Shown here one piece after another: positions 1 through 64,000 of a stretch of 64,000 nucleotides of DNA (its first letter is position 1; each line of letters starts with the position of its first letter). Both the position numbers and the translations under genes were made by a program. The DNA is taken from assembly GCF_900112245.1 (NCBI RefSeq), contig NZ_FOYX01000001.1:1103856-1167855 (forward strand), given 5' to 3'. This stretch comes from Maribacter stanieri. GTDB lineage: Bacteria; Bacteroidota; Bacteroidia; Flavobacteriales; Flavobacteriaceae. The notes under the pieces are model-generated. The model ran no database searches. It saw only the letters and a list, made by a program, of their open reading frames with translations, and was not told where the DNA came from.

Positions 1-63
1 ATTAAGATTCAGTATGTTATAACCTCAATGTTAATTTAATGTTATGTAATGGTTATCTTAACA

Positions 64-93
64 TTGATTAATTAGGAAATAAATGTATATTTG
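64..93 (+). promoter_or_regulatory. Bacteroidota-type promoter for the MORN-like gene
   Basis: A TTG at 64-66 and a TATATTTG at 86-93 are separated by 19 bp, matching the Bacteroidota sigma-A consensus (TTG, about 19-21 bp, TAnnTTTG). Transcription would start near 100. This rules out an upstream start at 83, which lies inside the promoter, and supports translation from 137. Confidence 0.7.
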
Positions 94-136
94 TAACGTT
101 ACTGTTAAGCAAATTATCAATTTAAAAATATATACT

Positions 137-481
137 ATGAAAAAAATTCTAATTATAGCCGTATTGGCATTGTCTTTTGGAGCATATGCTCAAGTTGATC
201 CAACCTTTGTAAAAGATGGAGAAAAAGTGAAAGCTACTTATTTTCATGCCAATGGGGAGAAATCTCAAGAAGGTTACTTTTTAAACGAAAAGTTAGATGG
301 ACAGTGGAAAATGTTCAATGAAAAAGGAGATAAAATTGCTATGGGTAATTATGAGAACGGTGTTAGAACTGGAAAATGGTTATTCTGGGAAGGTGATGTG
401 AAAAGTGAAGTAAATTTTGACAACAATAAAATAGCTAGCGTTTCTAAAGCAAATTCTAAATCGCCAGTTGTTACTAATTAA
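137..481 (+). CDS. Secreted MORN-repeat-like protein
   Basis: This is a 114-residue protein with a signal peptide over residues 1-18 (Lys-Lys, a hydrophobic core, then a cleavage site near Ala-Gln). The mature part carries two or three repeats of the form YFxANGEKxxEGYF and GxYENGVRTGKW, typical of MORN/YwqK-like repeats (often named toxin-antitoxin YwqK family antitoxin in flavobacteria, without proof of such a role). It should act in the periplasm or at the cell surface, and no function is known. An upstream in-frame ATG at 83 is rejected because it lies inside the promoter. The gene stands alone and ends at a terminator shared with the convergent efflux operon. Confidence 0.75.
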   Translation: MKKILIIAVLALSFGAYAQVDPTFVKDGEKVKATYFHANGEKSQEGYFLNEKLDGQWKMFNEKGDKIAMGNYENGVRTGKWLFWEGDVKSEVNFDNNKIASVSKANSKSPVVTN

Positions 482-501
482 TAAACTCAACTAACTCAAA
501 T

Positions 502-538
502 AAAAAAGCCCGTATCAATTTTGATACGGGCTTTTTTA
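502..538. terminator. Bidirectional intrinsic terminator
   Basis: An 11-bp perfect stem (508-518 with 521-531, GC-rich at its base) is flanked by an A-run at 502-507 and a T-run at 532-537. It can end transcription from both sides, that is, from the small plus-strand gene and from the minus-strand efflux operon that converges on it. Confidence 0.9.
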
Positions 539-561
539 TATTCATTATTGTAAAGGTGCAA

Positions 562-3500
562 TTAGGCAACACCTTCTAGTTGTTCATTACTTTCAGCACT
601 TTTGTTTCCGATGTTACTGAACTTAATTTTAATACGGTACACAATATTAAATAATACCGGAACTATAATTAAAGTCAAGAATGTTGCGACGATTAATCCG
701 AAGATTACCGTCCAAGCCAATGGTCCCCAGAATATAACATTATCACCACCAATATAGATATGGGGATTAAATTCTGAGAATAGGGCAAAGAAATCAATGT
801 TAAGACCTATTGCAAGAGGTATTAAACCTAATACTGTTGTAATCGCGGTCAAAATAACCGGTCTTAATCTAGCCTTACCACCAACAATCATAGAATCTGT
901 TGCATCTTCAATGCTCAATAGATCACTATCTTCCATGCCTAGTCTTAACTTTTTACGGTCAACCAAAATTTGGGTGTAATCTAGCAGAACCACCCCGTTA
1001 TTTACCACAATACCTGCCAATGAGATAATACCCATCATTGTCATCATAATTACGAAAGACCATCCTGTAATCATCAATCCACCAAATACACCGATGAAGC
1101 TTAAGAAAATGGCAATCATTATAATTAACGGTTTTGAAATTCCACCAAATTGAAAGATTAGAATAAGCATAATCAATCCTAAACCAGAGAAGAACGCACC
1201 TACCAAGAATGCCTGTTGTTTTGCTTGTTCTTCTAATTGACCTGTGTAATCAATTTTAACTGTTGTTGGTGTCCCTTCAAAACTATCCATCTCTCTTTGA
1301 ATTTCAGCAACAATAGCACCTGCATCTGTAAAGCCAGGTTTCAATCCGGAGTAAATAGTAACTACACGTTTACCATCACGGTGCTTTATGGCACTAAATC
1401 CTGATGTATTTTTCTCCGTAGCAACAGCAGAAATAGGAATTTCCTTAATCTGACCATTCGCAGGATCTCTAAAAATGATATTCTGATTGAATAAGGCACT
1501 CTTATTATACCTTAAATCTTCATTAAATCTAATGTTGATGTCATAATCCTCACCATCTTCCTTATAAACTCCTGCTTTTTCTCCAAAAATAGAGCGTCTT
1601 AATTGGTTACCAACTTGACCAACGGCAACACCAAGCTCACCTGCTTTCTCACGATCTACAATTACTTGCATTGCTGGTTTACCTTTGTTTACATCAATTT
1701 TTAATTCTTCAATACCAGCTATATTTTTGGTATTAATAAAATTCTTAATGTCTTCTGCAGTGTTGATCAATTCATCATAGTCGTTACCCTCTAACTCAAT
1801 GTTAATAGGGAAACCTGCTGGCGGACCATTGGCATCTTTCTCTACGGATATGGCAACACCAGGATATATACCTTGTAATGCTGCTTGAACACGACCACGA
1901 ATATCTTCGGTATTTAAACCATTACGATATTTATACTCACTAAAGTTTACGGTCACCTTGCCTTTATGTGGCATTTCTGCAGAAGAACCGCCATCTGTAA
2001 GTGGATTACCAGCACCTTCACCAACTACTGAAACAGCAGAAGTCATCATAAAGTTTTCTCCGTCCTTATTTTTGTATTTAGGGTCATCCATTATGGCGTA
2101 CACCTGGTTTTCAACCTCTTTGGTGATTTCGTTGGTTTTCTCTATAGATGTTCCTTCAGGATATTCTACATACACATAAATTTCATTCGGTTTGTTATCC
2201 GGGAAGAATTCAATTTTAGTACGACCGCTACCTACAGACATACCAAATAGCATAAATACACCAATTAACATTAAGAATGTGATACCAAAATACCAGTACA
2301 CGTTACTTCCTCTTAGGGCATGCTTAAGTCGTCTCTCATACCAATTCTCGAAACGAGACATGGTTCTCTTTTGAAATCTTATAGCAGAACCTTTAATAAT
2401 GTATTTATAAGCCCAGAACATAATTCCTGTAAGAATTAGGACAGAACCTAAACCGCGCATAGCACCACCGAAAATTAAAATTAATGTACCTAGAACTCCT
2501 AGAATAACACTCATTCTAATCAATTGCTTAAGAGTAAGCTCCTTTTCATCGGTACTCATGAATTTAGAAACTAACATAGAGTTCATGAATATTGCTACGA
2601 ACAGAGAGGATCCTAATACCACAGAAAGTGTGATAGGGAAGTAAATCATGAATTGTCCAAATATACCTGGCCAAAGACCTAACGGTACAAAGGCAGCAAC
2701 AGTTGTCGCTGTTGATATAATTATTGGGTAGGCTATTTCACCAATACCTTTTTTAGCAGCCTCTGTTCTTGACAACCCTTCGTCCATTAAACGGTATACG
2801 TTTTCCACTACAACAATACCGTTATCCACCAACATACCAAGACCCATGATCATTCCGAAAAGAATCATAGTATTAAGTGTGTACCCAAGCCATGACAGTA
2901 TTACGAAAGACATGAACATGGACATAGGTATGGCGAAACCAACAAATAGTGCATTTCTAAAACCTAAGAAGAACATTAGTACGGTTACCACCAAGATGAT
3001 TCCGAAAATAATATTGTTTACTAAATCATCTACTTGATTTAATGTACGGGTAGATGAATCATTGGCAATAGAAATATTTAAATCTGGCGGAAAGTATTCG
3101 GCTGTTTCTTTCTTTACCAATTCCTTTATTTTATCTGAAGCGGAAATGGAGTTTCTACCAGCTCTTTTTTTCACATCTAGCATCACTACATTTTTCCCGA
3201 ATTCACGAGCATAAGTAGTTTTGTCTTTTGCCTGAAAGTTGATTGTTGCGATGTCTTTTAAATAAACAGCACCATTTTCTGATTTTACAACAAAATTGTT
3301 CAATTCTTTAGGGTCTTCAACTTCACCAAGAATACGAATGGTACGTCTTTGCCCTACGGTTTTTAAATTACCTGCAGACATCGTCATATTACCATTGCTA
3401 ATGGCACTGATAACATCTTGAAAGCTGATTTTTGCAGCCATCATTTTGTAAATGTCAACACCCACTTCAACTTCTAAATCTTGTGCTCCTCTAATATCGG

Positions 3501-4065
3501 CCTGTTTAATTTCAGGAAGATCTTCTACTTCATCTTGTAAGTATTCAGCAAATTCTTTCAGTTTCTCTACAGGGTAGTCACCTGTAAAATTGATGTTCAT
3601 AATTGGAACTTCTTCAGAGAAATTCAAGTCAAAAACATTAGGTTCTACCTTGGCACCATTAAATGTTGGCCAGTCTTCACTTGCCTTCTCACTGTCTACT
3701 TCATCTTTAACCTTTTGTTTTGCTTGTTCAACTGTAATTTCCTCATCAAACTCTACAGTTAAAATGGCATAATCTTCTTGAGACGTAGAGGTTACTTCTA
3801 CTACGTTACTAATATTCTTTAACCTATCTTCTAAAGGATCTGTAATCAGTTTTTCAATATCCTCAGCAGTGTTACCTGGGTACGGTGTGCTAATGTAGAT
3901 TTTGGTCTCTATTATTTCAGGAAAATCTTCTCTGGGCATAGCCATATAGGCGCTAAATCCCAACCAAAGAAAAATGGCTATCATGACATAAATAACCGAA
4001 GGGTTATCAATGGCCCAAGACGATAGACCGAATTCCTTATCGGCGTTCTTTTGTACTTTGCTCAT
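562..4065 (-). CDS. RND family efflux pump, inner-membrane permease
   Basis: The 1167-residue protein is a proton-driven inner-membrane transporter of the AcrB/MdtC (HAE) superfamily, the last gene of a tripartite efflux operon. An N-terminal membrane helix (about 23-43) is followed by the first porter domain, then a helix bundle from about 350. The TM4 signature GLGMLVDNGIVVVEN is at 408-422; it has one Asp (D414) and an Asn where AcrB has a second Asp. The second half repeats the layout and ends with the GIVVNNGVVLLDY motif. Two extra hydrophobic segments (about 515-560) sit between the two halves. There are no Met or His clusters suggesting metal efflux, so a lipophilic or drug-like substrate is more likely. 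The gene starts 6 bp after the adaptor gene. Confidence 0.9.
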   Translation of the reverse strand: MSKVQKNADKEFGLSSWAIDNPSVIYVMIAIFLWLGFSAYMAMPREDFPEIIETKIYISTPYPGNTAEDIEKLITDPLEDRLKNISNVVEVTSTSQEDYAILTVEFDEEITVEQAKQKVKDEVDSEKASEDWPTFNGAKVEPNVFDLNFSEEVPIMNINFTGDYPVEKLKEFAEYLQDEVEDLPEIKQADIRGAQDLEVEVGVDIYKMMAAKISFQDVISAISNGNMTMSAGNLKTVGQRRTIRILGEVEDPKELNNFVVKSENGAVYLKDIATINFQAKDKTTYAREFGKNVVMLDVKKRAGRNSISASDKIKELVKKETAEYFPPDLNISIANDSSTRTLNQVDDLVNNIIFGIILVVTVLMFFLGFRNALFVGFAIPMSMFMSFVILSWLGYTLNTMILFGMIMGLGMLVDNGIVVVENVYRLMDEGLSRTEAAKKGIGEIAYPIIISTATTVAAFVPLGLWPGIFGQFMIYFPITLSVVLGSSLFVAIFMNSMLVSKFMSTDEKELTLKQLIRMSVILGVLGTLILIFGGAMRGLGSVLILTGIMFWAYKYIIKGSAIRFQKRTMSRFENWYERRLKHALRGSNVYWYFGITFLMLIGVFMLFGMSVGSGRTKIEFFPDNKPNEIYVYVEYPEGTSIEKTNEITKEVENQVYAIMDDPKYKNKDGENFMMTSAVSVVGEGAGNPLTDGGSSAEMPHKGKVTVNFSEYKYRNGLNTEDIRGRVQAALQGIYPGVAISVEKDANGPPAGFPINIELEGNDYDELINTAEDIKNFINTKNIAGIEELKIDVNKGKPAMQVIVDREKAGELGVAVGQVGNQLRRSIFGEKAGVYKEDGEDYDINIRFNEDLRYNKSALFNQNIIFRDPANGQIKEIPISAVATEKNTSGFSAIKHRDGKRVVTIYSGLKPGFTDAGAIVAEIQREMDSFEGTPTTVKIDYTGQLEEQAKQQAFLVGAFFSGLGLIMLILIFQFGGISKPLIIMIAIFLSFIGVFGGLMITGWSFVIMMTMMGIISLAGIVVNNGVVLLDYTQILVDRKKLRLGMEDSDLLSIEDATDSMIVGGKARLRPVILTAITTVLGLIPLAIGLNIDFFALFSEFNPHIYIGGDNVIFWGPLAWTVIFGLIVATFLTLIIVPVLFNIVYRIKIKFSNIGNKSAESNEQLEGVA

Positions 4066-4071
4066 CGATCT

Positions 4072-5238
4072 TTATTTTTTTATTTTAACTTTTTGACCAT
4101 CTTTAACACTTCTTGCCCCTTCTTTGATAATATGATTTCCGTCCTCTAAACCAGATAAGACTTCTATATTGGCACCTTGTGTTTTTCCTGTGGAAATGAT
4201 TACTCTTTTTACGATAGATTCACCATCGGCATTTGGCTCTTCCGCAACAAAAACATACTGTTCTCCATCAGCATTCTCAGATATTATACTGGTTGGTATA
4301 AGTATTGCATCTTCACTAGTATAGTCGTTGATGTTAACTTTAGCACTTAAGTTCGGTTTTATCTTACCTTCTTTGTTAGGAACTGCAATTTCAGCTTCAA
4401 AAGATCTATTTGAAGGATTAATGAAGTTGCCTGTTTCTCTAATTTTAGAAACAATGCTGTCACCTAAAACTGGAAAATAAACTACGGCTTCTTTCCCTTT
4501 TGCAACACTACCTAAATATGATTCTGGTACTTCTACTTCAATGTACATGTCTGATAAATTTACAATACGAAAAACCTCAGAACCTTGCCCTGGAGCCACT
4601 ACGGTTCCTTGATCTTTAATAACTTTATCTATAATACCTGAAAATGGTGCTCTTATAGTAGATTTTCCTAATTGACTTTGTGTTTGAGAAACCATATTTT
4701 CAGAAGCTTCGTAATTGGTCTTAGCCTGTAGATATTGAATCTCTGAACCAATGTTCTGGTTCCATAAACGCTCTTGGCGCTCAAAAGTAGTTTTGGCTAA
4801 AGCTGCTTGTGATTTTAATTGACTTAATTGACTTGACATACCGCCATCATCGATAGTAGCTAAAATTTGACCTTTAGATACTTTATCGCCCTCTTTAACA
4901 TATACTTTTTGAAGTGTACCTGCCATTTCTGGGTAAATTAGAACATTCTGTTTTGTACTAACATCACCTTGTAATTCTAGATAATGATTAAATAGCTCTT
5001 TTTTAGCGGTCAATGTATTAACCAACGGCAACTTTTCTTCATTTCCTAAAACTGCAATTGCAGAGTCTAATGATTTTAGTTGTGTTTCAATTAGTTTTTG
5101 TTGAGCTGTGATTTCGTTCTTTTTGGCTCTAATGGCTTCAAGATTCTGCTGCTCAATAATTTCATTTACCGATTGCTCTCCTCCGCCACAAGAAAATAGG
5201 CCGATGCTTGCAATTAATAATACTAGTATTTTTTTCAT
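4072..5238 (-). CDS. Efflux RND transporter periplasmic adaptor (membrane fusion protein, lipoprotein)
   Basis: This 388-residue HlyD/AcrA-type adaptor links the RND permease to the TolC channel. The first 16 residues form a lipoprotein signal peptide with lipobox LFSC (Cys17), so it should be anchored by lipid in a membrane. A coiled-coil hairpin over about 30-75 and 130-185 is interrupted by the lipoyl-like strand YPEMAGTLQKVYVKEGDKVSK; the second lipoyl half is STIRAPFSGIIDKV. Beta-barrel and membrane-proximal domains follow. The order within the operon, outer channel then adaptor then permease, is the usual one for Bacteroidota. Confidence 0.9.
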   Translation of the reverse strand: MKKILVLLIASIGLFSCGGGEQSVNEIIEQQNLEAIRAKKNEITAQQKLIETQLKSLDSAIAVLGNEEKLPLVNTLTAKKELFNHYLELQGDVSTKQNVLIYPEMAGTLQKVYVKEGDKVSKGQILATIDDGGMSSQLSQLKSQAALAKTTFERQERLWNQNIGSEIQYLQAKTNYEASENMVSQTQSQLGKSTIRAPFSGIIDKVIKDQGTVVAPGQGSEVFRIVNLSDMYIEVEVPESYLGSVAKGKEAVVYFPVLGDSIVSKIRETGNFINPSNRSFEAEIAVPNKEGKIKPNLSAKVNINDYTSEDAILIPTSIISENADGEQYVFVAEEPNADGESIVKRVIISTGKTQGANIEVLSGLEDGNHIIKEGARSVKDGQKVKIKK

Positions 5239-5263
5239 GATTGTATTTTTAATGATTGATTGT

Positions 5264-6604
5264 TTAGGCTTTCGTATTTAAAATAATTTCCAATTCGGTT
5301 TTTTTGTTGATGACCTCTACCATAGACTGTAAGAACTCTTGTTGAGTGGCATACAATTGAGTTTGCGCTTGTCTTAGCTCAAAACTGGTAGCAAGACCTT
5401 CCTTGTATTTTATTTGATTTTTATTTTCAATACGCTCAGATAACATGAGATTTTGTTTTGCTGTTTCATAATTATCGATGGCTAGCGTATAGTTGTTCTT
5501 TGCGTTTTCTAACTGCAATCTAATTTGTTGTTCAGCTTCGGTTAGTTGCGTTTTCGCCTTTTCTAAAGCAATTTTTGCACGCTGAGTAGAAGCACTCCTT
5601 TTAAAAGAGCTGAAAATAGGAATGCTAAGATCAAACCCTAAAATAGAAGAGTCAAACCATTGTTGGTCACTGCTCAGAAAATCAAAATCGTTTGAATATG
5701 CGGAGCTACCGTAATTAACAAAGGCATTTAATGTTGGTAGTGCACGGCTTCTTGCCAACTTCCATTCAAAAAAACGTTGTTCGTTTAAATTTTCAGCTAG
5801 CTTATAATCAACATTGTCGTTAATATTAAAATCTGTACCGAGAATACTTAAATCCATCTTAGATAGCGTTAAGTCTTCTAACTCTTCTTGCAATTGTGTT
5901 GGGGCATTCAAATCTAGACCCATGCTAACATTTAGCATTTGTAGCGTAATCTGCTTAAGTCTAATTGCATTTTGTAATTGATTTTCTATAGACGAAAGCG
6001 TAATTTGAAGTTGATCTACGCTCTCTTCTTCTCCTAGTCCATTTTCATACAGCTTAGAAGTTTCATATAGATTCTTTTCAAGTGTAGCTTTGTTTTTCTC
6101 CAAGATTTCAACACTTTCTTCTGCTAACAGTACATTGCCGTATGCTTCAACAACTTGTTTTCTAACATCTAATTCTGTTTTTTCCTTGTTGTTAGCACTA
6201 TAGCTTAAGAATGCTTTTGTCGCTTGAACACCAACGATATATGATCCATCAAAAATTTGTTGGGTTAAGGTTGCGGTTGCTGTAGCTGACTGCGGTTGAG
6301 AGAATACAACTGGTATAAATTCCCCCGCTGCACCACCTGCAAGTTCGGCAGGTAGTAAAGACACTGGTTGTTTCAATTGGTTTTGATAGCTAATAGCACC
6401 GTTTACCTGAGGTAAACCACTTGCTATGGTTTCCCATTTCTGTTTTTGTGCATCTATAATATCCCTATCTGCATTTATGGCGGCATAGTTATTTTCTAAC
6501 GCAAATTGTATAGCCTCTTCGAGTGTAAAACTATTGGCTTGCTCTTGTGAATACCCCAAGCTAATGCTTAGAAAGGTAATGAGTATTAAGAATTGATTTC
6601 GCAT
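5264..6604 (-). CDS. TolC family outer-membrane efflux channel
   Basis: The 446-residue protein has a cleavable signal peptide (residues 1-19, ending near SLGYSQ) and two related alpha-helical halves of the OEP type, each containing a beta-hairpin. One example of the repeated helix pattern is the segment around KAKTQLTEAEQQIRLQ and its neighbour NYETAKQNLMLSE. It forms the outer-membrane exit duct for the RND pump encoded next to it. Its ATG directly abuts the stop codon of the upstream tetR-type gene (no intervening bases), so translation is probably coupled. Confidence 0.9.
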   Translation of the reverse strand: MRNQFLILITFLSISLGYSQEQANSFTLEEAIQFALENNYAAINADRDIIDAQKQKWETIASGLPQVNGAISYQNQLKQPVSLLPAELAGGAAGEFIPVVFSQPQSATATATLTQQIFDGSYIVGVQATKAFLSYSANNKEKTELDVRKQVVEAYGNVLLAEESVEILEKNKATLEKNLYETSKLYENGLGEEESVDQLQITLSSIENQLQNAIRLKQITLQMLNVSMGLDLNAPTQLQEELEDLTLSKMDLSILGTDFNINDNVDYKLAENLNEQRFFEWKLARSRALPTLNAFVNYGSSAYSNDFDFLSSDQQWFDSSILGFDLSIPIFSSFKRSASTQRAKIALEKAKTQLTEAEQQIRLQLENAKNNYTLAIDNYETAKQNLMLSERIENKNQIKYKEGLATSFELRQAQTQLYATQQEFLQSMVEVINKKTELEIILNTKA

Positions 6605-7210
6605 TTATTCTTGATTTGAATTGATGATTTTATTTAAAATTGCTTTGCCTTTTGGGGTGACGATACCTCTAATGTGGTATTCTAAAAAAGAGTCCATTAA
6701 TTTTCCTATCGGAAATTGTTCTAACGGAAACATGTTTTGGTCCTTAATACTATTAAGACCGGTAAAATATATTCGAGCAACAAACTCCGGATTTATATTA
6801 TCTCTAAACAAGCCTTGTTTTAAACCACCTTCAACATTCAATAATATGCATTTATGCATTTTTTCGAATTGCATTAGCTTCAGGTTTTTATGAATTTTCG
6901 GATAGTATTTCATTAATTGGTACTGTGGAGAGCTCTTTTCATCATTTAAATGAGACATTACATACTTTTTTATCTCATACAATTCTTCAATAGCGTTTTT
7001 CTCCATCGCTATAATTAAGTCAATACCATTGCTTAAATCACAGAACTTATTCATTACGCAATCTTCTACTAACGAAGTCTTATTACTGTACTCGCTGTAA
7101 ATGGTTTTTTTAGACATGCCAATTTCATTGGCAATATCGTCCATGGTAATACTCTTAAAACCACGTTCTAAGAAAAGCTGTGAAGCTGTATCCCTAATTT
7201 TTTCTTTCAT
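6605..7210 (-). CDS. TetR family regulator of the efflux operon
   Basis: The 201-residue protein has the TetR N-terminal helix-turn-helix, with IRDTASQLFLERGFKSITM followed by the recognition region IANEIGMSKKTIYSEYSNK at about 26-44. The helical C-terminal part should bind a ligand but is not diagnostic. It is the first gene of the operon tetR-tolC-MFP-RND. A perfect inverted repeat overlaps its own promoter just upstream, so it probably represses the whole operon, including itself, until a pump substrate releases it. The predicted transcript start lies only a few bases before the ATG, so the mRNA could be nearly leaderless. Confidence 0.85.
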   Translation of the reverse strand: MKEKIRDTASQLFLERGFKSITMDDIANEIGMSKKTIYSEYSNKTSLVEDCVMNKFCDLSNGIDLIIAMEKNAIEELYEIKKYVMSHLNDEKSSPQYQLMKYYPKIHKNLKLMQFEKMHKCILLNVEGGLKQGLFRDNINPEFVARIYFTGLNSIKDQNMFPLEQFPIGKLMDSFLEYHIRGIVTPKGKAILNKIINSNQE

Positions 7211-7218
7211 AACGGCTG

Positions 7219-7259
7219 CAAATATACATCAGGAAACTTTAGAAACTACAAAAGTTTCC
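7219..7259 (-). promoter_or_regulatory. Efflux operon promoter with overlapping TetR operator
   Basis: Read on the minus strand, TTTG at 7252-7249 and TATATTTG at 7226-7219 are 22 bp apart and form a Bacteroidota-type promoter. A perfect 9-bp inverted repeat (GGAAACTTT at 7232-7240, AAAGTTTCC at 7251-7259, 10-bp spacer) lies over the -33 element and the spacer. That is the expected position for a repressor site blocking RNA polymerase. Assignment to the TetR product is inference from position. Confidence 0.65.
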
Positions 7260-7333
7260 AAAGTTTTACAATTTTTTAATGTTGACTATCACTTAATTAC
7301 AAACTTTTAATAGTATATTTTGTGCTCAATCGA

Positions 7334-7762
7334 TTAAGAGGCAGGGTTTTCACTGCTTTTTTTAGTGTTTAATTTATCAACATAATTTTTATAGGATTGT
7401 TCTCCTTCAGCTTGCCAAAATTCATCGTAATGTTTCCATTGAGAAAAATCCTTCCTCGTTGTAGAGCATACATTTACTCTATTTTTATTTTTGGATTTCT
7501 TGCCTTTACTACGACCATCTCCACCGCCACCACCAAAACCAAAAATGATTTTAGATAATAGAAGTATTCCAAGTGCTTTCCAATAATCAATTTGCGGTAG
7601 TCCAAATAAATCTGGCATTAACCAGTTCCATAAGCGCATAACTATATAGCCTACTAAGAATGCTATACATATGCCAAGTATGATATAACCTAGAATTTTG
7701 AATGCTTTATAAACATAAAATTTAACTGTGTTCTCCATGTTTTTTTCAATTTTAGATTTCAT
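7334..7762 (-). CDS. Small membrane protein with glycine run, coupled to ECF sigma factor
   Basis: About 142 residues. The start is uncertain: ATG at 7762 overlaps the sigma gene by 11 bp, while ATG at 7738 gives a 134-residue protein starting 14 bp after the sigma stop. One long membrane segment (ILGYIILGICIAFLVGYIVM) leads into RLWNWLMPDLFGLPQIDYW, a second hydrophobic stretch (ALGILLLSKIIFGF) and a five-glycine run. A basic, Lys-rich C-terminal region ends with WxxYDEFWxAEGEQSY. I recognise the WNWLMP-x-LFGLP signature as recurring in small uncharacterised proteins encoded after sigma factors. The overlap suggests a regulatory partner, possibly an anti-sigma factor, but that is inference. 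Confidence 0.65.
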   Translation of the reverse strand: MKSKIEKNMENTVKFYVYKAFKILGYIILGICIAFLVGYIVMRLWNWLMPDLFGLPQIDYWKALGILLLSKIIFGFGGGGGDGRSKGKKSKNKNRVNVCSTTRKDFSQWKHYDEFWQAEGEQSYKNYVDKLNTKKSSENPAS

Positions 7763-8306
7763 AAGTATGTTTTTTAATGTTTTGTATTTCAATATCTTTT
7801 AATAGAATAGACAATGCCCTGTGTCTTCTAGACATCAATGTACCTTGAGGTATGCCTGTTTCTTCCGAAATTTCTTTATAGCTATAATTTTCAAAATCGA
7901 CAGCTATAATAATATCTCTATATGCTGGTTTTAAATTGGAAATTGCAGATTGTAACTTTTTCCGAATATTATCGGAGTATTCTTGTGAAGAATTATCATA
8001 AAAATTTTGGGTAAAGTCTATCCAAAGGTTTTCTAATTCATCTTGATTATCAAGACGTTTTTTCTTGGATCGCAGTATATCTGTAATTTTATTTTTAACT
8101 GCGTTGTACACAAAACCACCAATATTATGAATAGGTAAGGCATCAATTGGTCTTGAGAAAATACGTAACGCAACTTCTTGGATTATATCTTCGGCGTCAC
8201 TTTCTGAAGTTTGTTTAATTTTAGATTGAACATAGCGCTTAAGGGAGCTATACTCTTCTTCAAAAAAACTGTTCAGGTTATTATTATTTTGTTGGTTGGA
8301 TGCCAT
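7752..8306 (-). CDS. RNA polymerase sigma factor, ECF/sigma-70 family
   Basis: The 184-residue protein has sigma region 2 (about 13-80, with SESDAEDIIQEVALRIFSRP for core binding and -10 recognition). Region 4 is at about 120-175 (AYRDIIIAVDFENYSYKEI, then a helix-turn-helix around EETGIPQGTLMSRRHRAL). The first ATG, at 8306, starts MASNQQNNNN; an in-frame TTG lies five codons upstream at 8321. Target promoters cannot be read from the window. The only gene that is obviously linked is the small membrane protein whose start overlaps its end. Confidence 0.85.
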   Translation of the reverse strand: MASNQQNNNNLNSFFEEEYSSLKRYVQSKIKQTSESDAEDIIQEVALRIFSRPIDALPIHNIGGFVYNAVKNKITDILRSKKKRLDNQDELENLWIDFTQNFYDNSSQEYSDNIRKKLQSAISNLKPAYRDIIIAVDFENYSYKEISEETGIPQGTLMSRRHRALSILLKDIEIQNIKKHTYEI

Positions 8307-8417
8307 CCAAAGGTTTTTCAATTGGTCTTCATTAATAAAGACGAGAATTTTGAAGGCTATTGCATTTTGGGGAAATTTTTTAATTTTTTTTCACCTTTTC
8401 AGAAAAGTAAAGGTTTT

Positions 8418-10121
8418 TTAATTGCCTGGCCACCTCATTCTATAAAATATGAATATTACTAAAATAGCTAATAAAACAGCGCTTAAAATGTACCAAGTAA
8501 AACTAGATTCTTTTTTAGATGGATTAATCTCAACAATTTCTAATTGTTGGTTGGTATTTAGATTGGTCAGTATTTGAGTATTACCACCTGTCCAGTTTAC
8601 AATAACCGAATCAACTACAGTAGTGGCTCCCAAACCAAAGTGAGCTATCACAGAATTTTGAGATAAGTGGCTAGATCCACCACCATCTATTTCTCTAATT
8701 ATTCTTTTCCCGTTCGCAACTACGGTTACTCTAGAACCAATACCATTTGCTTCTGATGCTTGCCCTATAAGTGCAACTTTTAACCAATTACCCTTTGTTA
8801 AATCATTTCTAAAAAGGCGTGTAATTGATGTTATTGGGTAATTTAAAATAGGTTTTTGATTTACAACCAATAAGTCCATATCTCCATCATTATCCACATC
8901 AAAAATTACCGATCCTCTACCTATTCCATAATCATTAATGGCTAGTTCCCTTCCTTTTTCGGTGTATGTGTTATCATTGTTCTCAAAATAGAAATTACCC
9001 ATAGGCGTGCAATTTGGATTCAGATCTCCGTTAGAAACAAATAGATCCAAATCTTCATCATGGTCAAAATCTGCAAAATTTGCGCCCCAACTAATGGCCA
9101 AATTATAGGTGCCCAATTCTTTTGCTTTGTCAATAAAAGGCTTGCCAATGCCTTGATTTTCCATTAGCATATTGAACTTAATGTTGGTAATGTAGTAATC
9201 CATCCAACCATCACCATTATAATCACCAACCGCCGCTCCCATGGCGTTAATTTTCAAGTCCATTTCAGTTTCCTTACTAACATCTATAAAATTGTCATCA
9301 GGATATTCATTTTGGTATAGAAAATTGGGTACTGCTTTATACCCAAAATCTTGGTTGACCAATAAATCTTGGTCATTATCATTATCATAATCGGTGAAAA
9401 CACCTCCAAAACCAAAGCCTTTATGACCTAAACCGTAATCCTTATATACGTTTTTAAATTTTTTACCTCCTTTATTTTCTAGTAAATAACTTTTAGCCGT
9501 TTGGTTGGCACTTACAATGGTAGCATCTTTAATAATACCGAGTTTACCGGTAAATTCTTGAAAATAATTACCTACAAACAAATCAGGATATCCATCTGAA
9601 TTAAAATCACCAAAACTTGGTCCCGTACTAAAGGAATTTAAATCTTCTAAGCCATATTGATTGGTGACATCTTTAAATGTTGCATCTCCATTATTTAAAA
9701 ACAGTAAATTTTTAGCTCTAGGTATAACACTTTTACCGTCTGTAGTAGTTATGGTGGTGATGAATAGATCTCTATATCCATCTTTATTAATATCGGCACT
9801 TACAACACCTTGGGTAACATAAGTATTGGTGATTTCTAAACCAGAACCATTGAAAGTATTTTTGAAAGTACCGTCGCCATTGTTGAGATATAGTCTATCC
9901 GATTTTATACCACTCGTTATATATAAATCTTCAAAGCCATCATTGTTGACATCAAAAACTGTAACGCCACCACCAAAAGTACCCTCGTAGACTTCATACT
10001 GGTGGTCTATGCCAGCATCTTCGGTGACATCAATAAATGTTTGTTGTGCATTACTGATCCATCCATAGAAAAAAAGGAGTATACCTAAGTTTTTTATAAA
10101 TATTGAGATGTTATTTTTCAT
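8418..10121 (-). CDS. FG-GAP/VCBS repeat protein with ASPIC/UnbV domain and C-terminal membrane anchor
   Basis: This 567-residue protein (CRTAC1-like) has a signal peptide (1-25, ending SNAQQ). Many FG-GAP/VCBS repeats follow, each with a calcium-loop-like DxNxDGxxDL motif, forming a beta-propeller over about 30-430. The ASPIC/UnbV domain is at about 440-530, around NGIGSRVTVVANGKRI and the HFGLG motif. A transmembrane helix (about 543-562, WYILSAVLLAILVIFIFY) with a short basic tail closes the protein, so it should be held in a membrane with the propeller outside the cytoplasm. It overlaps the haloperoxidase-like gene by 11 bp and is the last gene of the SusC/D operon. The binding target is unknown. 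Confidence 0.85.
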   Translation of the reverse strand: MKNNISIFIKNLGILLFFYGWISNAQQTFIDVTEDAGIDHQYEVYEGTFGGGVTVFDVNNDGFEDLYITSGIKSDRLYLNNGDGTFKNTFNGSGLEITNTYVTQGVVSADINKDGYRDLFITTITTTDGKSVIPRAKNLLFLNNGDATFKDVTNQYGLEDLNSFSTGPSFGDFNSDGYPDLFVGNYFQEFTGKLGIIKDATIVSANQTAKSYLLENKGGKKFKNVYKDYGLGHKGFGFGGVFTDYDNDNDQDLLVNQDFGYKAVPNFLYQNEYPDDNFIDVSKETEMDLKINAMGAAVGDYNGDGWMDYYITNIKFNMLMENQGIGKPFIDKAKELGTYNLAISWGANFADFDHDEDLDLFVSNGDLNPNCTPMGNFYFENNDNTYTEKGRELAINDYGIGRGSVIFDVDNDGDMDLLVVNQKPILNYPITSITRLFRNDLTKGNWLKVALIGQASEANGIGSRVTVVANGKRIIREIDGGGSSHLSQNSVIAHFGLGATTVVDSVIVNWTGGNTQILTNLNTNQQLEIVEINPSKKESSFTWYILSAVLLAILVIFIFYRMRWPGN

Positions 10122-11472
10122 TTTTGATCTTCCATTCTAAGGCGTAAACATTTTTTGCTATTTCTACTCCTTTTTCTAACCCTACATCGTTATCTAATTG
10201 TGTGTGAATTCCGCCGTAAAATCTTGAATCTGCGGTTTCTTGAGCAGCATCCCAAAAGGTGTTAAACGAGCGGATGACAAAATCTGTCTCTTTTAACTCG
10301 TCGCGCTTCCTGCCTTCATGTGCCCTATCTGTAAAAGTAAATTCTTTTCCAAAATTATGCTCTAACACTGTTGCCGCTGCCGCCGCTTGTATGGCATGTC
10401 CTGACGGAAAAGATGGAAAAGGAGGGTCTGGCCAAAATGATTCCCATTCTTCATCAATAAATCTTGGTATAAAGGTATTAGGACGTTCAGTAAAAAACTG
10501 ATATTTCCATTTCCAGCAATTAACAAATGCATCAGATACCGCCATACCTACTTGGGCATATGTTTTTGCGCTTTCAATCATAGAGATATCATGACCATCA
10601 ATAGCTAGCGTGGCAAAATAATAGGAGTGACCTGGTGGTGTAAAACTGACATCAGGATCATCGCCCCACCAAATAGCCGCTTCTTTTTCTAACTGGGTTA
10701 ACTCTTGATCTTTTAGATATACATTTTCGAATTGTTGGTAGTATGGAGATCCAGGGGTAGTATCATACGGAATCATCTTTGGGTCTTCAAGTTGTTTATT
10801 CTTTGAAGCAAAGGTTCTATTTTCTCCCCAGTGTGGATGCAATGGATAATGACTGAAAGATTGAGCAAATAATGGAGGTTTCCAAGCACCCGGTCTGTTC
10901 GGATGCACCATAGTTTTGTCAAAATTATTCAGATATCCTCTATGACCGCCATCGGTTTTAGACCATTCAAAAATAATTTGCGCAACAGATTTACCAAAAG
11001 CTACTGATCTTGAAACAGTTTCTTTATCTAAGGTTGAAGCAAGTTGATTGTAAATTACCTGCTCAAGAGAATCAATTTTTTTAATATTTTCTTCGGATGT
11101 TTGAACGTAGATATTCTTTAAAATTTCTGACTGACCAGCGTTTAATGACAAAACCCAATTGTATTCTTTTGAATCATCTGCCACAGGAAGTAATTCTAAA
11201 CCCTTTAATTGCCCACTCATTGATTTGTAATCAGGAAACCCTTGCACTATAGATTCGTACATTGTGAGACCGGTATATCCAAATGCTCTAGAGGCGAAAG
11301 TGGGGGAGTTTGATGGTGTATATCTTGTAATAAATAAGGTCATATTAGCCCATTCTATAGCAACTTCTTTATCGCTCATTTTTGGCTCCTCTTTTGTAGA
11401 ACACGCAGTAATGGTCAAAAATACTAGGGATAAAAGAGTAATTGTATAAATCAGTTTTTTGTAAATAGTCAT
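10111..11472 (-). CDS. Vanadium-dependent haloperoxidase / PAP2 superfamily lipoprotein
   Basis: The 453-residue protein has a lipoprotein signal with lipobox TACS (Cys24). The C-terminal half carries the full signature shared by vanadium haloperoxidases and class A acid phosphatases. K323 and R330 form KxxxxxxRP, PSGH is at 356-359, and SR at 416-417 is followed by H423 and D427 (SRxxxxxHxxxD). These are the residues that in known haloperoxidases hold vanadate, with the last His as the covalent ligand. Whether this enzyme binds vanadate and oxidises halide, or phosphate and hydrolyses a phosphoester, cannot be told from sequence alone. It sits between two FG-GAP genes in a SusC/D operon and should face the periplasm or cell surface. 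Confidence 0.82.
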   Translation of the reverse strand: MTIYKKLIYTITLLSLVFLTITACSTKEEPKMSDKEVAIEWANMTLFITRYTPSNSPTFASRAFGYTGLTMYESIVQGFPDYKSMSGQLKGLELLPVADDSKEYNWVLSLNAGQSEILKNIYVQTSEENIKKIDSLEQVIYNQLASTLDKETVSRSVAFGKSVAQIIFEWSKTDGGHRGYLNNFDKTMVHPNRPGAWKPPLFAQSFSHYPLHPHWGENRTFASKNKQLEDPKMIPYDTTPGSPYYQQFENVYLKDQELTQLEKEAAIWWGDDPDVSFTPPGHSYYFATLAIDGHDISMIESAKTYAQVGMAVSDAFVNCWKWKYQFFTERPNTFIPRFIDEEWESFWPDPPFPSFPSGHAIQAAAAATVLEHNFGKEFTFTDRAHEGRKRDELKETDFVIRSFNTFWDAAQETADSRFYGGIHTQLDNDVGLEKGVEIAKNVYALEWKIKNEK

Positions 11473-11486
11473 GGTTTAATTAAATA

Positions 11487-14400
11487 CTATTTTAAAAGTT
11501 TATAGGTTTCGGTAGCTGTGCCGTAACTAGTTAGAATAAGTTGGTTATCTATAAGCAGCGCATGAGTGTTACTTCCTTTAATTGATAGCCCAGATTTGGT
11601 TTGGGTTAAATAGTTGAAAGTATTATTGTCAACACCTAAAAGCACTGTACCATAGTTGGCATCAAATTTCCCTATTCTAAGTTTGTAATTATCATTGTTG
11701 CCCAGAAGAAGTAAATCAATAATACCATCATTATTAAAATCTGAGCTTATGATTTCTGAAATAGGGGAGTATTGAGCTTCAATTGGCAGTGAAATGTTTT
11801 GATATATGTCGCTATTAGTGCTCATTAAAACTGTAGTTTTTTGATGTTTAATCGTTAATTTATTCCCCTTCTGTAATTCACTTGACTTGAAAATATCGTT
11901 TACAGTTGCATTAGCATATTTTTCATAGCTATTGAATTGTTGTCTTTTGCCTGAAAGTTGACCCAATAGTTCATCTCTAGTTACATATGGGTAGCTGACA
12001 CTATCCATGTAGAAATTTAAAATAGGATCTACCGAACCATTATTATCAAAATCAGTATAGTATAATTCAGCGGGTGTATCATTACTCACTTTAAATTGAG
12101 TATTGGTTCCAATATTACCCGCAATAATATCTGGTTTGCCGTCTTTATTGAGGTCGGTTATATGGAGACTCGTCCATAAACCAGATAAAGATTTATCAAA
12201 AAACCGATCTGTTTCATTAACTAATTTGCCATTTTTATTGAGATAGATAGAAATTGGCATCCATTCACCAACTACAATTAAATCCTCTTTTTTGTCACCA
12301 TTCATATCTTCCCATACAGCATCTGTGACCATACCCAAATTGTTCAGTTCTGGCTGAATATTATCTGTCTTGTCCGTGAAATTTCCTTTCCCATCATTTA
12401 TTAATATATAACTTTTAGATGATTCTGGAAATCGTCCTGGAGTTACATATCCACCAACGAAAATATCTAAAAATGCATCGTCGTTTACATCAGAAAAAGC
12501 AACTGAACCAGAATTTGTTAGCATGCTTGGTAGGGCAGATTCAGATTTTTTAAAATTTCCTTTCCCGTCTCCTAAATATAGTCGGTCTTGTAAAAGTGGG
12601 TCGTTTTTAGTAAAATTATGATAACCAGCACTAGCAATATATAGATCTAAGTTACCATCATTATTTACATCAGAAAGTGCGATATCTGAATCGAACTGTT
12701 CTTTGTCTACATCAAAACTAGTATTTATCTTTTGAGTAAATTTCTTATTCTTAGTTTGTATGAATATGGATGTTGGTTGCCCAATGCCACCACCAATTAC
12801 AAAATCTTCTAATCCGTCATTATTAATATCACCCTTAGCCATTGGCGGACCATCATGCGAGAATTGTTTCAATAAAAGCGACTGCCTTTTAAAGTCATTT
12901 ACTGATGATGATTGGTGCTGATATGTAATAACATTCGCGATCTTTGAAAATAAGACTTCTTTTTTATCTTTTACTAAATTTGATTTTTTTGCGTTGCTTT
13001 CTTCAAGTACTAATAATTGGTTTGTTGAAACTTGTGAAAGAGTTTCTGTTTTACCAGAATTCCAACTAATTATTAGAGAGTCTATTGTAGTGTTATCAGC
13101 CAATCCAAAATGTAATATTGGTGAAACAGTTGAAAGGTAACCTTGGGTTGGCATTTGTTCAACTACTTGTGTTTTTCCATTATTGAAAACACTTACTTTA
13201 GAACCTATGCCATTTGTATTTTTATCGGAGCCGTAAAGTTTTACGTTCAAATAATTGTTCCCTTCTTTGGCTGTATCATTTCGGTATATAAATGCGGGTT
13301 TGTTAATGTTGTTTATTACTAAATCTAAATCACCATCATTATCTAAATCAACATAGATTGCGCCATTACTATTAGCTGGTTGATCCATACCTGCAACTTT
13401 AGTATTGTCCGTGAAATTTATACCATCTTTATTACTGTAGTAGAAATTGGTAAGGTTAGAGGACGGCATTTCTTTTATCAACTCTAAAACATCTTGTCTT
13501 TGTAGTCTTCCTTTAGATTTTACATAACTATCCATGTAGTTGATGAAATCTAAATTGGTATAGTCTCTAAAATATCCGTTAGAAATAAACAAATCTTTAA
13601 ATCCGTCATTATCAAAATCTGCAAATAGGGGAGCCCAGCTCCAGTCTGTATTCGAGATACCAGATAGCTGTCCAATTTCACTAAAGGTGTTATCACCATT
13701 GTTTAATTGCAACATGTTACGCATGTACTGATGGTGAAATCCGCTTCTAATATTCAAATCGAATTTTTCATAATTATCTGGTGATAATAAAAGTTTTTGG
13801 CGTTTGTTGTCTTTGGGTAACATGTCTAAAGTGAATATGTCTTGTAAACCGTCATTATTAATATCCGCCACATTATTTCCCATAGAAAAATGACTTGTGT
13901 GACCCATTTGTGACCCTAATTGGTCTGTAAATGTTCCGTTTTGATTATTGATATATAAATAATCTGGTACAGTGTAATCATTGGAAATGTAAAAATCTTG
14001 CCATCCGTCATTATTAATATCACTTATGGCGATACCTAATCCGTAGGTTAGGGCAGAACCGCTAATGCCTGCTTTTTCGGTGATGTCATAAAACTTATTA
14101 GCTCTTTGTTCAAACAGTCGTGTACCTTGATGTGGGTCGTCTTTTTTTAAAAATTCTTTTGTGCTAACTTCATTTAAAACTGGTAAAGATTTTGGATTAT
14201 GATTTAGTAACAGCATATCTAAGTCGCCGTCTTTATCATAATCAAAGAAATAACCTTGATTGCTGAATGCTGCACTTGCTAAACCATATTCTTCAGCTTG
14301 TTCTTTGAAAATAGGAATGTTATTGGCATCGTTTCCCTGATTAATAAATAGTTGATTTTTACGTTTAGCATCAGGTAATGCTCCTGAATAACATAAGTAG

Positions 14401-14828
14401 AGATCTAATTTTCCGTCACCATTTACATCTGCAGAAGTAATCCCTGTTTTCCAGGGTCCAGGTCTGCCTTCGACTTTAGAAATTGTGGTAACATCTATAA
14501 AAGATAAATCACCTTTATTCAAATAGAACTTATTTTTACCCATGTTAGAGGTGAAGTATAAATCTTCTAATCCGTCGTTATTAAAGTCTCCGGTAGCTAC
14601 CCCACCGCCATTATATAGATACTCATATACCAATACATTAGCATTAAGTCCTTCTTTTAATGTGTTCTGGAATGTAATATTTGTTTCACTTTCAGGTAAA
14701 AGTGTAAATAATGATGGTTTTTCAACGGTATTAATAGTAGGTGTTACTTGATCTTCGATAGCCTTCTCTTTGCAACTTTGAAGAAGTATACATACTATAA
14801 ATAGATAGAGAGTTAGATTTTTTGTCAT
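11487..14828 (-). CDS. Large FG-GAP/VCBS repeat lipoprotein with ASPIC/UnbV domain
   Basis: The 1113-residue lipoprotein (lipobox LQSC, Cys19) starts with VCBS/FG-GAP repeats (GGGVATGDFNNDGLEDLYF and about six more to residue 515). The ASPIC/UnbV domain is at about 530-620 (GIGSKVSVFNNGK, then LHFGL). A second set of FG-GAP repeats (about 665-900, such as DGPPMAKGDINNDGLEDFV) is followed by a C-terminal region with one more repeat (SDFNNDGIIDLLLLGNND). Two propellers joined by an ASPIC domain suggest a surface-exposed binding protein for a glycan or other large ligand, but no function is proven. It follows susD after a strong intercistronic hairpin. Confidence 0.85.
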   Translation of the reverse strand: MTKNLTLYLFIVCILLQSCKEKAIEDQVTPTINTVEKPSLFTLLPESETNITFQNTLKEGLNANVLVYEYLYNGGGVATGDFNNDGLEDLYFTSNMGKNKFYLNKGDLSFIDVTTISKVEGRPGPWKTGITSADVNGDGKLDLYLCYSGALPDAKRKNQLFINQGNDANNIPIFKEQAEEYGLASAAFSNQGYFFDYDKDGDLDMLLLNHNPKSLPVLNEVSTKEFLKKDDPHQGTRLFEQRANKFYDITEKAGISGSALTYGLGIAISDINNDGWQDFYISNDYTVPDYLYINNQNGTFTDQLGSQMGHTSHFSMGNNVADINNDGLQDIFTLDMLPKDNKRQKLLLSPDNYEKFDLNIRSGFHHQYMRNMLQLNNGDNTFSEIGQLSGISNTDWSWAPLFADFDNDGFKDLFISNGYFRDYTNLDFINYMDSYVKSKGRLQRQDVLELIKEMPSSNLTNFYYSNKDGINFTDNTKVAGMDQPANSNGAIYVDLDNDGDLDLVINNINKPAFIYRNDTAKEGNNYLNVKLYGSDKNTNGIGSKVSVFNNGKTQVVEQMPTQGYLSTVSPILHFGLADNTTIDSLIISWNSGKTETLSQVSTNQLLVLEESNAKKSNLVKDKKEVLFSKIANVITYQHQSSSVNDFKRQSLLLKQFSHDGPPMAKGDINNDGLEDFVIGGGIGQPTSIFIQTKNKKFTQKINTSFDVDKEQFDSDIALSDVNNDGNLDLYIASAGYHNFTKNDPLLQDRLYLGDGKGNFKKSESALPSMLTNSGSVAFSDVNDDAFLDIFVGGYVTPGRFPESSKSYILINDGKGNFTDKTDNIQPELNNLGMVTDAVWEDMNGDKKEDLIVVGEWMPISIYLNKNGKLVNETDRFFDKSLSGLWTSLHITDLNKDGKPDIIAGNIGTNTQFKVSNDTPAELYYTDFDNNGSVDPILNFYMDSVSYPYVTRDELLGQLSGKRQQFNSYEKYANATVNDIFKSSELQKGNKLTIKHQKTTVLMSTNSDIYQNISLPIEAQYSPISEIISSDFNNDGIIDLLLLGNNDNYKLRIGKFDANYGTVLLGVDNNTFNYLTQTKSGLSIKGSNTHALLIDNQLILTSYGTATETYKLLK

Positions 14829-14841
14829 TTCCTTAAAAGTA

Positions 14842-14872
14842 AAAGATCTATCCTAAAAAGGGATAGATCTTT
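14842..14872 (-). other. Intercistronic 12-bp hairpin between susD and FG-GAP gene
   Basis: A perfect 12-bp stem (14842-14853 with 14861-14872) has a 7-base loop. On the minus strand it is followed by a T-rich but broken run (TTTTACTTTT), so it is a weak terminator at best. It may cut down transcription into the downstream genes or protect the 3' end of the susCD message, so that the abundant transporter is made in excess. Confidence 0.6.
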
Positions 14873-14895
14873 AAATTAACTCAATTTAAACTAAA

Positions 14896-16773
14896 CTAAT
14901 AACCTGGATTCTGAATCAATAGGTTATTTCTGTTGATTTCATCTCTGCTAATAGGCATGAAATACATTTTGTCATCCCAAGTTCTTGTTTCATTATCATT
15001 GTTATCAACAACGGTATATGTATAATCATATACTGTTGGATCATATTGATAAGGTGTTCTTGGTGTAGCACCTGCTTTAAGCGTTGCAGTTACTTTCATC
15101 ACCTTAATACCTCTGCCAAGTGTTTGGTCTGCGATCATCCATCTTCTGGCATCATGGAACCTGTGTTCTTCATAAGCTAATTCAACCCTTCTTTCATTGA
15201 TGTAAGCATCTAAAAGTTCTGAACCAGATGCAGTAATTGCTGGCATGCCTGCTCTAAAACGAATTTTGTTCAACCAATTTCTAGCTTCACCTTCATCCCC
15301 TAGGGCAATAGATGCTTCAACATAATTTAAGATTATCTCAGTATATCTAATAAATGGCCAAGGCACCACTTGAGCGCTAGATTGATTGTCAACCAAAGAT
15401 GGATCTGGATCAATAAATTTACGCACGTAATAACCTGTTCTACTACCGTTCCAGTTTTCAATTGGTGAATCGCGCATGTCAACCCCCGCAATTATACCAC
15501 CGCTACCATCTGAGTACGTACCTGTTTGAATTTCATCATAAGGATCTATTGCAGCTACATCATCTGGTCTTGGTTTCCAAGCAGCTCCATCATAAAGAAC
15601 TGTTGCGGCCAATCTTGGATCTCTGTTTTCATAAGGAGCCGAAGCCTGCTCAGGATTGCTCCAATCGAAATCGGTTCCATCCATCATTTGGTAATCGTCT
15701 ACCAATTGTTGAATAGGTGTATTACCCGCCCAGTTATGATACCCGTTAGGACCGTTATTTATTCCTTGGTGAATACCACCTAAAGGCCAGTTACTTTCAG
15801 CAGTAAATAAAGGAGAATGTGTTCTTTCAAACAATAGTTCTGATCTTGCGGCAGCATCGCCAACAGCACTACCACCTCCCATAGCAATGGAGATATAGGT
15901 TTGTTTAGCTTCTTCAGCAGTTGCTGGTGCTGTTAAATCTAATTTGTAACCAGTTGTTGCATCTAATACTGCCTTGGCTGCAGTTTTAGCTAAAGTCCAT
16001 CTGGCATCTCTATCTCCAGAAGTATAAGCAACTAGTTCTAGATTTGAATAGCCACCTAAAACAGATGATTTTGCGCTAGCTGTTGGGCCATCTCGTAAAT
16101 CACTTGCTGCATAGGTAAGTACTCTAGATTTTAAGCCCATAGCGCTTAACATTGATGCTCTACCAGGTGTAACATCTTTACCATCTAATAATGAAATTGC
16201 TTTGTCTAAATCATCGGTTACGAATGTTACGTTATCGGCGTAAGTATCTCTAGCTATTGTATAATCATCATCTAGCCCGTAAGGAGCATCTATTAATGGT
16301 GCGCCGCCATAATAACGCATTAGTTGATGATAGTAATAAGCTCTTAAAAAATAAGATTCACCTAATAATCTATCCTTTAAGGTTTGGTCATCAAAAGCAG
16401 CGTTAGGCAATTCTTGTATGGCGATATTCGCTTTACGAATAGCTAAATACAATTCATTCCATTGCGGAATTATATTTACATTCCCCGTACCTGACGGTGA
16501 AAGTGAACCTTCTGTGATTACATTTACTCCTCTACCAGAGTGGGTAAACATTGCTTCGTCTGTTAATGAAGATAAACCTTCTTCCTCAAACCCTCCATAG
16601 CCTAGAGATGAGTAAACATTAAATACAAAAGCTTCTGATAATGATCCATCTGCCCAAGTAGCATCAGCTGAAATTGCATCTAACGGGGAAGTTTCTAAAA
16701 AATCTTCATTACACGAAATAGGAACTAACGCGAGCGTTAGTATGCCTAAGAGTACTAATTTTCTTTTTTTCAT
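14896..16773 (-). CDS. SusD/RagB family nutrient-binding outer-membrane lipoprotein
   Basis: The 625-residue surface lipoprotein caps the SusC channel next to it. It has lipobox PISC (Cys21) and an N-terminal SusD-like region with TPR helices (LLGESYFLRAYYYHQLMRYY, about 137-156). The C-terminal SusD/RagB domain contains NYVEASIALGDEGEARNWLN, INERRVELAYEEHRFHDARR, and the usual terminal pattern MYFMPISRDEINRN. Its start is 9 bp from the SusC stop codon. Nothing in the sequence fixes the substrate; the operon has no glycoside hydrolase, polysaccharide lyase or sulfatase, so a typical polysaccharide utilisation locus is not evident. Confidence 0.93.
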   Translation of the reverse strand: MKKRKLVLLGILTLALVPISCNEDFLETSPLDAISADATWADGSLSEAFVFNVYSSLGYGGFEEEGLSSLTDEAMFTHSGRGVNVITEGSLSPSGTGNVNIIPQWNELYLAIRKANIAIQELPNAAFDDQTLKDRLLGESYFLRAYYYHQLMRYYGGAPLIDAPYGLDDDYTIARDTYADNVTFVTDDLDKAISLLDGKDVTPGRASMLSAMGLKSRVLTYAASDLRDGPTASAKSSVLGGYSNLELVAYTSGDRDARWTLAKTAAKAVLDATTGYKLDLTAPATAEEAKQTYISIAMGGGSAVGDAAARSELLFERTHSPLFTAESNWPLGGIHQGINNGPNGYHNWAGNTPIQQLVDDYQMMDGTDFDWSNPEQASAPYENRDPRLAATVLYDGAAWKPRPDDVAAIDPYDEIQTGTYSDGSGGIIAGVDMRDSPIENWNGSRTGYYVRKFIDPDPSLVDNQSSAQVVPWPFIRYTEIILNYVEASIALGDEGEARNWLNKIRFRAGMPAITASGSELLDAYINERRVELAYEEHRFHDARRWMIADQTLGRGIKVMKVTATLKAGATPRTPYQYDPTVYDYTYTVVDNNDNETRTWDDKMYFMPISRDEINRNNLLIQNPGY

Positions 16774-16782
16774 GATTTTTTT

Positions 16783-19700
16783 TTAAAATGTTAAACTAAA
16801 ACCTGTGTTAATAATTGACTGTTGTGGATAGAACTGACCACTATTACTAGTCGACTCAGGGTCATAGATATCTTGAGCTGCCCATGTAGCCAAGTTAAGC
16901 CCGCTCATATATATCTTGAATTTGGAAAGGCCAAATTGGTCTATTAATTCTGATGGGAAATTATATGCCAATTGTACGTTTTTAAGTCTTAAATAATCCT
17001 TACTAAATAGATTGTAGGTATTGTTCCCATAATCACCGCCTGTGTAATATGTATCTCCACGACTTGCTAGTCTTGGATGAACACTACTTGGGTTTTCTGG
17101 ACTCCATCTATTATCATAACTATACTTTAGAAAATTACCGATATCACCCGATTCTGTTTGTATAAACAATTTAGCACCAGTGGCACCTTGCAACAAAACG
17201 GAAAGGTCAAAATTCTTGTAAGAAGCATTGAACGTAACACCAAAATTAAAGTTAGGATTAATGCTATTCTTTAATCTTACTTGATCTAAATCATTGATAG
17301 CGCCATCACCGTTGATATCTTTAAATTTCATATCACCAGGCTCTAATTGTGGCTTAACTGCGCTGTAGTCCAAAGTATTTGCATTAACTGCCGCTTCATC
17401 AATGAATACACCATCTGATTCATATACCAAGTATGATCCAATTGGTTTTCCTTCTTGTAATTGATAGTCTGGAGCTCCAGGAATTTCATCTAAAAATACT
17501 ACACTGTTTTGAGCATAACCTCCGTTTACACCAACATCCCATTTGAAACCATCTACACTTCCACCGAAATAATTTAAAGCAAATTCAAAACCTTCGTTAT
17601 TAACTTTACCTGCATTTACAGGAGGCAATAAGTCGGAAATACCGGAAGAACCTGGTGTAGATCCTGTTTTTTGAATAAGAATTTGATCACGCTTGTTTAA
17701 AAAGTATTCTAATGTGAAACTTAGTTTACCATCTAGCACTATACCATCCAAACCAATGTTATAATTTTTAGCGCGCTCCCATGTGAAACTTGGGTTAGCT
17801 AAAAGGTTTTCAAATAAAGTCGTTTGAACTTGTCCGTTTATTGGATACTGCCCAAACTCATAAATTGACTGATATGCATATTCTTGTAATTCATCATCCG
17901 TAATTTCTCCATCACCATTAGTGTCAAATGAAACTTGATCATTACCCATTTCTCCGTAAGATGCTCTTAGTTTTAAATAACTAATGGAATCAACATTGAA
18001 CCAATCTTCGTTATTTATGTTCCAACCAACTAATAAACCTGGGAAGAATCCGAAACGGTCATTACCTGGAAAAATATAAGAACCATCATATCTCCATATA
18101 AACTCAGCTAAATACTTTTCTTTAAAATTATACTGAGCACGCCCATAATAACCTAAACGAGTTCTATTATATCCAAATCCATCCGTTTCTTGTGCAATTT
18201 CGCCACCAACGCCTAGTTGATCTACAGCTGTAGATAGATAGTTTCTTCTAAATGCTGAGAAAAATTCACCTTGAAAATTTTCACGGGTTATACCAGCTAA
18301 AAGACCAATGTTGTGGTCCTCACCAAAAGTTTTGTCATAGGTTAATATACCAGTAAGGTTAGTGTTCAGTATATTATTAGATGATTGTAATAATCTTGCG
18401 TCAGTAAAATTAGAACGAATAGATCCACTTAGTTCAGGAACACCTGTAGCGATATAATTCGCACGGTCTAAAGAATATAGTGTCCAAGGTGTTTGCCATA
18501 ATTTTCTACGTAACTGGCTTTGATCCACACCTGCGGTTAAGTTTAGCTTAAGACCTTCAACCCATGGGTTTGTAATATCAACAGATCCTGTGAATTGTAG
18601 GTAATCTGTTGGTTGCTTGTCATAACCAGTAGCATTGGTTGTTACCACAACTGGTTGTTGTCCATTTTCAATATCTGGACCAGGTAATCCGTTTGGCCAT
18701 ATTGCAGGTTCGTTAGGTCTACCTCTCATTAACATTCTAAAAATAGCACCTGCGCCTTCAGTAGGGAAAGTTCTATCTTCCTTTCTATAAGCCATGCTTA
18801 ATTTGGTAGAAATGTAATCGTTAATTCTTGCATCGGTATTCAATCTAAAATTGTATTGCTGATACCTGTTCGCTGAATTCTTGTATATAGCGCCTTGGTC
18901 TGAATACCCTAAGGAAGCATAGTATTTTAAATCTTCATTACCACCACTTATAGATAGATTGTGTCTTTGTTGTTCTGCCCAATCTTTAAAAGTTGCACCG
19001 AACCAATCCGTATCAGGATATAACCATGGATCCGCACTAGTTCTGTAATTATTAATTGTCTCTGGACTAAAAGCTGCATTTACAGTTTCTGCAGGACTGC
19101 TGCCAGGTATTGTATAGCTACCAGAAGTTTGAAATGCAGTGTTTGCTGTACCCCATTGCGATGCTGGTATGTTACTATTGTAAATTGCTAGTTCGTTCAT
19201 TATGGTTTGGTACTCTACGGCACTTGCCATTTCTGGAGTTCTTGTCGGTCTTGTAAGTCCGAAATCGGCTTTATAGTTTATTTGCATTTTGCCAACTTTA
19301 CCAGTTTTAGTGGTAACGATAATTGCACCGTTAGCTGCTCTAGCACCATAAATTGCGGCTGAAGCATCTTTAAGTACAGAAATATTGGCAATGTCATCTG
19401 CATTTATACGCCCAATACCACCATCTCTATCAGGGATACCATCTATTACTACTAATGGTTGGTTGTTTCCCAATGTATTTGTACCACGAATACTTATGGT
19501 TGATTCGTCGTTACCAGGCTCACCACTGGTTTGTACAATTACTACCCCTGGTAGTCTACCCGCAAGTGAGTTAGATACGCTTATTGCAGGAGAACTTTCA
19601 AGTACGGGACCTTGTACTGCTGTTACCGCACCCGTTACAGTTGCTTTTTTCTGAGTACCATAACCAACAACAACGACTTCGTCAAGGTTGGCAACATCTT

Positions 19701-20034
19701 CTTCTAAAGAAACATTGATAGTACTTTGATTGTTTACAGGTACAACCACGGCTTTAAAGCCAATGTAGCTAAAACGTAAACTAGAGTTGCCATCTTGGAT
19801 AGTAATAGTAAAATTACCATCAAAATCTGCTTGTACTCCCGTTGTTGGGTTGTTTGCATCAATGACTGATACCCCGGGTAACGGCATGTTATCTGAAGCA
19901 GATGTTACTGTTCCAGAAACGGTTGTTTGTGCGTGGAGACTTGTTAAGAGAAATCCACTAATAAATAAAATCATCGTTAAGCCTACATGATTCCGAACCA
20001 TGGAAAACTTAGGAAAGTTTTTTTGATAATTCAT
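16783..20034 (-). CDS. SusC/RagA family TonB-dependent outer-membrane transporter
   Basis: The 1083-residue protein has a long signal peptide (1-36, ending LHAQ). A carboxypeptidase-D-like regulatory domain (about 37-112) is followed by the DEVVVVGYGTQKKATVTGAV segment at the start of the plug and the typical SusC plug (GTNTLGNNQPLVVIDGIP), then a 22-strand-type beta-barrel ending in Phe. Two loops carry EF-hand/dockerin-like calcium motifs (DTNGDGEITDDEL and DINGDGAINDLDQ). It imports a ligand with SusD, using TonB energy. A likely -7 element lies at 20150-20143 on the minus strand, giving a leader of about 100 bases. Confidence 0.93.
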   Translation of the reverse strand: MNYQKNFPKFSMVRNHVGLTMILFISGFLLTSLHAQTTVSGTVTSASDNMPLPGVSVIDANNPTTGVQADFDGNFTITIQDGNSSLRFSYIGFKAVVVPVNNQSTINVSLEEDVANLDEVVVVGYGTQKKATVTGAVTAVQGPVLESSPAISVSNSLAGRLPGVVIVQTSGEPGNDESTISIRGTNTLGNNQPLVVIDGIPDRDGGIGRINADDIANISVLKDASAAIYGARAANGAIIVTTKTGKVGKMQINYKADFGLTRPTRTPEMASAVEYQTIMNELAIYNSNIPASQWGTANTAFQTSGSYTIPGSSPAETVNAAFSPETINNYRTSADPWLYPDTDWFGATFKDWAEQQRHNLSISGGNEDLKYYASLGYSDQGAIYKNSANRYQQYNFRLNTDARINDYISTKLSMAYRKEDRTFPTEGAGAIFRMLMRGRPNEPAIWPNGLPGPDIENGQQPVVVTTNATGYDKQPTDYLQFTGSVDITNPWVEGLKLNLTAGVDQSQLRRKLWQTPWTLYSLDRANYIATGVPELSGSIRSNFTDARLLQSSNNILNTNLTGILTYDKTFGEDHNIGLLAGITRENFQGEFFSAFRRNYLSTAVDQLGVGGEIAQETDGFGYNRTRLGYYGRAQYNFKEKYLAEFIWRYDGSYIFPGNDRFGFFPGLLVGWNINNEDWFNVDSISYLKLRASYGEMGNDQVSFDTNGDGEITDDELQEYAYQSIYEFGQYPINGQVQTTLFENLLANPSFTWERAKNYNIGLDGIVLDGKLSFTLEYFLNKRDQILIQKTGSTPGSSGISDLLPPVNAGKVNNEGFEFALNYFGGSVDGFKWDVGVNGGYAQNSVVFLDEIPGAPDYQLQEGKPIGSYLVYESDGVFIDEAAVNANTLDYSAVKPQLEPGDMKFKDINGDGAINDLDQVRLKNSINPNFNFGVTFNASYKNFDLSVLLQGATGAKLFIQTESGDIGNFLKYSYDNRWSPENPSSVHPRLASRGDTYYTGGDYGNNTYNLFSKDYLRLKNVQLAYNFPSELIDQFGLSKFKIYMSGLNLATWAAQDIYDPESTSNSGQFYPQQSIINTGFSLTF

Positions 20035-20491
20035 AAAGTTAGTCGTTACAGTTGTTAGTTATTCTATGTAGGCATAAGTATTAAAATCTCTTTTGGTAGC
20101 TTTTTGAGGTCAAGAGACTATGATACACTATGCTACTATAAACAAATATATAAATAAATGTTAATTTAATAAATTTTGTAAGTATATTTTTTGAGATTGA
20201 TATTTATATCATAAAATATTATTAATATATTATATTTTAATAAATGCAATATTTAATGGTAGAAAGGGCTGATGTTTGGTGAATATTTTAATGATTAGTT
20301 AGGTGTTTTATAGTTATGGGTGATGTAGTTTTATGTTCCTTTTTTTGAGTACAATAATTGTGTTTTATTAGCTTTAATTTCTAAGTTTCTTTTTTGTTCT
20401 TTACACTCTTGTCATATTCAATAAAAGGTCTAGGATTTTAAAATCTTCTTTTATATTGTATATTGACCGATACAAATTTCATCTATTAATT
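20035..20491. other. AT-rich divergent regulatory region between susC and GntR gene
   Basis: No gene is supported in this 457-bp region. On the minus strand a TATATTTG element at 20150-20143 is a candidate -7 box for susC; no TTG lies at the right distance, so activation by a regulator may be needed. A perfect 14-bp palindrome (TGATAT, TT, ATATCA, at 20198-20211) is a possible operator, but the region is so AT-rich that chance matches are expected. Confidence 0.4.
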
Positions 20492-21508
20492 ATGCCGGTT
20501 ATTAGTAATATTTTAAGCTTAACCCACAATAATAACCTTACAAAACATGAGCAATTGGTTCAAGGAGTTATTGAGTCTATTGAAGATGGGAAATTAGCTG
20601 TGGGAGATCAGTTACCCTCTATAAACATTATGGTTGAAGAGATTGGTTATGCAAGAAAGACCATCTTTAAAGCATATGAAGAACTTAAGAATAGAGGCTT
20701 AATTGAGTCCAGACAATTAAAGGGGTATTTTGTGATTAGCCAAGCTACAAATATTACAAAAAGAATGGCCTTATTATTGTTCGCTTTTCAAAGCTATCAA
20801 GAAGAATTTTACAAAACATTCAGAAAAGAAATGGGTAAACGATTTCAAATTGATGTTTTTTTTCACCATAATAATCTTAGTGTTTTCGAAACTATTATTA
20901 CCAATATTAATGGTAAATATGGAATGTATATAATTGCTCCAATTCAAAACCAAAAAGTTGCACAGCTATTACAACATATTGAACCTAAAAAATTATTATT
21001 AGTAGACCGATACTTAAATTTAGGTAAATCGTATTCTTATATCTCTCAAGAATTTGAAAATGTAATCTATAAATCATTGGTTCAATTGCTTCCTGACATA
21101 AAAAAGTATTCTAAAATCATACTATATTTTAATGAGGAGAGCGATTTTTCTCCTGTTTCCATAAAAAATGCATTTGAAAGATTCTTAGAAGAATATTCTG
21201 TAAACGGTGAGGTGAAAAACCATTATGTTATAGGTTCTGCAGCTAAGGGTAATCTTTATTTTGCTTTAGGAGACACTATACTATGGCATATTCTTCGAGA
21301 TTCGGTTCGTAAAAAGTTGAAAATAGGCGAGGATATCGGTATTTTATCTCAAAATGACAATGTTTCAAAAGAGATTGTTTTTGGGGGTATTACTACCATT
21401 TCTACAGATTTTTATGAAATGGCTAAGTTGGCAGCAAGACATATAAAAAATGAAAATACCACTCAGGTAATTATGCCATCTAGATTAATTAAAAGAGCTT
21501 CTTTGTAA
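20492..21508 (+). CDS. GntR family transcriptional regulator with LacI-like sensor domain
   Basis: The 338-residue protein (from ATG 20492; an in-frame TTG at 20456 is a weaker start) has an N-terminal GntR winged helix. It includes the segment KLAVGDQLPSINIMVEEIG, then RKTIFKAYEELKNRGLIESR and GYFV, with one helix-turn-helix at about 40-80. The rest (about 90-330) resembles a periplasmic-binding-protein/LacI sensor fold and ends with GGITTISTDFYEMAKLAARHI, typical for this fold, so a small sugar-like ligand is likely. It is divergent from the susC operon and is its natural regulator, by position only. Confidence 0.8.
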   Translation: MPVISNILSLTHNNNLTKHEQLVQGVIESIEDGKLAVGDQLPSINIMVEEIGYARKTIFKAYEELKNRGLIESRQLKGYFVISQATNITKRMALLLFAFQSYQEEFYKTFRKEMGKRFQIDVFFHHNNLSVFETIITNINGKYGMYIIAPIQNQKVAQLLQHIEPKKLLLVDRYLNLGKSYSYISQEFENVIYKSLVQLLPDIKKYSKIILYFNEESDFSPVSIKNAFERFLEEYSVNGEVKNHYVIGSAAKGNLYFALGDTILWHILRDSVRKKLKIGEDIGILSQNDNVSKEIVFGGITTISTDFYEMAKLAARHIKNENTTQVIMPSRLIKRASL

Positions 21509-21650
21509 TATATTCTCATTCATCTTTTAAGCTTAAACGATTCCTTTAAATTGTCTAGGTAATATTTTGGTATAGCGTTTTGTTTCTTCTAGTAACAAAA
21601 GCACCTTATTTCAATCTTATTTATTCTATTTTTGAAGAAAATTGCTAGTA

Positions 21651-22625
21651 ATGCATACTATTGAAGAATATCGAGAAGAGTTTATTGCTTATTTGGACTC
21701 AAAGAAAATTACGAAGGAACCTAGAAACCTTTACGAGCCCATTACCTATATTCTTGGTTTAGGAGGCAAAAGATTAAGGCCAGTTTTGGTTTTGATGACC
21801 GCAGAAATTTTTAAGGCTGATTATAGAAAAGCATTGGATGCAGCTTTAGCAGTTGAAGTCTTTCATAATTTTTCTTTAGTGCATGATGATATAATGGATG
21901 ACGCCCCTGTTCGTAGAGGGCAAACCACGGTTCATGAAAAATGGGATATTAATACGGGTATTCTTTCGGGTGATGCTATGCTAATTATGGCTTATCAGCT
22001 TTTTGAAAATTATGAGCCAAATGTTTTTAGAGATTTGGCTAAACTTTTCAGTAAAACGGCATTAGAGGTTTGTGAGGGTCAACAATATGATGTTGATTTT
22101 GAGACAAGAGACGATGTAATGCTGCCTGAGTATTTAAAAATGATTGAATATAAGACAGCCGTACTTGTTGCTGCAGCATTGAAAATGGGTGCTATTGTTG
22201 CCGGTGCATCTGACGCTTCACAAGAACAGATGTATAATTACGGATTAAACCTTGGAATTGCCTTTCAATTACAAGATGATTATTTAGATGTTTTCGGAGA
22301 TCCAGAAACTTTTGGAAAGCAAGTTGGGGGAGATATTATTGAAAATAAGAAAACATATCTTTATCTAAAAGCCTTGAATTCAGGTTCTGAAGTAATGTCA
22401 AAAGAACTGGAGCATTTATATTCTATACAACCAAAGGAGACAGATTCTAAGGTTAAAGCGGTGCGTTCTATTTTTGAAAAGACAGGAGCGGACAATGCTA
22501 CCAAAGGAGCTATTGCAGATTATACCGCTAAGGCTTTTGAGGTTCTTGTTGACATGGATATTGAACAAGAAAAGAAAGATCTTCTGCGTCAATTTGGTAA
22601 AAACCTTATGAATAGAACTGTTTAA
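21651..22625 (+). CDS. Short-chain polyprenyl (probably geranylgeranyl/farnesyl) diphosphate synthase
   Basis: The 324-residue isoprenyl diphosphate synthase condenses isopentenyl diphosphate with allylic primers. It has GGKRLRP (38-44), the first Asp-rich motif DDIMD (79-83) and the second DDYLD (209-213). Phe74, five residues before the first motif, with no two-residue insertion in that motif, resembles geranylgeranyl synthases of type I, which would fit a carotenoid role. Chain length is inference. ATG 21651 is preferred over an in-frame TTG at 21642; a TATTTTTG box at 21627-21634 would give a very short leader. It converges on the lycopene cyclase gene and overlaps it by 4 bp. Confidence 0.8.
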   Translation: MHTIEEYREEFIAYLDSKKITKEPRNLYEPITYILGLGGKRLRPVLVLMTAEIFKADYRKALDAALAVEVFHNFSLVHDDIMDDAPVRRGQTTVHEKWDINTGILSGDAMLIMAYQLFENYEPNVFRDLAKLFSKTALEVCEGQQYDVDFETRDDVMLPEYLKMIEYKTAVLVAAALKMGAIVAGASDASQEQMYNYGLNLGIAFQLQDDYLDVFGDPETFGKQVGGDIIENKKTYLYLKALNSGSEVMSKELEHLYSIQPKETDSKVKAVRSIFEKTGADNATKGAIADYTAKAFEVLVDMDIEQEKKDLLRQFGKNLMNRTV

Positions 22626-23764
22626 AAAAGACGCTTAAAAAATGCTTTTATAAATGGAGCTTTCGGGCAAGAATTTATATAAACGATATCTTCTTTTAAA
22701 CTTGTTTTTTCATCAAGAAATTTAAATACCATTTGTGGTTTTAAAGATTTAAAAATAGATTCGAAAATGGCATGTCCGTTGCCATTATTATGATGTAAAA
22801 CATCTAAAAAGAGCATATCATAAAACCAGAATTTATTTTTTAATTTCATTTTCTGAAGTGGCTTCCCTTGTTTTATAAGTTCAATTAATTTAGGAATCTT
22901 ATTTGCAGTGCTCATTAGGGTGTAGCCTGTACTGGGTTTTGCCCAACCGCCAGCGGTACCTATATAGCGTATTCTATTGGTGTGATGTTCTCTAAAATCA
23001 TACGCTGTCATGGGAATACTGCCGGCTTCTTTTTCTATGATTTCATACGTTTCCAATTTAAAACGATTTAAAATATATTCCTTAATCGCTACTTCGTATT
23101 CCTCTTTAGGTAAAAGTTTGTCTGAAAATAAAGTATATTCAATTAATGCAGTATTGTTAGAATAGGGTAGTACATACATAAACCGAGTATTACCTTTTTG
23201 AGGAATGGAAAAATCCATATATGTAACCTCTGAAGCATTGAAAATGGGTTTTTCGGTTTTTATGACCCAACCTACGAAATGCTGTTGCAACACCGGATAT
23301 TTTTTTTGCCCCATTGCCATTTTATAGTCAAAAAGGCTATTGAATATGAACTTGCCAGAATACGTGTTATTCGTAGTTTTTACGGTAACCTCGGTGGCTG
23401 ACTCATTTAAGTCAACCATACCTTCTTGAACAAAAGTGATATTAGATGATTCTTTTATACGACCTAAGTAATATTTGTAAAAATCAACACTACTAATCAT
23501 CTTATAGGAATAAGGACTTATGTTCGTTCTTTTTAAAACGTCATCACCTTGAAAATGAATAGCGTCCCATTTTTTATGGACAATTGCCTCAAACTGACCA
23601 TTACCTTCTTCCCAGAAACACCATGTTCTATCATTGGTATTTTTAGCGTCTTTGTCAAGAAGTAATATCTTCTTATTATCAAAAAACGAATCATTAAGCA
23701 TGGCATCAGCCAGTAATAAACCAGATGCACCTGCCCCTATAATAATATAATCGTATTCGTTCAT
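22622..23764 (-). CDS. crtY: Lycopene beta-cyclase (CrtY family)
   Basis: The 380-residue flavoprotein has an N-terminal dinucleotide-binding fold (IIIGAGASGLLLADAML, GxGxSG at 10-15) and the family motif DRTWCFWEEG near residue 50. Later family signatures include FNSLFDY, QHFVGW, TYMDFS, FMYVLPYS and GWAKPSTGYT. It closes the ends of lycopene to beta-rings in the route to beta-carotene and zeaxanthin, pigments common in flavobacteria. No crtB, crtI or crtZ is in the window. A -7-like element (TATTTTTG, minus strand, 23815-23808) lies upstream. Confidence 0.85.
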   Translation of the reverse strand: MNEYDYIIIGAGASGLLLADAMLNDSFFDNKKILLLDKDAKNTNDRTWCFWEEGNGQFEAIVHKKWDAIHFQGDDVLKRTNISPYSYKMISSVDFYKYYLGRIKESSNITFVQEGMVDLNESATEVTVKTTNNTYSGKFIFNSLFDYKMAMGQKKYPVLQQHFVGWVIKTEKPIFNASEVTYMDFSIPQKGNTRFMYVLPYSNNTALIEYTLFSDKLLPKEEYEVAIKEYILNRFKLETYEIIEKEAGSIPMTAYDFREHHTNRIRYIGTAGGWAKPSTGYTLMSTANKIPKLIELIKQGKPLQKMKLKNKFWFYDMLFLDVLHHNNGNGHAIFESIFKSLKPQMVFKFLDEKTSLKEDIVYINSCPKAPFIKAFFKRLF

Positions 23765-23839
23765 GAACTTTTAAAACTTTGCTCAGGGTATTAAATACTG
23801 AGAATCCCAAAAATACGAAATAGCAGTTGGCTTTTGTGC

Positions 23840-26122
23840 TTAATTCAATGTGTAACGTAATCCGAAAAATGTACGTATGCCTTGGTTGGGTCCGTATACG
23901 TAAGATGGGTCAAAAGTTAACCCATTTGGGTTGTTTAGTGTAGCCACAGCGTTGCCATTAGTATCAAAAGTAACTTCTTTGTCAAATGGGTCATTTGCAC
24001 GTGCTATTATAAATGGATTTCCTCTATTAGGAGTCCAGTCTAATAAGTTTTTAACTCCGCCATAAAATTCGAAATTCTTAATTCCATCATACGTAAATTG
24101 AATGTTTTGAATACTCCATACTGGTGAAAAATCACTTCTAGGATCGCTTTCGCCTAAGGTTGGTAAACGCATTGGTCCATATAAATTACCGGTGTAGTCA
24201 ATGTTTAGGTTCCAGGTACGAATATCATAGCTAACACTCCAGTTCGCAGAATAACTTTCTGTAAGAATTTGTCTTTCTTTTACACCGTCTTCTGTATTAC
24301 TTACATTTTGTATGGTACCACCTAGCATGAATTTTAAACCGTTGTAAAATGAAACATCAACATTGGCGCTCACTCCTTTTGAAATAGAGGTGCCGTTTAA
24401 ATTATCATATATAATCTGATTAGGGTTTGTATCGTAATCAGGGATAATCACATTCTGAAAATTGGTATAAAATACAGAGGCGTCTAGACTAACAAAAGTG
24501 CCATTGTCGCCATAAATTTTCTTCAAGTAATTTAGGTTTACATTAAATGAACGCTCTGGTTTTAATTCTTCGGCAATAATAACATCTCGTGAGCCCGTTA
24601 ATGCAGCATGATCTTCGGTAAATAGATTTACAACCCTAAAACCTGTGCCAGCGTTTAATCTAATAATATCATTGTCAGTGAATTTAAAACGATACGCACC
24701 TCGCGGAGTAAAAATGTTACCGTGGCGGCTGTCATAATCATAACGACCACCTAACAGTAAAGAATGCTTTTTGTTGAATGCTATTTCATCTTGTACAAAA
24801 ATACTCGGTATTAAAACTTCGTCTGGCTGGTTAGCATTACCATTGGCATTTAAGGTAGCTGGTGTGTTGTCATCATAGTAATTATAACGTAATGCTGTAC
24901 CTGTTAAAAGGCTATGTTTACCTATAGTTTTATCCCAAGTTAATTGTGTAAAACCTATGCGTTGATCGGCTAGGTAAGGTACGTTGCCGTAAACTGAATT
25001 TTGCTTATGGTCGTTATAAGAAAAAGACAGCATCAATTGTTCTTCTACGGGTAATTGATATTTACCTAATATTTCCCATCTACGGGTATAGATGCTTTCG
25101 CCATAAATTTCATCCCCTCCTCTAAATTCAGGAGTCCATTGCATTTCCCCACCCCATCTGTCTTCGTAAAAAAAGCGTCCGGCTAAAGAGAGAATTCGAG
25201 AGTTTTTTCTAGTGAAATTCCACTTCTGAAAAACTGAAATTCGGTCTTGTAAGGTTAGGTCGGTAAAATTATCTCCGTTATTATCTATTGGGTTATCAAA
25301 TTTAAAATAGTTTACTCCTAAGAGCACATTAGTCTTTTTGCCAATATTAAATTTAGTACCTACATCAAGGTTAAATTCTCCCCATGAGGTAACAAAACTA
25401 TCCGCGAAAAAATCTGGTGCAGATAGGTTATTTTTTGTGATGATATTTATGAGTCCGCCAACAGCTTCACTTCCGTAAAGTGTAGAAGCAGGTCCTTTTA
25501 CAACTTCAATTTGTTCTATTAGGGAATTTGGTATGCCAGATAGCCCATATACGGTTCCTAGACCGCTAACAATTGGCATGCCGTCTATAAGTACTAAAGT
25601 ATAGGGACCTTCTAAACCATTAATATGAATGTCGCCGGTATTACAAACGTTACAGTTTATTTGAGGGCGTACACCATTTACATTCTGTAGTGCTTCAAAA
25701 ATACTTGCAGTAGGGTTTTTCTTGAAGAAGGTAGGCTTGTAGACTTCTACCGGAACGGGACTTTCTAATCTACTTACAGGTTTTAGCGTTCCTGTAACTA
25801 CCATTTCATCTAAAGATTCGGTCGTAGGTTCTATTTTAATGTTGATTACTTGGTCTTCGCCGTTAGAAATCGTAATTGTTTTATAATACTTCTGAAAACC
25901 AATGGTAGAGGCGATAATGGTGTACTTGCCCTTTGGTATATTTCTTAAGATATAATAGCCATTTTCATTTGAAGCAGTACCTACTTCGGTTCCCTTTAAA
26001 TAAATATTTACATAAGCTTCTGTACCGTCAGTTGAGGAAACAGTACCAGATATAGTAGAATTTTGCGCACTTATGATACCGAAAGATAAAATAGAGCAGG
26101 CAAAAAATATTATTTTAATCAT
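23840..26122 (-). CDS. TonB-dependent receptor, probable metal-related uptake
   Basis: The 760-residue outer-membrane receptor has a signal peptide (1-19, ending ISAQ). A carboxypeptidase-like beta-sandwich (about 22-100) is followed by the plug (DEMVVTGTLKPVSRLESPVP, then INCNVCNTGDIHINGLEG and LIDGMPIVSGLGTVYG) and the beta-barrel. A Cys-x2-Cys pair inside the plug is unusual and could bind a metal. It faces the MntR-like regulator and a ZIP transporter gene, with a likely regulator box just upstream, so uptake of manganese, iron, zinc or a metal chelate is proposed. The substrate is not proven. Confidence 0.85.
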   Translation of the reverse strand: MIKIIFFACSILSFGIISAQNSTISGTVSSTDGTEAYVNIYLKGTEVGTASNENGYYILRNIPKGKYTIIASTIGFQKYYKTITISNGEDQVINIKIEPTTESLDEMVVTGTLKPVSRLESPVPVEVYKPTFFKKNPTASIFEALQNVNGVRPQINCNVCNTGDIHINGLEGPYTLVLIDGMPIVSGLGTVYGLSGIPNSLIEQIEVVKGPASTLYGSEAVGGLINIITKNNLSAPDFFADSFVTSWGEFNLDVGTKFNIGKKTNVLLGVNYFKFDNPIDNNGDNFTDLTLQDRISVFQKWNFTRKNSRILSLAGRFFYEDRWGGEMQWTPEFRGGDEIYGESIYTRRWEILGKYQLPVEEQLMLSFSYNDHKQNSVYGNVPYLADQRIGFTQLTWDKTIGKHSLLTGTALRYNYYDDNTPATLNANGNANQPDEVLIPSIFVQDEIAFNKKHSLLLGGRYDYDSRHGNIFTPRGAYRFKFTDNDIIRLNAGTGFRVVNLFTEDHAALTGSRDVIIAEELKPERSFNVNLNYLKKIYGDNGTFVSLDASVFYTNFQNVIIPDYDTNPNQIIYDNLNGTSISKGVSANVDVSFYNGLKFMLGGTIQNVSNTEDGVKERQILTESYSANWSVSYDIRTWNLNIDYTGNLYGPMRLPTLGESDPRSDFSPVWSIQNIQFTYDGIKNFEFYGGVKNLLDWTPNRGNPFIIARANDPFDKEVTFDTNGNAVATLNNPNGLTFDPSYVYGPNQGIRTFFGLRYTLN

Positions 26123-26132
26123 CTAAATATAA

Positions 26133-26181
26133 TTTTAGACAAACCTAAAAAATTGTTTTTACATATAAAAATGTATTTTTG
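26133..26181. promoter_or_regulatory. Divergent promoter region with candidate MntR/DtxR box
   Basis: An inverted repeat TTTTAG-6 bp-CTAAAA at 26133-26150 resembles DtxR-family operators and lies 11 bp before the TonB receptor start. On the plus strand TTG (26153-26155), an 18-bp gap and TATTTTTG (26174-26181) form a promoter for the regulator gene. A 13-bp direct repeat (26152-26164 and 26189-26201) flanks that -7 box, and its second copy runs into the regulator's ATG. Which element the regulator binds is inference. Confidence 0.55.
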
Positions 26182-26199
26182 CACCTATATTGTTTTTAC

Positions 26200-26862
26200 A
26201 TGACACTATCAGAAGAAGATTACATTAAAAGTATTTATCACTTAAGCGAGTTTAATAGTAAGTCTGTTGCCACCAATGCAATAGCAGAACAAATGAAGAC
26301 CAAGCCATCTTCTGTAACGGATATGGTTAAAAAACTATCTGAGAAGTCTTTAGTTAATTATAAAAAATACCAAGGTGTTTCGCTATCGGAAAAAGGGAGA
26401 TTGGTGGCTTTATCTATTATAAGAAAACATCGTTTATGGGAGGTGTTCTTGGTTGATAAATTAAATTTTTCTTGGGATGAGGTACATGTAGTGGCAGAGC
26501 AATTGGAGCATATAAAAAGTGATGCTTTAATTGATAAATTAGATGCTCATTTAGGGTATCCTAAAGTAGATCCGCACGGCGATCCAATTCCAAATAAGGA
26601 TGGTGTATTTACAAAATCAGTTAAAAAATTGATTAGCGAATTACCCGTTGGAAGTCAAGGGGTGTGTGTTGGAGTCAATGATTCTTCGGCAGCTTTTTTA
26701 AAGTTTTTGGATAAGAATAAAATTGCTCTTGGCGATACTTTTAAAATTTTGGAAAGAGAAGAGTTTGATGGATCTGTAACGATTTCTACAAGGTCAGGAT
26801 CTATTAATATTTCCAAACAAATAGCAACGAATTTATTTTTAGAGATAGTAGATGAAGAATAA
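26200..26862 (+). CDS. MntR-like metal-dependent transcriptional regulator (DtxR family)
   Basis: The 221-residue protein has a winged helix (about 1-65, with KPSSVTDMVKKLSEKSLV), a dimerisation domain (to about 140) and a FeoA/SH3-like C-terminal domain. Metal-site residues match manganese sensors: Asp7 (MntR D8), His77, Glu100 where DtxR has Cys102 and MntR E99, and Glu103-His104. Lys10 stands where MntR has Glu11. I infer a Mn(II)- or Fe(II)-responsive repressor of the TonB receptor and ZIP genes. ATG 26200 is chosen; an upstream TTG at 26179 would sit inside the promoter's -7 box. Confidence 0.85.
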   Translation: MTLSEEDYIKSIYHLSEFNSKSVATNAIAEQMKTKPSSVTDMVKKLSEKSLVNYKKYQGVSLSEKGRLVALSIIRKHRLWEVFLVDKLNFSWDEVHVVAEQLEHIKSDALIDKLDAHLGYPKVDPHGDPIPNKDGVFTKSVKKLISELPVGSQGVCVGVNDSSAAFLKFLDKNKIALGDTFKILEREEFDGSVTISTRSGSINISKQIATNLFLEIVDEE

Positions 26863-26888
26863 TGTTTTAATTAATTAACATTTAAATT

Positions 26889-27710
26889 ATGGATCAAGTT
26901 ATAGCATATTTTGAATCGATTGACCCAGTATTGGCAGCGTTTTATGCGACGTTATTTACATGGGGACTTACTGCCGCTGGGGCTGCATTGGTTTTTTTGT
27001 TCAAAACAATGAATCGAGCCGTATTAGACGGAATGTTAGGGTTTACCGGTGGAGTTATGGTAGCCGCTAGTTTTTGGAGTTTGCTGGCACCTGGTATTGA
27101 AATGAGTCCAGGTGAAGGGTTTGTAAAAGTTATACCAGCAGCGGTAGGCTTTTTTCTTGGTGCAATGTTCATTTTTGGACTAGATAAAGTGTTGCCTCAT
27201 TTACATATAAATTTTAAAGAGAGCGAAGCGGAAGGTGTAAAAACCCCATGGCGTAGAACTACATTGTTGACTTTGGCAATTACACTACATAACATTCCTG
27301 AGGGTTTGGCGGTAGGTGTTCTATTTGGTGGAGTAGCTGCGGGTTTTGATGGTGCATCTATTGGTGGTGCCGTTGCCTTGGCGTTAGGTATAGGTTTACA
27401 GAATTTTCCAGAAGGTTTTGCAGTAGCAATGCCGTTAAGAAGACATGGTTTAAGTAGAACAAAGAGTTTTATGTTCGGTCAGGCTTCTGCACTTGTAGAG
27501 CCTATTGCTGCTGTTCTTGGTGCTTGGGCGGTTATGACCTTTCAACCTATTTTACCATATGCGCTTTCATTTGCAGCTGGTGCAATGATTTTTGTTGTAG
27601 TAGAGGAAGTAATACCAGAAACGCAACAAGATAAATATACAGATATTGCCACTATGGGCTTCATTGGCGGATTCATAATTATGATGACATTAGATGTTGG
27701 TTTAGGCTAA
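26889..27710 (+). CDS. ZIP family divalent metal transporter
   Basis: The 273-residue inner-membrane protein has about eight membrane helices. TM4 carries HNIPEGLAVG and TM5 carries QNFPEGFAVAMP, the paired metal-binding motifs of GufA/ZupT-like ZIPs (Zn, Mn, Fe). It lies 26 bp after the MntR-like gene on the same strand, so the two are probably cotranscribed. Together with the divergent TonB receptor it would give a two-membrane metal uptake route. The selectivity of the ZIP cannot be read from sequence. Confidence 0.88.
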   Translation: MDQVIAYFESIDPVLAAFYATLFTWGLTAAGAALVFLFKTMNRAVLDGMLGFTGGVMVAASFWSLLAPGIEMSPGEGFVKVIPAAVGFFLGAMFIFGLDKVLPHLHINFKESEAEGVKTPWRRTTLLTLAITLHNIPEGLAVGVLFGGVAAGFDGASIGGAVALALGIGLQNFPEGFAVAMPLRRHGLSRTKSFMFGQASALVEPIAAVLGAWAVMTFQPILPYALSFAAGAMIFVVVEEVIPETQQDKYTDIATMGFIGGFIIMMTLDVGLG

Positions 27711-27797
27711 GGTCAAAGTGTTTTTGTGATTTAATAATTTAATGTCATTTTTACCGTTTAAGGCAATAGTATTGTTAACTTGATACTTTAAATTTTT

Positions 27798-28238
27798 ATG
27801 CACTCTTCTAAGAAAAATTGGGTCTGGACAATTGCGTTGGTAATAACTGTAATCGTTTGTGCTTTTGTTTTAATACTTCATATTAAAAACTGGGTAGATG
27901 ATGATGTAAATAGCCTAAGTCTTCGCTCAGGATTTTACAATGTTGAAATTCCGTTAAATGAACTTGACAGTGTTGTTTTGGTAGAGAGGATTCCCCCAAT
28001 GCAGCGATTACATGGCTTTTCTGCATTTGATAAGGAGAAAGGTGTTTTTAGAGAGTTTAAAGATTCTTTGACAGATAAGAAAGTGCGTGTCTTTGTTGAC
28101 AATATCAATCAGAACAAGGTAAAGTTAGTCTATAAAGATTCTGCTTATGTATACTTTAATTTAAAAGATTCTGTTGAGACGGTTCAATTATTTCAAAAGT
28201 TAAGTACCAGAATAAGTTCTTTGAGTACGCCTAATTAG
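27798..28238 (+). CDS. Hypothetical protein with N-terminal membrane helix (PH-like domain possible)
   Basis: The 146-residue protein has one N-terminal transmembrane helix (about 9-30, WVWTIALVITVIVCAFVLIL). The rest is a soluble domain of alternating strands (FYNVEIPLNELDSVVLVERI, then FDKEKGVFREFKDS and VRVFVDNINQNKVKLVYKDS), ending in a helix. The pattern of seven strands and a helix, with LNELDSV near the start, resembles bacterial PH-like domains, but I do not recognise a family with certainty. It follows the ZIP gene after about 87 bp; no function is assigned. Confidence 0.6.
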   Translation: MHSSKKNWVWTIALVITVIVCAFVLILHIKNWVDDDVNSLSLRSGFYNVEIPLNELDSVVLVERIPPMQRLHGFSAFDKEKGVFREFKDSLTDKKVRVFVDNINQNKVKLVYKDSAYVYFNLKDSVETVQLFQKLSTRISSLSTPN

Positions 28239-28312
28239 GAATTTATAAAACGCTAAAGCAGCAATAGCTTTGGCATAACTATTGAATCTGTTTTGGTTTT
28301 AAAATTTATAGA

Positions 28313-28735
28313 ATGATTAAAAGAAATCTACTGTTGCTATTGTTTATAGGGTTGATGTCTACTGGAGTTTTTGCACAGCACAAGCTTAGTTTAAACATCG
28401 AAGGTGTAGCCTCTGAAGATGGTAATATCTGTTTTGCCATTTATAATGATGAGGTATCTTTTTTAAAGTTTGATAAAGTCTATAAATCTGGATCAGAAAA
28501 GGCGGTGAAGGGAAAGACAGCTGTTAATATTACAGATTTACCCGATGGAGATTATGCTATTGCAATTTTTCATGATGCAAACGGAAATAAGAATTTGGAT
28601 ACCAATATGCTAGGTATTCCAAAAGAACAGATTGCTTTTTCTAAAGGCAAAATGAAAATGTTTGGTCCTCCAAAATTTGATGAATGTGTCTTTACATTAA
28701 ATTCAAATATGGAAATGTATATTAGTCTACAGTAA
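28313..28735 (+). CDS. DUF2141 domain secreted protein
   Basis: The 140-residue protein has a cleavable signal peptide (1-21, ending GVFAQ) and a DUF2141 beta-sandwich. Family features include an N-terminal LNIEGVASEDGNICFAIYND segment, the acidic loop HDANGNKNLDTNMLGIPKE and the strand DLPDGDYAIAIFHD. Proteins of this family are secreted and their function is unknown. The loop rich in Asp and Asn could bind calcium. Confidence 0.8.
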   Translation: MIKRNLLLLLFIGLMSTGVFAQHKLSLNIEGVASEDGNICFAIYNDEVSFLKFDKVYKSGSEKAVKGKTAVNITDLPDGDYAIAIFHDANGNKNLDTNMLGIPKEQIAFSKGKMKMFGPPKFDECVFTLNSNMEMYISLQ

Positions 28736-28742
28736 TTTATTT

Positions 28743-29141
28743 TTAATAGCTGGTTATTTTAATAACTCCGTTAGACCCTTGTGTACCATAACTTGCAGCA
28801 TCTGCACCAGAAAGAATTATGATTTTCTTTACGTTATAACTATCAATTAGTTCATTGACGGAATTAAATGAATTTCCTATAACTTGATTGTTTAGAACAT
28901 ATAAAGGTTCTTGATTACCACCGGAGTCAAAAGAATTGGTTGTTTTATTTAAAATAGGAACATTATTTTGAAGTATTACACCTGGCTTTTGTCTTATTCT
29001 TTGTAAAAGCGAAAGATTGGCTCTATTTTTTTCTCTTAATTCTGTATCTAAGGATGTATTGTCGCTTTTGCTGGTATTTGTGGCGCTACAACTAACCATT
29101 AATATGATAGCGACTATACAAGCAGATGTATATATTTTCAT
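28743..29141 (-). CDS. Small lipoprotein with isolated TonB-plug-like domain
   Basis: The 132-residue lipoprotein has lipobox MVSC (Cys18). Its C-terminal half looks like a fragment of a TonB receptor plug: LYVLNNQVIGNSFNSVNELI, then VKKIIILSGADAASYGTQGS and NGVIKITSY, in the same order as the plug of SusC proteins. No barrel follows. Such plug-only proteins occur in Bacteroidota but their role is not known. The gene is convergent with the DUF2141 gene (7 bp apart) and divergent from the DUF423 gene. Confidence 0.7.
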   Translation of the reverse strand: MKIYTSACIVAIILMVSCSATNTSKSDNTSLDTELREKNRANLSLLQRIRQKPGVILQNNVPILNKTTNSFDSGGNQEPLYVLNNQVIGNSFNSVNELIDSYNVKKIIILSGADAASYGTQGSNGVIKITSY

Positions 29142-29212
29142 TTTTCAAAGATTAATGATTTTAGTAAGGTATACATTTAATTTGATGCAGTTATCTTTGA
29201 AATAAAAATTAT

Positions 29213-29599
29213 ATGGTATTAGTAGCACAATTAGCAGGAGCTTTATTAGGGTTATTGGCAGTTATTTTTGGTGCTTTTGGAGCACATTTATTAAAGAAAA
29301 CTTTCACCGCAGATCAATTAAATAGTTTTGAAACAGGAGTGAAATATCAAATGTATCACGCACTGTTGATATTAATGCTAAGTTTTAATCTTAACCTAGA
29401 AACGAGCTTAGAGAAAAGTATAATCTATTGCCTAGTTATCGGAACCATCTTATTTTCTTTCAGTATTTACGGATTATGTATTACAGCATCCAAAGGAAAA
29501 AAAATGAAAATATTGGGTCCTATAACCCCTCTTGGCGGACTCTTTTTAGTAATAGGTTGGGGATTGTTATTCTACAACTTCATTAAGAACTTTGTGTAG
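29213..29599 (+). CDS. DUF423 family membrane protein
   Basis: The 128-residue protein has four hydrophobic segments and the DUF423/YgdD features GALLGLLAVIFGAFGAHLLK near the N-terminus and FETGVKYQMYHALLIL, then an ending in TPLGGLFLVIGWGLL. It is an inner-membrane protein of unknown function. A TATCTTTG element at 29192-29199 could be its -7 box and would leave only a few bases of leader. It ends one base before the end of the convergent gene. Confidence 0.85.
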   Translation: MVLVAQLAGALLGLLAVIFGAFGAHLLKKTFTADQLNSFETGVKYQMYHALLILMLSFNLNLETSLEKSIIYCLVIGTILFSFSIYGLCITASKGKKMKILGPITPLGGLFLVIGWGLLFYNFIKNFV

Positions 29600-29600
29600 C

Positions 29601-31139
29601 CTATTTCGATGAAACAGACTTAAATTCCTTAATAGCCGAATTAGGTTCCATAATAGCATAACCTTCCCAGAAAGTTGGGTCATATTTTGGTAAATAAGTA
29701 GGCAATACGGCATTATTTTCTGTAAAACCATCAAATATAGCCTGAGATATATTTTCTGTCTCAAAAACTATCATTTCATTTTTTTCAACATTGATAAAAA
29801 CAAAATCCATATCTCCAGATAGCTCGTTCTGCTTATTTTTGCCTTTTACTATTTTGTTCTTTTCAATAATTTTCAAAGGTCTTCTAACACCAATTCGTTC
29901 TCCTACTTCAGACTCATAGTACCGTAGTCCATAAAAACCATCTGTACCTTTGTTAAATATGACTTTTCCTTTAGACAGGTATTTATTGGTGGAAATACCC
30001 AATAAATTAAATTTACTAATGGGTTTAACGTTGCTATAATCTACTTGTATTACTGCAAAATCATCTGCATTTATATACAATGTGCCTTCAAAATCTGCAG
30101 AGCCACTAGGTTTAAATGAAATTACATATACGGCATCATTGCCCAAATATGTAAACTCGTTTAGAGTAAAGTCATACTTCCTAGATTTGGTAATAAAGTT
30201 TAAATCACTGTCTTCTTGGGTTGGTAATCCATTTAAAATGGAACCCAAATTATTTCTTTTCCAGTAGGCAAAGTTTTTCTGTCTTTCTTCTTTTTCCTTT
30301 TTCTTTTTTTCTAGTTCTGCATTAACAGCTGCAACATCTGTAGAATCTATATCTTCTTCAAACAGCTCGCTAACCTCATCAGCATCTATTTTAAAAGATA
30401 GTAACCCAGATTTAATTTTAAAATAAGAACCAGGCTTAACGTTCTCTTTTAGTATACTATTAAATTTTTCTTCTATTTTTTCCTGATCAAGTGCAGTATT
30501 TTTATCGTATAATTTAGATGCTTTTAATAAATCTAGTTTTTGTACCTCTTCGTCATAATTACCGTAAAGATCACCTACTAATTCTTGATAATAAGCATCA
30601 TTTTTGGGAACGGTAGATATGATGCTATCAATAAATTTCTGGTTTAATATATCTATGGAAGACTTTTTAACTTTGAAATTACTCTTTGTCCATCTATCAA
30701 AATAAGATGATCTATGAAACAACCTCTTTTTAGTAAGGTCATTGTTATAGTTCTTTTCTAGATTATCCTCAACTAAATCTATTATCTCTTCTGCTGTATA
30801 GTTTTTGTTAGAGACTATAACTTCTCGTAGTTCTATTGCTTTAGGTACAAGTAAAATTTTAGCTGTAGTAAATTCAGATATAGTTTTTGAAAGGGTTTCG
30901 TAACCCATTGAAGAAATGGTTAGAGAATCAGACTCTGTAATGGTCTCGTTTAGTATGAAATTGAAGTTGCCTTCTTCATTTGTAATAACACCTTTTTCTT
31001 TTAATTGTACGGTGGCAAAGGGTATAGGCTGTTGGCTAATACTATCAATAACAAAGGCGGTTAGGTTCTGCGCATTGGTATTAAATAGGTTGAGAAATAG
31101 TAATGTAAAAAATGAAAGAAGAAATTTTTTAGTGTTCAT
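29601..31139 (-). CDS. Secreted protein with carboxypeptidase-D-like regulatory domain
   Basis: The 512-residue protein has a signal peptide (1-23, ending NTNAQ). A CarboxypepD_reg-like domain (about 25-105, with PIPFATVQLKEKGVITNEEG) is followed by a long unclassified region. That region has a charged coiled-coil part (ELEKKKKEKEERQKNF at about 275-290) and strand-rich C-terminal sequence (YVISFKPSGSADFEGTLYIN). This architecture, in which a regulatory domain precedes an uncharacterised beta-rich module, is common in flavobacterial envelope proteins. No enzyme motif is seen and the function is unknown. Confidence 0.75.
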   Translation of the reverse strand: MNTKKFLLSFFTLLFLNLFNTNAQNLTAFVIDSISQQPIPFATVQLKEKGVITNEEGNFNFILNETITESDSLTISSMGYETLSKTISEFTTAKILLVPKAIELREVIVSNKNYTAEEIIDLVEDNLEKNYNNDLTKKRLFHRSSYFDRWTKSNFKVKKSSIDILNQKFIDSIISTVPKNDAYYQELVGDLYGNYDEEVQKLDLLKASKLYDKNTALDQEKIEEKFNSILKENVKPGSYFKIKSGLLSFKIDADEVSELFEEDIDSTDVAAVNAELEKKKKEKEERQKNFAYWKRNNLGSILNGLPTQEDSDLNFITKSRKYDFTLNEFTYLGNDAVYVISFKPSGSADFEGTLYINADDFAVIQVDYSNVKPISKFNLLGISTNKYLSKGKVIFNKGTDGFYGLRYYESEVGERIGVRRPLKIIEKNKIVKGKNKQNELSGDMDFVFINVEKNEMIVFETENISQAIFDGFTENNAVLPTYLPKYDPTFWEGYAIMEPNSAIKEFKSVSSK

Positions 31140-31245
31140 GGTGTTAGATTATTCCTACGCAATCTAAACGAACCAAAGAAAGAAACGTTACAATTTTAGA
31201 AACTGTTATGAGTCTTTTTTATTTAATTTAACTAAAACCTGAAAT

Positions 31246-31395
31246 TTAGTGGCAACCGCAATCGTTTTGTCCACAAGCTTTTGAACTACTCTTTTTGCTA
31301 GACCAAAGAGATTTTGGAATAAAAAATTTTGTAGCTATATAACCTACAGAAATAGCTAAAGTGATGTAAACTAAAATGTGTTGAAGTATATCCAT
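31246..31395 (-). CDS. FeoB-associated Cys-rich membrane protein
   Basis: This 49-residue protein begins MDILQHILVYITLAISVGYI (one membrane helix, about 5-22) and ends with the Cys-rich tail ACGQNDCGCH. The start ATG at 31395 lies 1 bp after the feoB stop codon, so the two genes are translationally close. This is the small Cys-rich partner found after feoB in many Bacteroidota. A role in holding or handing over iron at the FeoB exit is likely but not shown. Confidence 0.85.
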   Translation of the reverse strand: MDILQHILVYITLAISVGYIATKFFIPKSLWSSKKSSSKACGQNDCGCH

Positions 31396-31396
31396 T

Positions 31397-33583
31397 TTAT
31401 TTTAATAATTGATAAGCAATGAAAGCAACAATATAAGCAAATAAGCTCATAAAAACTAGTTGTCCGGCAGGCCATTTCCAAGAATTGGTCTCTCTTTTTA
31501 CTACTGCTAAAGTGCTCATGCATTGCATTGCAAAAGCATAGAATAGAAGCAGGGAAATTCCAGATGCTAAATTAAATAAAGGTTTTTTTGTTCTTGGGTT
31601 TATCTCGGCAGCCATTCTGTTTTTAATGGTTTCTTCTTCGTCGTTACCAACACTATAAATAGTAGCAAGGGTGCCTACAAAAACTTCTCTGGCAGCAAAA
31701 GACGTTAGAACGGCAATACCAATTTTCCAATCGTAGCCCAAAGGTCTTACAATTGGTTCTATAGCTTTACCCATATAGCCCATATAGGAATGTTCTAATT
31801 TATAACCAGCTATTTCTTGGGCCAAAGCTCGTTCTTCTAATTCTTTTTGTTGATCGGTTGCGCCTGGATCGTTTATATCCAAACCATTTTGGTGCGTTTC
31901 AAAATAAATTTCACTGCTACTACTAAAACCTTGTTCATTTACTCTATTAGTAACAATGGTTTCTGCGTTTTTGAATTCATCTGAAAATCCGTTAGAACCT
32001 AAAAACCAAAGTATAATTGAAATAGCTAGAATAATTTTACCCGCTCCAAAAACGAAACTTTTAGTTTTTTCAAGAACAGTATATCCTACATTTTTAAGTA
32101 AAGGCAATTTGTAGTTTGGCATTTCAACTACAAAGAAAGATTTGCTCTTGATATTTAATATTTTGTTTAAGATAACAGCAGATAAAATAGCCGCCCCAAA
32201 ACCCATTAGGTATAACGACATTAAAGTAAGTGCTTTATAGCTTAATCCTAAAAAGCTGCCTTCTGGTATTACCAATGCTATAATTATCAAGTAAACTGGT
32301 AAACGTGCAGAGCATGTGGTAAACGGAGTTACCAATATCGTAATTAGTCGTTCTTTCCAATTCTCTATGGTTCTAGTAGCCATTACAGCAGGTATGGCAC
32401 ATGCAGTACCGGAAATTAATGGAACAACACTTTTACCGCTTAATCCAAACGGGCGCATTATTCTATCCATCAAAAACACCACTCTACTCATATAACCTGT
32501 TTCTTCTAACAAGGCTATAAATAGAAACAAGAAGGCTATCTGAGGGATAAATATGACAATACCACCTATGCCGGCTAAAATTCCTTCAGCAATTAGATTA
32601 GTAAATACGCCTGGGGGTAATGTATCTTTTACCCATTCTGTAGCCGAAGCAAAGAATCCATCAATGAGATCCATAGGGTATTCACTCCAACCATAAATGG
32701 CTTGAAATATGGTTAAAAGGATCAAAAAGAATATTACATAACCAAAAACCTTATGGGTAAGTACTTTATCTAAAGTAGCCCTAAAACCTTTCGCGGCATT
32801 AACATCAATCTTATAGGTCTCTTTTAGAATACCATTAATAAACTGGTATCTAAGAATAGTTTCTTTTTGTTGTAATCGTTTAAGCTCAGATTTTGATTTG
32901 GTGGCGAACGATGATGCGTCTTTAAACAACTTCTTCTCAAGAGGCATAAAGTTGACATCTTGGGTAATAACCAACCACAGTTTGTAAACATCCTCTTTTG
33001 GAAAAGTCTCTCTAAGTTTTGCAAAATATTCAGGTGCAATTACAGAAGTATCTACATTTTGTGTTTTTGATAAATTCTTGTAATCGGCAATTAACTCTTT
33101 TAATTTATCAATACCTGTTTCTTTACGGGTACTGACTAAGGCAATTTTAGAGTTTAGCTTTTTTTCTAATAAATCAATATCAATTGAAATACCTTTTCTA
33201 GACATGCGATCGGACATGTTAATGACCAATATTGCAGGTATTTTTAAATCTTTAATCTGAGTAAAAAGGAGAAGATTTCGTTTTAAATTTTCAACATCGG
33301 AAACAACTACGGCAACATCTGGGTGATCCTTGTCATTTTTGTTCAACAATAACTCTACAGCTACACTTTCATCTAATGATGTTGTATTTAAACTATAGGT
33401 GCCTGGTAAATCTAAAATATGCGCCTTTACCCCACGTGGTAACTTACAAATACCTTCTTTCTTCTCTACGGTAATACCTGGGTAATTACCAACCTTCTGG
33501 TTAAGTCCGGTTAATTGATTAAATACAGATGTTTTACCAGTGTTTGGATTTCCAATTAGGGCTACATTAATTTGTTTGCTCAT
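31397..33583 (-). CDS. feoB: Ferrous iron transporter FeoB
   Basis: The 728-residue inner-membrane Fe(II) transporter has an N-terminal G domain. G1 is GNPNTGKTS (11-19), the G2 region is YPGITVEKKEG, G3 is DLPGTYSL and G4 is NMSD, with a helical guanine-dissociation-inhibitor-like region after it. The C-terminal half has Gate motifs (GYMSRVVFLMDRIMRPFGLSG, and the CAIPAVMATRT and CSARLPVYLI segments with conserved Cys) and about eight to ten membrane helices. It overlaps feoA by 4 bp and is followed by the Cys-rich peptide. The operon is feoA-feoB-Cys-rich peptide. Confidence 0.95.
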   Translation of the reverse strand: MSKQINVALIGNPNTGKTSVFNQLTGLNQKVGNYPGITVEKKEGICKLPRGVKAHILDLPGTYSLNTTSLDESVAVELLLNKNDKDHPDVAVVVSDVENLKRNLLLFTQIKDLKIPAILVINMSDRMSRKGISIDIDLLEKKLNSKIALVSTRKETGIDKLKELIADYKNLSKTQNVDTSVIAPEYFAKLRETFPKEDVYKLWLVITQDVNFMPLEKKLFKDASSFATKSKSELKRLQQKETILRYQFINGILKETYKIDVNAAKGFRATLDKVLTHKVFGYVIFFLILLTIFQAIYGWSEYPMDLIDGFFASATEWVKDTLPPGVFTNLIAEGILAGIGGIVIFIPQIAFLFLFIALLEETGYMSRVVFLMDRIMRPFGLSGKSVVPLISGTACAIPAVMATRTIENWKERLITILVTPFTTCSARLPVYLIIIALVIPEGSFLGLSYKALTLMSLYLMGFGAAILSAVILNKILNIKSKSFFVVEMPNYKLPLLKNVGYTVLEKTKSFVFGAGKIILAISIILWFLGSNGFSDEFKNAETIVTNRVNEQGFSSSSEIYFETHQNGLDINDPGATDQQKELEERALAQEIAGYKLEHSYMGYMGKAIEPIVRPLGYDWKIGIAVLTSFAAREVFVGTLATIYSVGNDEEETIKNRMAAEINPRTKKPLFNLASGISLLLFYAFAMQCMSTLAVVKRETNSWKWPAGQLVFMSLFAYIVAFIAYQLLK

Positions 33584-33825
33584 ATAGCTACATTATCTTC
33601 AATAATATCAAGTGCTATATGTAGCGCCATTTCTCTTCTAATGGCAATATGCGACCCATTAACGTTTATGTAAATAGGGTCTTTTAAAGGAGCTACTTGC
33701 ACAAGTTCCACTACATTGCCAGGCAAACAACCTAGTTCAAGTAATTTAATAGGCAGTAAGTTCTCGGTGAATTCTTTTATGATTCCCTTTTGACCTCTCT
33801 TTAAATGTGCGACTGTAGTTTCCAA
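33580..33825 (-). CDS. feoA: Ferrous iron transport protein A (TTG start)
   Basis: This 81-residue cytosolic SH3-like protein regulates FeoB. The core contains LKRGQKGIIKEF, LLELGCLPGNVVELVQVAPL and a closing region with IAIRREMALHIAL. The reading frame opens with TTG at 33825: an in-frame TAA lies two codons upstream and no ATG exists before the conserved core, so TTG is the only workable start. Its last codons overlap the start of feoB by 4 bp. A TACTTTTG -7 box lies at 33861-33854 on the minus strand, without a good -33 element. Confidence 0.9.
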   Translation of the reverse strand: METTVAHLKRGQKGIIKEFTENLLPIKLLELGCLPGNVVELVQVAPLKDPIYINVNGSHIAIRREMALHIALDIIEDNVAI

Positions 33826-33932
33826 TCTTTATTTAGATTCATTATAAGTAAGGCAAAAGTAAAGGAAATAATTCAATTAGGAAATTAATACATCCTAAAA
33901 CTAACGCTGTCCTAATGTCTTATTAGTTTGTG

Positions 33933-34616
33933 CTATTTACTATGTTCGTCGTAAGACTTTTTCAAAATTTCAATGTCGGTCAAAATCTTCTCAATATCTT
34001 CTTTTTTGGTGCCGTCATAAAAACCTCTAATTCTTTTCTTCTTATCGACTAAAATGAAGTTTTCGGTATGTATCATATCAAACGGTCCGCCATCACCATC
34101 AGTTTTTACGGCTAAGTAAGACTTACGGGCAAGATCATAGATTTGTTTTTTATCACCTGTCACTAAATTCCATGTAGCATCATCCACTCCTTTTTCTAGA
34201 GCATATTTTTTCAATTGTGCTACAGAATCAATTTCGGGGGTTACTGAATGTGATAATAACATTACCTCGCTATCGCTGCCCAATGCTTTTTGTAACTCCG
34301 CCATATTTTTTGTCATTATAGGGCAAATAGTGGGGCAAGTGGTGAAAAAGAAATCGGCAACGTAAATTTTATCCTTGTAATTTTCTTGTGTAATAGTTTC
34401 TCCGTTCTGGTTGGTCAGCGAGAAGTCGCCAATTGTGTGGTATTTTCTAACATGCTGAATCTCTTCAGAAACCAATTCTGCATTTACCATGGCGGGTGAA
34501 TACACCGGTAGCAGTTTTACAGGTTTTAATGCATTATAGAATAGGTACATTATTACTGCAGAAATTGGCAGTAGCACCAGACCGAATAACTTGAATTTAG
34601 CAAAAAAAGAACGCAT
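33933..34616 (-). CDS. SCO1/SenC/PrrC family protein
   Basis: The 227-residue protein has one N-terminal membrane helix (about 11-28). The thioredoxin-like domain carries the copper site Cys94-x3-Cys98 (FFTTCPTICPIMT) and His183 (MIHTENF), as in SCO1 proteins that deliver copper to the CuA centre of cytochrome c oxidase or act as thiol-disulfide reductases. It should face the periplasm. No oxidase genes are adjacent; its promoter is just upstream and the gene reads away from rseP. Confidence 0.88.
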   Translation of the reverse strand: MRSFFAKFKLFGLVLLPISAVIMYLFYNALKPVKLLPVYSPAMVNAELVSEEIQHVRKYHTIGDFSLTNQNGETITQENYKDKIYVADFFFTTCPTICPIMTKNMAELQKALGSDSEVMLLSHSVTPEIDSVAQLKKYALEKGVDDATWNLVTGDKKQIYDLARKSYLAVKTDGDGGPFDMIHTENFILVDKKKRIRGFYDGTKKEDIEKILTDIEILKKSYDEHSK

Positions 34617-34628
34617 ACAAATTTTTTA

Positions 34629-34659
34629 CAAAGGTACGCTAGGGTGCTTTATTTTTCAA
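34629..34659 (-). promoter_or_regulatory. Promoter of the SCO1-like gene
   Basis: On the minus strand a TTG at 34659-34657 and a TACCTTTG at 34636-34629 are 20 bp apart, a close match to the Bacteroidota consensus. The transcript would start about 7 bases before the ATG at 34616. Confidence 0.65.
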
Positions 34660-34778
34660 GCAAATAGGTAGTTTCAGGTTATAAATTATTCATAAAATAC
34701 CACTACCTCAGTGTGTTTCTTTTTTTTAGCGGTTGTAAAAATGTACTTTTGTCCGATTTTAATTTTCAGGAAAAAAGA

Positions 34779-36128
34779 ATGAGCCCTATTATTATAAAGA
34801 CAATACAATTTTTTTTAAGCCTATCTATACTTATTGTACTACACGAGTTAGGTCATTTTATACCAGCAAAATATTTTAAAACTAGAGTAGAGAAATTCTA
34901 CTTATTCTTTGATGTGAAGTTTTCACTTTTCAAAAAGAAAATAGGGGAAACTGAATACGGAATTGGTTGGTTGCCATTAGGCGGATATGTGAAAATATCT
35001 GGAATGATAGATGAAAGCATGGATAAAGAAGCCATGGCAGAAGAACCTAAGGAATGGGAGTTTAGAAGCAAACCGGCTTGGCAACGTTTAATTATCATGT
35101 TAGGTGGTGTTACTGTAAATTTTGTGCTAGCGGTAATTATTTTTATTGGTTTAGCATATGCTTATGGAGAGCAATATATTGCAAACGATAGTTTAAAAGA
35201 TGGTGTTTGGATAACTGACACAACGTTAGGAAATGCACTTGGAATAGAAACAGGAGATAAGGTTATAGCTGTTGATGGTAAGAAGATTAAGGCATTAAAT
35301 AATATTATGCCTGAAGTTGTTTACGGAGAAAAAATAACCTTGGAGCGTAATGGTAATACTATTGAAAAAGATATTCCAGTAGATTTTATAGAAACTATAT
35401 CCGATAATAGGGAGAATGCTAGATTTATTAAACCAAGATTACCATGGATAATTAGTCAAGTTCCTGAGGAATCACAAAATGTAAGTGTAGGTTTTGAGGT
35501 TGGTGATATCTTAACAACTATTGCGGGTACAAATGTTATATATCAAGATCAAGTTTTTCCTATTCTAGAAGCTAATAAAGGAACTACAGTTGATGTAGTA
35601 GTAAAACGTAATGGAGCAAATGTGCCTTTACAAGCAAAAGTTTCTGAAGATGGAAAACTAGGATTGATGATTGGCTTGACTACAATGGATGCAGAAGAAC
35701 AAGGATATTTAAAAATAAATACAACAGACTATACGTTCATAGAATCCATCCCTGCAGGATGGAACAAAGGAGTTAAGACCCTTACGGATTATATAAAAGG
35801 GATGAAGAAAATCTTCAATCCTGATACTGGTGCTTATAAAGAGGTTGGTGGTTTTGCTGCCATAGGTGGTATGTTCCCAGATACTTGGAACTGGCCACAG
35901 TTTTGGGCAACAACTGCTTTTATATCCATTATTCTAGCATTTATGAACATATTGCCGATCCCTGCTTTAGATGGCGGACACGTCATGTTCTTGCTCTATG
36001 AAATGGTTACCGGTAGAAAACCAAGCGATAAGTTTTTGGAGTATGCACAGATCACAGGATTCTTTATTTTAATAGCTCTATTGCTGTTCGCAAACGGTAA
36101 TGATGTTTACAAATTGATATTTAAATAA
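34779..36128 (+). CDS. rseP: Site-2 zinc metalloprotease RseP
   Basis: The 449-residue inner-membrane protease cleaves membrane-embedded substrates such as anti-sigma factors. The zinc motif HELGH is at 22-26 in the first membrane helix. A PDZ-like domain follows the second helix, and the second catalytic region NILPIPALDGGHVMFLLYE (about 390-408) has LDGGH typical of the family. The reading frame could begin earlier, near 34713, but ATG 34779 fits the family start (MSPIII...HELGH), and a TACTTTTG box at 34744-34751 lies between the two. The tRNA-Asn gene follows. Confidence 0.92.
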   Translation: MSPIIIKTIQFFLSLSILIVLHELGHFIPAKYFKTRVEKFYLFFDVKFSLFKKKIGETEYGIGWLPLGGYVKISGMIDESMDKEAMAEEPKEWEFRSKPAWQRLIIMLGGVTVNFVLAVIIFIGLAYAYGEQYIANDSLKDGVWITDTTLGNALGIETGDKVIAVDGKKIKALNNIMPEVVYGEKITLERNGNTIEKDIPVDFIETISDNRENARFIKPRLPWIISQVPEESQNVSVGFEVGDILTTIAGTNVIYQDQVFPILEANKGTTVDVVVKRNGANVPLQAKVSEDGKLGLMIGLTTMDAEEQGYLKINTTDYTFIESIPAGWNKGVKTLTDYIKGMKKIFNPDTGAYKEVGGFAAIGGMFPDTWNWPQFWATTAFISIILAFMNILPIPALDGGHVMFLLYEMVTGRKPSDKFLEYAQITGFFILIALLLFANGNDVYKLIFK

Positions 36129-36146
36129 AAAAAATAATTTATTTAT

Positions 36147-36176
36147 TTGGCGACTTTCAAAAAACCACTATATTTG
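36147..36176 (+). promoter_or_regulatory. Promoter of tRNA-Asn
   Basis: TTG at 36147-36149 (TTTG from 36146) and TATATTTG at 36169-36176 are 19 bp apart, an exact match to the Bacteroidota promoter consensus. The mature tRNA begins 33 bp after the -7 box. Confidence 0.85.
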
Positions 36177-36208
36177 CACCCGCTTTAGGAAACTAAAACG
36201 GGTTATTT

Positions 36209-36282
36209 TCCTCCTTAGCTCAGTTGGTTAGAGCATCTGACTGTTAATCAGAGGGTCCTTGGTTCGAGCCCAAGAGGGGGAG
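36209..36282 (+). tRNA. tRNA-Asn (anticodon GUU)
   Basis: The 74-base gene folds into a full cloverleaf: acceptor stem 36209-36215 with 36275-36281 (one G-U pair), anticodon loop CTGTTAA with anticodon GTT at 36243-36245, the T-loop GGTTCGAGCC and discriminator G at 36282. CCA is not fully encoded, since the sequence goes on CAAAA. Confidence 0.95.
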
Positions 36283-36291
36283 CAAAAAGCG

Positions 36292-36326
36292 AAATCCAAT
36301 CTATTTATTTAGGTTGGATTTTTTGT
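36292..36326 (+). terminator. Intrinsic terminator of tRNA-Asn
   Basis: An 11-bp stem (36292-36302 with 36311-36321, including one G-T pair) has an 8-base loop and is followed by a T-run. It starts 10 bp after the tRNA. The 287 bp from the tRNA to the next gene hold no other supported feature except a possible -7 box (TATATTTG) at 36528-36535 ahead of the carboxylase operon. Confidence 0.8.
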
Positions 36327-36569
36327 TTTTGGTCAATACTGCTGGTGGTTAGCGCTGTTTTGTTTTATACGTCTACTCTTTCTTATATAATTAATTTCTC
36401 GCTGTTATATTAATAATTGTGTTTTGTATTAGGTTTATCAATTTAAATTCTAGTAATCCATTTTATTCAAATGATAAACAGAAAGGTTCATTATAATTAG
36501 CCTTAATCTATCCCCAATCTTTTTCGATATATTTGATTTACTTAACTATTGTATTTATAAGATCCAAAT

Positions 36570-37049
36570 ATGTCAAATTACCTGATTACCGTAAATAAAG
36601 AAGAATTACAATGTAGCACTAGTAACGTAGATTCTTTAGATAGTATAATGGTCAATGAGAATACGTTTCATGTTTTAGATAAGAATAGCGCTTTTGACGT
36701 AGAAATAATTCATTCCAATTTTTTGAATAAGACCATCTCACTTTCAATTAACGGAAATATTTATGATGTTAAACTTGAAGATAAGTACGATCAACAAATT
36801 AAAAAGATGGGATTGCTGGCAGTAACCACTCAAAAACTAAATGAAGTGAAAGCACCCATGCCCGGTTTAATTGTTGATGTTTTGGTAGAGGTGGGGCAAA
36901 AGGTTATAGAGGGAACTCCTTTACTAGTACTCTCAGCTATGAAGATGGAGAATGTTATTCTTGCTCAGGGCGAAGGCAAAATAAAATCAATTGAAGTTAA
37001 AAAAGACGATGCAGTAGAGAAAGGACAGTTGATTATTGAAATGGAATAA
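36570..37049 (+). CDS. Biotin carboxyl carrier subunit of acyl-CoA carboxylase
   Basis: The 159-residue protein carries the biotin of a multi-subunit carboxylase. The C-terminal biotinyl domain (about 90-159) contains KAPMPGLIVDVLVEVGQKV and the biotinylation motif SAMKMEN, with the acceptor Lys125. The N-terminal 80 residues match the carrier arm of this Bacteroidota carboxylase type. The gene leads a three-gene operon with the biotin carboxylase and carboxyltransferase subunits. Confidence 0.9.
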   Translation: MSNYLITVNKEELQCSTSNVDSLDSIMVNENTFHVLDKNSAFDVEIIHSNFLNKTISLSINGNIYDVKLEDKYDQQIKKMGLLAVTTQKLNEVKAPMPGLIVDVLVEVGQKVIEGTPLLVLSAMKMENVILAQGEGKIKSIEVKKDDAVEKGQLIIEME

Positions 37050-37095
37050 GAACAATACTATAACCGCCATGGTTGAAAAAGAAAATTAAGTTCTA

Positions 37096-38568
37096 ATGAA
37101 AAAAGTACTAATAGCCAACAGAGGTGAAATAGCATTACGGATAATGAAGACTGCCCAAAAAATGGGTATAAAAACCGTTGCTGTATATTCTGAAGTTGAC
37201 CGTCATTCGCCACATGTAAAGTTTGCAGATGAGGCAGTTTTACTTGGTCCTGCTCCTTCATCAGAATCTTATCTAGTGATGGAAAAAGTAATTAATGCAG
37301 CTAAGGGTACAGGCGCAGATGGTATTCACCCAGGCTACGGATTCTTAAGTGAAAATGTGGCTTTCGCACAAATGGTAGAGGACAACGGTATCACTTTTAT
37401 TGGACCAAAGCCTCATGCCATTAAGGTAATGGGAAATAAACTGGCAGCAAAAGAAGCGGTTCGTGATTATGATATTCCAATGGTGCCTGGTATTGAAGAA
37501 GCCATAACAGATGTTGCCTTGGCTGAAAAGGTAGCAAAGCAAATCGGTTTTCCTATCCTAATAAAAGCATCTGCAGGTGGCGGTGGTAAGGGAATGCGCG
37601 TAGTTGAAAATTTGAAGGATTTACCGGAGCAAATGCAACGGGCTATCAGTGAGGCACAAGCTGCTTTTGGCGATGGTTCCGTATTTATCGAAAAGTACGT
37701 GGGCTCGCCTAGACATATAGAAATTCAGGTCTTGGCAGATACGTATGGTAATATTGTTCATTTATTTGAACGTGAGTGTAGTGTTCAAAGAAGGCATCAA
37801 AAAGTAGTGGAAGAAGCCCCATCGGCAGTTTTGACTCCAGAAATTAGAAATGCCATGGGAGAAGCTGCAATTAAAGTAGCTAGAGCTTGCGATTATGTTG
37901 GTGCAGGTACGGTTGAGTTTTTGTTGGATGAACAGAAGAATTTTTACTTTTTGGAAATGAATACTAGGCTTCAGGTTGAACATCCTGTATCTGAGTTAAT
38001 ATCAGGTATTGATTTAGTTGAGCAGCAAATTAAAGTAGCACGTGGCGAAAAATTGGCATTTACACAAAAGGATTTGAAAATTAAAGGTCATGCACTTGAG
38101 GTACGTGTATATGCAGAAGACCCATTAGCTGATTTTATACCGAGCATTGGTACGCTATCAACCTATAAAACTCCCGTTGGTGATGGTATTCGCGTTGATG
38201 ATGGTTTTGAAGAAGGTATGGAGGTTCCTATTTACTATGACCCAATGCTTTCTAAGTTGATTACCTATGGTAAAACTAGGGAAGAAGCTATACAGTTAAT
38301 GATAACAGCAATTAATAATTACAAGGTAGAGGGTGTTGCCACAACCTTGTCTTTTGGAAAGTTTGTTTGTGAACATGAAGCCTTTACTTCTGGGAATTTT
38401 GATACTCATTTCGTTAAAAACTATTATTCTCCAGAGCTTTTAGAAAAACAGTATGCGGAAGAAAGAAGAATAGCGGCCTTAGTAGCATTGAAATTGTATT
38501 TAGAAAATGATAAGACATTAAAAATGCCGACTAAGGTTGCTTCTAATTGGCAGAAGAGTAGGATGTAA
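37096..38568 (+). CDS. Biotin carboxylase subunit of acyl-CoA (probably propionyl-CoA) carboxylase
   Basis: The 490-residue ATP-grasp enzyme carboxylates biotin with bicarbonate and ATP. It has the biotin carboxylase N-terminal motif KVLIANRGEIALRIMKTA, the glycine-rich ATP loop KASAGGGGKGMRVVE and the catalytic EMNTRLQVEHPVSE motif, followed by the C-terminal domain DPLADFIPS. The gene lies 46 bp after the carrier gene and 28 bp before the carboxyltransferase gene. The split three-subunit arrangement and the methylmalonyl-CoA mutase genes elsewhere in the window favour propionyl-CoA over acetyl-CoA as the substrate. Confidence 0.9.
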   Translation: MKKVLIANRGEIALRIMKTAQKMGIKTVAVYSEVDRHSPHVKFADEAVLLGPAPSSESYLVMEKVINAAKGTGADGIHPGYGFLSENVAFAQMVEDNGITFIGPKPHAIKVMGNKLAAKEAVRDYDIPMVPGIEEAITDVALAEKVAKQIGFPILIKASAGGGGKGMRVVENLKDLPEQMQRAISEAQAAFGDGSVFIEKYVGSPRHIEIQVLADTYGNIVHLFERECSVQRRHQKVVEEAPSAVLTPEIRNAMGEAAIKVARACDYVGAGTVEFLLDEQKNFYFLEMNTRLQVEHPVSELISGIDLVEQQIKVARGEKLAFTQKDLKIKGHALEVRVYAEDPLADFIPSIGTLSTYKTPVGDGIRVDDGFEEGMEVPIYYDPMLSKLITYGKTREEAIQLMITAINNYKVEGVATTLSFGKFVCEHEAFTSGNFDTHFVKNYYSPELLEKQYAEERRIAALVALKLYLENDKTLKMPTKVASNWQKSRM

Positions 38569-38596
38569 AATTGCAATAAGGATTTGAACGATTACA

Positions 38597-40138
38597 ATGA
38601 AAAATAATAAAGAGATATTAGCAGAGAAACTGGCGTTGGGTAAAATGGGTGGTGGTCAAGAACGTATTGACAAACAGCATGCCAAAGGAAAGTTAACTGC
38701 ATATGAACGTATTCATTTTTTGTTAGATGAAGGGTCATTTGAAGAAATGGGTGCTTTAGCAACCCACCGTACTAAAGATTTTGGTATGGAAAAACAAGTC
38801 TTTTATGGTGACGGAGTAGTAACGGGATATGGAACCATCAATGGAAGACAAGTTTGTGTTTTTGCACAGGATTTTACTGTTTTCGGTGGTGCGTTATCTG
38901 AAACCCATGCCGAGAAAATCTGTAAGATTATGGATATGGCCATGAAGATTGGTGTGCCTATGATTGGTTTAAACGATAGTGGTGGTGCACGTATTCAAGA
39001 AGGAGTTCGTTCTTTAGGTGGTTATGCTGATATTTTTCATAAGAACGTAATGGCATCAGGAGTAATTCCACAAATTTCTGCCATAATGGGTCCATGTGCC
39101 GGTGGTGCTGTATATTCACCTGCAATGACCGATTTTACTTTGATGGTAGAGAACTCCAGTTATATGTTTGTAACTGGACCAAATGTGGTTAAAACGGTTA
39201 CAAATGAAGAGGTGACTTCAGAAGAACTTGGTGGCGCGTTGATCCATGCTACTAAATCTGGGGTAACACATTTAACGGCTGCTAACGATATTCAGTGTAT
39301 CAACCAAATTAAGCAGATAATTAGTTACATGCCTCAGAACTGTGAGGATAAACTAGCTGATATTCCATTTGTACTTGGTAATGAGGTTCGTGAAGTATTA
39401 GAAGAAATTATACCTGAGAATGCAAATCAACCATACGATATGCGTAACGTCATCAACGGGATTATTGATCAAGATTCATTCTTTGAAATACACGAAGCCT
39501 ATGCTGATAATATTGTGGTAGGTTTTGCAAGACTTGGAGGTAAAAGCATTGGTGTTGTTGCCAATCAGCCTATTAGTTTGGCTGGTGTGCTTGATGTCGA
39601 TAGTTCTAAAAAAGCAGCACGTTTTACTCGTTTTTGCGATTGTTTCAATATTCCGCTTTTAGTATTGGTAGATGTTCCAGGATTTTTACCGGGTACAGAT
39701 CAAGAATGGAACGGTATTATTACAAACGGTGCTAAATTGTTGTATGCGTTAAGTGAAGCAACAGTACCTAAAGTAACTGTTATTACGCGAAAAGCATACG
39801 GTGGTGCGTATGATGTTATGAACTCCAAACATATTGGAGCCGATTTAAATTATGCGTGGCCAGGTGCAGAAATTGCGGTTATGGGCGCAAAAGGGGCAAG
39901 TGAAATTATATTTAGAAAGGAAATAAGTGCTGCTGATGATCCAGAAGCAAAACTCGCCGAAAAAGAGGCGGAGTATGCAAAGTTATTTGCTAATCCGTAT
40001 AGTGCTGCGCAAAGAGGATTTATAGATGAGGTTATTCTGCCGAAAGATACTAGGAGAAAACTCATAAAAGCGTACACTTTGCTCGAAAACAAAGTAGCGG
40101 TTTTACCTAAAAAAAAACATGGCAATATTCCATTATAG
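38597..40138 (+). CDS. Carboxyltransferase subunit of acyl-CoA (probably propionyl-CoA) carboxylase
   Basis: The 513-residue protein is the beta subunit of PccB/MmdA type. It has the acyl-CoA/carboxybiotin binding segments [39 protein letters not shown] and [17 protein letters not shown], then [19 protein letters not shown] and the crotonase-like GGAYDVM region. It transfers the carboxyl group to the acyl-CoA, giving methylmalonyl-CoA from propionyl-CoA. Residues do not allow a firm choice between propionyl- and acetyl-CoA. It converges on the lacI gene after 15 bp. Confidence 0.9.
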
Positions 40139-40153
40139 TAGTATGGTGGCATT

Positions 40154-41179
40154 TTAAACTCGTAATGAAGAATCCCTTACTATAAGGCTAGTCTTAATTT
40201 CTACCGTTTTAGTCATTACATCATTACTAGGGGCTTCAATCTCCTCTATTAAGAATCGTACGGCTGTACGCCCAATTTTATCTCCTGGCTGGTCTACCGT
40301 AGTTAATGAGGGACTAATTATGGTTGAGTTAATAGAGTTACTGAACCCTACCACAGCAATTTCTTCAGGTATTTTGACCTTAAATTTATGTAGCGCTTTA
40401 ATGGCACCAATTGCGGCATTGTCGGTAATTGCAAAAATAGCATCCGGGCGTTTTTTCATGCTTAATAGAATATTCGTCAATCGTCTACCATTGGCTAATG
40501 AAATATCTTCGGTACTTAAAATTAGCTTGTCCCGTACAGGAATATTGTATTGGTTTAATGCACGTAAGTAACCGGCATATCTCTTTTCAGAATTATATGA
40601 GTTTTCTGTTTCTTTAATAATGGCAATTCGTTCTTTTCCTAATTCAATTAAATGTTCAACCGCATTAAATGCAGCTTCTTCTTCATTGATAACTATTTGT
40701 GTACATGGAATTTTACTAGATACTTTATCAAACAATACTAATGGAATCCTATTAAAAACTTTTAGTACCTCTTCTAATTTAGTTGTTTTACGAGCCAAAG
40801 ACATTAAAATACCATCAACTCCAAATTGGGTCATCGTATTCAACATTTCTACCTGTTTTATTTCATCATTGTTAGATTCTGATATAATAACCCTGTAACC
40901 GCGTAGTTCTGCTTCTTCTATAACCCCTTTTAAAATAGTGGATGTGAATAGATGGGAGATGTTGGGTACTATAACTCCTAATATATGTGTTTCGCGAGAA
41001 CGGAACCCTCTTGCAAATAAGTTAGGAACATAATTCATTTGCTTTGCCAACTTTTTCACTCTATCCTTTGTGTCTTGGCTTATATCTGGGTGGTCATTTA
41101 ATGCCCTAGAAACTGTTGAAATAGAAAGATTTAGCTCTTTTGAAAGTTCCTTTAAAGTGGTATTTCTCTTTTTGCTCAT
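40154..41179 (-). CDS. LacI family transcriptional regulator of the glycosyl-glycerate locus
   Basis: The 341-residue protein has the LacI helix-turn-helix near the N-terminus (TLKELSKELNLSISTVSRAL, then the hinge NYVPNLFARGF). The periplasmic-binding-protein-like core (about 62-341) follows, with ILGVIVPNISHLFTSTILKG, FGVDGILMSLARK and PDAIFAITDNAAIGAIKAL. It is divergent from the TonB receptor, and two LacI-type operator-like sequences lie between the genes. I infer repression of the transport and breakdown genes until an inducer such as a glycosyl-glycerate or its breakdown product is bound. Confidence 0.88.
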   Translation of the reverse strand: MSKKRNTTLKELSKELNLSISTVSRALNDHPDISQDTKDRVKKLAKQMNYVPNLFARGFRSRETHILGVIVPNISHLFTSTILKGVIEEAELRGYRVIISESNNDEIKQVEMLNTMTQFGVDGILMSLARKTTKLEEVLKVFNRIPLVLFDKVSSKIPCTQIVINEEEAAFNAVEHLIELGKERIAIIKETENSYNSEKRYAGYLRALNQYNIPVRDKLILSTEDISLANGRRLTNILLSMKKRPDAIFAITDNAAIGAIKALHKFKVKIPEEIAVVGFSNSINSTIISPSLTTVDQPGDKIGRTAVRFLIEEIEAPSNDVMTKTVEIKTSLIVRDSSLRV

Positions 41180-41236
41180 AATTGTAAATCAGTTAATTAT
41201 GATGTTTTCCTCTGAAATACAATACTACAAAATAAA

Positions 41237-41264
41237 TTGCAAACGTTTTCGCAATCGTTTGCAT
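41237..41264. promoter_or_regulatory. Tandem LacI-type operators between lacI and the TonB receptor
   Basis: Two CG-centred palindromes, 12 bp apart, fill 28 bp. The left one (core AAACGTTT, 41241-41248) lies in TTGCAAACGTTTTCGC; the right one (GCAATCGTTTGC) is at 41251-41262. The outer arms TGCAAACG (41238-41245) and CGTTTGCA (41256-41263) also form a perfect inverted repeat. The form GCAAxCGxTTGC is the usual LacI-family operator. Confidence 0.75.
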
Positions 41265-41374
41265 AGGTATCTCGTTAATTTTTGGTTAACAGAATATCAT
41301 ATTCGTATAATTTAGCTTCATAATCAACGATTTGACAATATTAATCGACTCAACTTAAAAAAAACTCAAACATT

Positions 41375-44050
41375 ATGAAGAAAATTATTTTTGCGGTAAT
41401 CGGACTTCTTTTAAGTGCAAGCTCCTTTGCACAGACCGATATTTCAGGAACTATAACAGACAGTTCAGGAGCACCAATTCCCGGTGCTAATATTTTAATT
41501 GCAGGTAGTACATCGGGTACAACATCAGATTTTGATGGTAATTTTACTTTTTCTACAGACTTAACTGGTGCTCAAGTATTGCGTATATCTTATATAGGGT
41601 TTACATCGGTAGATAAGCCGTTAACTTTAGACGGCACTTCACAAACTGTAAACATTGTACTTCAAGAAGGTGGTCAGTTATTAGATGAGGTAGTTTTAAC
41701 CGCATCCAGTACTTTTCGTTCTCAGAAGCAGGCTCCTTTATCTATTAGCTCTGTGAAGATGAAAGAAATTACTAAGCTATCCGCTAACAGTCAGGCAGAT
41801 ATTCTTAGAAGTGTGCCGGGTATTACCGCTGAAGGTGGTGGAGGTGAAACGGCAAGTAACATATTTGTTAGAGGTTTGCCTTCTGGTGGTCAGTATGTTT
41901 TCAATCCTTTACAATATGATGGTATGCCTTTGATTAGTTCTTTTGGACTAAATTCTTCTGCGCATGATGTCTACGCAAGGCCCGATATTGGATTTAAAGG
42001 TGTTGAATTTGTGCGTGGTGGTGCAGCTGTATTATATGGTGCAGGTTCTGTTGCCGGTATTATCAACTACACTAGTAAAACAGGTGATACAAACCCGGGT
42101 AATATTATCAATATAGAAGTGGCTAACCAAGGTAGAATTAAAACGGATTTTTATTCTGGTGGTCAATTAGGTGGCGAAGATTCTAACACGTACTATGCAT
42201 TTACAGGTTTTGTTCGTCATGATAGAGGTCCTATAGATGTTGGTCTTCCAACTAAAGGGGTTCAGTTTAGAGGTAATATTAAAAAGAAATTTGATAATGG
42301 TTCTTTTACTTTAAGCGGACAGTTTATTGATGATAAGGCACAATTTTATCTTCCAATTCCATTAAGTGGTGGTAGTAGAGAACGTATAAATGGTAATGAT
42401 GGAAACCCTGTAGAGCAACTTTTGACTGGTGCTTTAGCGAATACTTCATTTAATACGCCTGGTGGAACATATAACAGTCCAATAGCGGATGGTGTTGCAA
42501 CTACAGGTGGTTATTTAATGGGTGATTTCAATTACAGATTCGAAGACGATCTTAAGTTGACTTCTAAAATTAAGTATGCTAATTACAAGCATAATTTCGC
42601 TCTTTATGTAGGTGGTAATGGTGTTAACGGAAACCCTATCACACTTGATAATTATGTGGAAAGTATTGCTACTGGTAATTTAGGGTATACTGGAGCTTAC
42701 CAAAGTGGTTCGGGTTCTCAAATTAACGGTAACGATCTAGTGATTGATAATTTACATGTGGATCGTTTACGTCCGATGACAGATTACTCTGGTGAAATCA
42801 ATTTGACAAAATCTATAGAAACTGCAAATGGTGGTAACCATAACATAACTGTAGGTTCTTACATTGCTCGTACAGAGGCTGAAGATGTTAACTATCAGTA
42901 TAGAGTATTGACAGAATTCAACAATAACCCTCAATTGGTAAACTTAAATTATACCGATGCTAGTGGTAATAATGTGGTGTATTCGCAAGGCGGACTTTAT
43001 AATCGTATTGGTCAAACAGCTAATAACTTTCTATCTCAAAATAGAGTAGCATTATATGTTACAGACGAGATGATTTTGGACAGATGGCGTTTTGATGTTG
43101 GTTTCAGATGGGAGCATACAGGTGGTATAAATAGTCGTGGTGGTATAATGAGCGAAACAGTTTATACTACACCAGATATTACTACAGAATTAAGCGATGT
43201 ACAAACTGCAGATGGTACTTTCTTAAGAACGGAAGTTAATGCAAATGCATGGGCATTGTCTTTAGCTGGTTTATATGAGCTAACTGAAACAACCAACCTT
43301 TATGCTAACTTCTCTAAAGGATATTTCTTTCCGCAATTAAGAGGTTTTGCTCCTGTAGCCGGTATTTCTGAAAGTCCTTATGATGCAGAAAATATTATAC
43401 AGTTTGAAGCTGGTGCCAAGTTTGGAAATCAAAAATTCTCTGGTTCGGTAGCTGGTTACTACGTAGGTCTTAAAGATCGTATTTCTATTCGTCAGGCAAT
43501 TGTTGCAGGTCAATTAATAGATGAGACAAGAGCGGAGCAAAACACAAGAACAATAGGTATAGAGGCTACTTGGGATTACAACCTTGCACAGTATTTAAAT
43601 CTTCGTGGTAATGTAACTTATCAAGACCATGAGATTACAAAAAATACCGATTTCGATTTAGTTAACGGTACTTCTACAGAGGCTAATGTTGGTAATGAGT
43701 TGGCAAGACAACCTAATTTATTGGGTGGTTTAGGTCTGTATTATGATAATGCAGCATTTGATGCCAATTTCGGATTCAACTATACGGGAGCAAAGTTTAC
43801 AGATGATACGAATAATATAGAATTAGATGCCATTACAATTGGTAGGTTAGGTGCCGGTTATACATTTTCTAAAGAGGATAACAACCAATCGGTTCGTTTA
43901 GGGGTATCGGTTTTCAACCTTTTTGATAGCGACGGTATTACAGAAGGTAACCCAAGAGCAGGTTCAGCAGGTCAAACAGAATCTGAATTTTTTGTTGGAC
44001 GACCCATTTTACCTAGAAGATTGTTTTTAACGGCAACTTTCAATTTTTAA
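41375..44050 (+). CDS. TonB-dependent receptor for a probable glycosyl-glycerate
   Basis: The 891-residue outer-membrane receptor has a signal peptide (1-19, ending SSFAQ) and a carboxypeptidase-like domain (about 20-105). The plug follows (DILRSVPGITAEGGGG, then IFVRGLPSGGQYVFNPLQYD and VEFVRGGAAVLYGAGSVAGI), then a beta-barrel ending ALFLTATFNF-like (RRLFLTATFNF). No SusD partner is present, which fits a small substrate. It is the first gene of the LacI-controlled set; a strong terminator-like hairpin separates it from the enzyme gene. Import of mannosylglycerate or glucosylglycerate is inferred from the genes that follow. Confidence 0.85.
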   Translation: MKKIIFAVIGLLLSASSFAQTDISGTITDSSGAPIPGANILIAGSTSGTTSDFDGNFTFSTDLTGAQVLRISYIGFTSVDKPLTLDGTSQTVNIVLQEGGQLLDEVVLTASSTFRSQKQAPLSISSVKMKEITKLSANSQADILRSVPGITAEGGGGETASNIFVRGLPSGGQYVFNPLQYDGMPLISSFGLNSSAHDVYARPDIGFKGVEFVRGGAAVLYGAGSVAGIINYTSKTGDTNPGNIINIEVANQGRIKTDFYSGGQLGGEDSNTYYAFTGFVRHDRGPIDVGLPTKGVQFRGNIKKKFDNGSFTLSGQFIDDKAQFYLPIPLSGGSRERINGNDGNPVEQLLTGALANTSFNTPGGTYNSPIADGVATTGGYLMGDFNYRFEDDLKLTSKIKYANYKHNFALYVGGNGVNGNPITLDNYVESIATGNLGYTGAYQSGSGSQINGNDLVIDNLHVDRLRPMTDYSGEINLTKSIETANGGNHNITVGSYIARTEAEDVNYQYRVLTEFNNNPQLVNLNYTDASGNNVVYSQGGLYNRIGQTANNFLSQNRVALYVTDEMILDRWRFDVGFRWEHTGGINSRGGIMSETVYTTPDITTELSDVQTADGTFLRTEVNANAWALSLAGLYELTETTNLYANFSKGYFFPQLRGFAPVAGISESPYDAENIIQFEAGAKFGNQKFSGSVAGYYVGLKDRISIRQAIVAGQLIDETRAEQNTRTIGIEATWDYNLAQYLNLRGNVTYQDHEITKNTDFDLVNGTSTEANVGNELARQPNLLGGLGLYYDNAAFDANFGFNYTGAKFTDDTNNIELDAITIGRLGAGYTFSKEDNNQSVRLGVSVFNLFDSDGITEGNPRAGSAGQTESEFFVGRPILPRRLFLTATFNF

Positions 44051-44081
44051 AAAAGTTTGTTAGTTTAAGTTTAATTGATTG

Positions 44082-44118
44082 CACATTGGCAATTGGAGAA
44101 TTGTCAATGTGTTTTTTT
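44082..44118 (+). terminator. Strong hairpin with T-run after the TonB receptor (attenuator)
   Basis: A 13-bp stem (44082-44094 with 44099-44111, one G-T pair) has a 4-base loop and is followed by seven Ts. It lies 31 bp after the receptor stop and 12 bp before the enzyme's ATG, with no space for a promoter in between. It should therefore cut, but not stop, transcription into the enzyme genes. Confidence 0.8.
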
Positions 44119-44129
44119 ACCAGTAAAAT

Positions 44130-45443
44130 ATGAAGGAAGATTTATATAAGAAAGCTATTGCAGTATTAGATGCAAATTTTCAAGATGGAGGTTTTACCAT
44201 ACCAAGCGCAGGTTTATATCCTTTTCAATGGAAATGGGATTCTGGCTTTATAGCCATTGGTTTTGCCCATTATGATGTGGAAAAAGCAAAAACAGAAATG
44301 AGGACTTTGTTAGATGCCCAATGGAAAAATGGCTTTATACCACATATTGTTTTTCATACAGAAAACGATTCTTATTTTCCTGGAGCAGATTTTCATCATT
44401 CAGAATTACACCCATTATCTTCTAAAAGATATAGATCTACGGGTATGACGCAACCACCGGTAACAGGTTTTGTTTTGCAGGAAATGTATCGTATTGCCGA
44501 CGATAAAAAAGACATGCTGAATTTTATCAAAGAAGAAATTGATAAGGTGTATGCAAATCATGAATATTTCTATAAAAATAGAGATCCACAAGATGAAGGT
44601 TTAGTGTACATCTACCATAACTGGGAATCTGGTACTGATAATTCTCCGGTTTGGGATGATATATGGAAAACCATGAATCCGCCAGAATACGATTTTGTCC
44701 GAAAGGACACCACCCATGTAGATGCTTCTCAAAGACCTTCTAAGAGGGAGTACGATCATTATTTACATATTATAGATATTGCTAAGCAAAACAATTATAA
44801 CGATGCTAAAATAGCTGAGCTTTCTCCGTTTTTAGTTCAAGATCCATTGTTCAATGCCATGTTGATCAAATCTAACCAGGCATTAATAGATCTGTATATA
44901 CAGATAGGTGGTAATGAAGAAAGGATAAAGAATATTATAAAATGGCAATCTAAAAGTATTAAAAGTTTTAATGATAAGTTATTTGATGCCGACTTGGGTG
45001 CTTATGTTCATTACGATTTAAGAAATGAAAACCCAATTCGTCATATCACGTCATCATCTTTTTCTCCACTTTTCGCAAACATACCAAGTCCAGAGAGGGC
45101 TGACGTTTTAGTGAACACTATGATGGATAAGTTTGGCGGAGAGGATAAATATCTATGTGCTTCATTTGATCCTACTAATGACCGCTTTAATCCCAGAAAA
45201 TATTGGAGAGGTCCCGTATGGATAAACATGAATTGGATGCTCTTTTTAGGACTTAAAAATTATGGTTTTACTGATGTTGCTGCACGTATGAAGCAAGATA
45301 GCATTGAGCTTATCGAAAAATATGGTTTTTACGAATATTTTGATTGTAGAAAGGATACTGGAGATGAAAACCCTACTGGCTACGGCGGTAATAATTTTTC
45401 ATGGAGTGCTGCTTTATTTATTGATATGGTAAATACGGATTAA
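44130..45443 (+). CDS. GH63 mannosylglycerate/glucosylglycerate hydrolase-like enzyme
   Basis: The 437-residue protein has a (alpha/alpha)6-barrel glycosidase fold of the GH63/GH37 type and the usual length of single-domain mannosylglycerate hydrolases. Motifs seen are PFQWKWDSGF (31-40), GFIPHI (68-73), NWESGTDNSPVWDD (164-177) with the likely acid Asp170, YWRGPVWINMNW (358-369) and YEYFD (401-405), then GGNNFSWSAALFIDM. No signal peptide is present, so it is cytoplasmic. It would split mannosyl- or glucosyl-glycerate into sugar and glycerate, matching the glycerate kinase downstream. A trehalase-like activity is an alternative, but the gene context argues for a glycosyl-glycerate. Confidence 0.78.
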   Translation: MKEDLYKKAIAVLDANFQDGGFTIPSAGLYPFQWKWDSGFIAIGFAHYDVEKAKTEMRTLLDAQWKNGFIPHIVFHTENDSYFPGADFHHSELHPLSSKRYRSTGMTQPPVTGFVLQEMYRIADDKKDMLNFIKEEIDKVYANHEYFYKNRDPQDEGLVYIYHNWESGTDNSPVWDDIWKTMNPPEYDFVRKDTTHVDASQRPSKREYDHYLHIIDIAKQNNYNDAKIAELSPFLVQDPLFNAMLIKSNQALIDLYIQIGGNEERIKNIIKWQSKSIKSFNDKLFDADLGAYVHYDLRNENPIRHITSSSFSPLFANIPSPERADVLVNTMMDKFGGEDKYLCASFDPTNDRFNPRKYWRGPVWINMNWMLFLGLKNYGFTDVAARMKQDSIELIEKYGFYEYFDCRKDTGDENPTGYGGNNFSWSAALFIDMVNTD

Positions 45444-45473
45444 AGCTTTCGTATACCTCTAAAAAGTTAAATT

Positions 45474-45560
45474 ATGAATTACATTGACTACATTATAATT
45501 GCATTTTATATTCTTGGGATCTTAGGAGTTGGTTTATTGATCAAAAAGAATAAAAGCTAG
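45474..45560 (+). CDS. 28-residue peptide duplicating the transporter N-terminus
   Basis: An ATG reading frame encodes 28 residues, MNYIDYIIIAFYILG... ending LIKKNKS. The downstream symporter starts MNYIDYIIIVVYLVG, so both share their first nine residues and have a similar hydrophobic helix. The upstream DNA around each ATG is also alike (aattatgaatta). The frame stops 3 bp before the symporter's ATG. It is either a partial duplication of the 5' end of the gene or a membrane microprotein that works with the transporter. Its expression is not shown. Confidence 0.55.
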   Translation: MNYIDYIIIAFYILGILGVGLLIKKNKS

Positions 45561-45563
45561 ATT

Positions 45564-47168
45564 ATGAATTATATAGACTATATCATTATCGTTGTTTACC
45601 TAGTGGGTTTTTTAGGACTGGGTTTTATGTTCAAAGACAATAATACTGGAGGAGATTATTTTTTAGGAGGCCGTAAAACATCTTGGTTGCCCTTAAGTTT
45701 ATCTGCAATGGCAACCCAACTGTCTGCAATCAGCTTTATTTCAGCTCCTGCATTTGTAGGTCTCAAAGAAGGTGGTGGTATGCAATGGCTTACCTATGAA
45801 TTAGGTGTCCCCTTGGCTATGGCCTTTTTGTTAATTGCAGTATTGCCAACGTTATATAAATCAGGTATAGTTAGTGTTTATGAATATTTAGAAACACGAT
45901 TTGATGCTTCTTCTCGTTTATTGATAAGTTTTGTTTTTCAAATAAGTAGATCGGTAGCTACCGGAGTTATGGTGTATACTATGGCATTGATTTTACAAGC
46001 TACTATTGGATTAGAATTTTGGATATCTATTTTGATAATAGGTCTTATTACCATGGTCTACTCTTTTCAAGGAGGAATGAAGGCAGTTATTTGGGGCGAT
46101 GTTATTCAAATGAGTATTCTTTTTATTGGTATTATTATCTGTCTTTATTTCGGATTTAGCGAGCTTGGCGGAGTAGATAATTTTCTTACTCATGTAGATA
46201 CCGATAGAATTACTGCTGTAGATTTTAATAAATGGGGTTTCAATAATGCCGATGGAAATGATGAATTTGGGTTTTGGCCCATGGTCATTGGTGGCTTTTT
46301 TCTTTACGCTTCTTATTACGGTACAGATCAAACTCAGTCGCAACGATTGTTGTCTTCTAGTAGCATGTCTAACCTGAAAAAGTTGATGATGGCGAACGGA
46401 CTTCTGCGTTTTCCTTTTACATTGACTTACTGTATTATGGGGCTTGTATTAGGTACATTGTTATTACAAGATGTAAGTTTTCAAGAACAGATGGAAACTG
46501 TTTATCAAGCTAATATTGGTTCTCTACAAGGAAAAAAAGCCGATTTAATGGTGCCTGTTTTCATTATCAAATATTTACCTAATGGTGTTATTGGAATTTT
46601 AATTGTGGCTATTATGTCAGCAGCAATGTCAACTTTAAGTTCAACGGTAAATTCATTATCTGCGGTAACTATGGAAGATTTTGTCAAAAGATTCAATCCT
46701 AATATGCCCGATAAAAAATACATGACGTATTCAAAATTATTGTCCATTTTTTGGGGTCTGGTATGTTTGTTCTTTGCATTTTTTGCAGGTAATATAGAAG
46801 GTACGGTAATAGAGGTAATCAATAAAATAAGTTCTGTCTTCTACGGTCCCATTTTAGCAGCTTTCATTTTAGCGATTCTTACCAAGAGAACACATGCACT
46901 TGGTGCAAATATTGGTATCGTAGTAGGGGTGTTGTTTAATGTTTATCTATGGCTTTACGTACCTCAAATATTTTGGTTCTGGTGGAATGCTCTTGGTTGC
47001 TTAGTAACTGTAGTGGTTGCTTTAGCAGTTAGTTACACTGTTAAAAGACAGGTTAACGAAGGTTTAGAAGTAACGTACTATTCTGGTAAAAAAGAGGTTG
47101 CCATTTTACTCGCTTATTTTGTGGCTATTGTTCTGTTCAGTATCTCTCTACCAAATATGTTGAATTAA
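45564..47168 (+). CDS. Sodium:solute symporter (SSS family)
   Basis: The 534-residue inner-membrane protein has about 13-14 membrane helices. SSS features include GGRKTSWLPLSLSAMATQLS, SFISAPAFVGL, ARFDASSRLL-like ETRFDASSRLL and SAAMSTLSSTVNSLSAVTMEDF. It should use the sodium gradient to bring the substrate across the inner membrane, completing the route begun by the TonB receptor. Specificity is set by context: the enzyme gene before it and the glycerate kinase gene 10 bp after it. Confidence 0.9.
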   Translation: MNYIDYIIIVVYLVGFLGLGFMFKDNNTGGDYFLGGRKTSWLPLSLSAMATQLSAISFISAPAFVGLKEGGGMQWLTYELGVPLAMAFLLIAVLPTLYKSGIVSVYEYLETRFDASSRLLISFVFQISRSVATGVMVYTMALILQATIGLEFWISILIIGLITMVYSFQGGMKAVIWGDVIQMSILFIGIIICLYFGFSELGGVDNFLTHVDTDRITAVDFNKWGFNNADGNDEFGFWPMVIGGFFLYASYYGTDQTQSQRLLSSSSMSNLKKLMMANGLLRFPFTLTYCIMGLVLGTLLLQDVSFQEQMETVYQANIGSLQGKKADLMVPVFIIKYLPNGVIGILIVAIMSAAMSTLSSTVNSLSAVTMEDFVKRFNPNMPDKKYMTYSKLLSIFWGLVCLFFAFFAGNIEGTVIEVINKISSVFYGPILAAFILAILTKRTHALGANIGIVVGVLFNVYLWLYVPQIFWFWWNALGCLVTVVVALAVSYTVKRQVNEGLEVTYYSGKKEVAILLAYFVAIVLFSISLPNMLN

Positions 47169-47178
47169 TACGATAGCT

Positions 47179-48303
47179 ATGAAATTTGTAATTGCACCAG
47201 ATAAGTTTAAAGGATCCTTAACCGGATTCGAGTTTTGCGATGCGGTAGCAGAAGGACTTCAAATGGTTTTTAAGGATGCTGAAATTATCAATAAACCTTT
47301 GGCAGATGGTGGTGACGGGACTATTGAAGTTGCCAAATACTATATTAATGGAGAGAAGATTACCATAACCGTAAGCGATCCGCTTTTTAGACCCATTAAT
47401 GCTTCTTATTTGTATTCAGAAGAGACTAAAATCGCATATATAGAAATGGCAGAAGCATCTGGCTTAAAATTATTGGGCGATGATGAACGTAATTGTATGA
47501 TAACTACAACATCTGGTACTGGGGAATTAATTTATGATGCACTTGATAAGGGTGCTAAAGAAATTATTCTTGGTATAGGCGGCAGTGCTACCAATGATGG
47601 TGGTATGGGTATGGCAAATGCATTGGGCTATCAATTCTTAGATGAGCATGGTAAAGAATTGGTACCTATTGGTCAAAATCTTTCTAAAGTAAAATCGATA
47701 GATGATTCAAACAAACACGTAAGACTAAAAGAAGTAAAAATAAAAGTCGCTTGCGATGTTACTAATCACTTCTACGGATTAAATGGAGCTGCCTATATTT
47801 ATGCAGCACAAAAAGGAGCTTCTGAAAATGAAATTATAGTATTGAATAATGGTCTGCATAATTTAGCTGAAGTTATTAAAAGCAACTATAATATAGATTT
47901 ACAAAAAATAAATGGTGCCGGCGCAGCTGGTGGCGTAGGAGGTGGTGCACTTACTTTTCTTGATGGGGAACTAATTTCTGGGATTAATCTTATAAAAGAA
48001 TTGGCAGATTTTGATACCACAATAGATGGTGCAGATTGGATTATTACGGGTGAAGGTCAGCTAGATGAACAAACGCTGTCCGGTAAAACTATAGATGGTG
48101 TAATAACTTCAGCCAAAATAAAAAATATACCCGTGGCAGCATTATGTGGTTCCGTGAGTATAAGTGTAAATCAGCAAAATAAATTTGGTCTCACATATGT
48201 TTCTTCAATTGTGAGAGGTATTTCTACGTTACAAGAAGCTATGAATAATAGTCATGAAAACCTTGTAAACGCTACTTACAATTTCGCTAGTTTACTTAAA
48301 TGA
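47179..48303 (+). CDS. Glycerate kinase (GarK/GlxK family)
   Basis: The 374-residue kinase phosphorylates D-glycerate, with 2-phosphoglycerate the usual product in this family. It starts with MKFVIAPDKFKGSLTG, followed by KPLADGGDGTIEV and the nucleotide-binding region LGIGGSATNDGGMGMANALGY. GAAGGVGGGAL and WIITGEGQLDEQTLSGKT close the signature. The genes from enzyme to kinase are tightly spaced on one strand. This kinase is the strongest clue that the locus handles a glycerate-containing substrate. The sugar released by the hydrolase would be handled elsewhere in the genome. Confidence 0.88.
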   Translation: MKFVIAPDKFKGSLTGFEFCDAVAEGLQMVFKDAEIINKPLADGGDGTIEVAKYYINGEKITITVSDPLFRPINASYLYSEETKIAYIEMAEASGLKLLGDDERNCMITTTSGTGELIYDALDKGAKEIILGIGGSATNDGGMGMANALGYQFLDEHGKELVPIGQNLSKVKSIDDSNKHVRLKEVKIKVACDVTNHFYGLNGAAYIYAAQKGASENEIIVLNNGLHNLAEVIKSNYNIDLQKINGAGAAGGVGGGALTFLDGELISGINLIKELADFDTTIDGADWIITGEGQLDEQTLSGKTIDGVITSAKIKNIPVAALCGSVSISVNQQNKFGLTYVSSIVRGISTLQEAMNNSHENLVNATYNFASLLK

Positions 48304-48525
48304 TTTTTTATTGTTTTAGAATATTTGCGATTCTGTAACTTGATATATCAGAAATTATAATCCATGAACTACAAACTTTTTTGGCTTTTAAAACATCGTT
48401 TTGAAAGAAATCTATCCTTAGGTATTTCTGCGTTTACATTTCATATTCTACTATTGACAACGTTTTATTAATGGGCTGGTGCCCTAGCATTACCTATAAA
48501 ATACATATGTAATCAGTATGCGCAG

Positions 48526-49731
48526 ATGGTGAACAAAAACAAGTTAGCGGATAATTTTGAACATTATGCGTATATGGGTAATGAATCTACCTATGAAGAG
48601 TCAGATTTTGCTCCGTCATTTAATAATAAGTTCTTAGTGTTTTATACGGGTAGAGACTTAGAAACTACCTCTAGAAGTTCTACACCTTATTTAAATCTGT
48701 ATAAAACTACAATGCCAGGAACATTAGGGGCTTCAGATATTTTTATGGTAGAGGTATATAATGTTGGTAGCTATGGTATTCCTCAAAATTTAGGTTCTAA
48801 GATTAATACGGAGAGTAAGGAAACCTTTCCTTTTATTTCCGATTCTGAAGTTCTGTATTTTGCATCAGACGGTCATCCGGGTTTAGGAGGTTTAGATATT
48901 TTTTCCATCGATTTGAAAAACCAAGGAAAGGTTAAGAATTTAGGAAACCCAATCAACAGTCCTAATGACGATTTTTCATTAATATTCGATGATGAAACCA
49001 GTTCGGGTTTCTTTGCTTCTAACCGAACAGGTGGTATTGGTGGCGATGATATTTATGCTTTAAAAACTATTGACTGTATAGTAAGTATTTCTGGGAATGC
49101 TGTTGATAAGGATTCTGAAAAACCATTGCCATTTGCAACTATTAATGCGAAAAAAATATCAAGAGGAAATATCGGTGAAGCACAAACAGATGCGCAAGGT
49201 AATTATACTATAGAAATACCGTGTCAAGAAAGTCAGTACTCCATTGTCGCTAATTTAGAAGGGTATGAAGAAGGGTCGCTTTTTATGATTACTACACCTG
49301 ATGAAAAAAAAGTTAAGAACGCACGTGTAATTCTTGAAGAGAGCAGTAAGGTTGCGGTTATTGGTGCAGATTTAGTAAAAGTTCTGAAACTAGCACCTAT
49401 ATATTTTGATTTGAATAGTTCTTACTTACGTAATAATGCTTTTGAGAATCTAGATAAAGTAGTGGCGTATATGAAGAAAAGACCAGAGGTAAAAGTGGAA
49501 ATAGGGGCGCACACAGATAGTCGCGAAGAGGATGACTATAACTTATGGCTTTCTGACCGAAGAGCTAAGAGAACAGTTGCCTATATTATTTCTGAGGGTA
49601 TAGACAGTAGTAGAATTACCGGAAAAGGATATGGGGAGACCGAATTGATTAATAAATGTGTAAACGGTGTCATTTGTTCGGACAGAGACCATCAATTAAA
49701 CAGGCGTTCTGAGTTTATTCTTATAGAGTAG
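48526..49731 (+). pseudogene. Truncated OmpA-family protein with PD40-like repeats, probably degraded
   Basis: The 401-residue reading frame has PD40/WD40-like repeats (about 30-175, ASDGHPGLGGLDIFSIDLK and FFASNRTGGIGGDDIYALK). A CarboxypepD_reg-like domain is at about 182-270, and an OmpA peptidoglycan-binding domain follows (DLNSSYLRNN, IGAHTDSREEDDYN, RRAKRTVAYII). Relatives in flavobacteria are usually about 640 residues with a signal peptide and TPR repeats, and often follow a PorP/SprF gene. Here no signal peptide is present, and the repeat region looks shortened after STPYLNLYKTTM. An in-frame stop (about 48469-48471) separates it from an upstream ATG at 48364 whose 35 codons are unlike the family. 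I read it as a decayed gene, though an expressed short form is possible. Confidence 0.6.
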
Positions 49732-49759
49732 GTCTATAAATGTTAATCTCAAAGATTCT

Positions 49760-51532
49760 TTAGTCTCCTTTTAATACTTCAATTTCCTTAATTATACTTA
49801 AAGGTTTTCCGTATGTAGTAAAGCCGTTTAAAATTATTTCATAGGTACCTTCTAGATCAGAGGTGTAAAATTCAAAATCATAAGTACTATTGGCAATATT
49901 AAATTGTGGATTCCAGTATAACAACCTTCTGTAATCTGGTACTCGGTCAAAAGTTGTATCACCTAATTGGTATGTTTGAACGAAGTAGTTTTTTTTAGAT
50001 ATAGGTTGTTTGAAAGGTACCACTAAACTGTTTTTTGAAGTATAACTATCTAGAAAATTACCTTTAAAGGTTTCTATTGAAATAATACCTTGATACTCTT
50101 TTGAACCTAAACGAAATTGATCCCTTGTCAAACTTATTTTTTCAATCTTACGTGCGTCATATGTTCTTATTTGCTCGTGATTGGGAATGTACACTCCATC
50201 AATTAGAACAATTGCAGGAAAGTCGTTATACTCTTCGTCATATGATTTAAAATCTTGCCCAATTCTAATATATGCATCATTAGTATTTCCTTTTCTAAAC
50301 CCTGCAAATTTGACCACTTCTACCAACGACTCTTCCAGCGTAGGAAATCGAGTATAATCATCTAAAATAATTACTTCTGGTATGCCTCCATTAAAGATAT
50401 CTATAGGATTACTCTCTAATATCGAATCTGGTTTTGAACCAAAAAATTGATTTTCAATTTGATTTAAAACACTTCTATTTTTAATATATTCTTCTTGATT
50501 TCTCGATAGATTAAAATCTGAAAATTTTAAATCGCTTAGGTCTATATTTTCTGGCTCACCTTTTTCTATTATATATGTTCCATCTTGGTTTTCAACTTGT
50601 ATTACGGCAAAAGGATTTTTACGGTCTTTACGTATGTAAGAATAGAAATTTCCGTTTTGGTCCGTTTCTGAGAATTTAAGTAACGATTCTTTTCCAGGTA
50701 TAGAAATAACTACAGGAAGGTTTTCTGTCGGTAATCCTGTTTCAGTATTTTTTACCGTTCCGTATATCAGTTCTCCTCTTTGTTCCGGTAAAAAAATACT
50801 GTCTCCAATGGTTTGTTTTATTTCTTTATCGGCATTGAAGTATGCGTTACCATATGTGATGGAGTTTATAGCCGATGCTATGGCTATTTCTTCTTTTCTT
50901 TTCACTTTTATGGTATAAGAACCATGACCTAACCCCCCTTTGAAATTTTTGATATTGAGATTTACTATTTCCCTTGGGAGATAAGTAGATTTATTTGTGC
51001 GAATGGTTAGTGTTGACGAATCTGAAATTATAGTTGATTTCACAGTATTGGGCAAGACATCTCCACGAGATATGTCTAACAATGTGGATTGGTCTGCTAA
51101 ATACGGATTAATGATTACGATGTCATCTTTAAATACTTGAGATAATCCTGAATTTTTCATCCACTGGGTATATCCTAATAATTTATACCTGCCTGAAGGG
51201 ATTTCTGTTGAAACAAAAAAATCGCCATAGCCATGTCCCTTTTCTAATTTTACTTTATGCTCAAATATAAATTCTTTAGATTCGTTTACTAGAGCAACAT
51301 ATCCAATCTTACTAACATTGGTAGGGTTGTTGGTTTGAGCATTAAAGCAATGCAAAGAATAAACTAAATATTCCCCAGAAAATACCAATGGTCCGTTATG
51401 GTCAACATATGATTTTTCTTGAGGTACTTTTTTTAAATTTAAAAGATCTGATCTATCTTTTATTACATATTGGGCATGGCTCAAACTGGTGAACATCAAT
51501 ATAATAACGGCAAGTATTTGTCTTTTTTTCAT
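49760..51532 (-). CDS. Secreted MG2-like protein with plug-like domain
   Basis: The 590-residue protein has a signal peptide (1-20, ending SHAQ). Beta-sandwich domains of MG2/macroglobulin type cover about 40-260, with a repeat-like carboxypeptidase-type fold near residues 255-320 (LIYGTVKNTETGLPTENLPV). A TonB-plug-like segment follows at about 360-470 (IVLIDGVYIPNHEQ, then GIISIETF), and the protein ends with strands. This pattern is common in Bacteroidota proteins encoded next to TonB receptors. It is the last gene of the three-gene set and starts 7 bp after the DUF4249 gene. The function is unknown; a partner of the receptor is likely. Confidence 0.7.
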   Translation of the reverse strand: MKKRQILAVIILMFTSLSHAQYVIKDRSDLLNLKKVPQEKSYVDHNGPLVFSGEYLVYSLHCFNAQTNNPTNVSKIGYVALVNESKEFIFEHKVKLEKGHGYGDFFVSTEIPSGRYKLLGYTQWMKNSGLSQVFKDDIVIINPYLADQSTLLDISRGDVLPNTVKSTIISDSSTLTIRTNKSTYLPREIVNLNIKNFKGGLGHGSYTIKVKRKEEIAIASAINSITYGNAYFNADKEIKQTIGDSIFLPEQRGELIYGTVKNTETGLPTENLPVVISIPGKESLLKFSETDQNGNFYSYIRKDRKNPFAVIQVENQDGTYIIEKGEPENIDLSDLKFSDFNLSRNQEEYIKNRSVLNQIENQFFGSKPDSILESNPIDIFNGGIPEVIILDDYTRFPTLEESLVEVVKFAGFRKGNTNDAYIRIGQDFKSYDEEYNDFPAIVLIDGVYIPNHEQIRTYDARKIEKISLTRDQFRLGSKEYQGIISIETFKGNFLDSYTSKNSLVVPFKQPISKKNYFVQTYQLGDTTFDRVPDYRRLLYWNPQFNIANSTYDFEFYTSDLEGTYEIILNGFTTYGKPLSIIKEIEVLKGD

Positions 51533-51539
51533 AATACTT

Positions 51540-52844
51540 TTATTCTTCCATCCAAAAGTCTGGTACTATATTACTTCCTAATAATGTGCAATCTCCGCAT
51601 ATTCTGGGAACAAAGATATATGGGCCGGGGCAACTTGCGTCTGGGACTAAGCCTTCATTGTAATCAGAATAATAACTTACTGTAGCCTTATCTATTCTTT
51701 CAAGCAATCCTTGGGGGCATCGATCCGTTGGAAAGTTAAATAATTTTGCAGTTTCAAAACCACAATTGAATGCAAAAGGAGGTATTTCTTCTGGAAAAAA
51801 ATCTTCGTAATTTAAAAAGATGCGCTGGTTGGCAACACCCACTGCTTCTACTTGGCCATACACATTTTCAAAGGCTCCGTCCTTGCGATGTACATTGGCA
51901 TAGATGGCTCCTGGTTGTATTTGGGAAAATACATTATCGGATTGGGAAAAAGATTGAAGGATTTTATAAAAAGAATTAGCATCTGCAGATTGTACTTGTT
52001 GTTGTACCAGTATGCTATAGCGTTGGGCGATAATGAAATTATCCTTAGTAATAAAACGTACTTTATGTTTAGAAACATTCCCCTCAGAAACCCCAGCTGT
52101 ACTGAGAACATCAATAGTATTTGAGGAAACGGTATTATAGCAAATACGATCTTCTTTTTCTTTTTCAACAACCTCTAAATCATAATCGACAACATCATCA
52201 ATGCCGTCATAATTTGTTAGTTCAAACTCAAAATTCTGCCATAAAGGTGCTACAATTTTATAAGTTTCGGCATAAGTATATTTGAAATATTCGGTATTAC
52301 CTTCTAATGGTTCACTATCTACATAAATGGCAATACCTTCTTCTCCGCTATCATTTTCAGCTTTTTCAGCATACACATTTGTGATTCTAGAGGTTCCTTG
52401 AATAGTGATAGCATCAGATATATATTCTTGTCCATTATTTCTTTTGATGTCTAAGGTATAATTGACGCCCATTTGTAAAGCGAACGGAGAGTTGGAATGA
52501 TAAATGCCATCTTCAGATTCTGTGAATATATATTCTTCGCCATTTTCACTTTGTAACTTAACGGATGCACCAATTTCCCAATCAACGGAATCAAAAGGTC
52601 TAGTGCCTAACGGAATATACGGATTGTAAATGGTATCAGTTTCTAAATCTAAACGATTTGAACTTCGGCTTAAATAAACTTTTTGAATGATAGCTTCATT
52701 TGTAAGAACAGCTTCAACTACTAAAGAAGTTGAAGAATCATTTTCGTTTAAGGTATCAATTTCAATTTCTTCAACACAAGCACTAAAAATAGCAGAGACT
52801 AATAAAATCAAAATACTATTATGTAAAAATCTATTTCTAAACAT
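51540..52844 (-). CDS. DUF4249 domain lipoprotein
   Basis: The 434-residue lipoprotein has lipobox FSAC (Cys23) and a DUF4249 region: IEIDTLNENDSSTSLVVEAV, then IIQKVYLSRSS, a central GVNYTLDIKRNNG and a Cys-rich end (CPGPYIFVPRICGDC). DUF4249 proteins pair with STN-containing TonB receptors and probably sit on the outer-membrane surface as ligand-binding partners, much as SusD does, but this has not been shown. It is 13 bp from the receptor gene upstream. Confidence 0.88.
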   Translation of the reverse strand: MFRNRFLHNSILILLVSAIFSACVEEIEIDTLNENDSSTSLVVEAVLTNEAIIQKVYLSRSSNRLDLETDTIYNPYIPLGTRPFDSVDWEIGASVKLQSENGEEYIFTESEDGIYHSNSPFALQMGVNYTLDIKRNNGQEYISDAITIQGTSRITNVYAEKAENDSGEEGIAIYVDSEPLEGNTEYFKYTYAETYKIVAPLWQNFEFELTNYDGIDDVVDYDLEVVEKEKEDRICYNTVSSNTIDVLSTAGVSEGNVSKHKVRFITKDNFIIAQRYSILVQQQVQSADANSFYKILQSFSQSDNVFSQIQPGAIYANVHRKDGAFENVYGQVEAVGVANQRIFLNYEDFFPEEIPPFAFNCGFETAKLFNFPTDRCPQGLLERIDKATVSYYSDYNEGLVPDASCPGPYIFVPRICGDCTLLGSNIVPDFWMEE

Positions 52845-52857
52845 TTATGTATCGATT

Positions 52858-55707
52858 TTAAAATTTAAAATTATAAGTGATAGATGGAATCGGAATAGAG
52901 AAAATAGAACTTTGTAGCGCCTTTACCTCACCGTCATCGGTTACAAAAAATACCGAATACGGATTGTTTCTTCCTAATACGTTATATACCGATATGGTCA
53001 CGAAACTATGAGCCAATTTCTTTTTCTTGTGATTTCCCTCAATATTCAAGCCCAAGTCTAGCCTATAGAAATCTGGAATTCTAAATTCATTTCTTTCGCT
53101 AAACGCAACAAAATCTGAATTATTGAATCTAAATGTACCTATAGGGTAAGTGATCGGTCTGCCAGTCTGGTAAACAAAATTTGCTGAAATACTATATCTT
53201 TTGGTAAATCGATAGTTGGTTATAACGCTAACATCATGTGGCTTATCAAAATTAGAAGGAAAAAACTCTCCGTTGTTAATTCGCTCTTCGCTAAATTCAC
53301 TGTCAAAACGGTATAAAGACCTAGAGTAGGTGTAACTCAACCACCCATTTAACTGTCCGCTTTTTTTCTTTAATAAAAATTCTACTCCGTAAGCTTTACC
53401 GTCGCCTTGTAGTACTTGAGTTTCTACATTTTCATTTAGAAATAAATTAGCTCCTGTTTTAAAATCGAGCACATTCTCCATTTTCTTGTAATACGCTTCA
53501 ACACTTACTTCGTACTCATTTTCTTTAAAGTTTTTGTAAAATCCTAGCGAAGCTTGATAGCCTTTTTGTGGCTCAATATTTAAATCTGATAATTTCCATG
53601 TGTCTATCGGTGAAACGGTTGTGTTATTTGAAAGAGTGTGTAAAAACTGATAAGAATTATTTAAGCTTGCTTTGACCGAAAAATCTGGGGTAAATAAATA
53701 TCTTGTTGATAGCCTAAGTTCAGGTCCGCCATACGTTTTAATATTTTCACCGCTAGAATAAGAGATAGTGTCTTGCACGGTAGATTCATTCTTGGGCATG
53801 CCGTTTTCGTACGTGCGTTGGGTAGATTTGCCCATGGCGGCAAAAAAAGCATAACGTACACCTAAATTTACCGATAGTTTATCATTGAAAGTAATTTCAT
53901 CACCTACATAAAGAGCCCCTTCTATGGCTTGTTCATTATCAATAAACTGACTGTTTACATCAGATTGGTCACCATCAGGTTCAATGCTCCCAGGATTAAC
54001 GGAGTAGTATTTTGCAGATCCCCCATAATCTAAGGTGTTCTTATCATTCAATAAGGTACGAAGTTTGTATTTTAATTCTGTCTCGTTAATACTATAGTCT
54101 AAATTAAAATCTGTATTGGTTTCTCCGTCAAAATCAATTCCAAAGCCATAATTGCTATTATCAACAATTAAGGCGCTATTGGTTTTGTCGTTTATTCTGT
54201 GGTCCCAACGAACGGAAAATAGACGGTTATCATAATTGTACAGTGAATCTGAAGTAATGCTAAAAGCATCTCTACTGTAATATGCAGTGGCTTTCACCTC
54301 ATTTTTCTCATTTATTTTATTGTGATACTTTAGAATACCGTCAAAAAAAGAAGCGTTACTATTACTTAAAGCTTCATCATCTAAAGATCTTAAAATCCAA
54401 TCTGCATAAGCACCCCTTGCACCTACAATAAGTGAAGATTTATCTTTTTCTAACGGAATTTCTAACGCCAAATTTGCGGTAACAGGACCAATAGAACCTT
54501 CACCTGATACTTTTTCTTCATTTCCATTTTTTGTTCTAATGTCAAAAACTGAAGAAAGTCGCCCACCAAACTCCATGGGTATTGCACCTTTATAAATATC
54601 GACACCTTTTGTTGTAAACGGATTTAATGCCTGAAAAATTCCAAAAAAGTGCTGAGGGTTGTAGATGACGGCATCATCTAATAACACTAAATTTTGGTCT
54701 GTTTTACCGCCACGAACGTTAAGACCCATTGCACCTTCACCTGCAGATGAAATACCTGGCAAGGCTTTAGCCACTTGAAGAATATCTCGTTCACCTAAAA
54801 CTAAAGGAATGTTTTTTGAATTTTCAGAATCTATCTGTTCACTACCAGTTATTGCTTCTTCAACATTTTTAAAAGCGTCTGCCTCAACTACAACTTCATC
54901 TAATTGTTGCAACCCTTCTTCCATCAGTAAATCTAAATTACCATTATTGAACATTATGAGTTCACGCTCAGTAGATTCAATCCCCATGGCACGTACACTT
55001 AATATATTGTAGCCTGCAGGTAGTTCTAGTTTATAGTTTCCAGTGACATCGGTTACGGTAATTTGGTTTGTTCCTTTTACTCGAATTGCTAAATCCTGAA
55101 TTGGATCCCCGGTTTTAGAATTTATTGCCCTGCCTGTAAGAAGGTATGTCTCTTGTAAATTATTAGGATCACTTTTGCCTATTTTGGCAACATCATATTC
55201 TCGTTTTGTACGCTTGGTAGTGTTATAAAAAGTAGGTGGTGGAGCATTATTCCTGTCCTGTGAATTGCTATTTGCGCTAACAATTTCTTCATTTCCAAAA
55301 AAACCTTTAGGTAGTTCATCATACACGATTGTATTTTCTAAGAGAATAATCCGTTTAGATGAGGTTAATATGTAGTAGTTTAAAGTGGTATTGTCAAGAA
55401 TTGATTGTAAAACACTGTTTAAACTCTCGTTCTTATAGCTCGATGAAACTGTAATGCCTCTTGTCCATGAGTCTAAAAAATAGAATTTGTAGTCGGTTTG
55501 TTTTTCTATATCTAGAATGACTTCTTCTAAAGGTGCAGCTGCATATTGACCACTTATAGTGCTTAAATCTTGAGCATGACTATAAAATAGTGGTGCTAGC
55601 AATAGTAAAATTAAAAGCAGGTTTGCATTAAGTTTTAAAATTCTAAATGACAAATTCTGCGTAATAATTGCATGTGGTTTACAATCATTGTTGCGATGGT
55701 TGATCAT
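52858..55707 (-). CDS. STN-type TonB-dependent receptor
   Basis: The 949-residue receptor has a long N-terminal leader with signal peptide (about 1-45, core LLLILLLLAPLFYSHA). An STN (secretin/TonB short N-terminal) domain (about 50-115) is followed by a carboxypeptidase-like domain (about 190-275), a plug (about 285-395, MGLNVRGGKTDQNLVLLDDA) and a barrel ending in Phe. STN domains usually signal through an anti-sigma/sigma pair, but none is adjacent. The receptor, the DUF4249 lipoprotein and the MG2-like protein are in one minus-strand operon. The substrate is unknown. Confidence 0.88.
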   Translation of the reverse strand: MINHRNNDCKPHAIITQNLSFRILKLNANLLLILLLLAPLFYSHAQDLSTISGQYAAAPLEEVILDIEKQTDYKFYFLDSWTRGITVSSSYKNESLNSVLQSILDNTTLNYYILTSSKRIILLENTIVYDELPKGFFGNEEIVSANSNSQDRNNAPPPTFYNTTKRTKREYDVAKIGKSDPNNLQETYLLTGRAINSKTGDPIQDLAIRVKGTNQITVTDVTGNYKLELPAGYNILSVRAMGIESTERELIMFNNGNLDLLMEEGLQQLDEVVVEADAFKNVEEAITGSEQIDSENSKNIPLVLGERDILQVAKALPGISSAGEGAMGLNVRGGKTDQNLVLLDDAVIYNPQHFFGIFQALNPFTTKGVDIYKGAIPMEFGGRLSSVFDIRTKNGNEEKVSGEGSIGPVTANLALEIPLEKDKSSLIVGARGAYADWILRSLDDEALSNSNASFFDGILKYHNKINEKNEVKATAYYSRDAFSITSDSLYNYDNRLFSVRWDHRINDKTNSALIVDNSNYGFGIDFDGETNTDFNLDYSINETELKYKLRTLLNDKNTLDYGGSAKYYSVNPGSIEPDGDQSDVNSQFIDNEQAIEGALYVGDEITFNDKLSVNLGVRYAFFAAMGKSTQRTYENGMPKNESTVQDTISYSSGENIKTYGGPELRLSTRYLFTPDFSVKASLNNSYQFLHTLSNNTTVSPIDTWKLSDLNIEPQKGYQASLGFYKNFKENEYEVSVEAYYKKMENVLDFKTGANLFLNENVETQVLQGDGKAYGVEFLLKKKSGQLNGWLSYTYSRSLYRFDSEFSEERINNGEFFPSNFDKPHDVSVITNYRFTKRYSISANFVYQTGRPITYPIGTFRFNNSDFVAFSERNEFRIPDFYRLDLGLNIEGNHKKKKLAHSFVTISVYNVLGRNNPYSVFFVTDDGEVKALQSSIFSIPIPSITYNFKF

Positions 55708-56073
55708 GTTGGTTGGTTGGATTGTTACAAGATATGAAAAAGTAGAAGATCATGAAATTGGATGCTTAAAATAATATGCCTGTTTTTTTGCGAAAAAGAA
55801 AATTAGAGACTTGGTTTATATGAATTTAATAATTTGTTCTTAACCCATTTGCTTGAAGGTGATTAAAGGGTGTTCGTTTAGTTGTTGATATGTCTTATTT
55901 TACAAAAACATATTAAAAAGCAAGCTCTGTTTTTAGATTAGCAAAATTTTATTTAGTACAGATTTTTAATACAGTATCAATTTTGCATTTCATTATATAT
56001 CAGTAATTTATTACTATTTTTAACAGATATTCTTGTTAAAACATAAAAATTGGGTCAATCTCATTCTAATATA
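55708..56073. other. Divergent intergenic region, no gene seen
   Basis: This 366-bp AT-rich region separates the minus-strand receptor operon from the plus-strand histidine kinase. I found no RNA gene, no strong hairpin and no TAnnTTTG element with a correctly spaced TTG on either strand. A TTG start at 56050 for the kinase is possible but weaker than the ATG at 56074. Confidence 0.4.
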
Positions 56074-58353
56074 ATGCTTCAAGAAAAGCACCATCAAATA
56101 TTTATAGAACAAACACCTACAGCTATAGCTATGTTAGATGTTAATATGGTGTACCTAGCAGCTTCTAAAAGGTGGATAAAAGATTTTAAATTAGAGGATG
56201 AGGGTATTGTAGGAAGATCTCATTATGATATTTTTCCTGAAATAGGAGATGATTGGAAAGAGAAACATAAAGAATGTCTTAACGGTGCCATTGATATTTG
56301 TGATGAGGCACCTTTTTACCGAAAAGATGGCTCTTTGCAATGGATATATTGGGATGTTCGTCCGTGGTATAAACAAAATGGTGAGGTAGGCGGTTTGTTA
56401 ATGCATACAGGTGATATTACAGTCCGTAAAGAAAATGAATTAAAAGAAAAAAGGTTTAAGTCGATCTTGAGTGATACTAGTGAAATTGCACGTATTGGTA
56501 CTTGGGAAATTGACCTTATTCTGGAAAAAGTGACCTGGAGTAGTATGGTGTATGAAATTCATGAGGTTCCACCAGAATATGAGCCAACAATAGCTTCGGG
56601 ATTAACATTTTTTGAAGATGAAGCAAGTCGTAATAGCATTCTACAGTCTCTTGAACAAGCTAAAGAAAAAGGTAGTTCTGTTAATTTAAATTTAAAACTC
56701 AAGACAGCGAAGGGTAATAGTCGTTGGATAAAAATTATAGGAAAAGTAGAGCTTACCAACAATATTCCCACAAAAATTTTTGGAATAACTCAAGATGTTA
56801 CTTCATCAAGGCTTTCAGAGCAAAAATTGAATATTGCACATGCAGAATTGGAAGCTATTTTTTACTCAGAATCTGCAGCAGTTATTTCTACTAATGAGAT
56901 TGGTTTAGTTAATCGTTTTAACAAAGGGGCCGAAGAACTTTTAGGTTATAAAGCAGAGGAAGTTGTTGGTGTAAAAAAAACACAAGAATTTCTTTTTACA
57001 CAAGAAGTTGAAGATTTTAGAAAGGATATCATAAAGAGATTTAGAGGAGATATATCCTCAGTTGGTCCCGATTATGATTATAGAAATGAGAATATTAACG
57101 ACACTAGGGAGTGGACTTTTCGACGCAAAGATGGTTCTACTTTTCCAACGTTAACTACAATTACAGCGGTAAATAGTGTTGAAGGTATTAATGGTGGCTT
57201 TATTTCTGTTATTACAGATATTTCTAAAATAAAGAATGTAAAAAACGAACTGAAAAAGAAAAACGATCTTTTAAATTTAGCTGAGAAGCTTAGTTTAATT
57301 GGGCATTGGCAATGGAATACAGATAAAGATAAAGTAGAATGGTCACAAAATCTTTACACGATTTTTGAACTTGAAGAAAGTGTTACAGAACTAGAATTTG
57401 ATACATATTACAATTTTGTGCATCCAGATGATAAAGATTTGGTTACTGAATATTTTAATAAATCAGCTAATGACAAAAAATTCTACAGTTTTACCCATAA
57501 AATTATAACCGGAAACGGAATAGTTAAAACCATTCATTTAACTGGAAAAGTAATTACGGACATAAATGGTAAAATGTTCGAAATGTTTGGTACTTGCCAA
57601 GATGTTACCGAAGCTAAAAAAGAAGAACGTAAGCTTATTGATGCTAAAGAAGAATTGGAAATTATTGCTCAAAAATTGTCATATCAAAATAAGCAATTAG
57701 CAGATTTCACACATATAACCTCCCATAACCTAAGGGCTCCTGTAGCTAACTTAAATTCATTGATGGAGATATATAAATTAACTGAAAACGAAACTGAACG
57801 TTTAGATATATTTTCAAAGTTTGATACCGTAATTGATCGCCTTACACTTACGTTGAATACATTAATAGAAGCTTTAAAAACAAAAATAAGCGATAAGGAA
57901 GAAGAACTAGAGCAAATTGATTTAAACGAAATTCTTGACAATACAATCCAAACTTTAAGCGGTGTAATTCTAAAATCAGGGGCGGTTATTAATGGGGACT
58001 TTAAAGAATTTTCATATATTATTTATAATAGAATTTATTTGGAAAGTATTTTTCTCAATTTAATAGGAAATTCAATAAAATATAAGGCTGAGGATAGAAC
58101 TCCAGAGATAATGATAACTGCTAAAATAAAAGATGGTAGAAATATTATTATATTTAAGGATAATGGACTTGGAATTGATTTAAAAAAACATGGACATAAA
58201 CTTTTTGGACTTAATAAAGTTTTTCACAGGCATCCGGATGCAAAGGGTGTAGGTTTATTTCTGACAAAAACACAAATTGAGTCAATGGGAGGTACTATTA
58301 CAGCTACCAGTGAGGTTAATGTAGGTACTACCTTTATAATAAAATTTAATTAG
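56074..58353 (+). CDS. Soluble PAS-domain sensor histidine kinase
   Basis: The 759-residue protein (ATG 56074; an in-frame TTG lies at 56050) has no membrane segment. Four PAS/PAC modules cover about 8-125, 130-250, 255-390 and 395-515, each closing with a PAC-like motif such as GGLLMHTGDITVRKENE or MFGTCQDVTEAKKEE. The kinase core has the H-box DFTHITSHNLRAPVANL with the phospho-accepting His, then an N-box (NLIGNSIKYKAED), G1 (FKDNGLGID) and G2 (AKGVGLFLTKTQ) for ATP. The several PAS folds suggest sensing of a soluble cofactor or redox state. It precedes a receiver protein by 8 bp and they should form a two-component pair. Confidence 0.88.
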   Translation: MLQEKHHQIFIEQTPTAIAMLDVNMVYLAASKRWIKDFKLEDEGIVGRSHYDIFPEIGDDWKEKHKECLNGAIDICDEAPFYRKDGSLQWIYWDVRPWYKQNGEVGGLLMHTGDITVRKENELKEKRFKSILSDTSEIARIGTWEIDLILEKVTWSSMVYEIHEVPPEYEPTIASGLTFFEDEASRNSILQSLEQAKEKGSSVNLNLKLKTAKGNSRWIKIIGKVELTNNIPTKIFGITQDVTSSRLSEQKLNIAHAELEAIFYSESAAVISTNEIGLVNRFNKGAEELLGYKAEEVVGVKKTQEFLFTQEVEDFRKDIIKRFRGDISSVGPDYDYRNENINDTREWTFRRKDGSTFPTLTTITAVNSVEGINGGFISVITDISKIKNVKNELKKKNDLLNLAEKLSLIGHWQWNTDKDKVEWSQNLYTIFELEESVTELEFDTYYNFVHPDDKDLVTEYFNKSANDKKFYSFTHKIITGNGIVKTIHLTGKVITDINGKMFEMFGTCQDVTEAKKEERKLIDAKEELEIIAQKLSYQNKQLADFTHITSHNLRAPVANLNSLMEIYKLTENETERLDIFSKFDTVIDRLTLTLNTLIEALKTKISDKEEELEQIDLNEILDNTIQTLSGVILKSGAVINGDFKEFSYIIYNRIYLESIFLNLIGNSIKYKAEDRTPEIMITAKIKDGRNIIIFKDNGLGIDLKKHGHKLFGLNKVFHRHPDAKGVGLFLTKTQIESMGGTITATSEVNVGTTFIIKFN

Positions 58354-58361
58354 GCTTGCTT

Positions 58362-58778
58362 ATGAATGACGTTTTAAAAACTTGTATTGTCGATGACGAT
58401 TCTATATATCGCTTTACAATGGTTAAAGCATTGGAATCGACAAAATTACCTATGGAAATCATGGCTTTTTCTGATGGGGAAGAGGCTATAGACTTTATGT
58501 TAGATAACCTAGATCAAAACTCTGTATTTCCAGATGTAATTTTCTTAGATATTGACATGCCAGTTATGGACGGATTTCAATTCATGGAAGAATACGTGAA
58601 AATTAAACCTAGGGTTGGTAAAAAAATTACCATTTATATGGTGTCATCTTCTCTTGATCCAGTAGATATTGAAAGAGCCAAAAAGATAAGTGCAATTTCA
58701 GATTACATAGTTAAACCAATAGGTCTAAGTAGGTTAAAATCGATTATTGAAGAATTGCTTGAAGACCGAAAGAATTAG
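58362..58778 (+). CDS. Single-domain response regulator
   Basis: The 138-residue receiver domain has the acidic pair at 11-13 (CIVDDDSIYR), the phospho-acceptor Asp63 (FLDIDMPVMDGF), a Ser at 95-96 and Lys118 (YIVKPIG). There is no output domain, so it acts by protein contact. ATG 58362 is preferred over TTG 58356. It is the partner of the histidine kinase just upstream. Confidence 0.88.
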   Translation: MNDVLKTCIVDDDSIYRFTMVKALESTKLPMEIMAFSDGEEAIDFMLDNLDQNSVFPDVIFLDIDMPVMDGFQFMEEYVKIKPRVGKKITIYMVSSSLDPVDIERAKKISAISDYIVKPIGLSRLKSIIEELLEDRKN

Positions 58779-58886
58779 GTTTTTAAAAGTAGGGTAATGC
58801 TATTTTTAAGGTTATCATTCAAATGATTTGAGTTAAGCGTAAGTGCATAATTCAAGTACTTTTGAATGAACCAAAAAAAATAAAAT

Positions 58887-59039
58887 ATGTCATTACTTAC
58901 TATAATCTTAAATATATTATTACCACCATTAGCTGTTTTTATGAAACATGGCGTTGGTACTACCCTTTTAATAAGTATTGTTTTAACCTTATTAGCGTGG
59001 TTACCGGGTGTAATTCATGCCTTTATCGTAAATCAATAA
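58887..59039 (+). CDS. Pmp3/YqaE family small membrane protein
   Basis: The 50-residue protein begins MSLLTIILNILLPPLAVF and continues through KHGVGTTLLISIVLTLLAWL and PGVIHAFIV. That is the Pmp3/UPF0057 pattern of two membrane helices with LLPPLxVF and LTLLxWxPGVIHA. Such proteins are linked to membrane potential and stress in other organisms. The start ATG lies 22 bp after a TACTTTTG box (58857-58864). A longer overlapping frame at 58862-59044 is not the gene. Confidence 0.85.
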   Translation: MSLLTIILNILLPPLAVFMKHGVGTTLLISIVLTLLAWLPGVIHAFIVNQ

Positions 59040-59075
59040 TGTAGTTATCTATACCTCAAGTAGAGGTATTACAAG

Positions 59076-59127
59076 AGAAGCCGAAAAGCCATCAAAGACT
59101 TGATAGCTATTCGGCTTCTTTTTTTTG
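59076..59127 (+). terminator. Intrinsic terminator after the Pmp3-like gene
   Basis: A 9-bp stem GAAGCCGAA (59077-59085) with TTCGGCTTC (59110-59118) encloses an inner stem and is followed by eight Ts. A smaller ATACCTC/GAGGTAT hairpin lies just before it (59051-59069). The 190 bp that follow, up to the next start codon, hold only a weak TAATTTTG box at 59262-59269. Confidence 0.85.
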
Positions 59128-59317
59128 ATAAACATTTTATAATGGTTCGGCTATTCATGTTAACATTTATTGTGAATAGGTAATTGCCACCTCATTAATT
59201 TAAAATATAACTTTGAAGCGTTAGTAGTTACCAACTAATTCGACTATTTTCTTTTAATCGTTAATTTTGGTTGTAGTAACTTCTAATCATTCAACCCTTA
59301 ATTTTTATTTCAAAGAA

Positions 59318-60127
59318 ATGAGCAAATTTTTTAAGATAGTTTTCGGCATCGTTTTTATTACAATTGTTAGTTGTAAAGACCATAAGAAAAATGATAAGAA
59401 TTCAATGGTTAATGAGAAATCTACAGAAGAGATTAATCAAAATAATACGGAGTCTATTGTAAAAAATGCTATTATAGCGCATGGTGGTTCCTCTTATGAT
59501 ACAGCTAATTATGAATTTGTTTTTAGAGATAAATTGTATAGGTTCAATAATACCAATGGTTATGCTTACCAAGTTAATTTCAAAGATAGTTTAGGGAATA
59601 AAATTGAAGATAATATTCTTAATGGGGAGTTCAATAGAACTGTTAATGAAGAGCAGGTAGAACTATCAGAGAAGGATATCGCAAAATATAGCAACGCTTT
59701 AAATTCGGTTATATATTTCGCAACTCTACCACATAAATTAAGTGATAAGGCGGTTCATAAAGAAGGAATTGGTGAAACCGTTATTAAAGGTGAGGATTAT
59801 GATGTGGTTCGTGTAACCTTTGGTAAAGAAGGTGGCGGCACTGATCACGATGATATTTTTATGTACTGGATAAATAAAAAATCACATTACATTAATTACT
59901 TGGCCTATAGCTACAGTGTTAACGAGGGCGGTGTACGATTTAGAAGTGCTTATAACCCTAGAACTGTTGATGGTATCCGTTTTCAAGATTACATAAACTG
60001 GGAAGCTCCTGTTGGCACACCTTTAAATGAATTACCAGCTTTATTTGAAAAGGGTGAATTGAAAGAGTTATCTAGAATTGAAACACAGAACGTGCGGAAC
60101 CTTAATGCCACTGAGCCTGTAGAATAA
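59318..60127 (+). CDS. DUF6503 family lipoprotein
   Basis: The 269-residue lipoprotein (lipobox IVSC, Cys19) has a DUF6503-like body: AIIAHGGSSYDTANYEFVFR, then FATLPHKLSDKAVHKEGIGE, GGTDHDDIFMYWINKKSHYI and VDGIRFQDYINWE. The fold recalls outer-membrane lipoprotein carriers such as LolA, though function is unknown. ATG 59318 is chosen because the signal peptide starts there; an earlier frame start at 59267 would overlap a likely -7 box (59262-59269). Confidence 0.8.
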   Translation: MSKFFKIVFGIVFITIVSCKDHKKNDKNSMVNEKSTEEINQNNTESIVKNAIIAHGGSSYDTANYEFVFRDKLYRFNNTNGYAYQVNFKDSLGNKIEDNILNGEFNRTVNEEQVELSEKDIAKYSNALNSVIYFATLPHKLSDKAVHKEGIGETVIKGEDYDVVRVTFGKEGGGTDHDDIFMYWINKKSHYINYLAYSYSVNEGGVRFRSAYNPRTVDGIRFQDYINWEAPVGTPLNELPALFEKGELKELSRIETQNVRNLNATEPVE

Positions 60128-60236
60128 TCTACTTTGTAGAACACAATTTACTTATCGTATCTTTGAAAGACTGTGTTTGATTTGCGTATAATACGATTAT
60201 CAAACTAACTAGTTTTATAATTAAACTCCGTCTTAT

Positions 60237-61610
60237 ATGAAGGGTGAAACCTTGTTCGAAAATTTTAGGGCCATTTCTGCAAAAGAGTGGAAACAAAAAA
60301 TTCAATATGATTTAAAGGGAAAGGATTATAATGAAGAGGTCGTATGGAATTCCCCAGAAGGTATAAAAGTAAAACCTTTTTACCATGCAGACGATTTAGA
60401 ACATATAACTAGTGAGCCCACAACTGTTACTTCTTGGAAATTAGGCCAGATTATTTATGCAGGTAATGTGATAATGGCTCATGAAAAAGCGCTGAAATGT
60501 ATTGGAAAAGGAGCAGAAGCGTTAAGGTTTTTAATTCCGTCAGAGAATATAGATATTTCTATTATTTTGAACAATATTGATTTAAATACTATAAAAGTGT
60601 ATTTAGATATGCAATTTTTGTCTAATAGCTTTATTTCTAATGTGCTTAATACAATTCCCTTTTCTAATACTATTAAATTTCAAGTAGACCCAATAGGCCA
60701 TTTGGCAAGAACAGGAAATTGGTATGAATCTTTGTCTTCAGATTTTAAGGTTTATAATGAATTATTAGCATTAAATGCGGATAATATTACAAGTATAGAT
60801 GTTGGTCTTTATGAAAATGCCGGCGCAGATATGGTACAACAATTGGCATACGCAATATCTCATGCCAATGAATATTTAAATACATTAGAGGAAAAGGAGA
60901 ACCTTAATAAACTTAAAAGTATAACGTTTAAAGTAGCAATTGGCGGTAATTATTTTTTTGAGATAGCAAAACTGAAAGCACTTAGAAATCTCTGGAAAAT
61001 TCTTGTTGAAGCATACGGTATTTCAATTCCATGTCATATTACATCAGCACCATCTAAACGTAATAAAACGATATATGATTATAACGTAAATATGCTTAGA
61101 ACTACTACAGAATGTATGTCTGCAGTATTAGGAGGGTCTGATTCCGTTTTTAATATGAACTATAATTCTGTTTATAAAAAAGACAATGATTTTGCAGAAC
61201 GTGTTGCTTTAAATCAATTAATATTATTGAAAGAGGAAAGCTATTTCGATAAGGTTGAAAATCCTGCGGAAGGCAGTTACTACATTGAAACTTTAACGAA
61301 TCAATTAGCGGAGAAAGCTTTGATTTTATTTAAAGCTATAGAAAAAGATGGAGGGTTTCTTAAACAATTAAAAAATCATACAATTCAAAATAGAATTGCT
61401 GATAGTGCTAGAAAACAGCAAGATAGATTCAACACTAAAAAATCAGTTTTAGTTGGTACCAATGCATACGTAAATGTTGATGATAAAATGTCTCAAGAAT
61501 TAGAATTGTATCCATTTGTGAAAAAAAATCCACGAAAGACATTGATTACACCAATAATAGAAAAACGTTTGGCAGAAGAATTAGAGCAAAATCGATTGTC
61601 ACATGAGTAG
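60237..61610 (+). CDS. mutA: Methylmalonyl-CoA mutase, small (beta) subunit
   Basis: The 457-residue protein matches the N-terminal TIM-barrel part of methylmalonyl-CoA mutase ([21 protein letters not shown], then [22 protein letters not shown]). It lacks the C-terminal B12-binding domain, so it is the non-catalytic subunit. Classic MutA proteins are longer, about 620 residues; this shorter form ends shortly after the barrel. Its last 8 bp overlap the large subunit start, so the two are translated together. Confidence 0.9.
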
Positions 61611-63759
61611 AAAAGACTTGCAACATATTTGTTTAGATACTACCGATTTAAATAGTTCAAAAACTAAGAGAAAAAACTCAGAAGCATCGACTTTTACAAC
61701 TGCCGAAACAATAGCTCTTAAAAACAGATATTCGGCGGAAGATATTTCGGATGCCGAGCATTTGAATTTTGCAGCGGGAATGCCACCATTTCTACGTGGA
61801 CCGTATGCAACAATGTATGTACAACGACCATGGACAATTAGGCAATATGCAGGTTTTTCCACAGCCACCGAAAGTAATGCCTTTTATAGAAAGAACTTAA
61901 AAGCTGGTCAAAAAGGATTATCGGTAGCATTTGATCTGCCTACACATAGAGGTTATGACAGTGATCATGAACGTGTAGTTGGTGATGTTGGTAAAGCTGG
62001 TGTTGCTATAGATACCGTGGAAGACATGAAAGTGCTTTTTGATGGTATCCCATTAAATGAAATGTCCGTTTCTATGACCATGAACGGTGCCGTGCTTCCT
62101 ATTATGGCGTTTTATATTGTCGCGGCAGAAGAGCAAGGTGTGTCGCTAGATAAATTATCCGGAACCATACAGAATGATATTCTTAAGGAATTTATGGTGC
62201 GTAATACGTATATCTATCCGCCAAAACCTTCTATGCAACTAGTGGCTGATATATTTGAGTATACCAGTAAATACATGCCTAAATTTAATAGTATAAGTAT
62301 TTCTGGCTATCATATGCATGAAGCTGGTGCTCCTGCTCATTTAGAACTGGCATATACCTTGTCTGACGGGCTCGAATATATTAGAACAGGAATTAAAGCA
62401 GGCTTACAAATTGATGATTTTGCACCTCGGCTTTCTTTTTTCTGGGGTATAGGAATGAATCACTTTATGGAAATTGCTAAAATGCGCGCTGCAAGAATGC
62501 TTTGGGCAAAAGTGGTAGCGAAATTTAATCCGAAGAACGAGAAATCATTAATGCTTAGAACGCATTGCCAAACCAGTGGTTGGAGCTTAACAGAGCAAGA
62601 TCCATTCAACAATGTAGCAAGAACGACAATAGAGGCTGCAGCGGCTGTATTTGGTGGTACGCAAAGCTTACATACCAATGCGCTAGATGAAGCCATTGCG
62701 TTGCCAACAGACTTCTCTGCACGTATAGCAAGAGAGACGCAATTGTATTTGCAGCACGAAACCAATATCACTAAAACGGTTGACCCGTGGGCAGGCAGTT
62801 ATTATGTTGAAAAGCTTACCCACGACCTGGTACATAAAGCTTGGGAGTTAATGGAAGAGGTTGAAAATCTTGGTGGTATGACCAAGGCTATAGAAACCGG
62901 AATACCAAAAACAAGGATAGAAGAAGCAGCGGCAAGAAAACAAGCAAGAATAGATAGCCAACAAGATGTGATTGTTGGGGTTAATAAATATCAATTGACC
63001 GAAGAGGATGAATTACAAATTTTAGAGGTCGACAATAAAGAAGTGCGTAGGCAGCAATTACAACGATTAGATGATGTAAAAGCTTTCAGAAATACAGAAG
63101 CGGTTAATGAAAAACTAAAAGCGCTTACCAATACAGCCAAGAATAAATTGGCAGGTAGAGATTCAGAAGAAAATTTGCTAGCTTTAGCAGTAGCTGCAGC
63201 TAGGGAAAGAGCAACGTTAGGCGAAATCAGTAGTGCTTTAGAAGAAGCCTATGGCAGACATAAAGCTATTATCAATTCATTTACAGGAGTGTATTCAAGA
63301 GAAATCAAAGAAGATGTGAGTTTTAAAAAAGCACAAGAACTAGCAGATCGTTTTGCAGAACAAGATGGTCGTAGGCCTCGTATTATGGTTGCTAAAATGG
63401 GGCAAGACGGTCATGATCGTGGTGCAAAAGTAGTTGCTACGGGTTATGCGGATCTTGGGTTCGATGTAGATATAGGACCACTTTTTCAAACACCAAAAGA
63501 AACTGCTAAACAAGCGGTAGAGAATGACGTGCATATATTAGGAATTTCTTCTCTTGCTGGCGGACATAAAACCCTAGTACCTGAAGTAGTTAAAGAGCTT
63601 AAAAGCTATGGTCGCGAAGATATAATGGTTATTGTTGGCGGGGTAGTGCCAAAACAAGATTATGAATTTCTAAAAGAAGCTGGTGCTACCGCTGTATTTG
63701 GTCCTGGTACTAAAATTAGTGATGCAGCGATACAATTATTAGAATTGCTTTTAGAATAA
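61603..63759 (+). CDS. Methylmalonyl-CoA mutase, large (alpha) subunit
   Basis: The 718-residue adenosylcobalamin enzyme converts (R)-methylmalonyl-CoA to succinyl-CoA. The N-terminal TIM barrel binds the CoA ester ([64 protein letters not shown]). The C-terminal B12 domain carries [10 protein letters not shown] with His604 as the cobalt ligand, then [12 protein letters not shown]. It pairs with the small subunit upstream and acts downstream of the acyl-CoA carboxylase at 36.5-40.1 kb. Confidence 0.95.
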
Positions 63760-63775
63760 TAAACAATACAATTTT

Positions 63776-63815
63776 AAATAAAAAAGCCCAAGCATATATT
63801 TGCTCGGGCTTTTTT
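63776..63815. terminator. Bidirectional intrinsic terminator after the mutase
   Basis: A stem of GCCC with GGGC plus a four-pair upper stem (63786-63794 with 63801-63809, one mismatch, 6-base loop) is flanked by an A-run and a T-run. It serves the mutase operon and the convergent partial gene. Confidence 0.88.
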
Positions 63816-63829
63816 ATAAATGAAATACG

Positions 63830-64000
63830 TTACGCTGCGGCAACTTCATTATTACTCTCTTTATTCTTTAACCAGAAATATAGAATGGTAAAAAGAACTA
63901 TTAATATGGCAGGAAAAAGAACCATGGTTCCTAACGTTTCTTGACCAGAAACTAGTTCTAATTCATCACCTGTAAAACCTTGTGCTTCTGCCGCTGCTCT
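63830..64000 (-). CDS. C-terminal end of a membrane transporter (partial)
   Basis: The last 56 codons of a minus-strand gene are visible; its 5' part lies outside the window. They encode an acidic loop (FTGDELELVSGQETLG), one membrane helix (TMVLFPAILIVLFTILYFWL) and a short hydrophilic tail (KNKESNNEVAAA). This is how major-facilitator sugar transporters of flavobacteria tend to end, but the family is not certain. Confidence 0.5.
   Translation of the reverse strand, partial: RAAAEAQGFTGDELELVSGQETLGTMVLFPAILIVLFTILYFWLKNKESNNEVAAA

Follow-up and report, generated by a model that had tools for sequence, protein, structure and literature searches.

The question raised by this locus is which compound the products of five neighboring genes of Maribacter stanieri take up and break down. 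The genes occupy positions 40154 to 48303 of the window, the 64,000-nucleotide stretch of DNA that was analyzed and to which all positions refer. Open reading frames and profile scans identified a LacI regulator, a SusD-less TonB receptor, a GH63 hydrolase of the MGH type, a sodium symporter, and a glycerate kinase, which bears out the adjacency of these five genes described in the first-pass annotation. Its statements that a SusD partner is absent and that the hydrolase has no signal peptide also held, since none of the six proteins scanned (40154-49731) matched a SusD family and the N-terminus of the hydrolase, read by eye, carries no signal. The regulator gene (40154..41179, minus strand) is divergent and encodes a LacI/GalR-family protein with Pfam LacI and Peripla_BP_3 domains, a putative local repressor of the cassette. 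The other four genes are on the plus strand. We consider it likely that the five genes serve to scavenge an alpha-glycosyl-D-glycerate under LacI control, with 2-O-alpha-mannosyl-D-glycerate (digeneaside) as the most probable compound.

The hydrolase (44130..45443), predicted to be cytoplasmic, covered the complete PF22422 profile (MGH1-like GH, positions 1-356 of 356) with 308.3 bits, the cut-off being 27. Weaker Pfam matches to Trehalase (49 bits) and Glyco_hydro_63 (37 bits) were also above their cut-offs, and would fit an alpha-glucosidase of the GH63/GH37 kind or a trehalase, with the kinase as a passenger. The best solved relative is the mannosylglycerate hydrolase (MgH) of Thermus thermophilus (TTHA0978, 4wva, GH63; 42% identity over 409 aligned residues), which gave 312 bits versus 211 bits for the glucosylglycerate hydrolase MhGgH of Mycolicibacterium hassiacum (5ohc), to which the hydrolase is 33% identical. 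When aligned with MhGgH, 18 of the 19 catalytic or substrate-contacting positions compared are identical in the hydrolase, D170 and E402 corresponding to the catalytic acid Asp182 and base Glu419, and the glycerate-contacting residues Y30, W34, Y82, R202, and Y358 are all kept. The sole changed position is Gln434 of MhGgH, which is a Phe in the hydrolase, as in Thermus MgH. In a 29%-identical paralogue (L196), Trp34, Tyr82, Arg202, and Tyr358 are lost. The predicted model of the hydrolase (mean pLDDT 88.7, low at residues 167-169 in the cap) matched 4wva with a Z score of 52.2 (409 aligned residues, 1.8 A), followed by MhGgH (48.3), YgjK (~33), and trehalase (~30). The trehalase or alpha-glucosidase reading was rejected on these residues, on the fold ranking, and on the linkage of the kinase, present in 78 of the best-scoring 80 of 254 loci, and we regard it as extremely improbable. 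Class, active-site residues, and modeled fold support the assignment, made in the first-pass annotation, to the mannosylglycerate/glucosylglycerate hydrolase type.

The glycerate kinase (47179..48303) matched PF02595 with 456 bits and TIGR00045 with 428.1 bits (cut-off 168.45), with 3cwc as its best solved relative, and in the NCBIfam scan the equivalogs for 2- and 3-phosphoglycerate-forming kinases were both below cut-off. A second glycerate kinase is encoded elsewhere in the M. stanieri genome. The TonB-dependent outer-membrane receptor (41375..44050), a putative solute importer, has a CarboxypepD_reg-like N-domain, a plug, and a TonB barrel according to Pfam, and an N-terminus that by eye is a signal peptide. 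Its score with the SusC-type profile TIGR04056 was 103.5 bits, below the cut-off of 368.25, and as SusD was missing from the six scanned proteins, a SusCD polysaccharide utilization locus (PUL) was rejected. The SSS-family sodium:solute symporter (45564..47168), the putative inner-membrane importer, was above cut-off for PF00474 and TIGR00813, and among proteins of solved structure its closest relatives are NIS, SMVT, and SMCT1, then SGLT, a ranking that hints weakly at a charged solute.

The first-pass annotation had named co-occurrence of these families in other marine Bacteroidota as a check, and all five genes were found together in 73 of 80 named flavobacterial loci, the best-scoring of 254 in genome_contigs, chosen by the hydrolase alone. 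Of the remaining loci, five are truncated by a contig end, and in two (L092, L093) there is no receptor match. Counted singly, the best 80 of 254 contain a divergent LacI homologue in 76 loci, a receptor homologue in 78 (some partial at contig ends), and the symporter likewise in 78. As the best-scoring of 254, these loci lean towards close relatives, and since cassette loci share descent they are not independent trials. In the family sample, a full-length hydrolase with at least 53% identity was present in 42 of 299 genomes, our own included, and one of the two other genomes of the same genus was without it. The surrounding stretch was read for 41 loci, comprising our own and 40 of the 41 other full-length ones (G158, hydrolase at 69%, and the partial G281 were left out); the symporter was found in 40, the kinase in 36, LacI in 23, and a receptor of the same kind in 21. 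Counting against the proposed role, four related loci of this sample (L062, L064, L065, L066) have the hydrolase and symporter and no kinase beside them. Outside the family, a kinase of the cassette kinase's family was near the hydrolase in none of 10 loci with a labeled hydrolase (L185-L192, L194, L195). Twelve such genomes had a hydrolase match and 11 were examined, with one locus each, G360 being left out; L193 (G313), where a longer ORF on the opposite strand was picked in place of the hydrolase, was not counted, nor was L196 (G266), the divergent paralogue, which is from the same family.

To what sugar the glycerate would be linked is suggested by neighboring genes. In 10 of the best-scoring 80 of 254 loci, the next gene lies 7-83 bp beyond the kinase match, has the same orientation, and encodes a full-length mannose-6-phosphate isomerase (ManA); an eleventh match is a fragment, and ManA was found neither in our own locus nor in 69 of the 80. 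In the family sample, which overlaps these 80, 5 of the 41 loci have ManA next to the kinase, and the one ManA copy scanned was above the NCBIfam manA cut-off. Hydrolase homologues of a more distant genus (L191 and L192, 41% and 39%), which count as one occurrence since both are from one genus, lie beside the synthase (MpgS) and the phosphatase (MpgP) for mannosyl-3-phosphoglycerate, both above their equivalog cut-offs. The ManA linkage and the MpgS/MpgP neighbors point to mannose over glucose. Together with hydrolase class, residues, and kinase linkage, they support the glycosyl-glycerate breakdown proposed earlier, with mannosylglycerate the most likely substrate as judged from sequence.

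The same system could instead have glucosylglycerate, from cyanobacteria and other microbes, as its main natural substrate, with mannosylglycerate as a side activity. The top NCBIfam match of the hydrolase is the glucosylglycerate hydrolase family GluglyHdase (NF047898), yet its 327.3 bits are far below the 550-bit cut-off. MgHs from Thermus and Selaginella are described as similarly efficient on both substrates (PMC6608630), so the sequence leaves room for glucosylglycerate, which is also listed as a putative osmolyte in a consortium from a saline mat (PMC5507952), and the presence of the cassette in Flavobacterium species would fit this as well. However, the hydrolase resembles Thermus MgH more closely than it does MhGgH, an enzyme reported to prefer glucosylglycerate and thought to mobilize an internal solute (PMC6608630), and the Phe at the Gln434 position, the linked ManA genes, and the MpgS/MpgP neighbors likewise argue against glucosylglycerate, which makes it an unlikely main substrate.

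The hydrolase homologue beside MpgS/MpgP, found in one outgroup genus and two genomes, might also suggest that the enzyme turns over the cell's own compatible solute instead of serving external uptake. In our own genome, mannosyl-3-phosphoglycerate synthase (MpgS) was not found and GpgS had no match above cut-off, GT78-type synthases lying outside this search; in Thermus composti, the control, MpgS was found. Import therefore fits better, and with a TonB receptor and a symporter within the cassette, turnover of an own solute was rejected as very improbable.

Regulation of the cassette was approached through the gap between the LacI and receptor genes. A candidate operator, GCAAACGTTTGC, often in tandem, was present in this gap in 74 of the 74 loci checked, which are those of the 80 left after excluding six that lacked a match to LacI or to the receptor (L092, L093, L099, L106, L108, L163), and 58 of the 74 have two copies at a 12-bp pitch. 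In 100 mononucleotide shuffles of the gaps, it occurred in 0.15 of 74 loci on average, with a maximum of 2. In M. stanieri, copy 1 (GCAAACGTTTTC, 41239..41250) abuts copy 2 (GCAATCGTTTGC, 41251..41262), each with 1 mismatch to GCAAACGTTTGC. Allowing up to 2 mismatches, the pattern had 8 matches genome-wide (including the window site once for each strand) versus 15 for the reversed control, so that no wider regulon is visible; the best match was the locus site itself.

For the scavenging of mannosylglycerate, we infer the following route. The small anionic glycoside would cross the outer membrane via the SusD-less TonB receptor and the inner membrane via the sodium symporter, after which the cytoplasmic GH63 enzyme, acting by an inverting mechanism, would hydrolyze it into mannose and D-glycerate. 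The glycerate kinase would convert D-glycerate to phosphoglycerate, and mannose would be phosphorylated by a sugar kinase encoded elsewhere in the genome and then isomerized by mannose-6-phosphate isomerase; the own genome has three ROK matches, none of them identified as a dedicated mannose kinase. The divergent LacI protein, bound to the palindromes in the LacI/receptor gap, may repress the cassette until a ligand frees it.

The first-pass annotation had left open whether this type of locus was already described. It is not new, because digeneaside degradation genes have been named for Zobellia galactanivorans (Barbeyron 2016, as cited in PMC8072126), with homologues reported in Maribacter dokdonensis 62-1 (PMC8072126), the proposed substrate and the lineage being the same as for the M. 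stanieri locus. As a class, the cassette is therefore no surprise, having been predicted by others. Unlike the present analysis, the PMC8072126 passages on digeneaside give no gene names, operator, or ManA link. A literature search of titles and abstract openings, mostly of non-subscription sources, turned up no experiments on how Bacteroidota use digeneaside. Among characterized systems, the mngRAB genes also let E. coli take up and hydrolyze external mannosylglycerate in a regulated manner, but by means of a PTS transporter, a phosphorylated intermediate, a GH38 enzyme, and a GntR-type regulator, so transporter, enzyme, and regulator types differ. Thermus makes its own mannosylglycerate, whereas the related M. 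stanieri enzyme is encoded within an import cassette.

Red-algal digeneaside as the natural source is something we only infer, because the cassette was also found in Flavobacterium species, some of which we take to be non-marine. Mannosylglycerate had initially been called abundant in red algae, and it is indeed accumulated by most Ceramiales, but its contribution to osmotic acclimation is described as minor at best, and its level stayed low in one alga studied (PMC8523428), so that its description as an abundant compatible solute is only partly right.

The LacI-regulated TonB/sodium-symporter route for mannosylglycerate, with its tandem 12-bp operator, may be common among Flavobacteriaceae, with lineages having swapped receptor and symporter types, a generalization to which we tentatively give slightly less than an even chance. 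If so, its occurrence in Flavobacterium would mean that glycosyl-glycerates serve as carbon currency in general and not just around red algae. If the proposed role of the cassette is right, a small algal solute, not a polysaccharide, would explain why many flavobacteria conserve this set of transporters. The receptor would then be a SusD-less one whose proposed ligand is small and charged, and the cassette with its operator could serve as a sequence signature to trace the turnover of digeneaside or other glycosyl-glycerates in metagenomes. All five cassette genes and the candidate operator are also present in genome G301.

Open reading frame positions and family scans bore out the five genes that the first-pass annotation had placed at 40154-48303, both in position and in family: a LacI regulator (40154-41179, minus strand), followed on the plus strand by a TonB receptor (41375-44050), a GH63 hydrolase (44130-45443), a sodium symporter (45564-47168) and a glycerate kinase (47179-48303). 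We judge both its observation and its main interpretation, uptake and breakdown of a glycosyl-glycerate, to be right. A PF22422 match spans the hydrolase end to end, and its best solved relative is the Thermus thermophilus mannosylglycerate hydrolase (312 bits; 42% identity, 172/409 in the printed alignment), followed by the Mycolicibacterium hassiacum glucosylglycerate hydrolase MhGgH (211 bits; 33%, 136/406 in the printed alignment) and YgjK (45 bits). The AlphaFold model of the hydrolase (mean pLDDT 88.7, below 50 at residues 167-169) aligned best with the Thermus structure 4wva (Z 52.2, 409 residues, 1.8 Å), and this predicted fold ranked next with the MhGgH entries (Z about 48), YgjK (Z 33) and trehalases (Z about 30). 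The residues that PMC6608630 describes for catalysis and substrate contact in MhGgH served as reference positions, and 18 of 19 were identical in the window hydrolase. The sole exception was MhGgH Gln434, which corresponds to Phe423 in the window hydrolase and Phe408 in the Thermus enzyme, and this position is Gln in the 5ohc row and Phe in the 6g3n chain. The same positions were mostly constant across 23 further aligned homologues, the replacements being His72 by Gln (loci L067, L188 and L189), Phe83 by Tyr (L067, L078 and L185) and Gln108 by Met (L187 and L188). Several had changed in a paralogue that is 29% identical (L196), including Trp34, Tyr82, Arg202 and Tyr358.

The first-pass annotation had suggested looking for co-occurrence of these families, and in other flavobacteria all five genes were found together in 73/80 named loci (L086-L165, the best 80 of 254 confirmed loci); 5 of the remaining 7 are truncated by contig ends. 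The nearest loci of this set are from Maribacter, with hydrolase identities up to 92%, and two Maribacter loci, L092 and L093, showed no receptor match. In a family sample of 299 Flavobacteriaceae genomes, 114 had some hydrolase match, and in 42, counting that of the window, the match was full-length with ≥53% identity. Wide stretches for 40 of the 41 other full-length loci, together with the window, gave 41 loci, in which the stretch around the hydrolase held the symporter in 40, the glycerate kinase in 36, LacI in 23 and the receptor in 21; in L062, L064, L065 and L066 the symporter accompanies the hydrolase and no glycerate kinase is adjacent. As for same-genus genomes in this sample, G286 carries the hydrolase and G075 lacks it. 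In the phylum sample, 19/395 genomes had a hydrolase match with E ≤ 1e-60, and 12 of these lie outside the family. No glycerate kinase was found near the hydrolase in any of the 10 readable out-of-family loci, and a symporter and/or receptor lies nearby in L185, L186 and L187.

The gap between the LacI and receptor genes contains a 12-bp palindrome, GCAAACGTTTGC, which was present with at most two mismatches in 23/23 discovery loci and in the gap of 74/74 named loci where both LacI and receptor were matched, the organisms being partly shared between the two sets; 58 of the 74 have two abutting copies. Mononucleotide shuffling of the gaps gave a mean of 0.15/74 and at most 2, and outside the gap the same named loci showed 35 sites in 944 kb. 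In the window, both copies of this candidate operator lie at 41239-41262 with one mismatch each, and since two matches in the whole window do not exceed chance expectation (mean 2.59), the weight of the site lies in its conserved position. The LacI regulator looks to act locally, because its own genome (4.46 Mb, nine contigs) showed no excess of the palindrome elsewhere.

The hydrolase could in principle turn over a solute made by the cell itself. Mannosyl-3-phosphoglycerate synthase (MpgS) was not found in the own genome, nor was GpgS above cut-off, which makes it more likely that the enzyme would serve an imported solute. The nearest solved relatives of the symporter transport iodide, vitamins or monocarboxylates, which agrees weakly with a charged glycoside as its cargo.

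Regarding the sugar, a class I mannose-6-phosphate isomerase gene follows next on the same strand, 7-83 bp past the kinase match, in 10/80 named loci, an eleventh match being a fragment, and such a gene also occurs in 5/41 family-sample loci, a set that overlaps the named one. In L191 and L192, the hydrolase homologues adjoin MpgS and the phosphatase MpgP, both above equivalog cut-offs; these loci count as one occurrence because they come from the same out-of-family genus. Both gene neighbourhoods point to mannose. These two lines still leave some probability to glucosylglycerate, because the Thermus and Selaginella enzymes use mannosylglycerate and glucosylglycerate with similar efficiency, according to the excerpt of PMC6608630. 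The closest mannose-6-phosphate isomerase (ManA) of the own genome is on a different contig from the window's. We consider a LacI-controlled scavenging cassette for an alpha-glycosyl-D-glycerate, most likely mannosylglycerate (digeneaside), to be quite probably the correct explanation, and go no further because both MpgS-adjacent homologues share one genus.

Judging from the available text of PMC8072126, Maribacter dokdonensis 62-1 has homologues of Zobellia galactanivorans digeneaside-degradation genes, and that of PMC6298971 names digeneaside among further possible substrates, deferring details to its supplement; nothing in the passages on digeneaside in these texts refers to the operator or to the linked isomerase. 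The hydrolase was present in 9/9 genomes of the genus of G001 (apparently Zobellia uliginosa DSM 2061). The full set of five genes, along with the candidate operator, occurs in one genome of that genus, which we take to be that of Z. galactanivorans. Given the cited digeneaside genes and the cassette in that genome, others had very probably predicted this type of locus already. The locus ranks as a well-supported example of a type for which published predictions exist, and the searchable literature yielded no biochemical proof of such a locus. In the excerpt of PMC8523428, most Ceramiales are said to form digeneaside, which is also found in some early red algae, with an at most minor osmotic role.

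The cassette of L086-L165, otherwise constant, switches between two types of receptor, which are about 50% alike, and between two of symporter, which are about 52% alike, and a GNAT acetyltransferase gene separates hydrolase and symporter in 20/80 loci (e.g., L098, L103 and L129; some matches partial). A gene that by eye is a putative MurQ gene was seen in 8/41 loci (e.g., L067, L068 and L071), its cluster lying divergently before the hydrolase and replacing LacI and receptor. Upstream in the window, three ORFs (36570-40138) end just before the LacI gene and resemble, by eye, the biotin-carrier, biotin carboxylase and carboxyltransferase of an acyl-CoA carboxylase. The four genes at 48526-55707, between the cassette and 56050, are missing there in G286 (L039), reflecting either insertion in the window genome or loss in G286. 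They include an OmpA-family ORF, for which only the C-terminal half of NCBIfam models was matched, and a DUF4249 gene with a TonB receptor (51540-55707). In 8/40 other loci, all from the group showing no LacI/receptor part, the opposite strand downstream of the kinase carries a receptor from the same cluster together with a DUF4249-type gene. Finally, a second glycerate kinase gene in the own genome (G000:C9:419251-420351, L038) directly follows a sodium:sulfate/citrate-type symporter gene, and the two may form a pair of their own that serves the uptake of glycerate or a similar acid.
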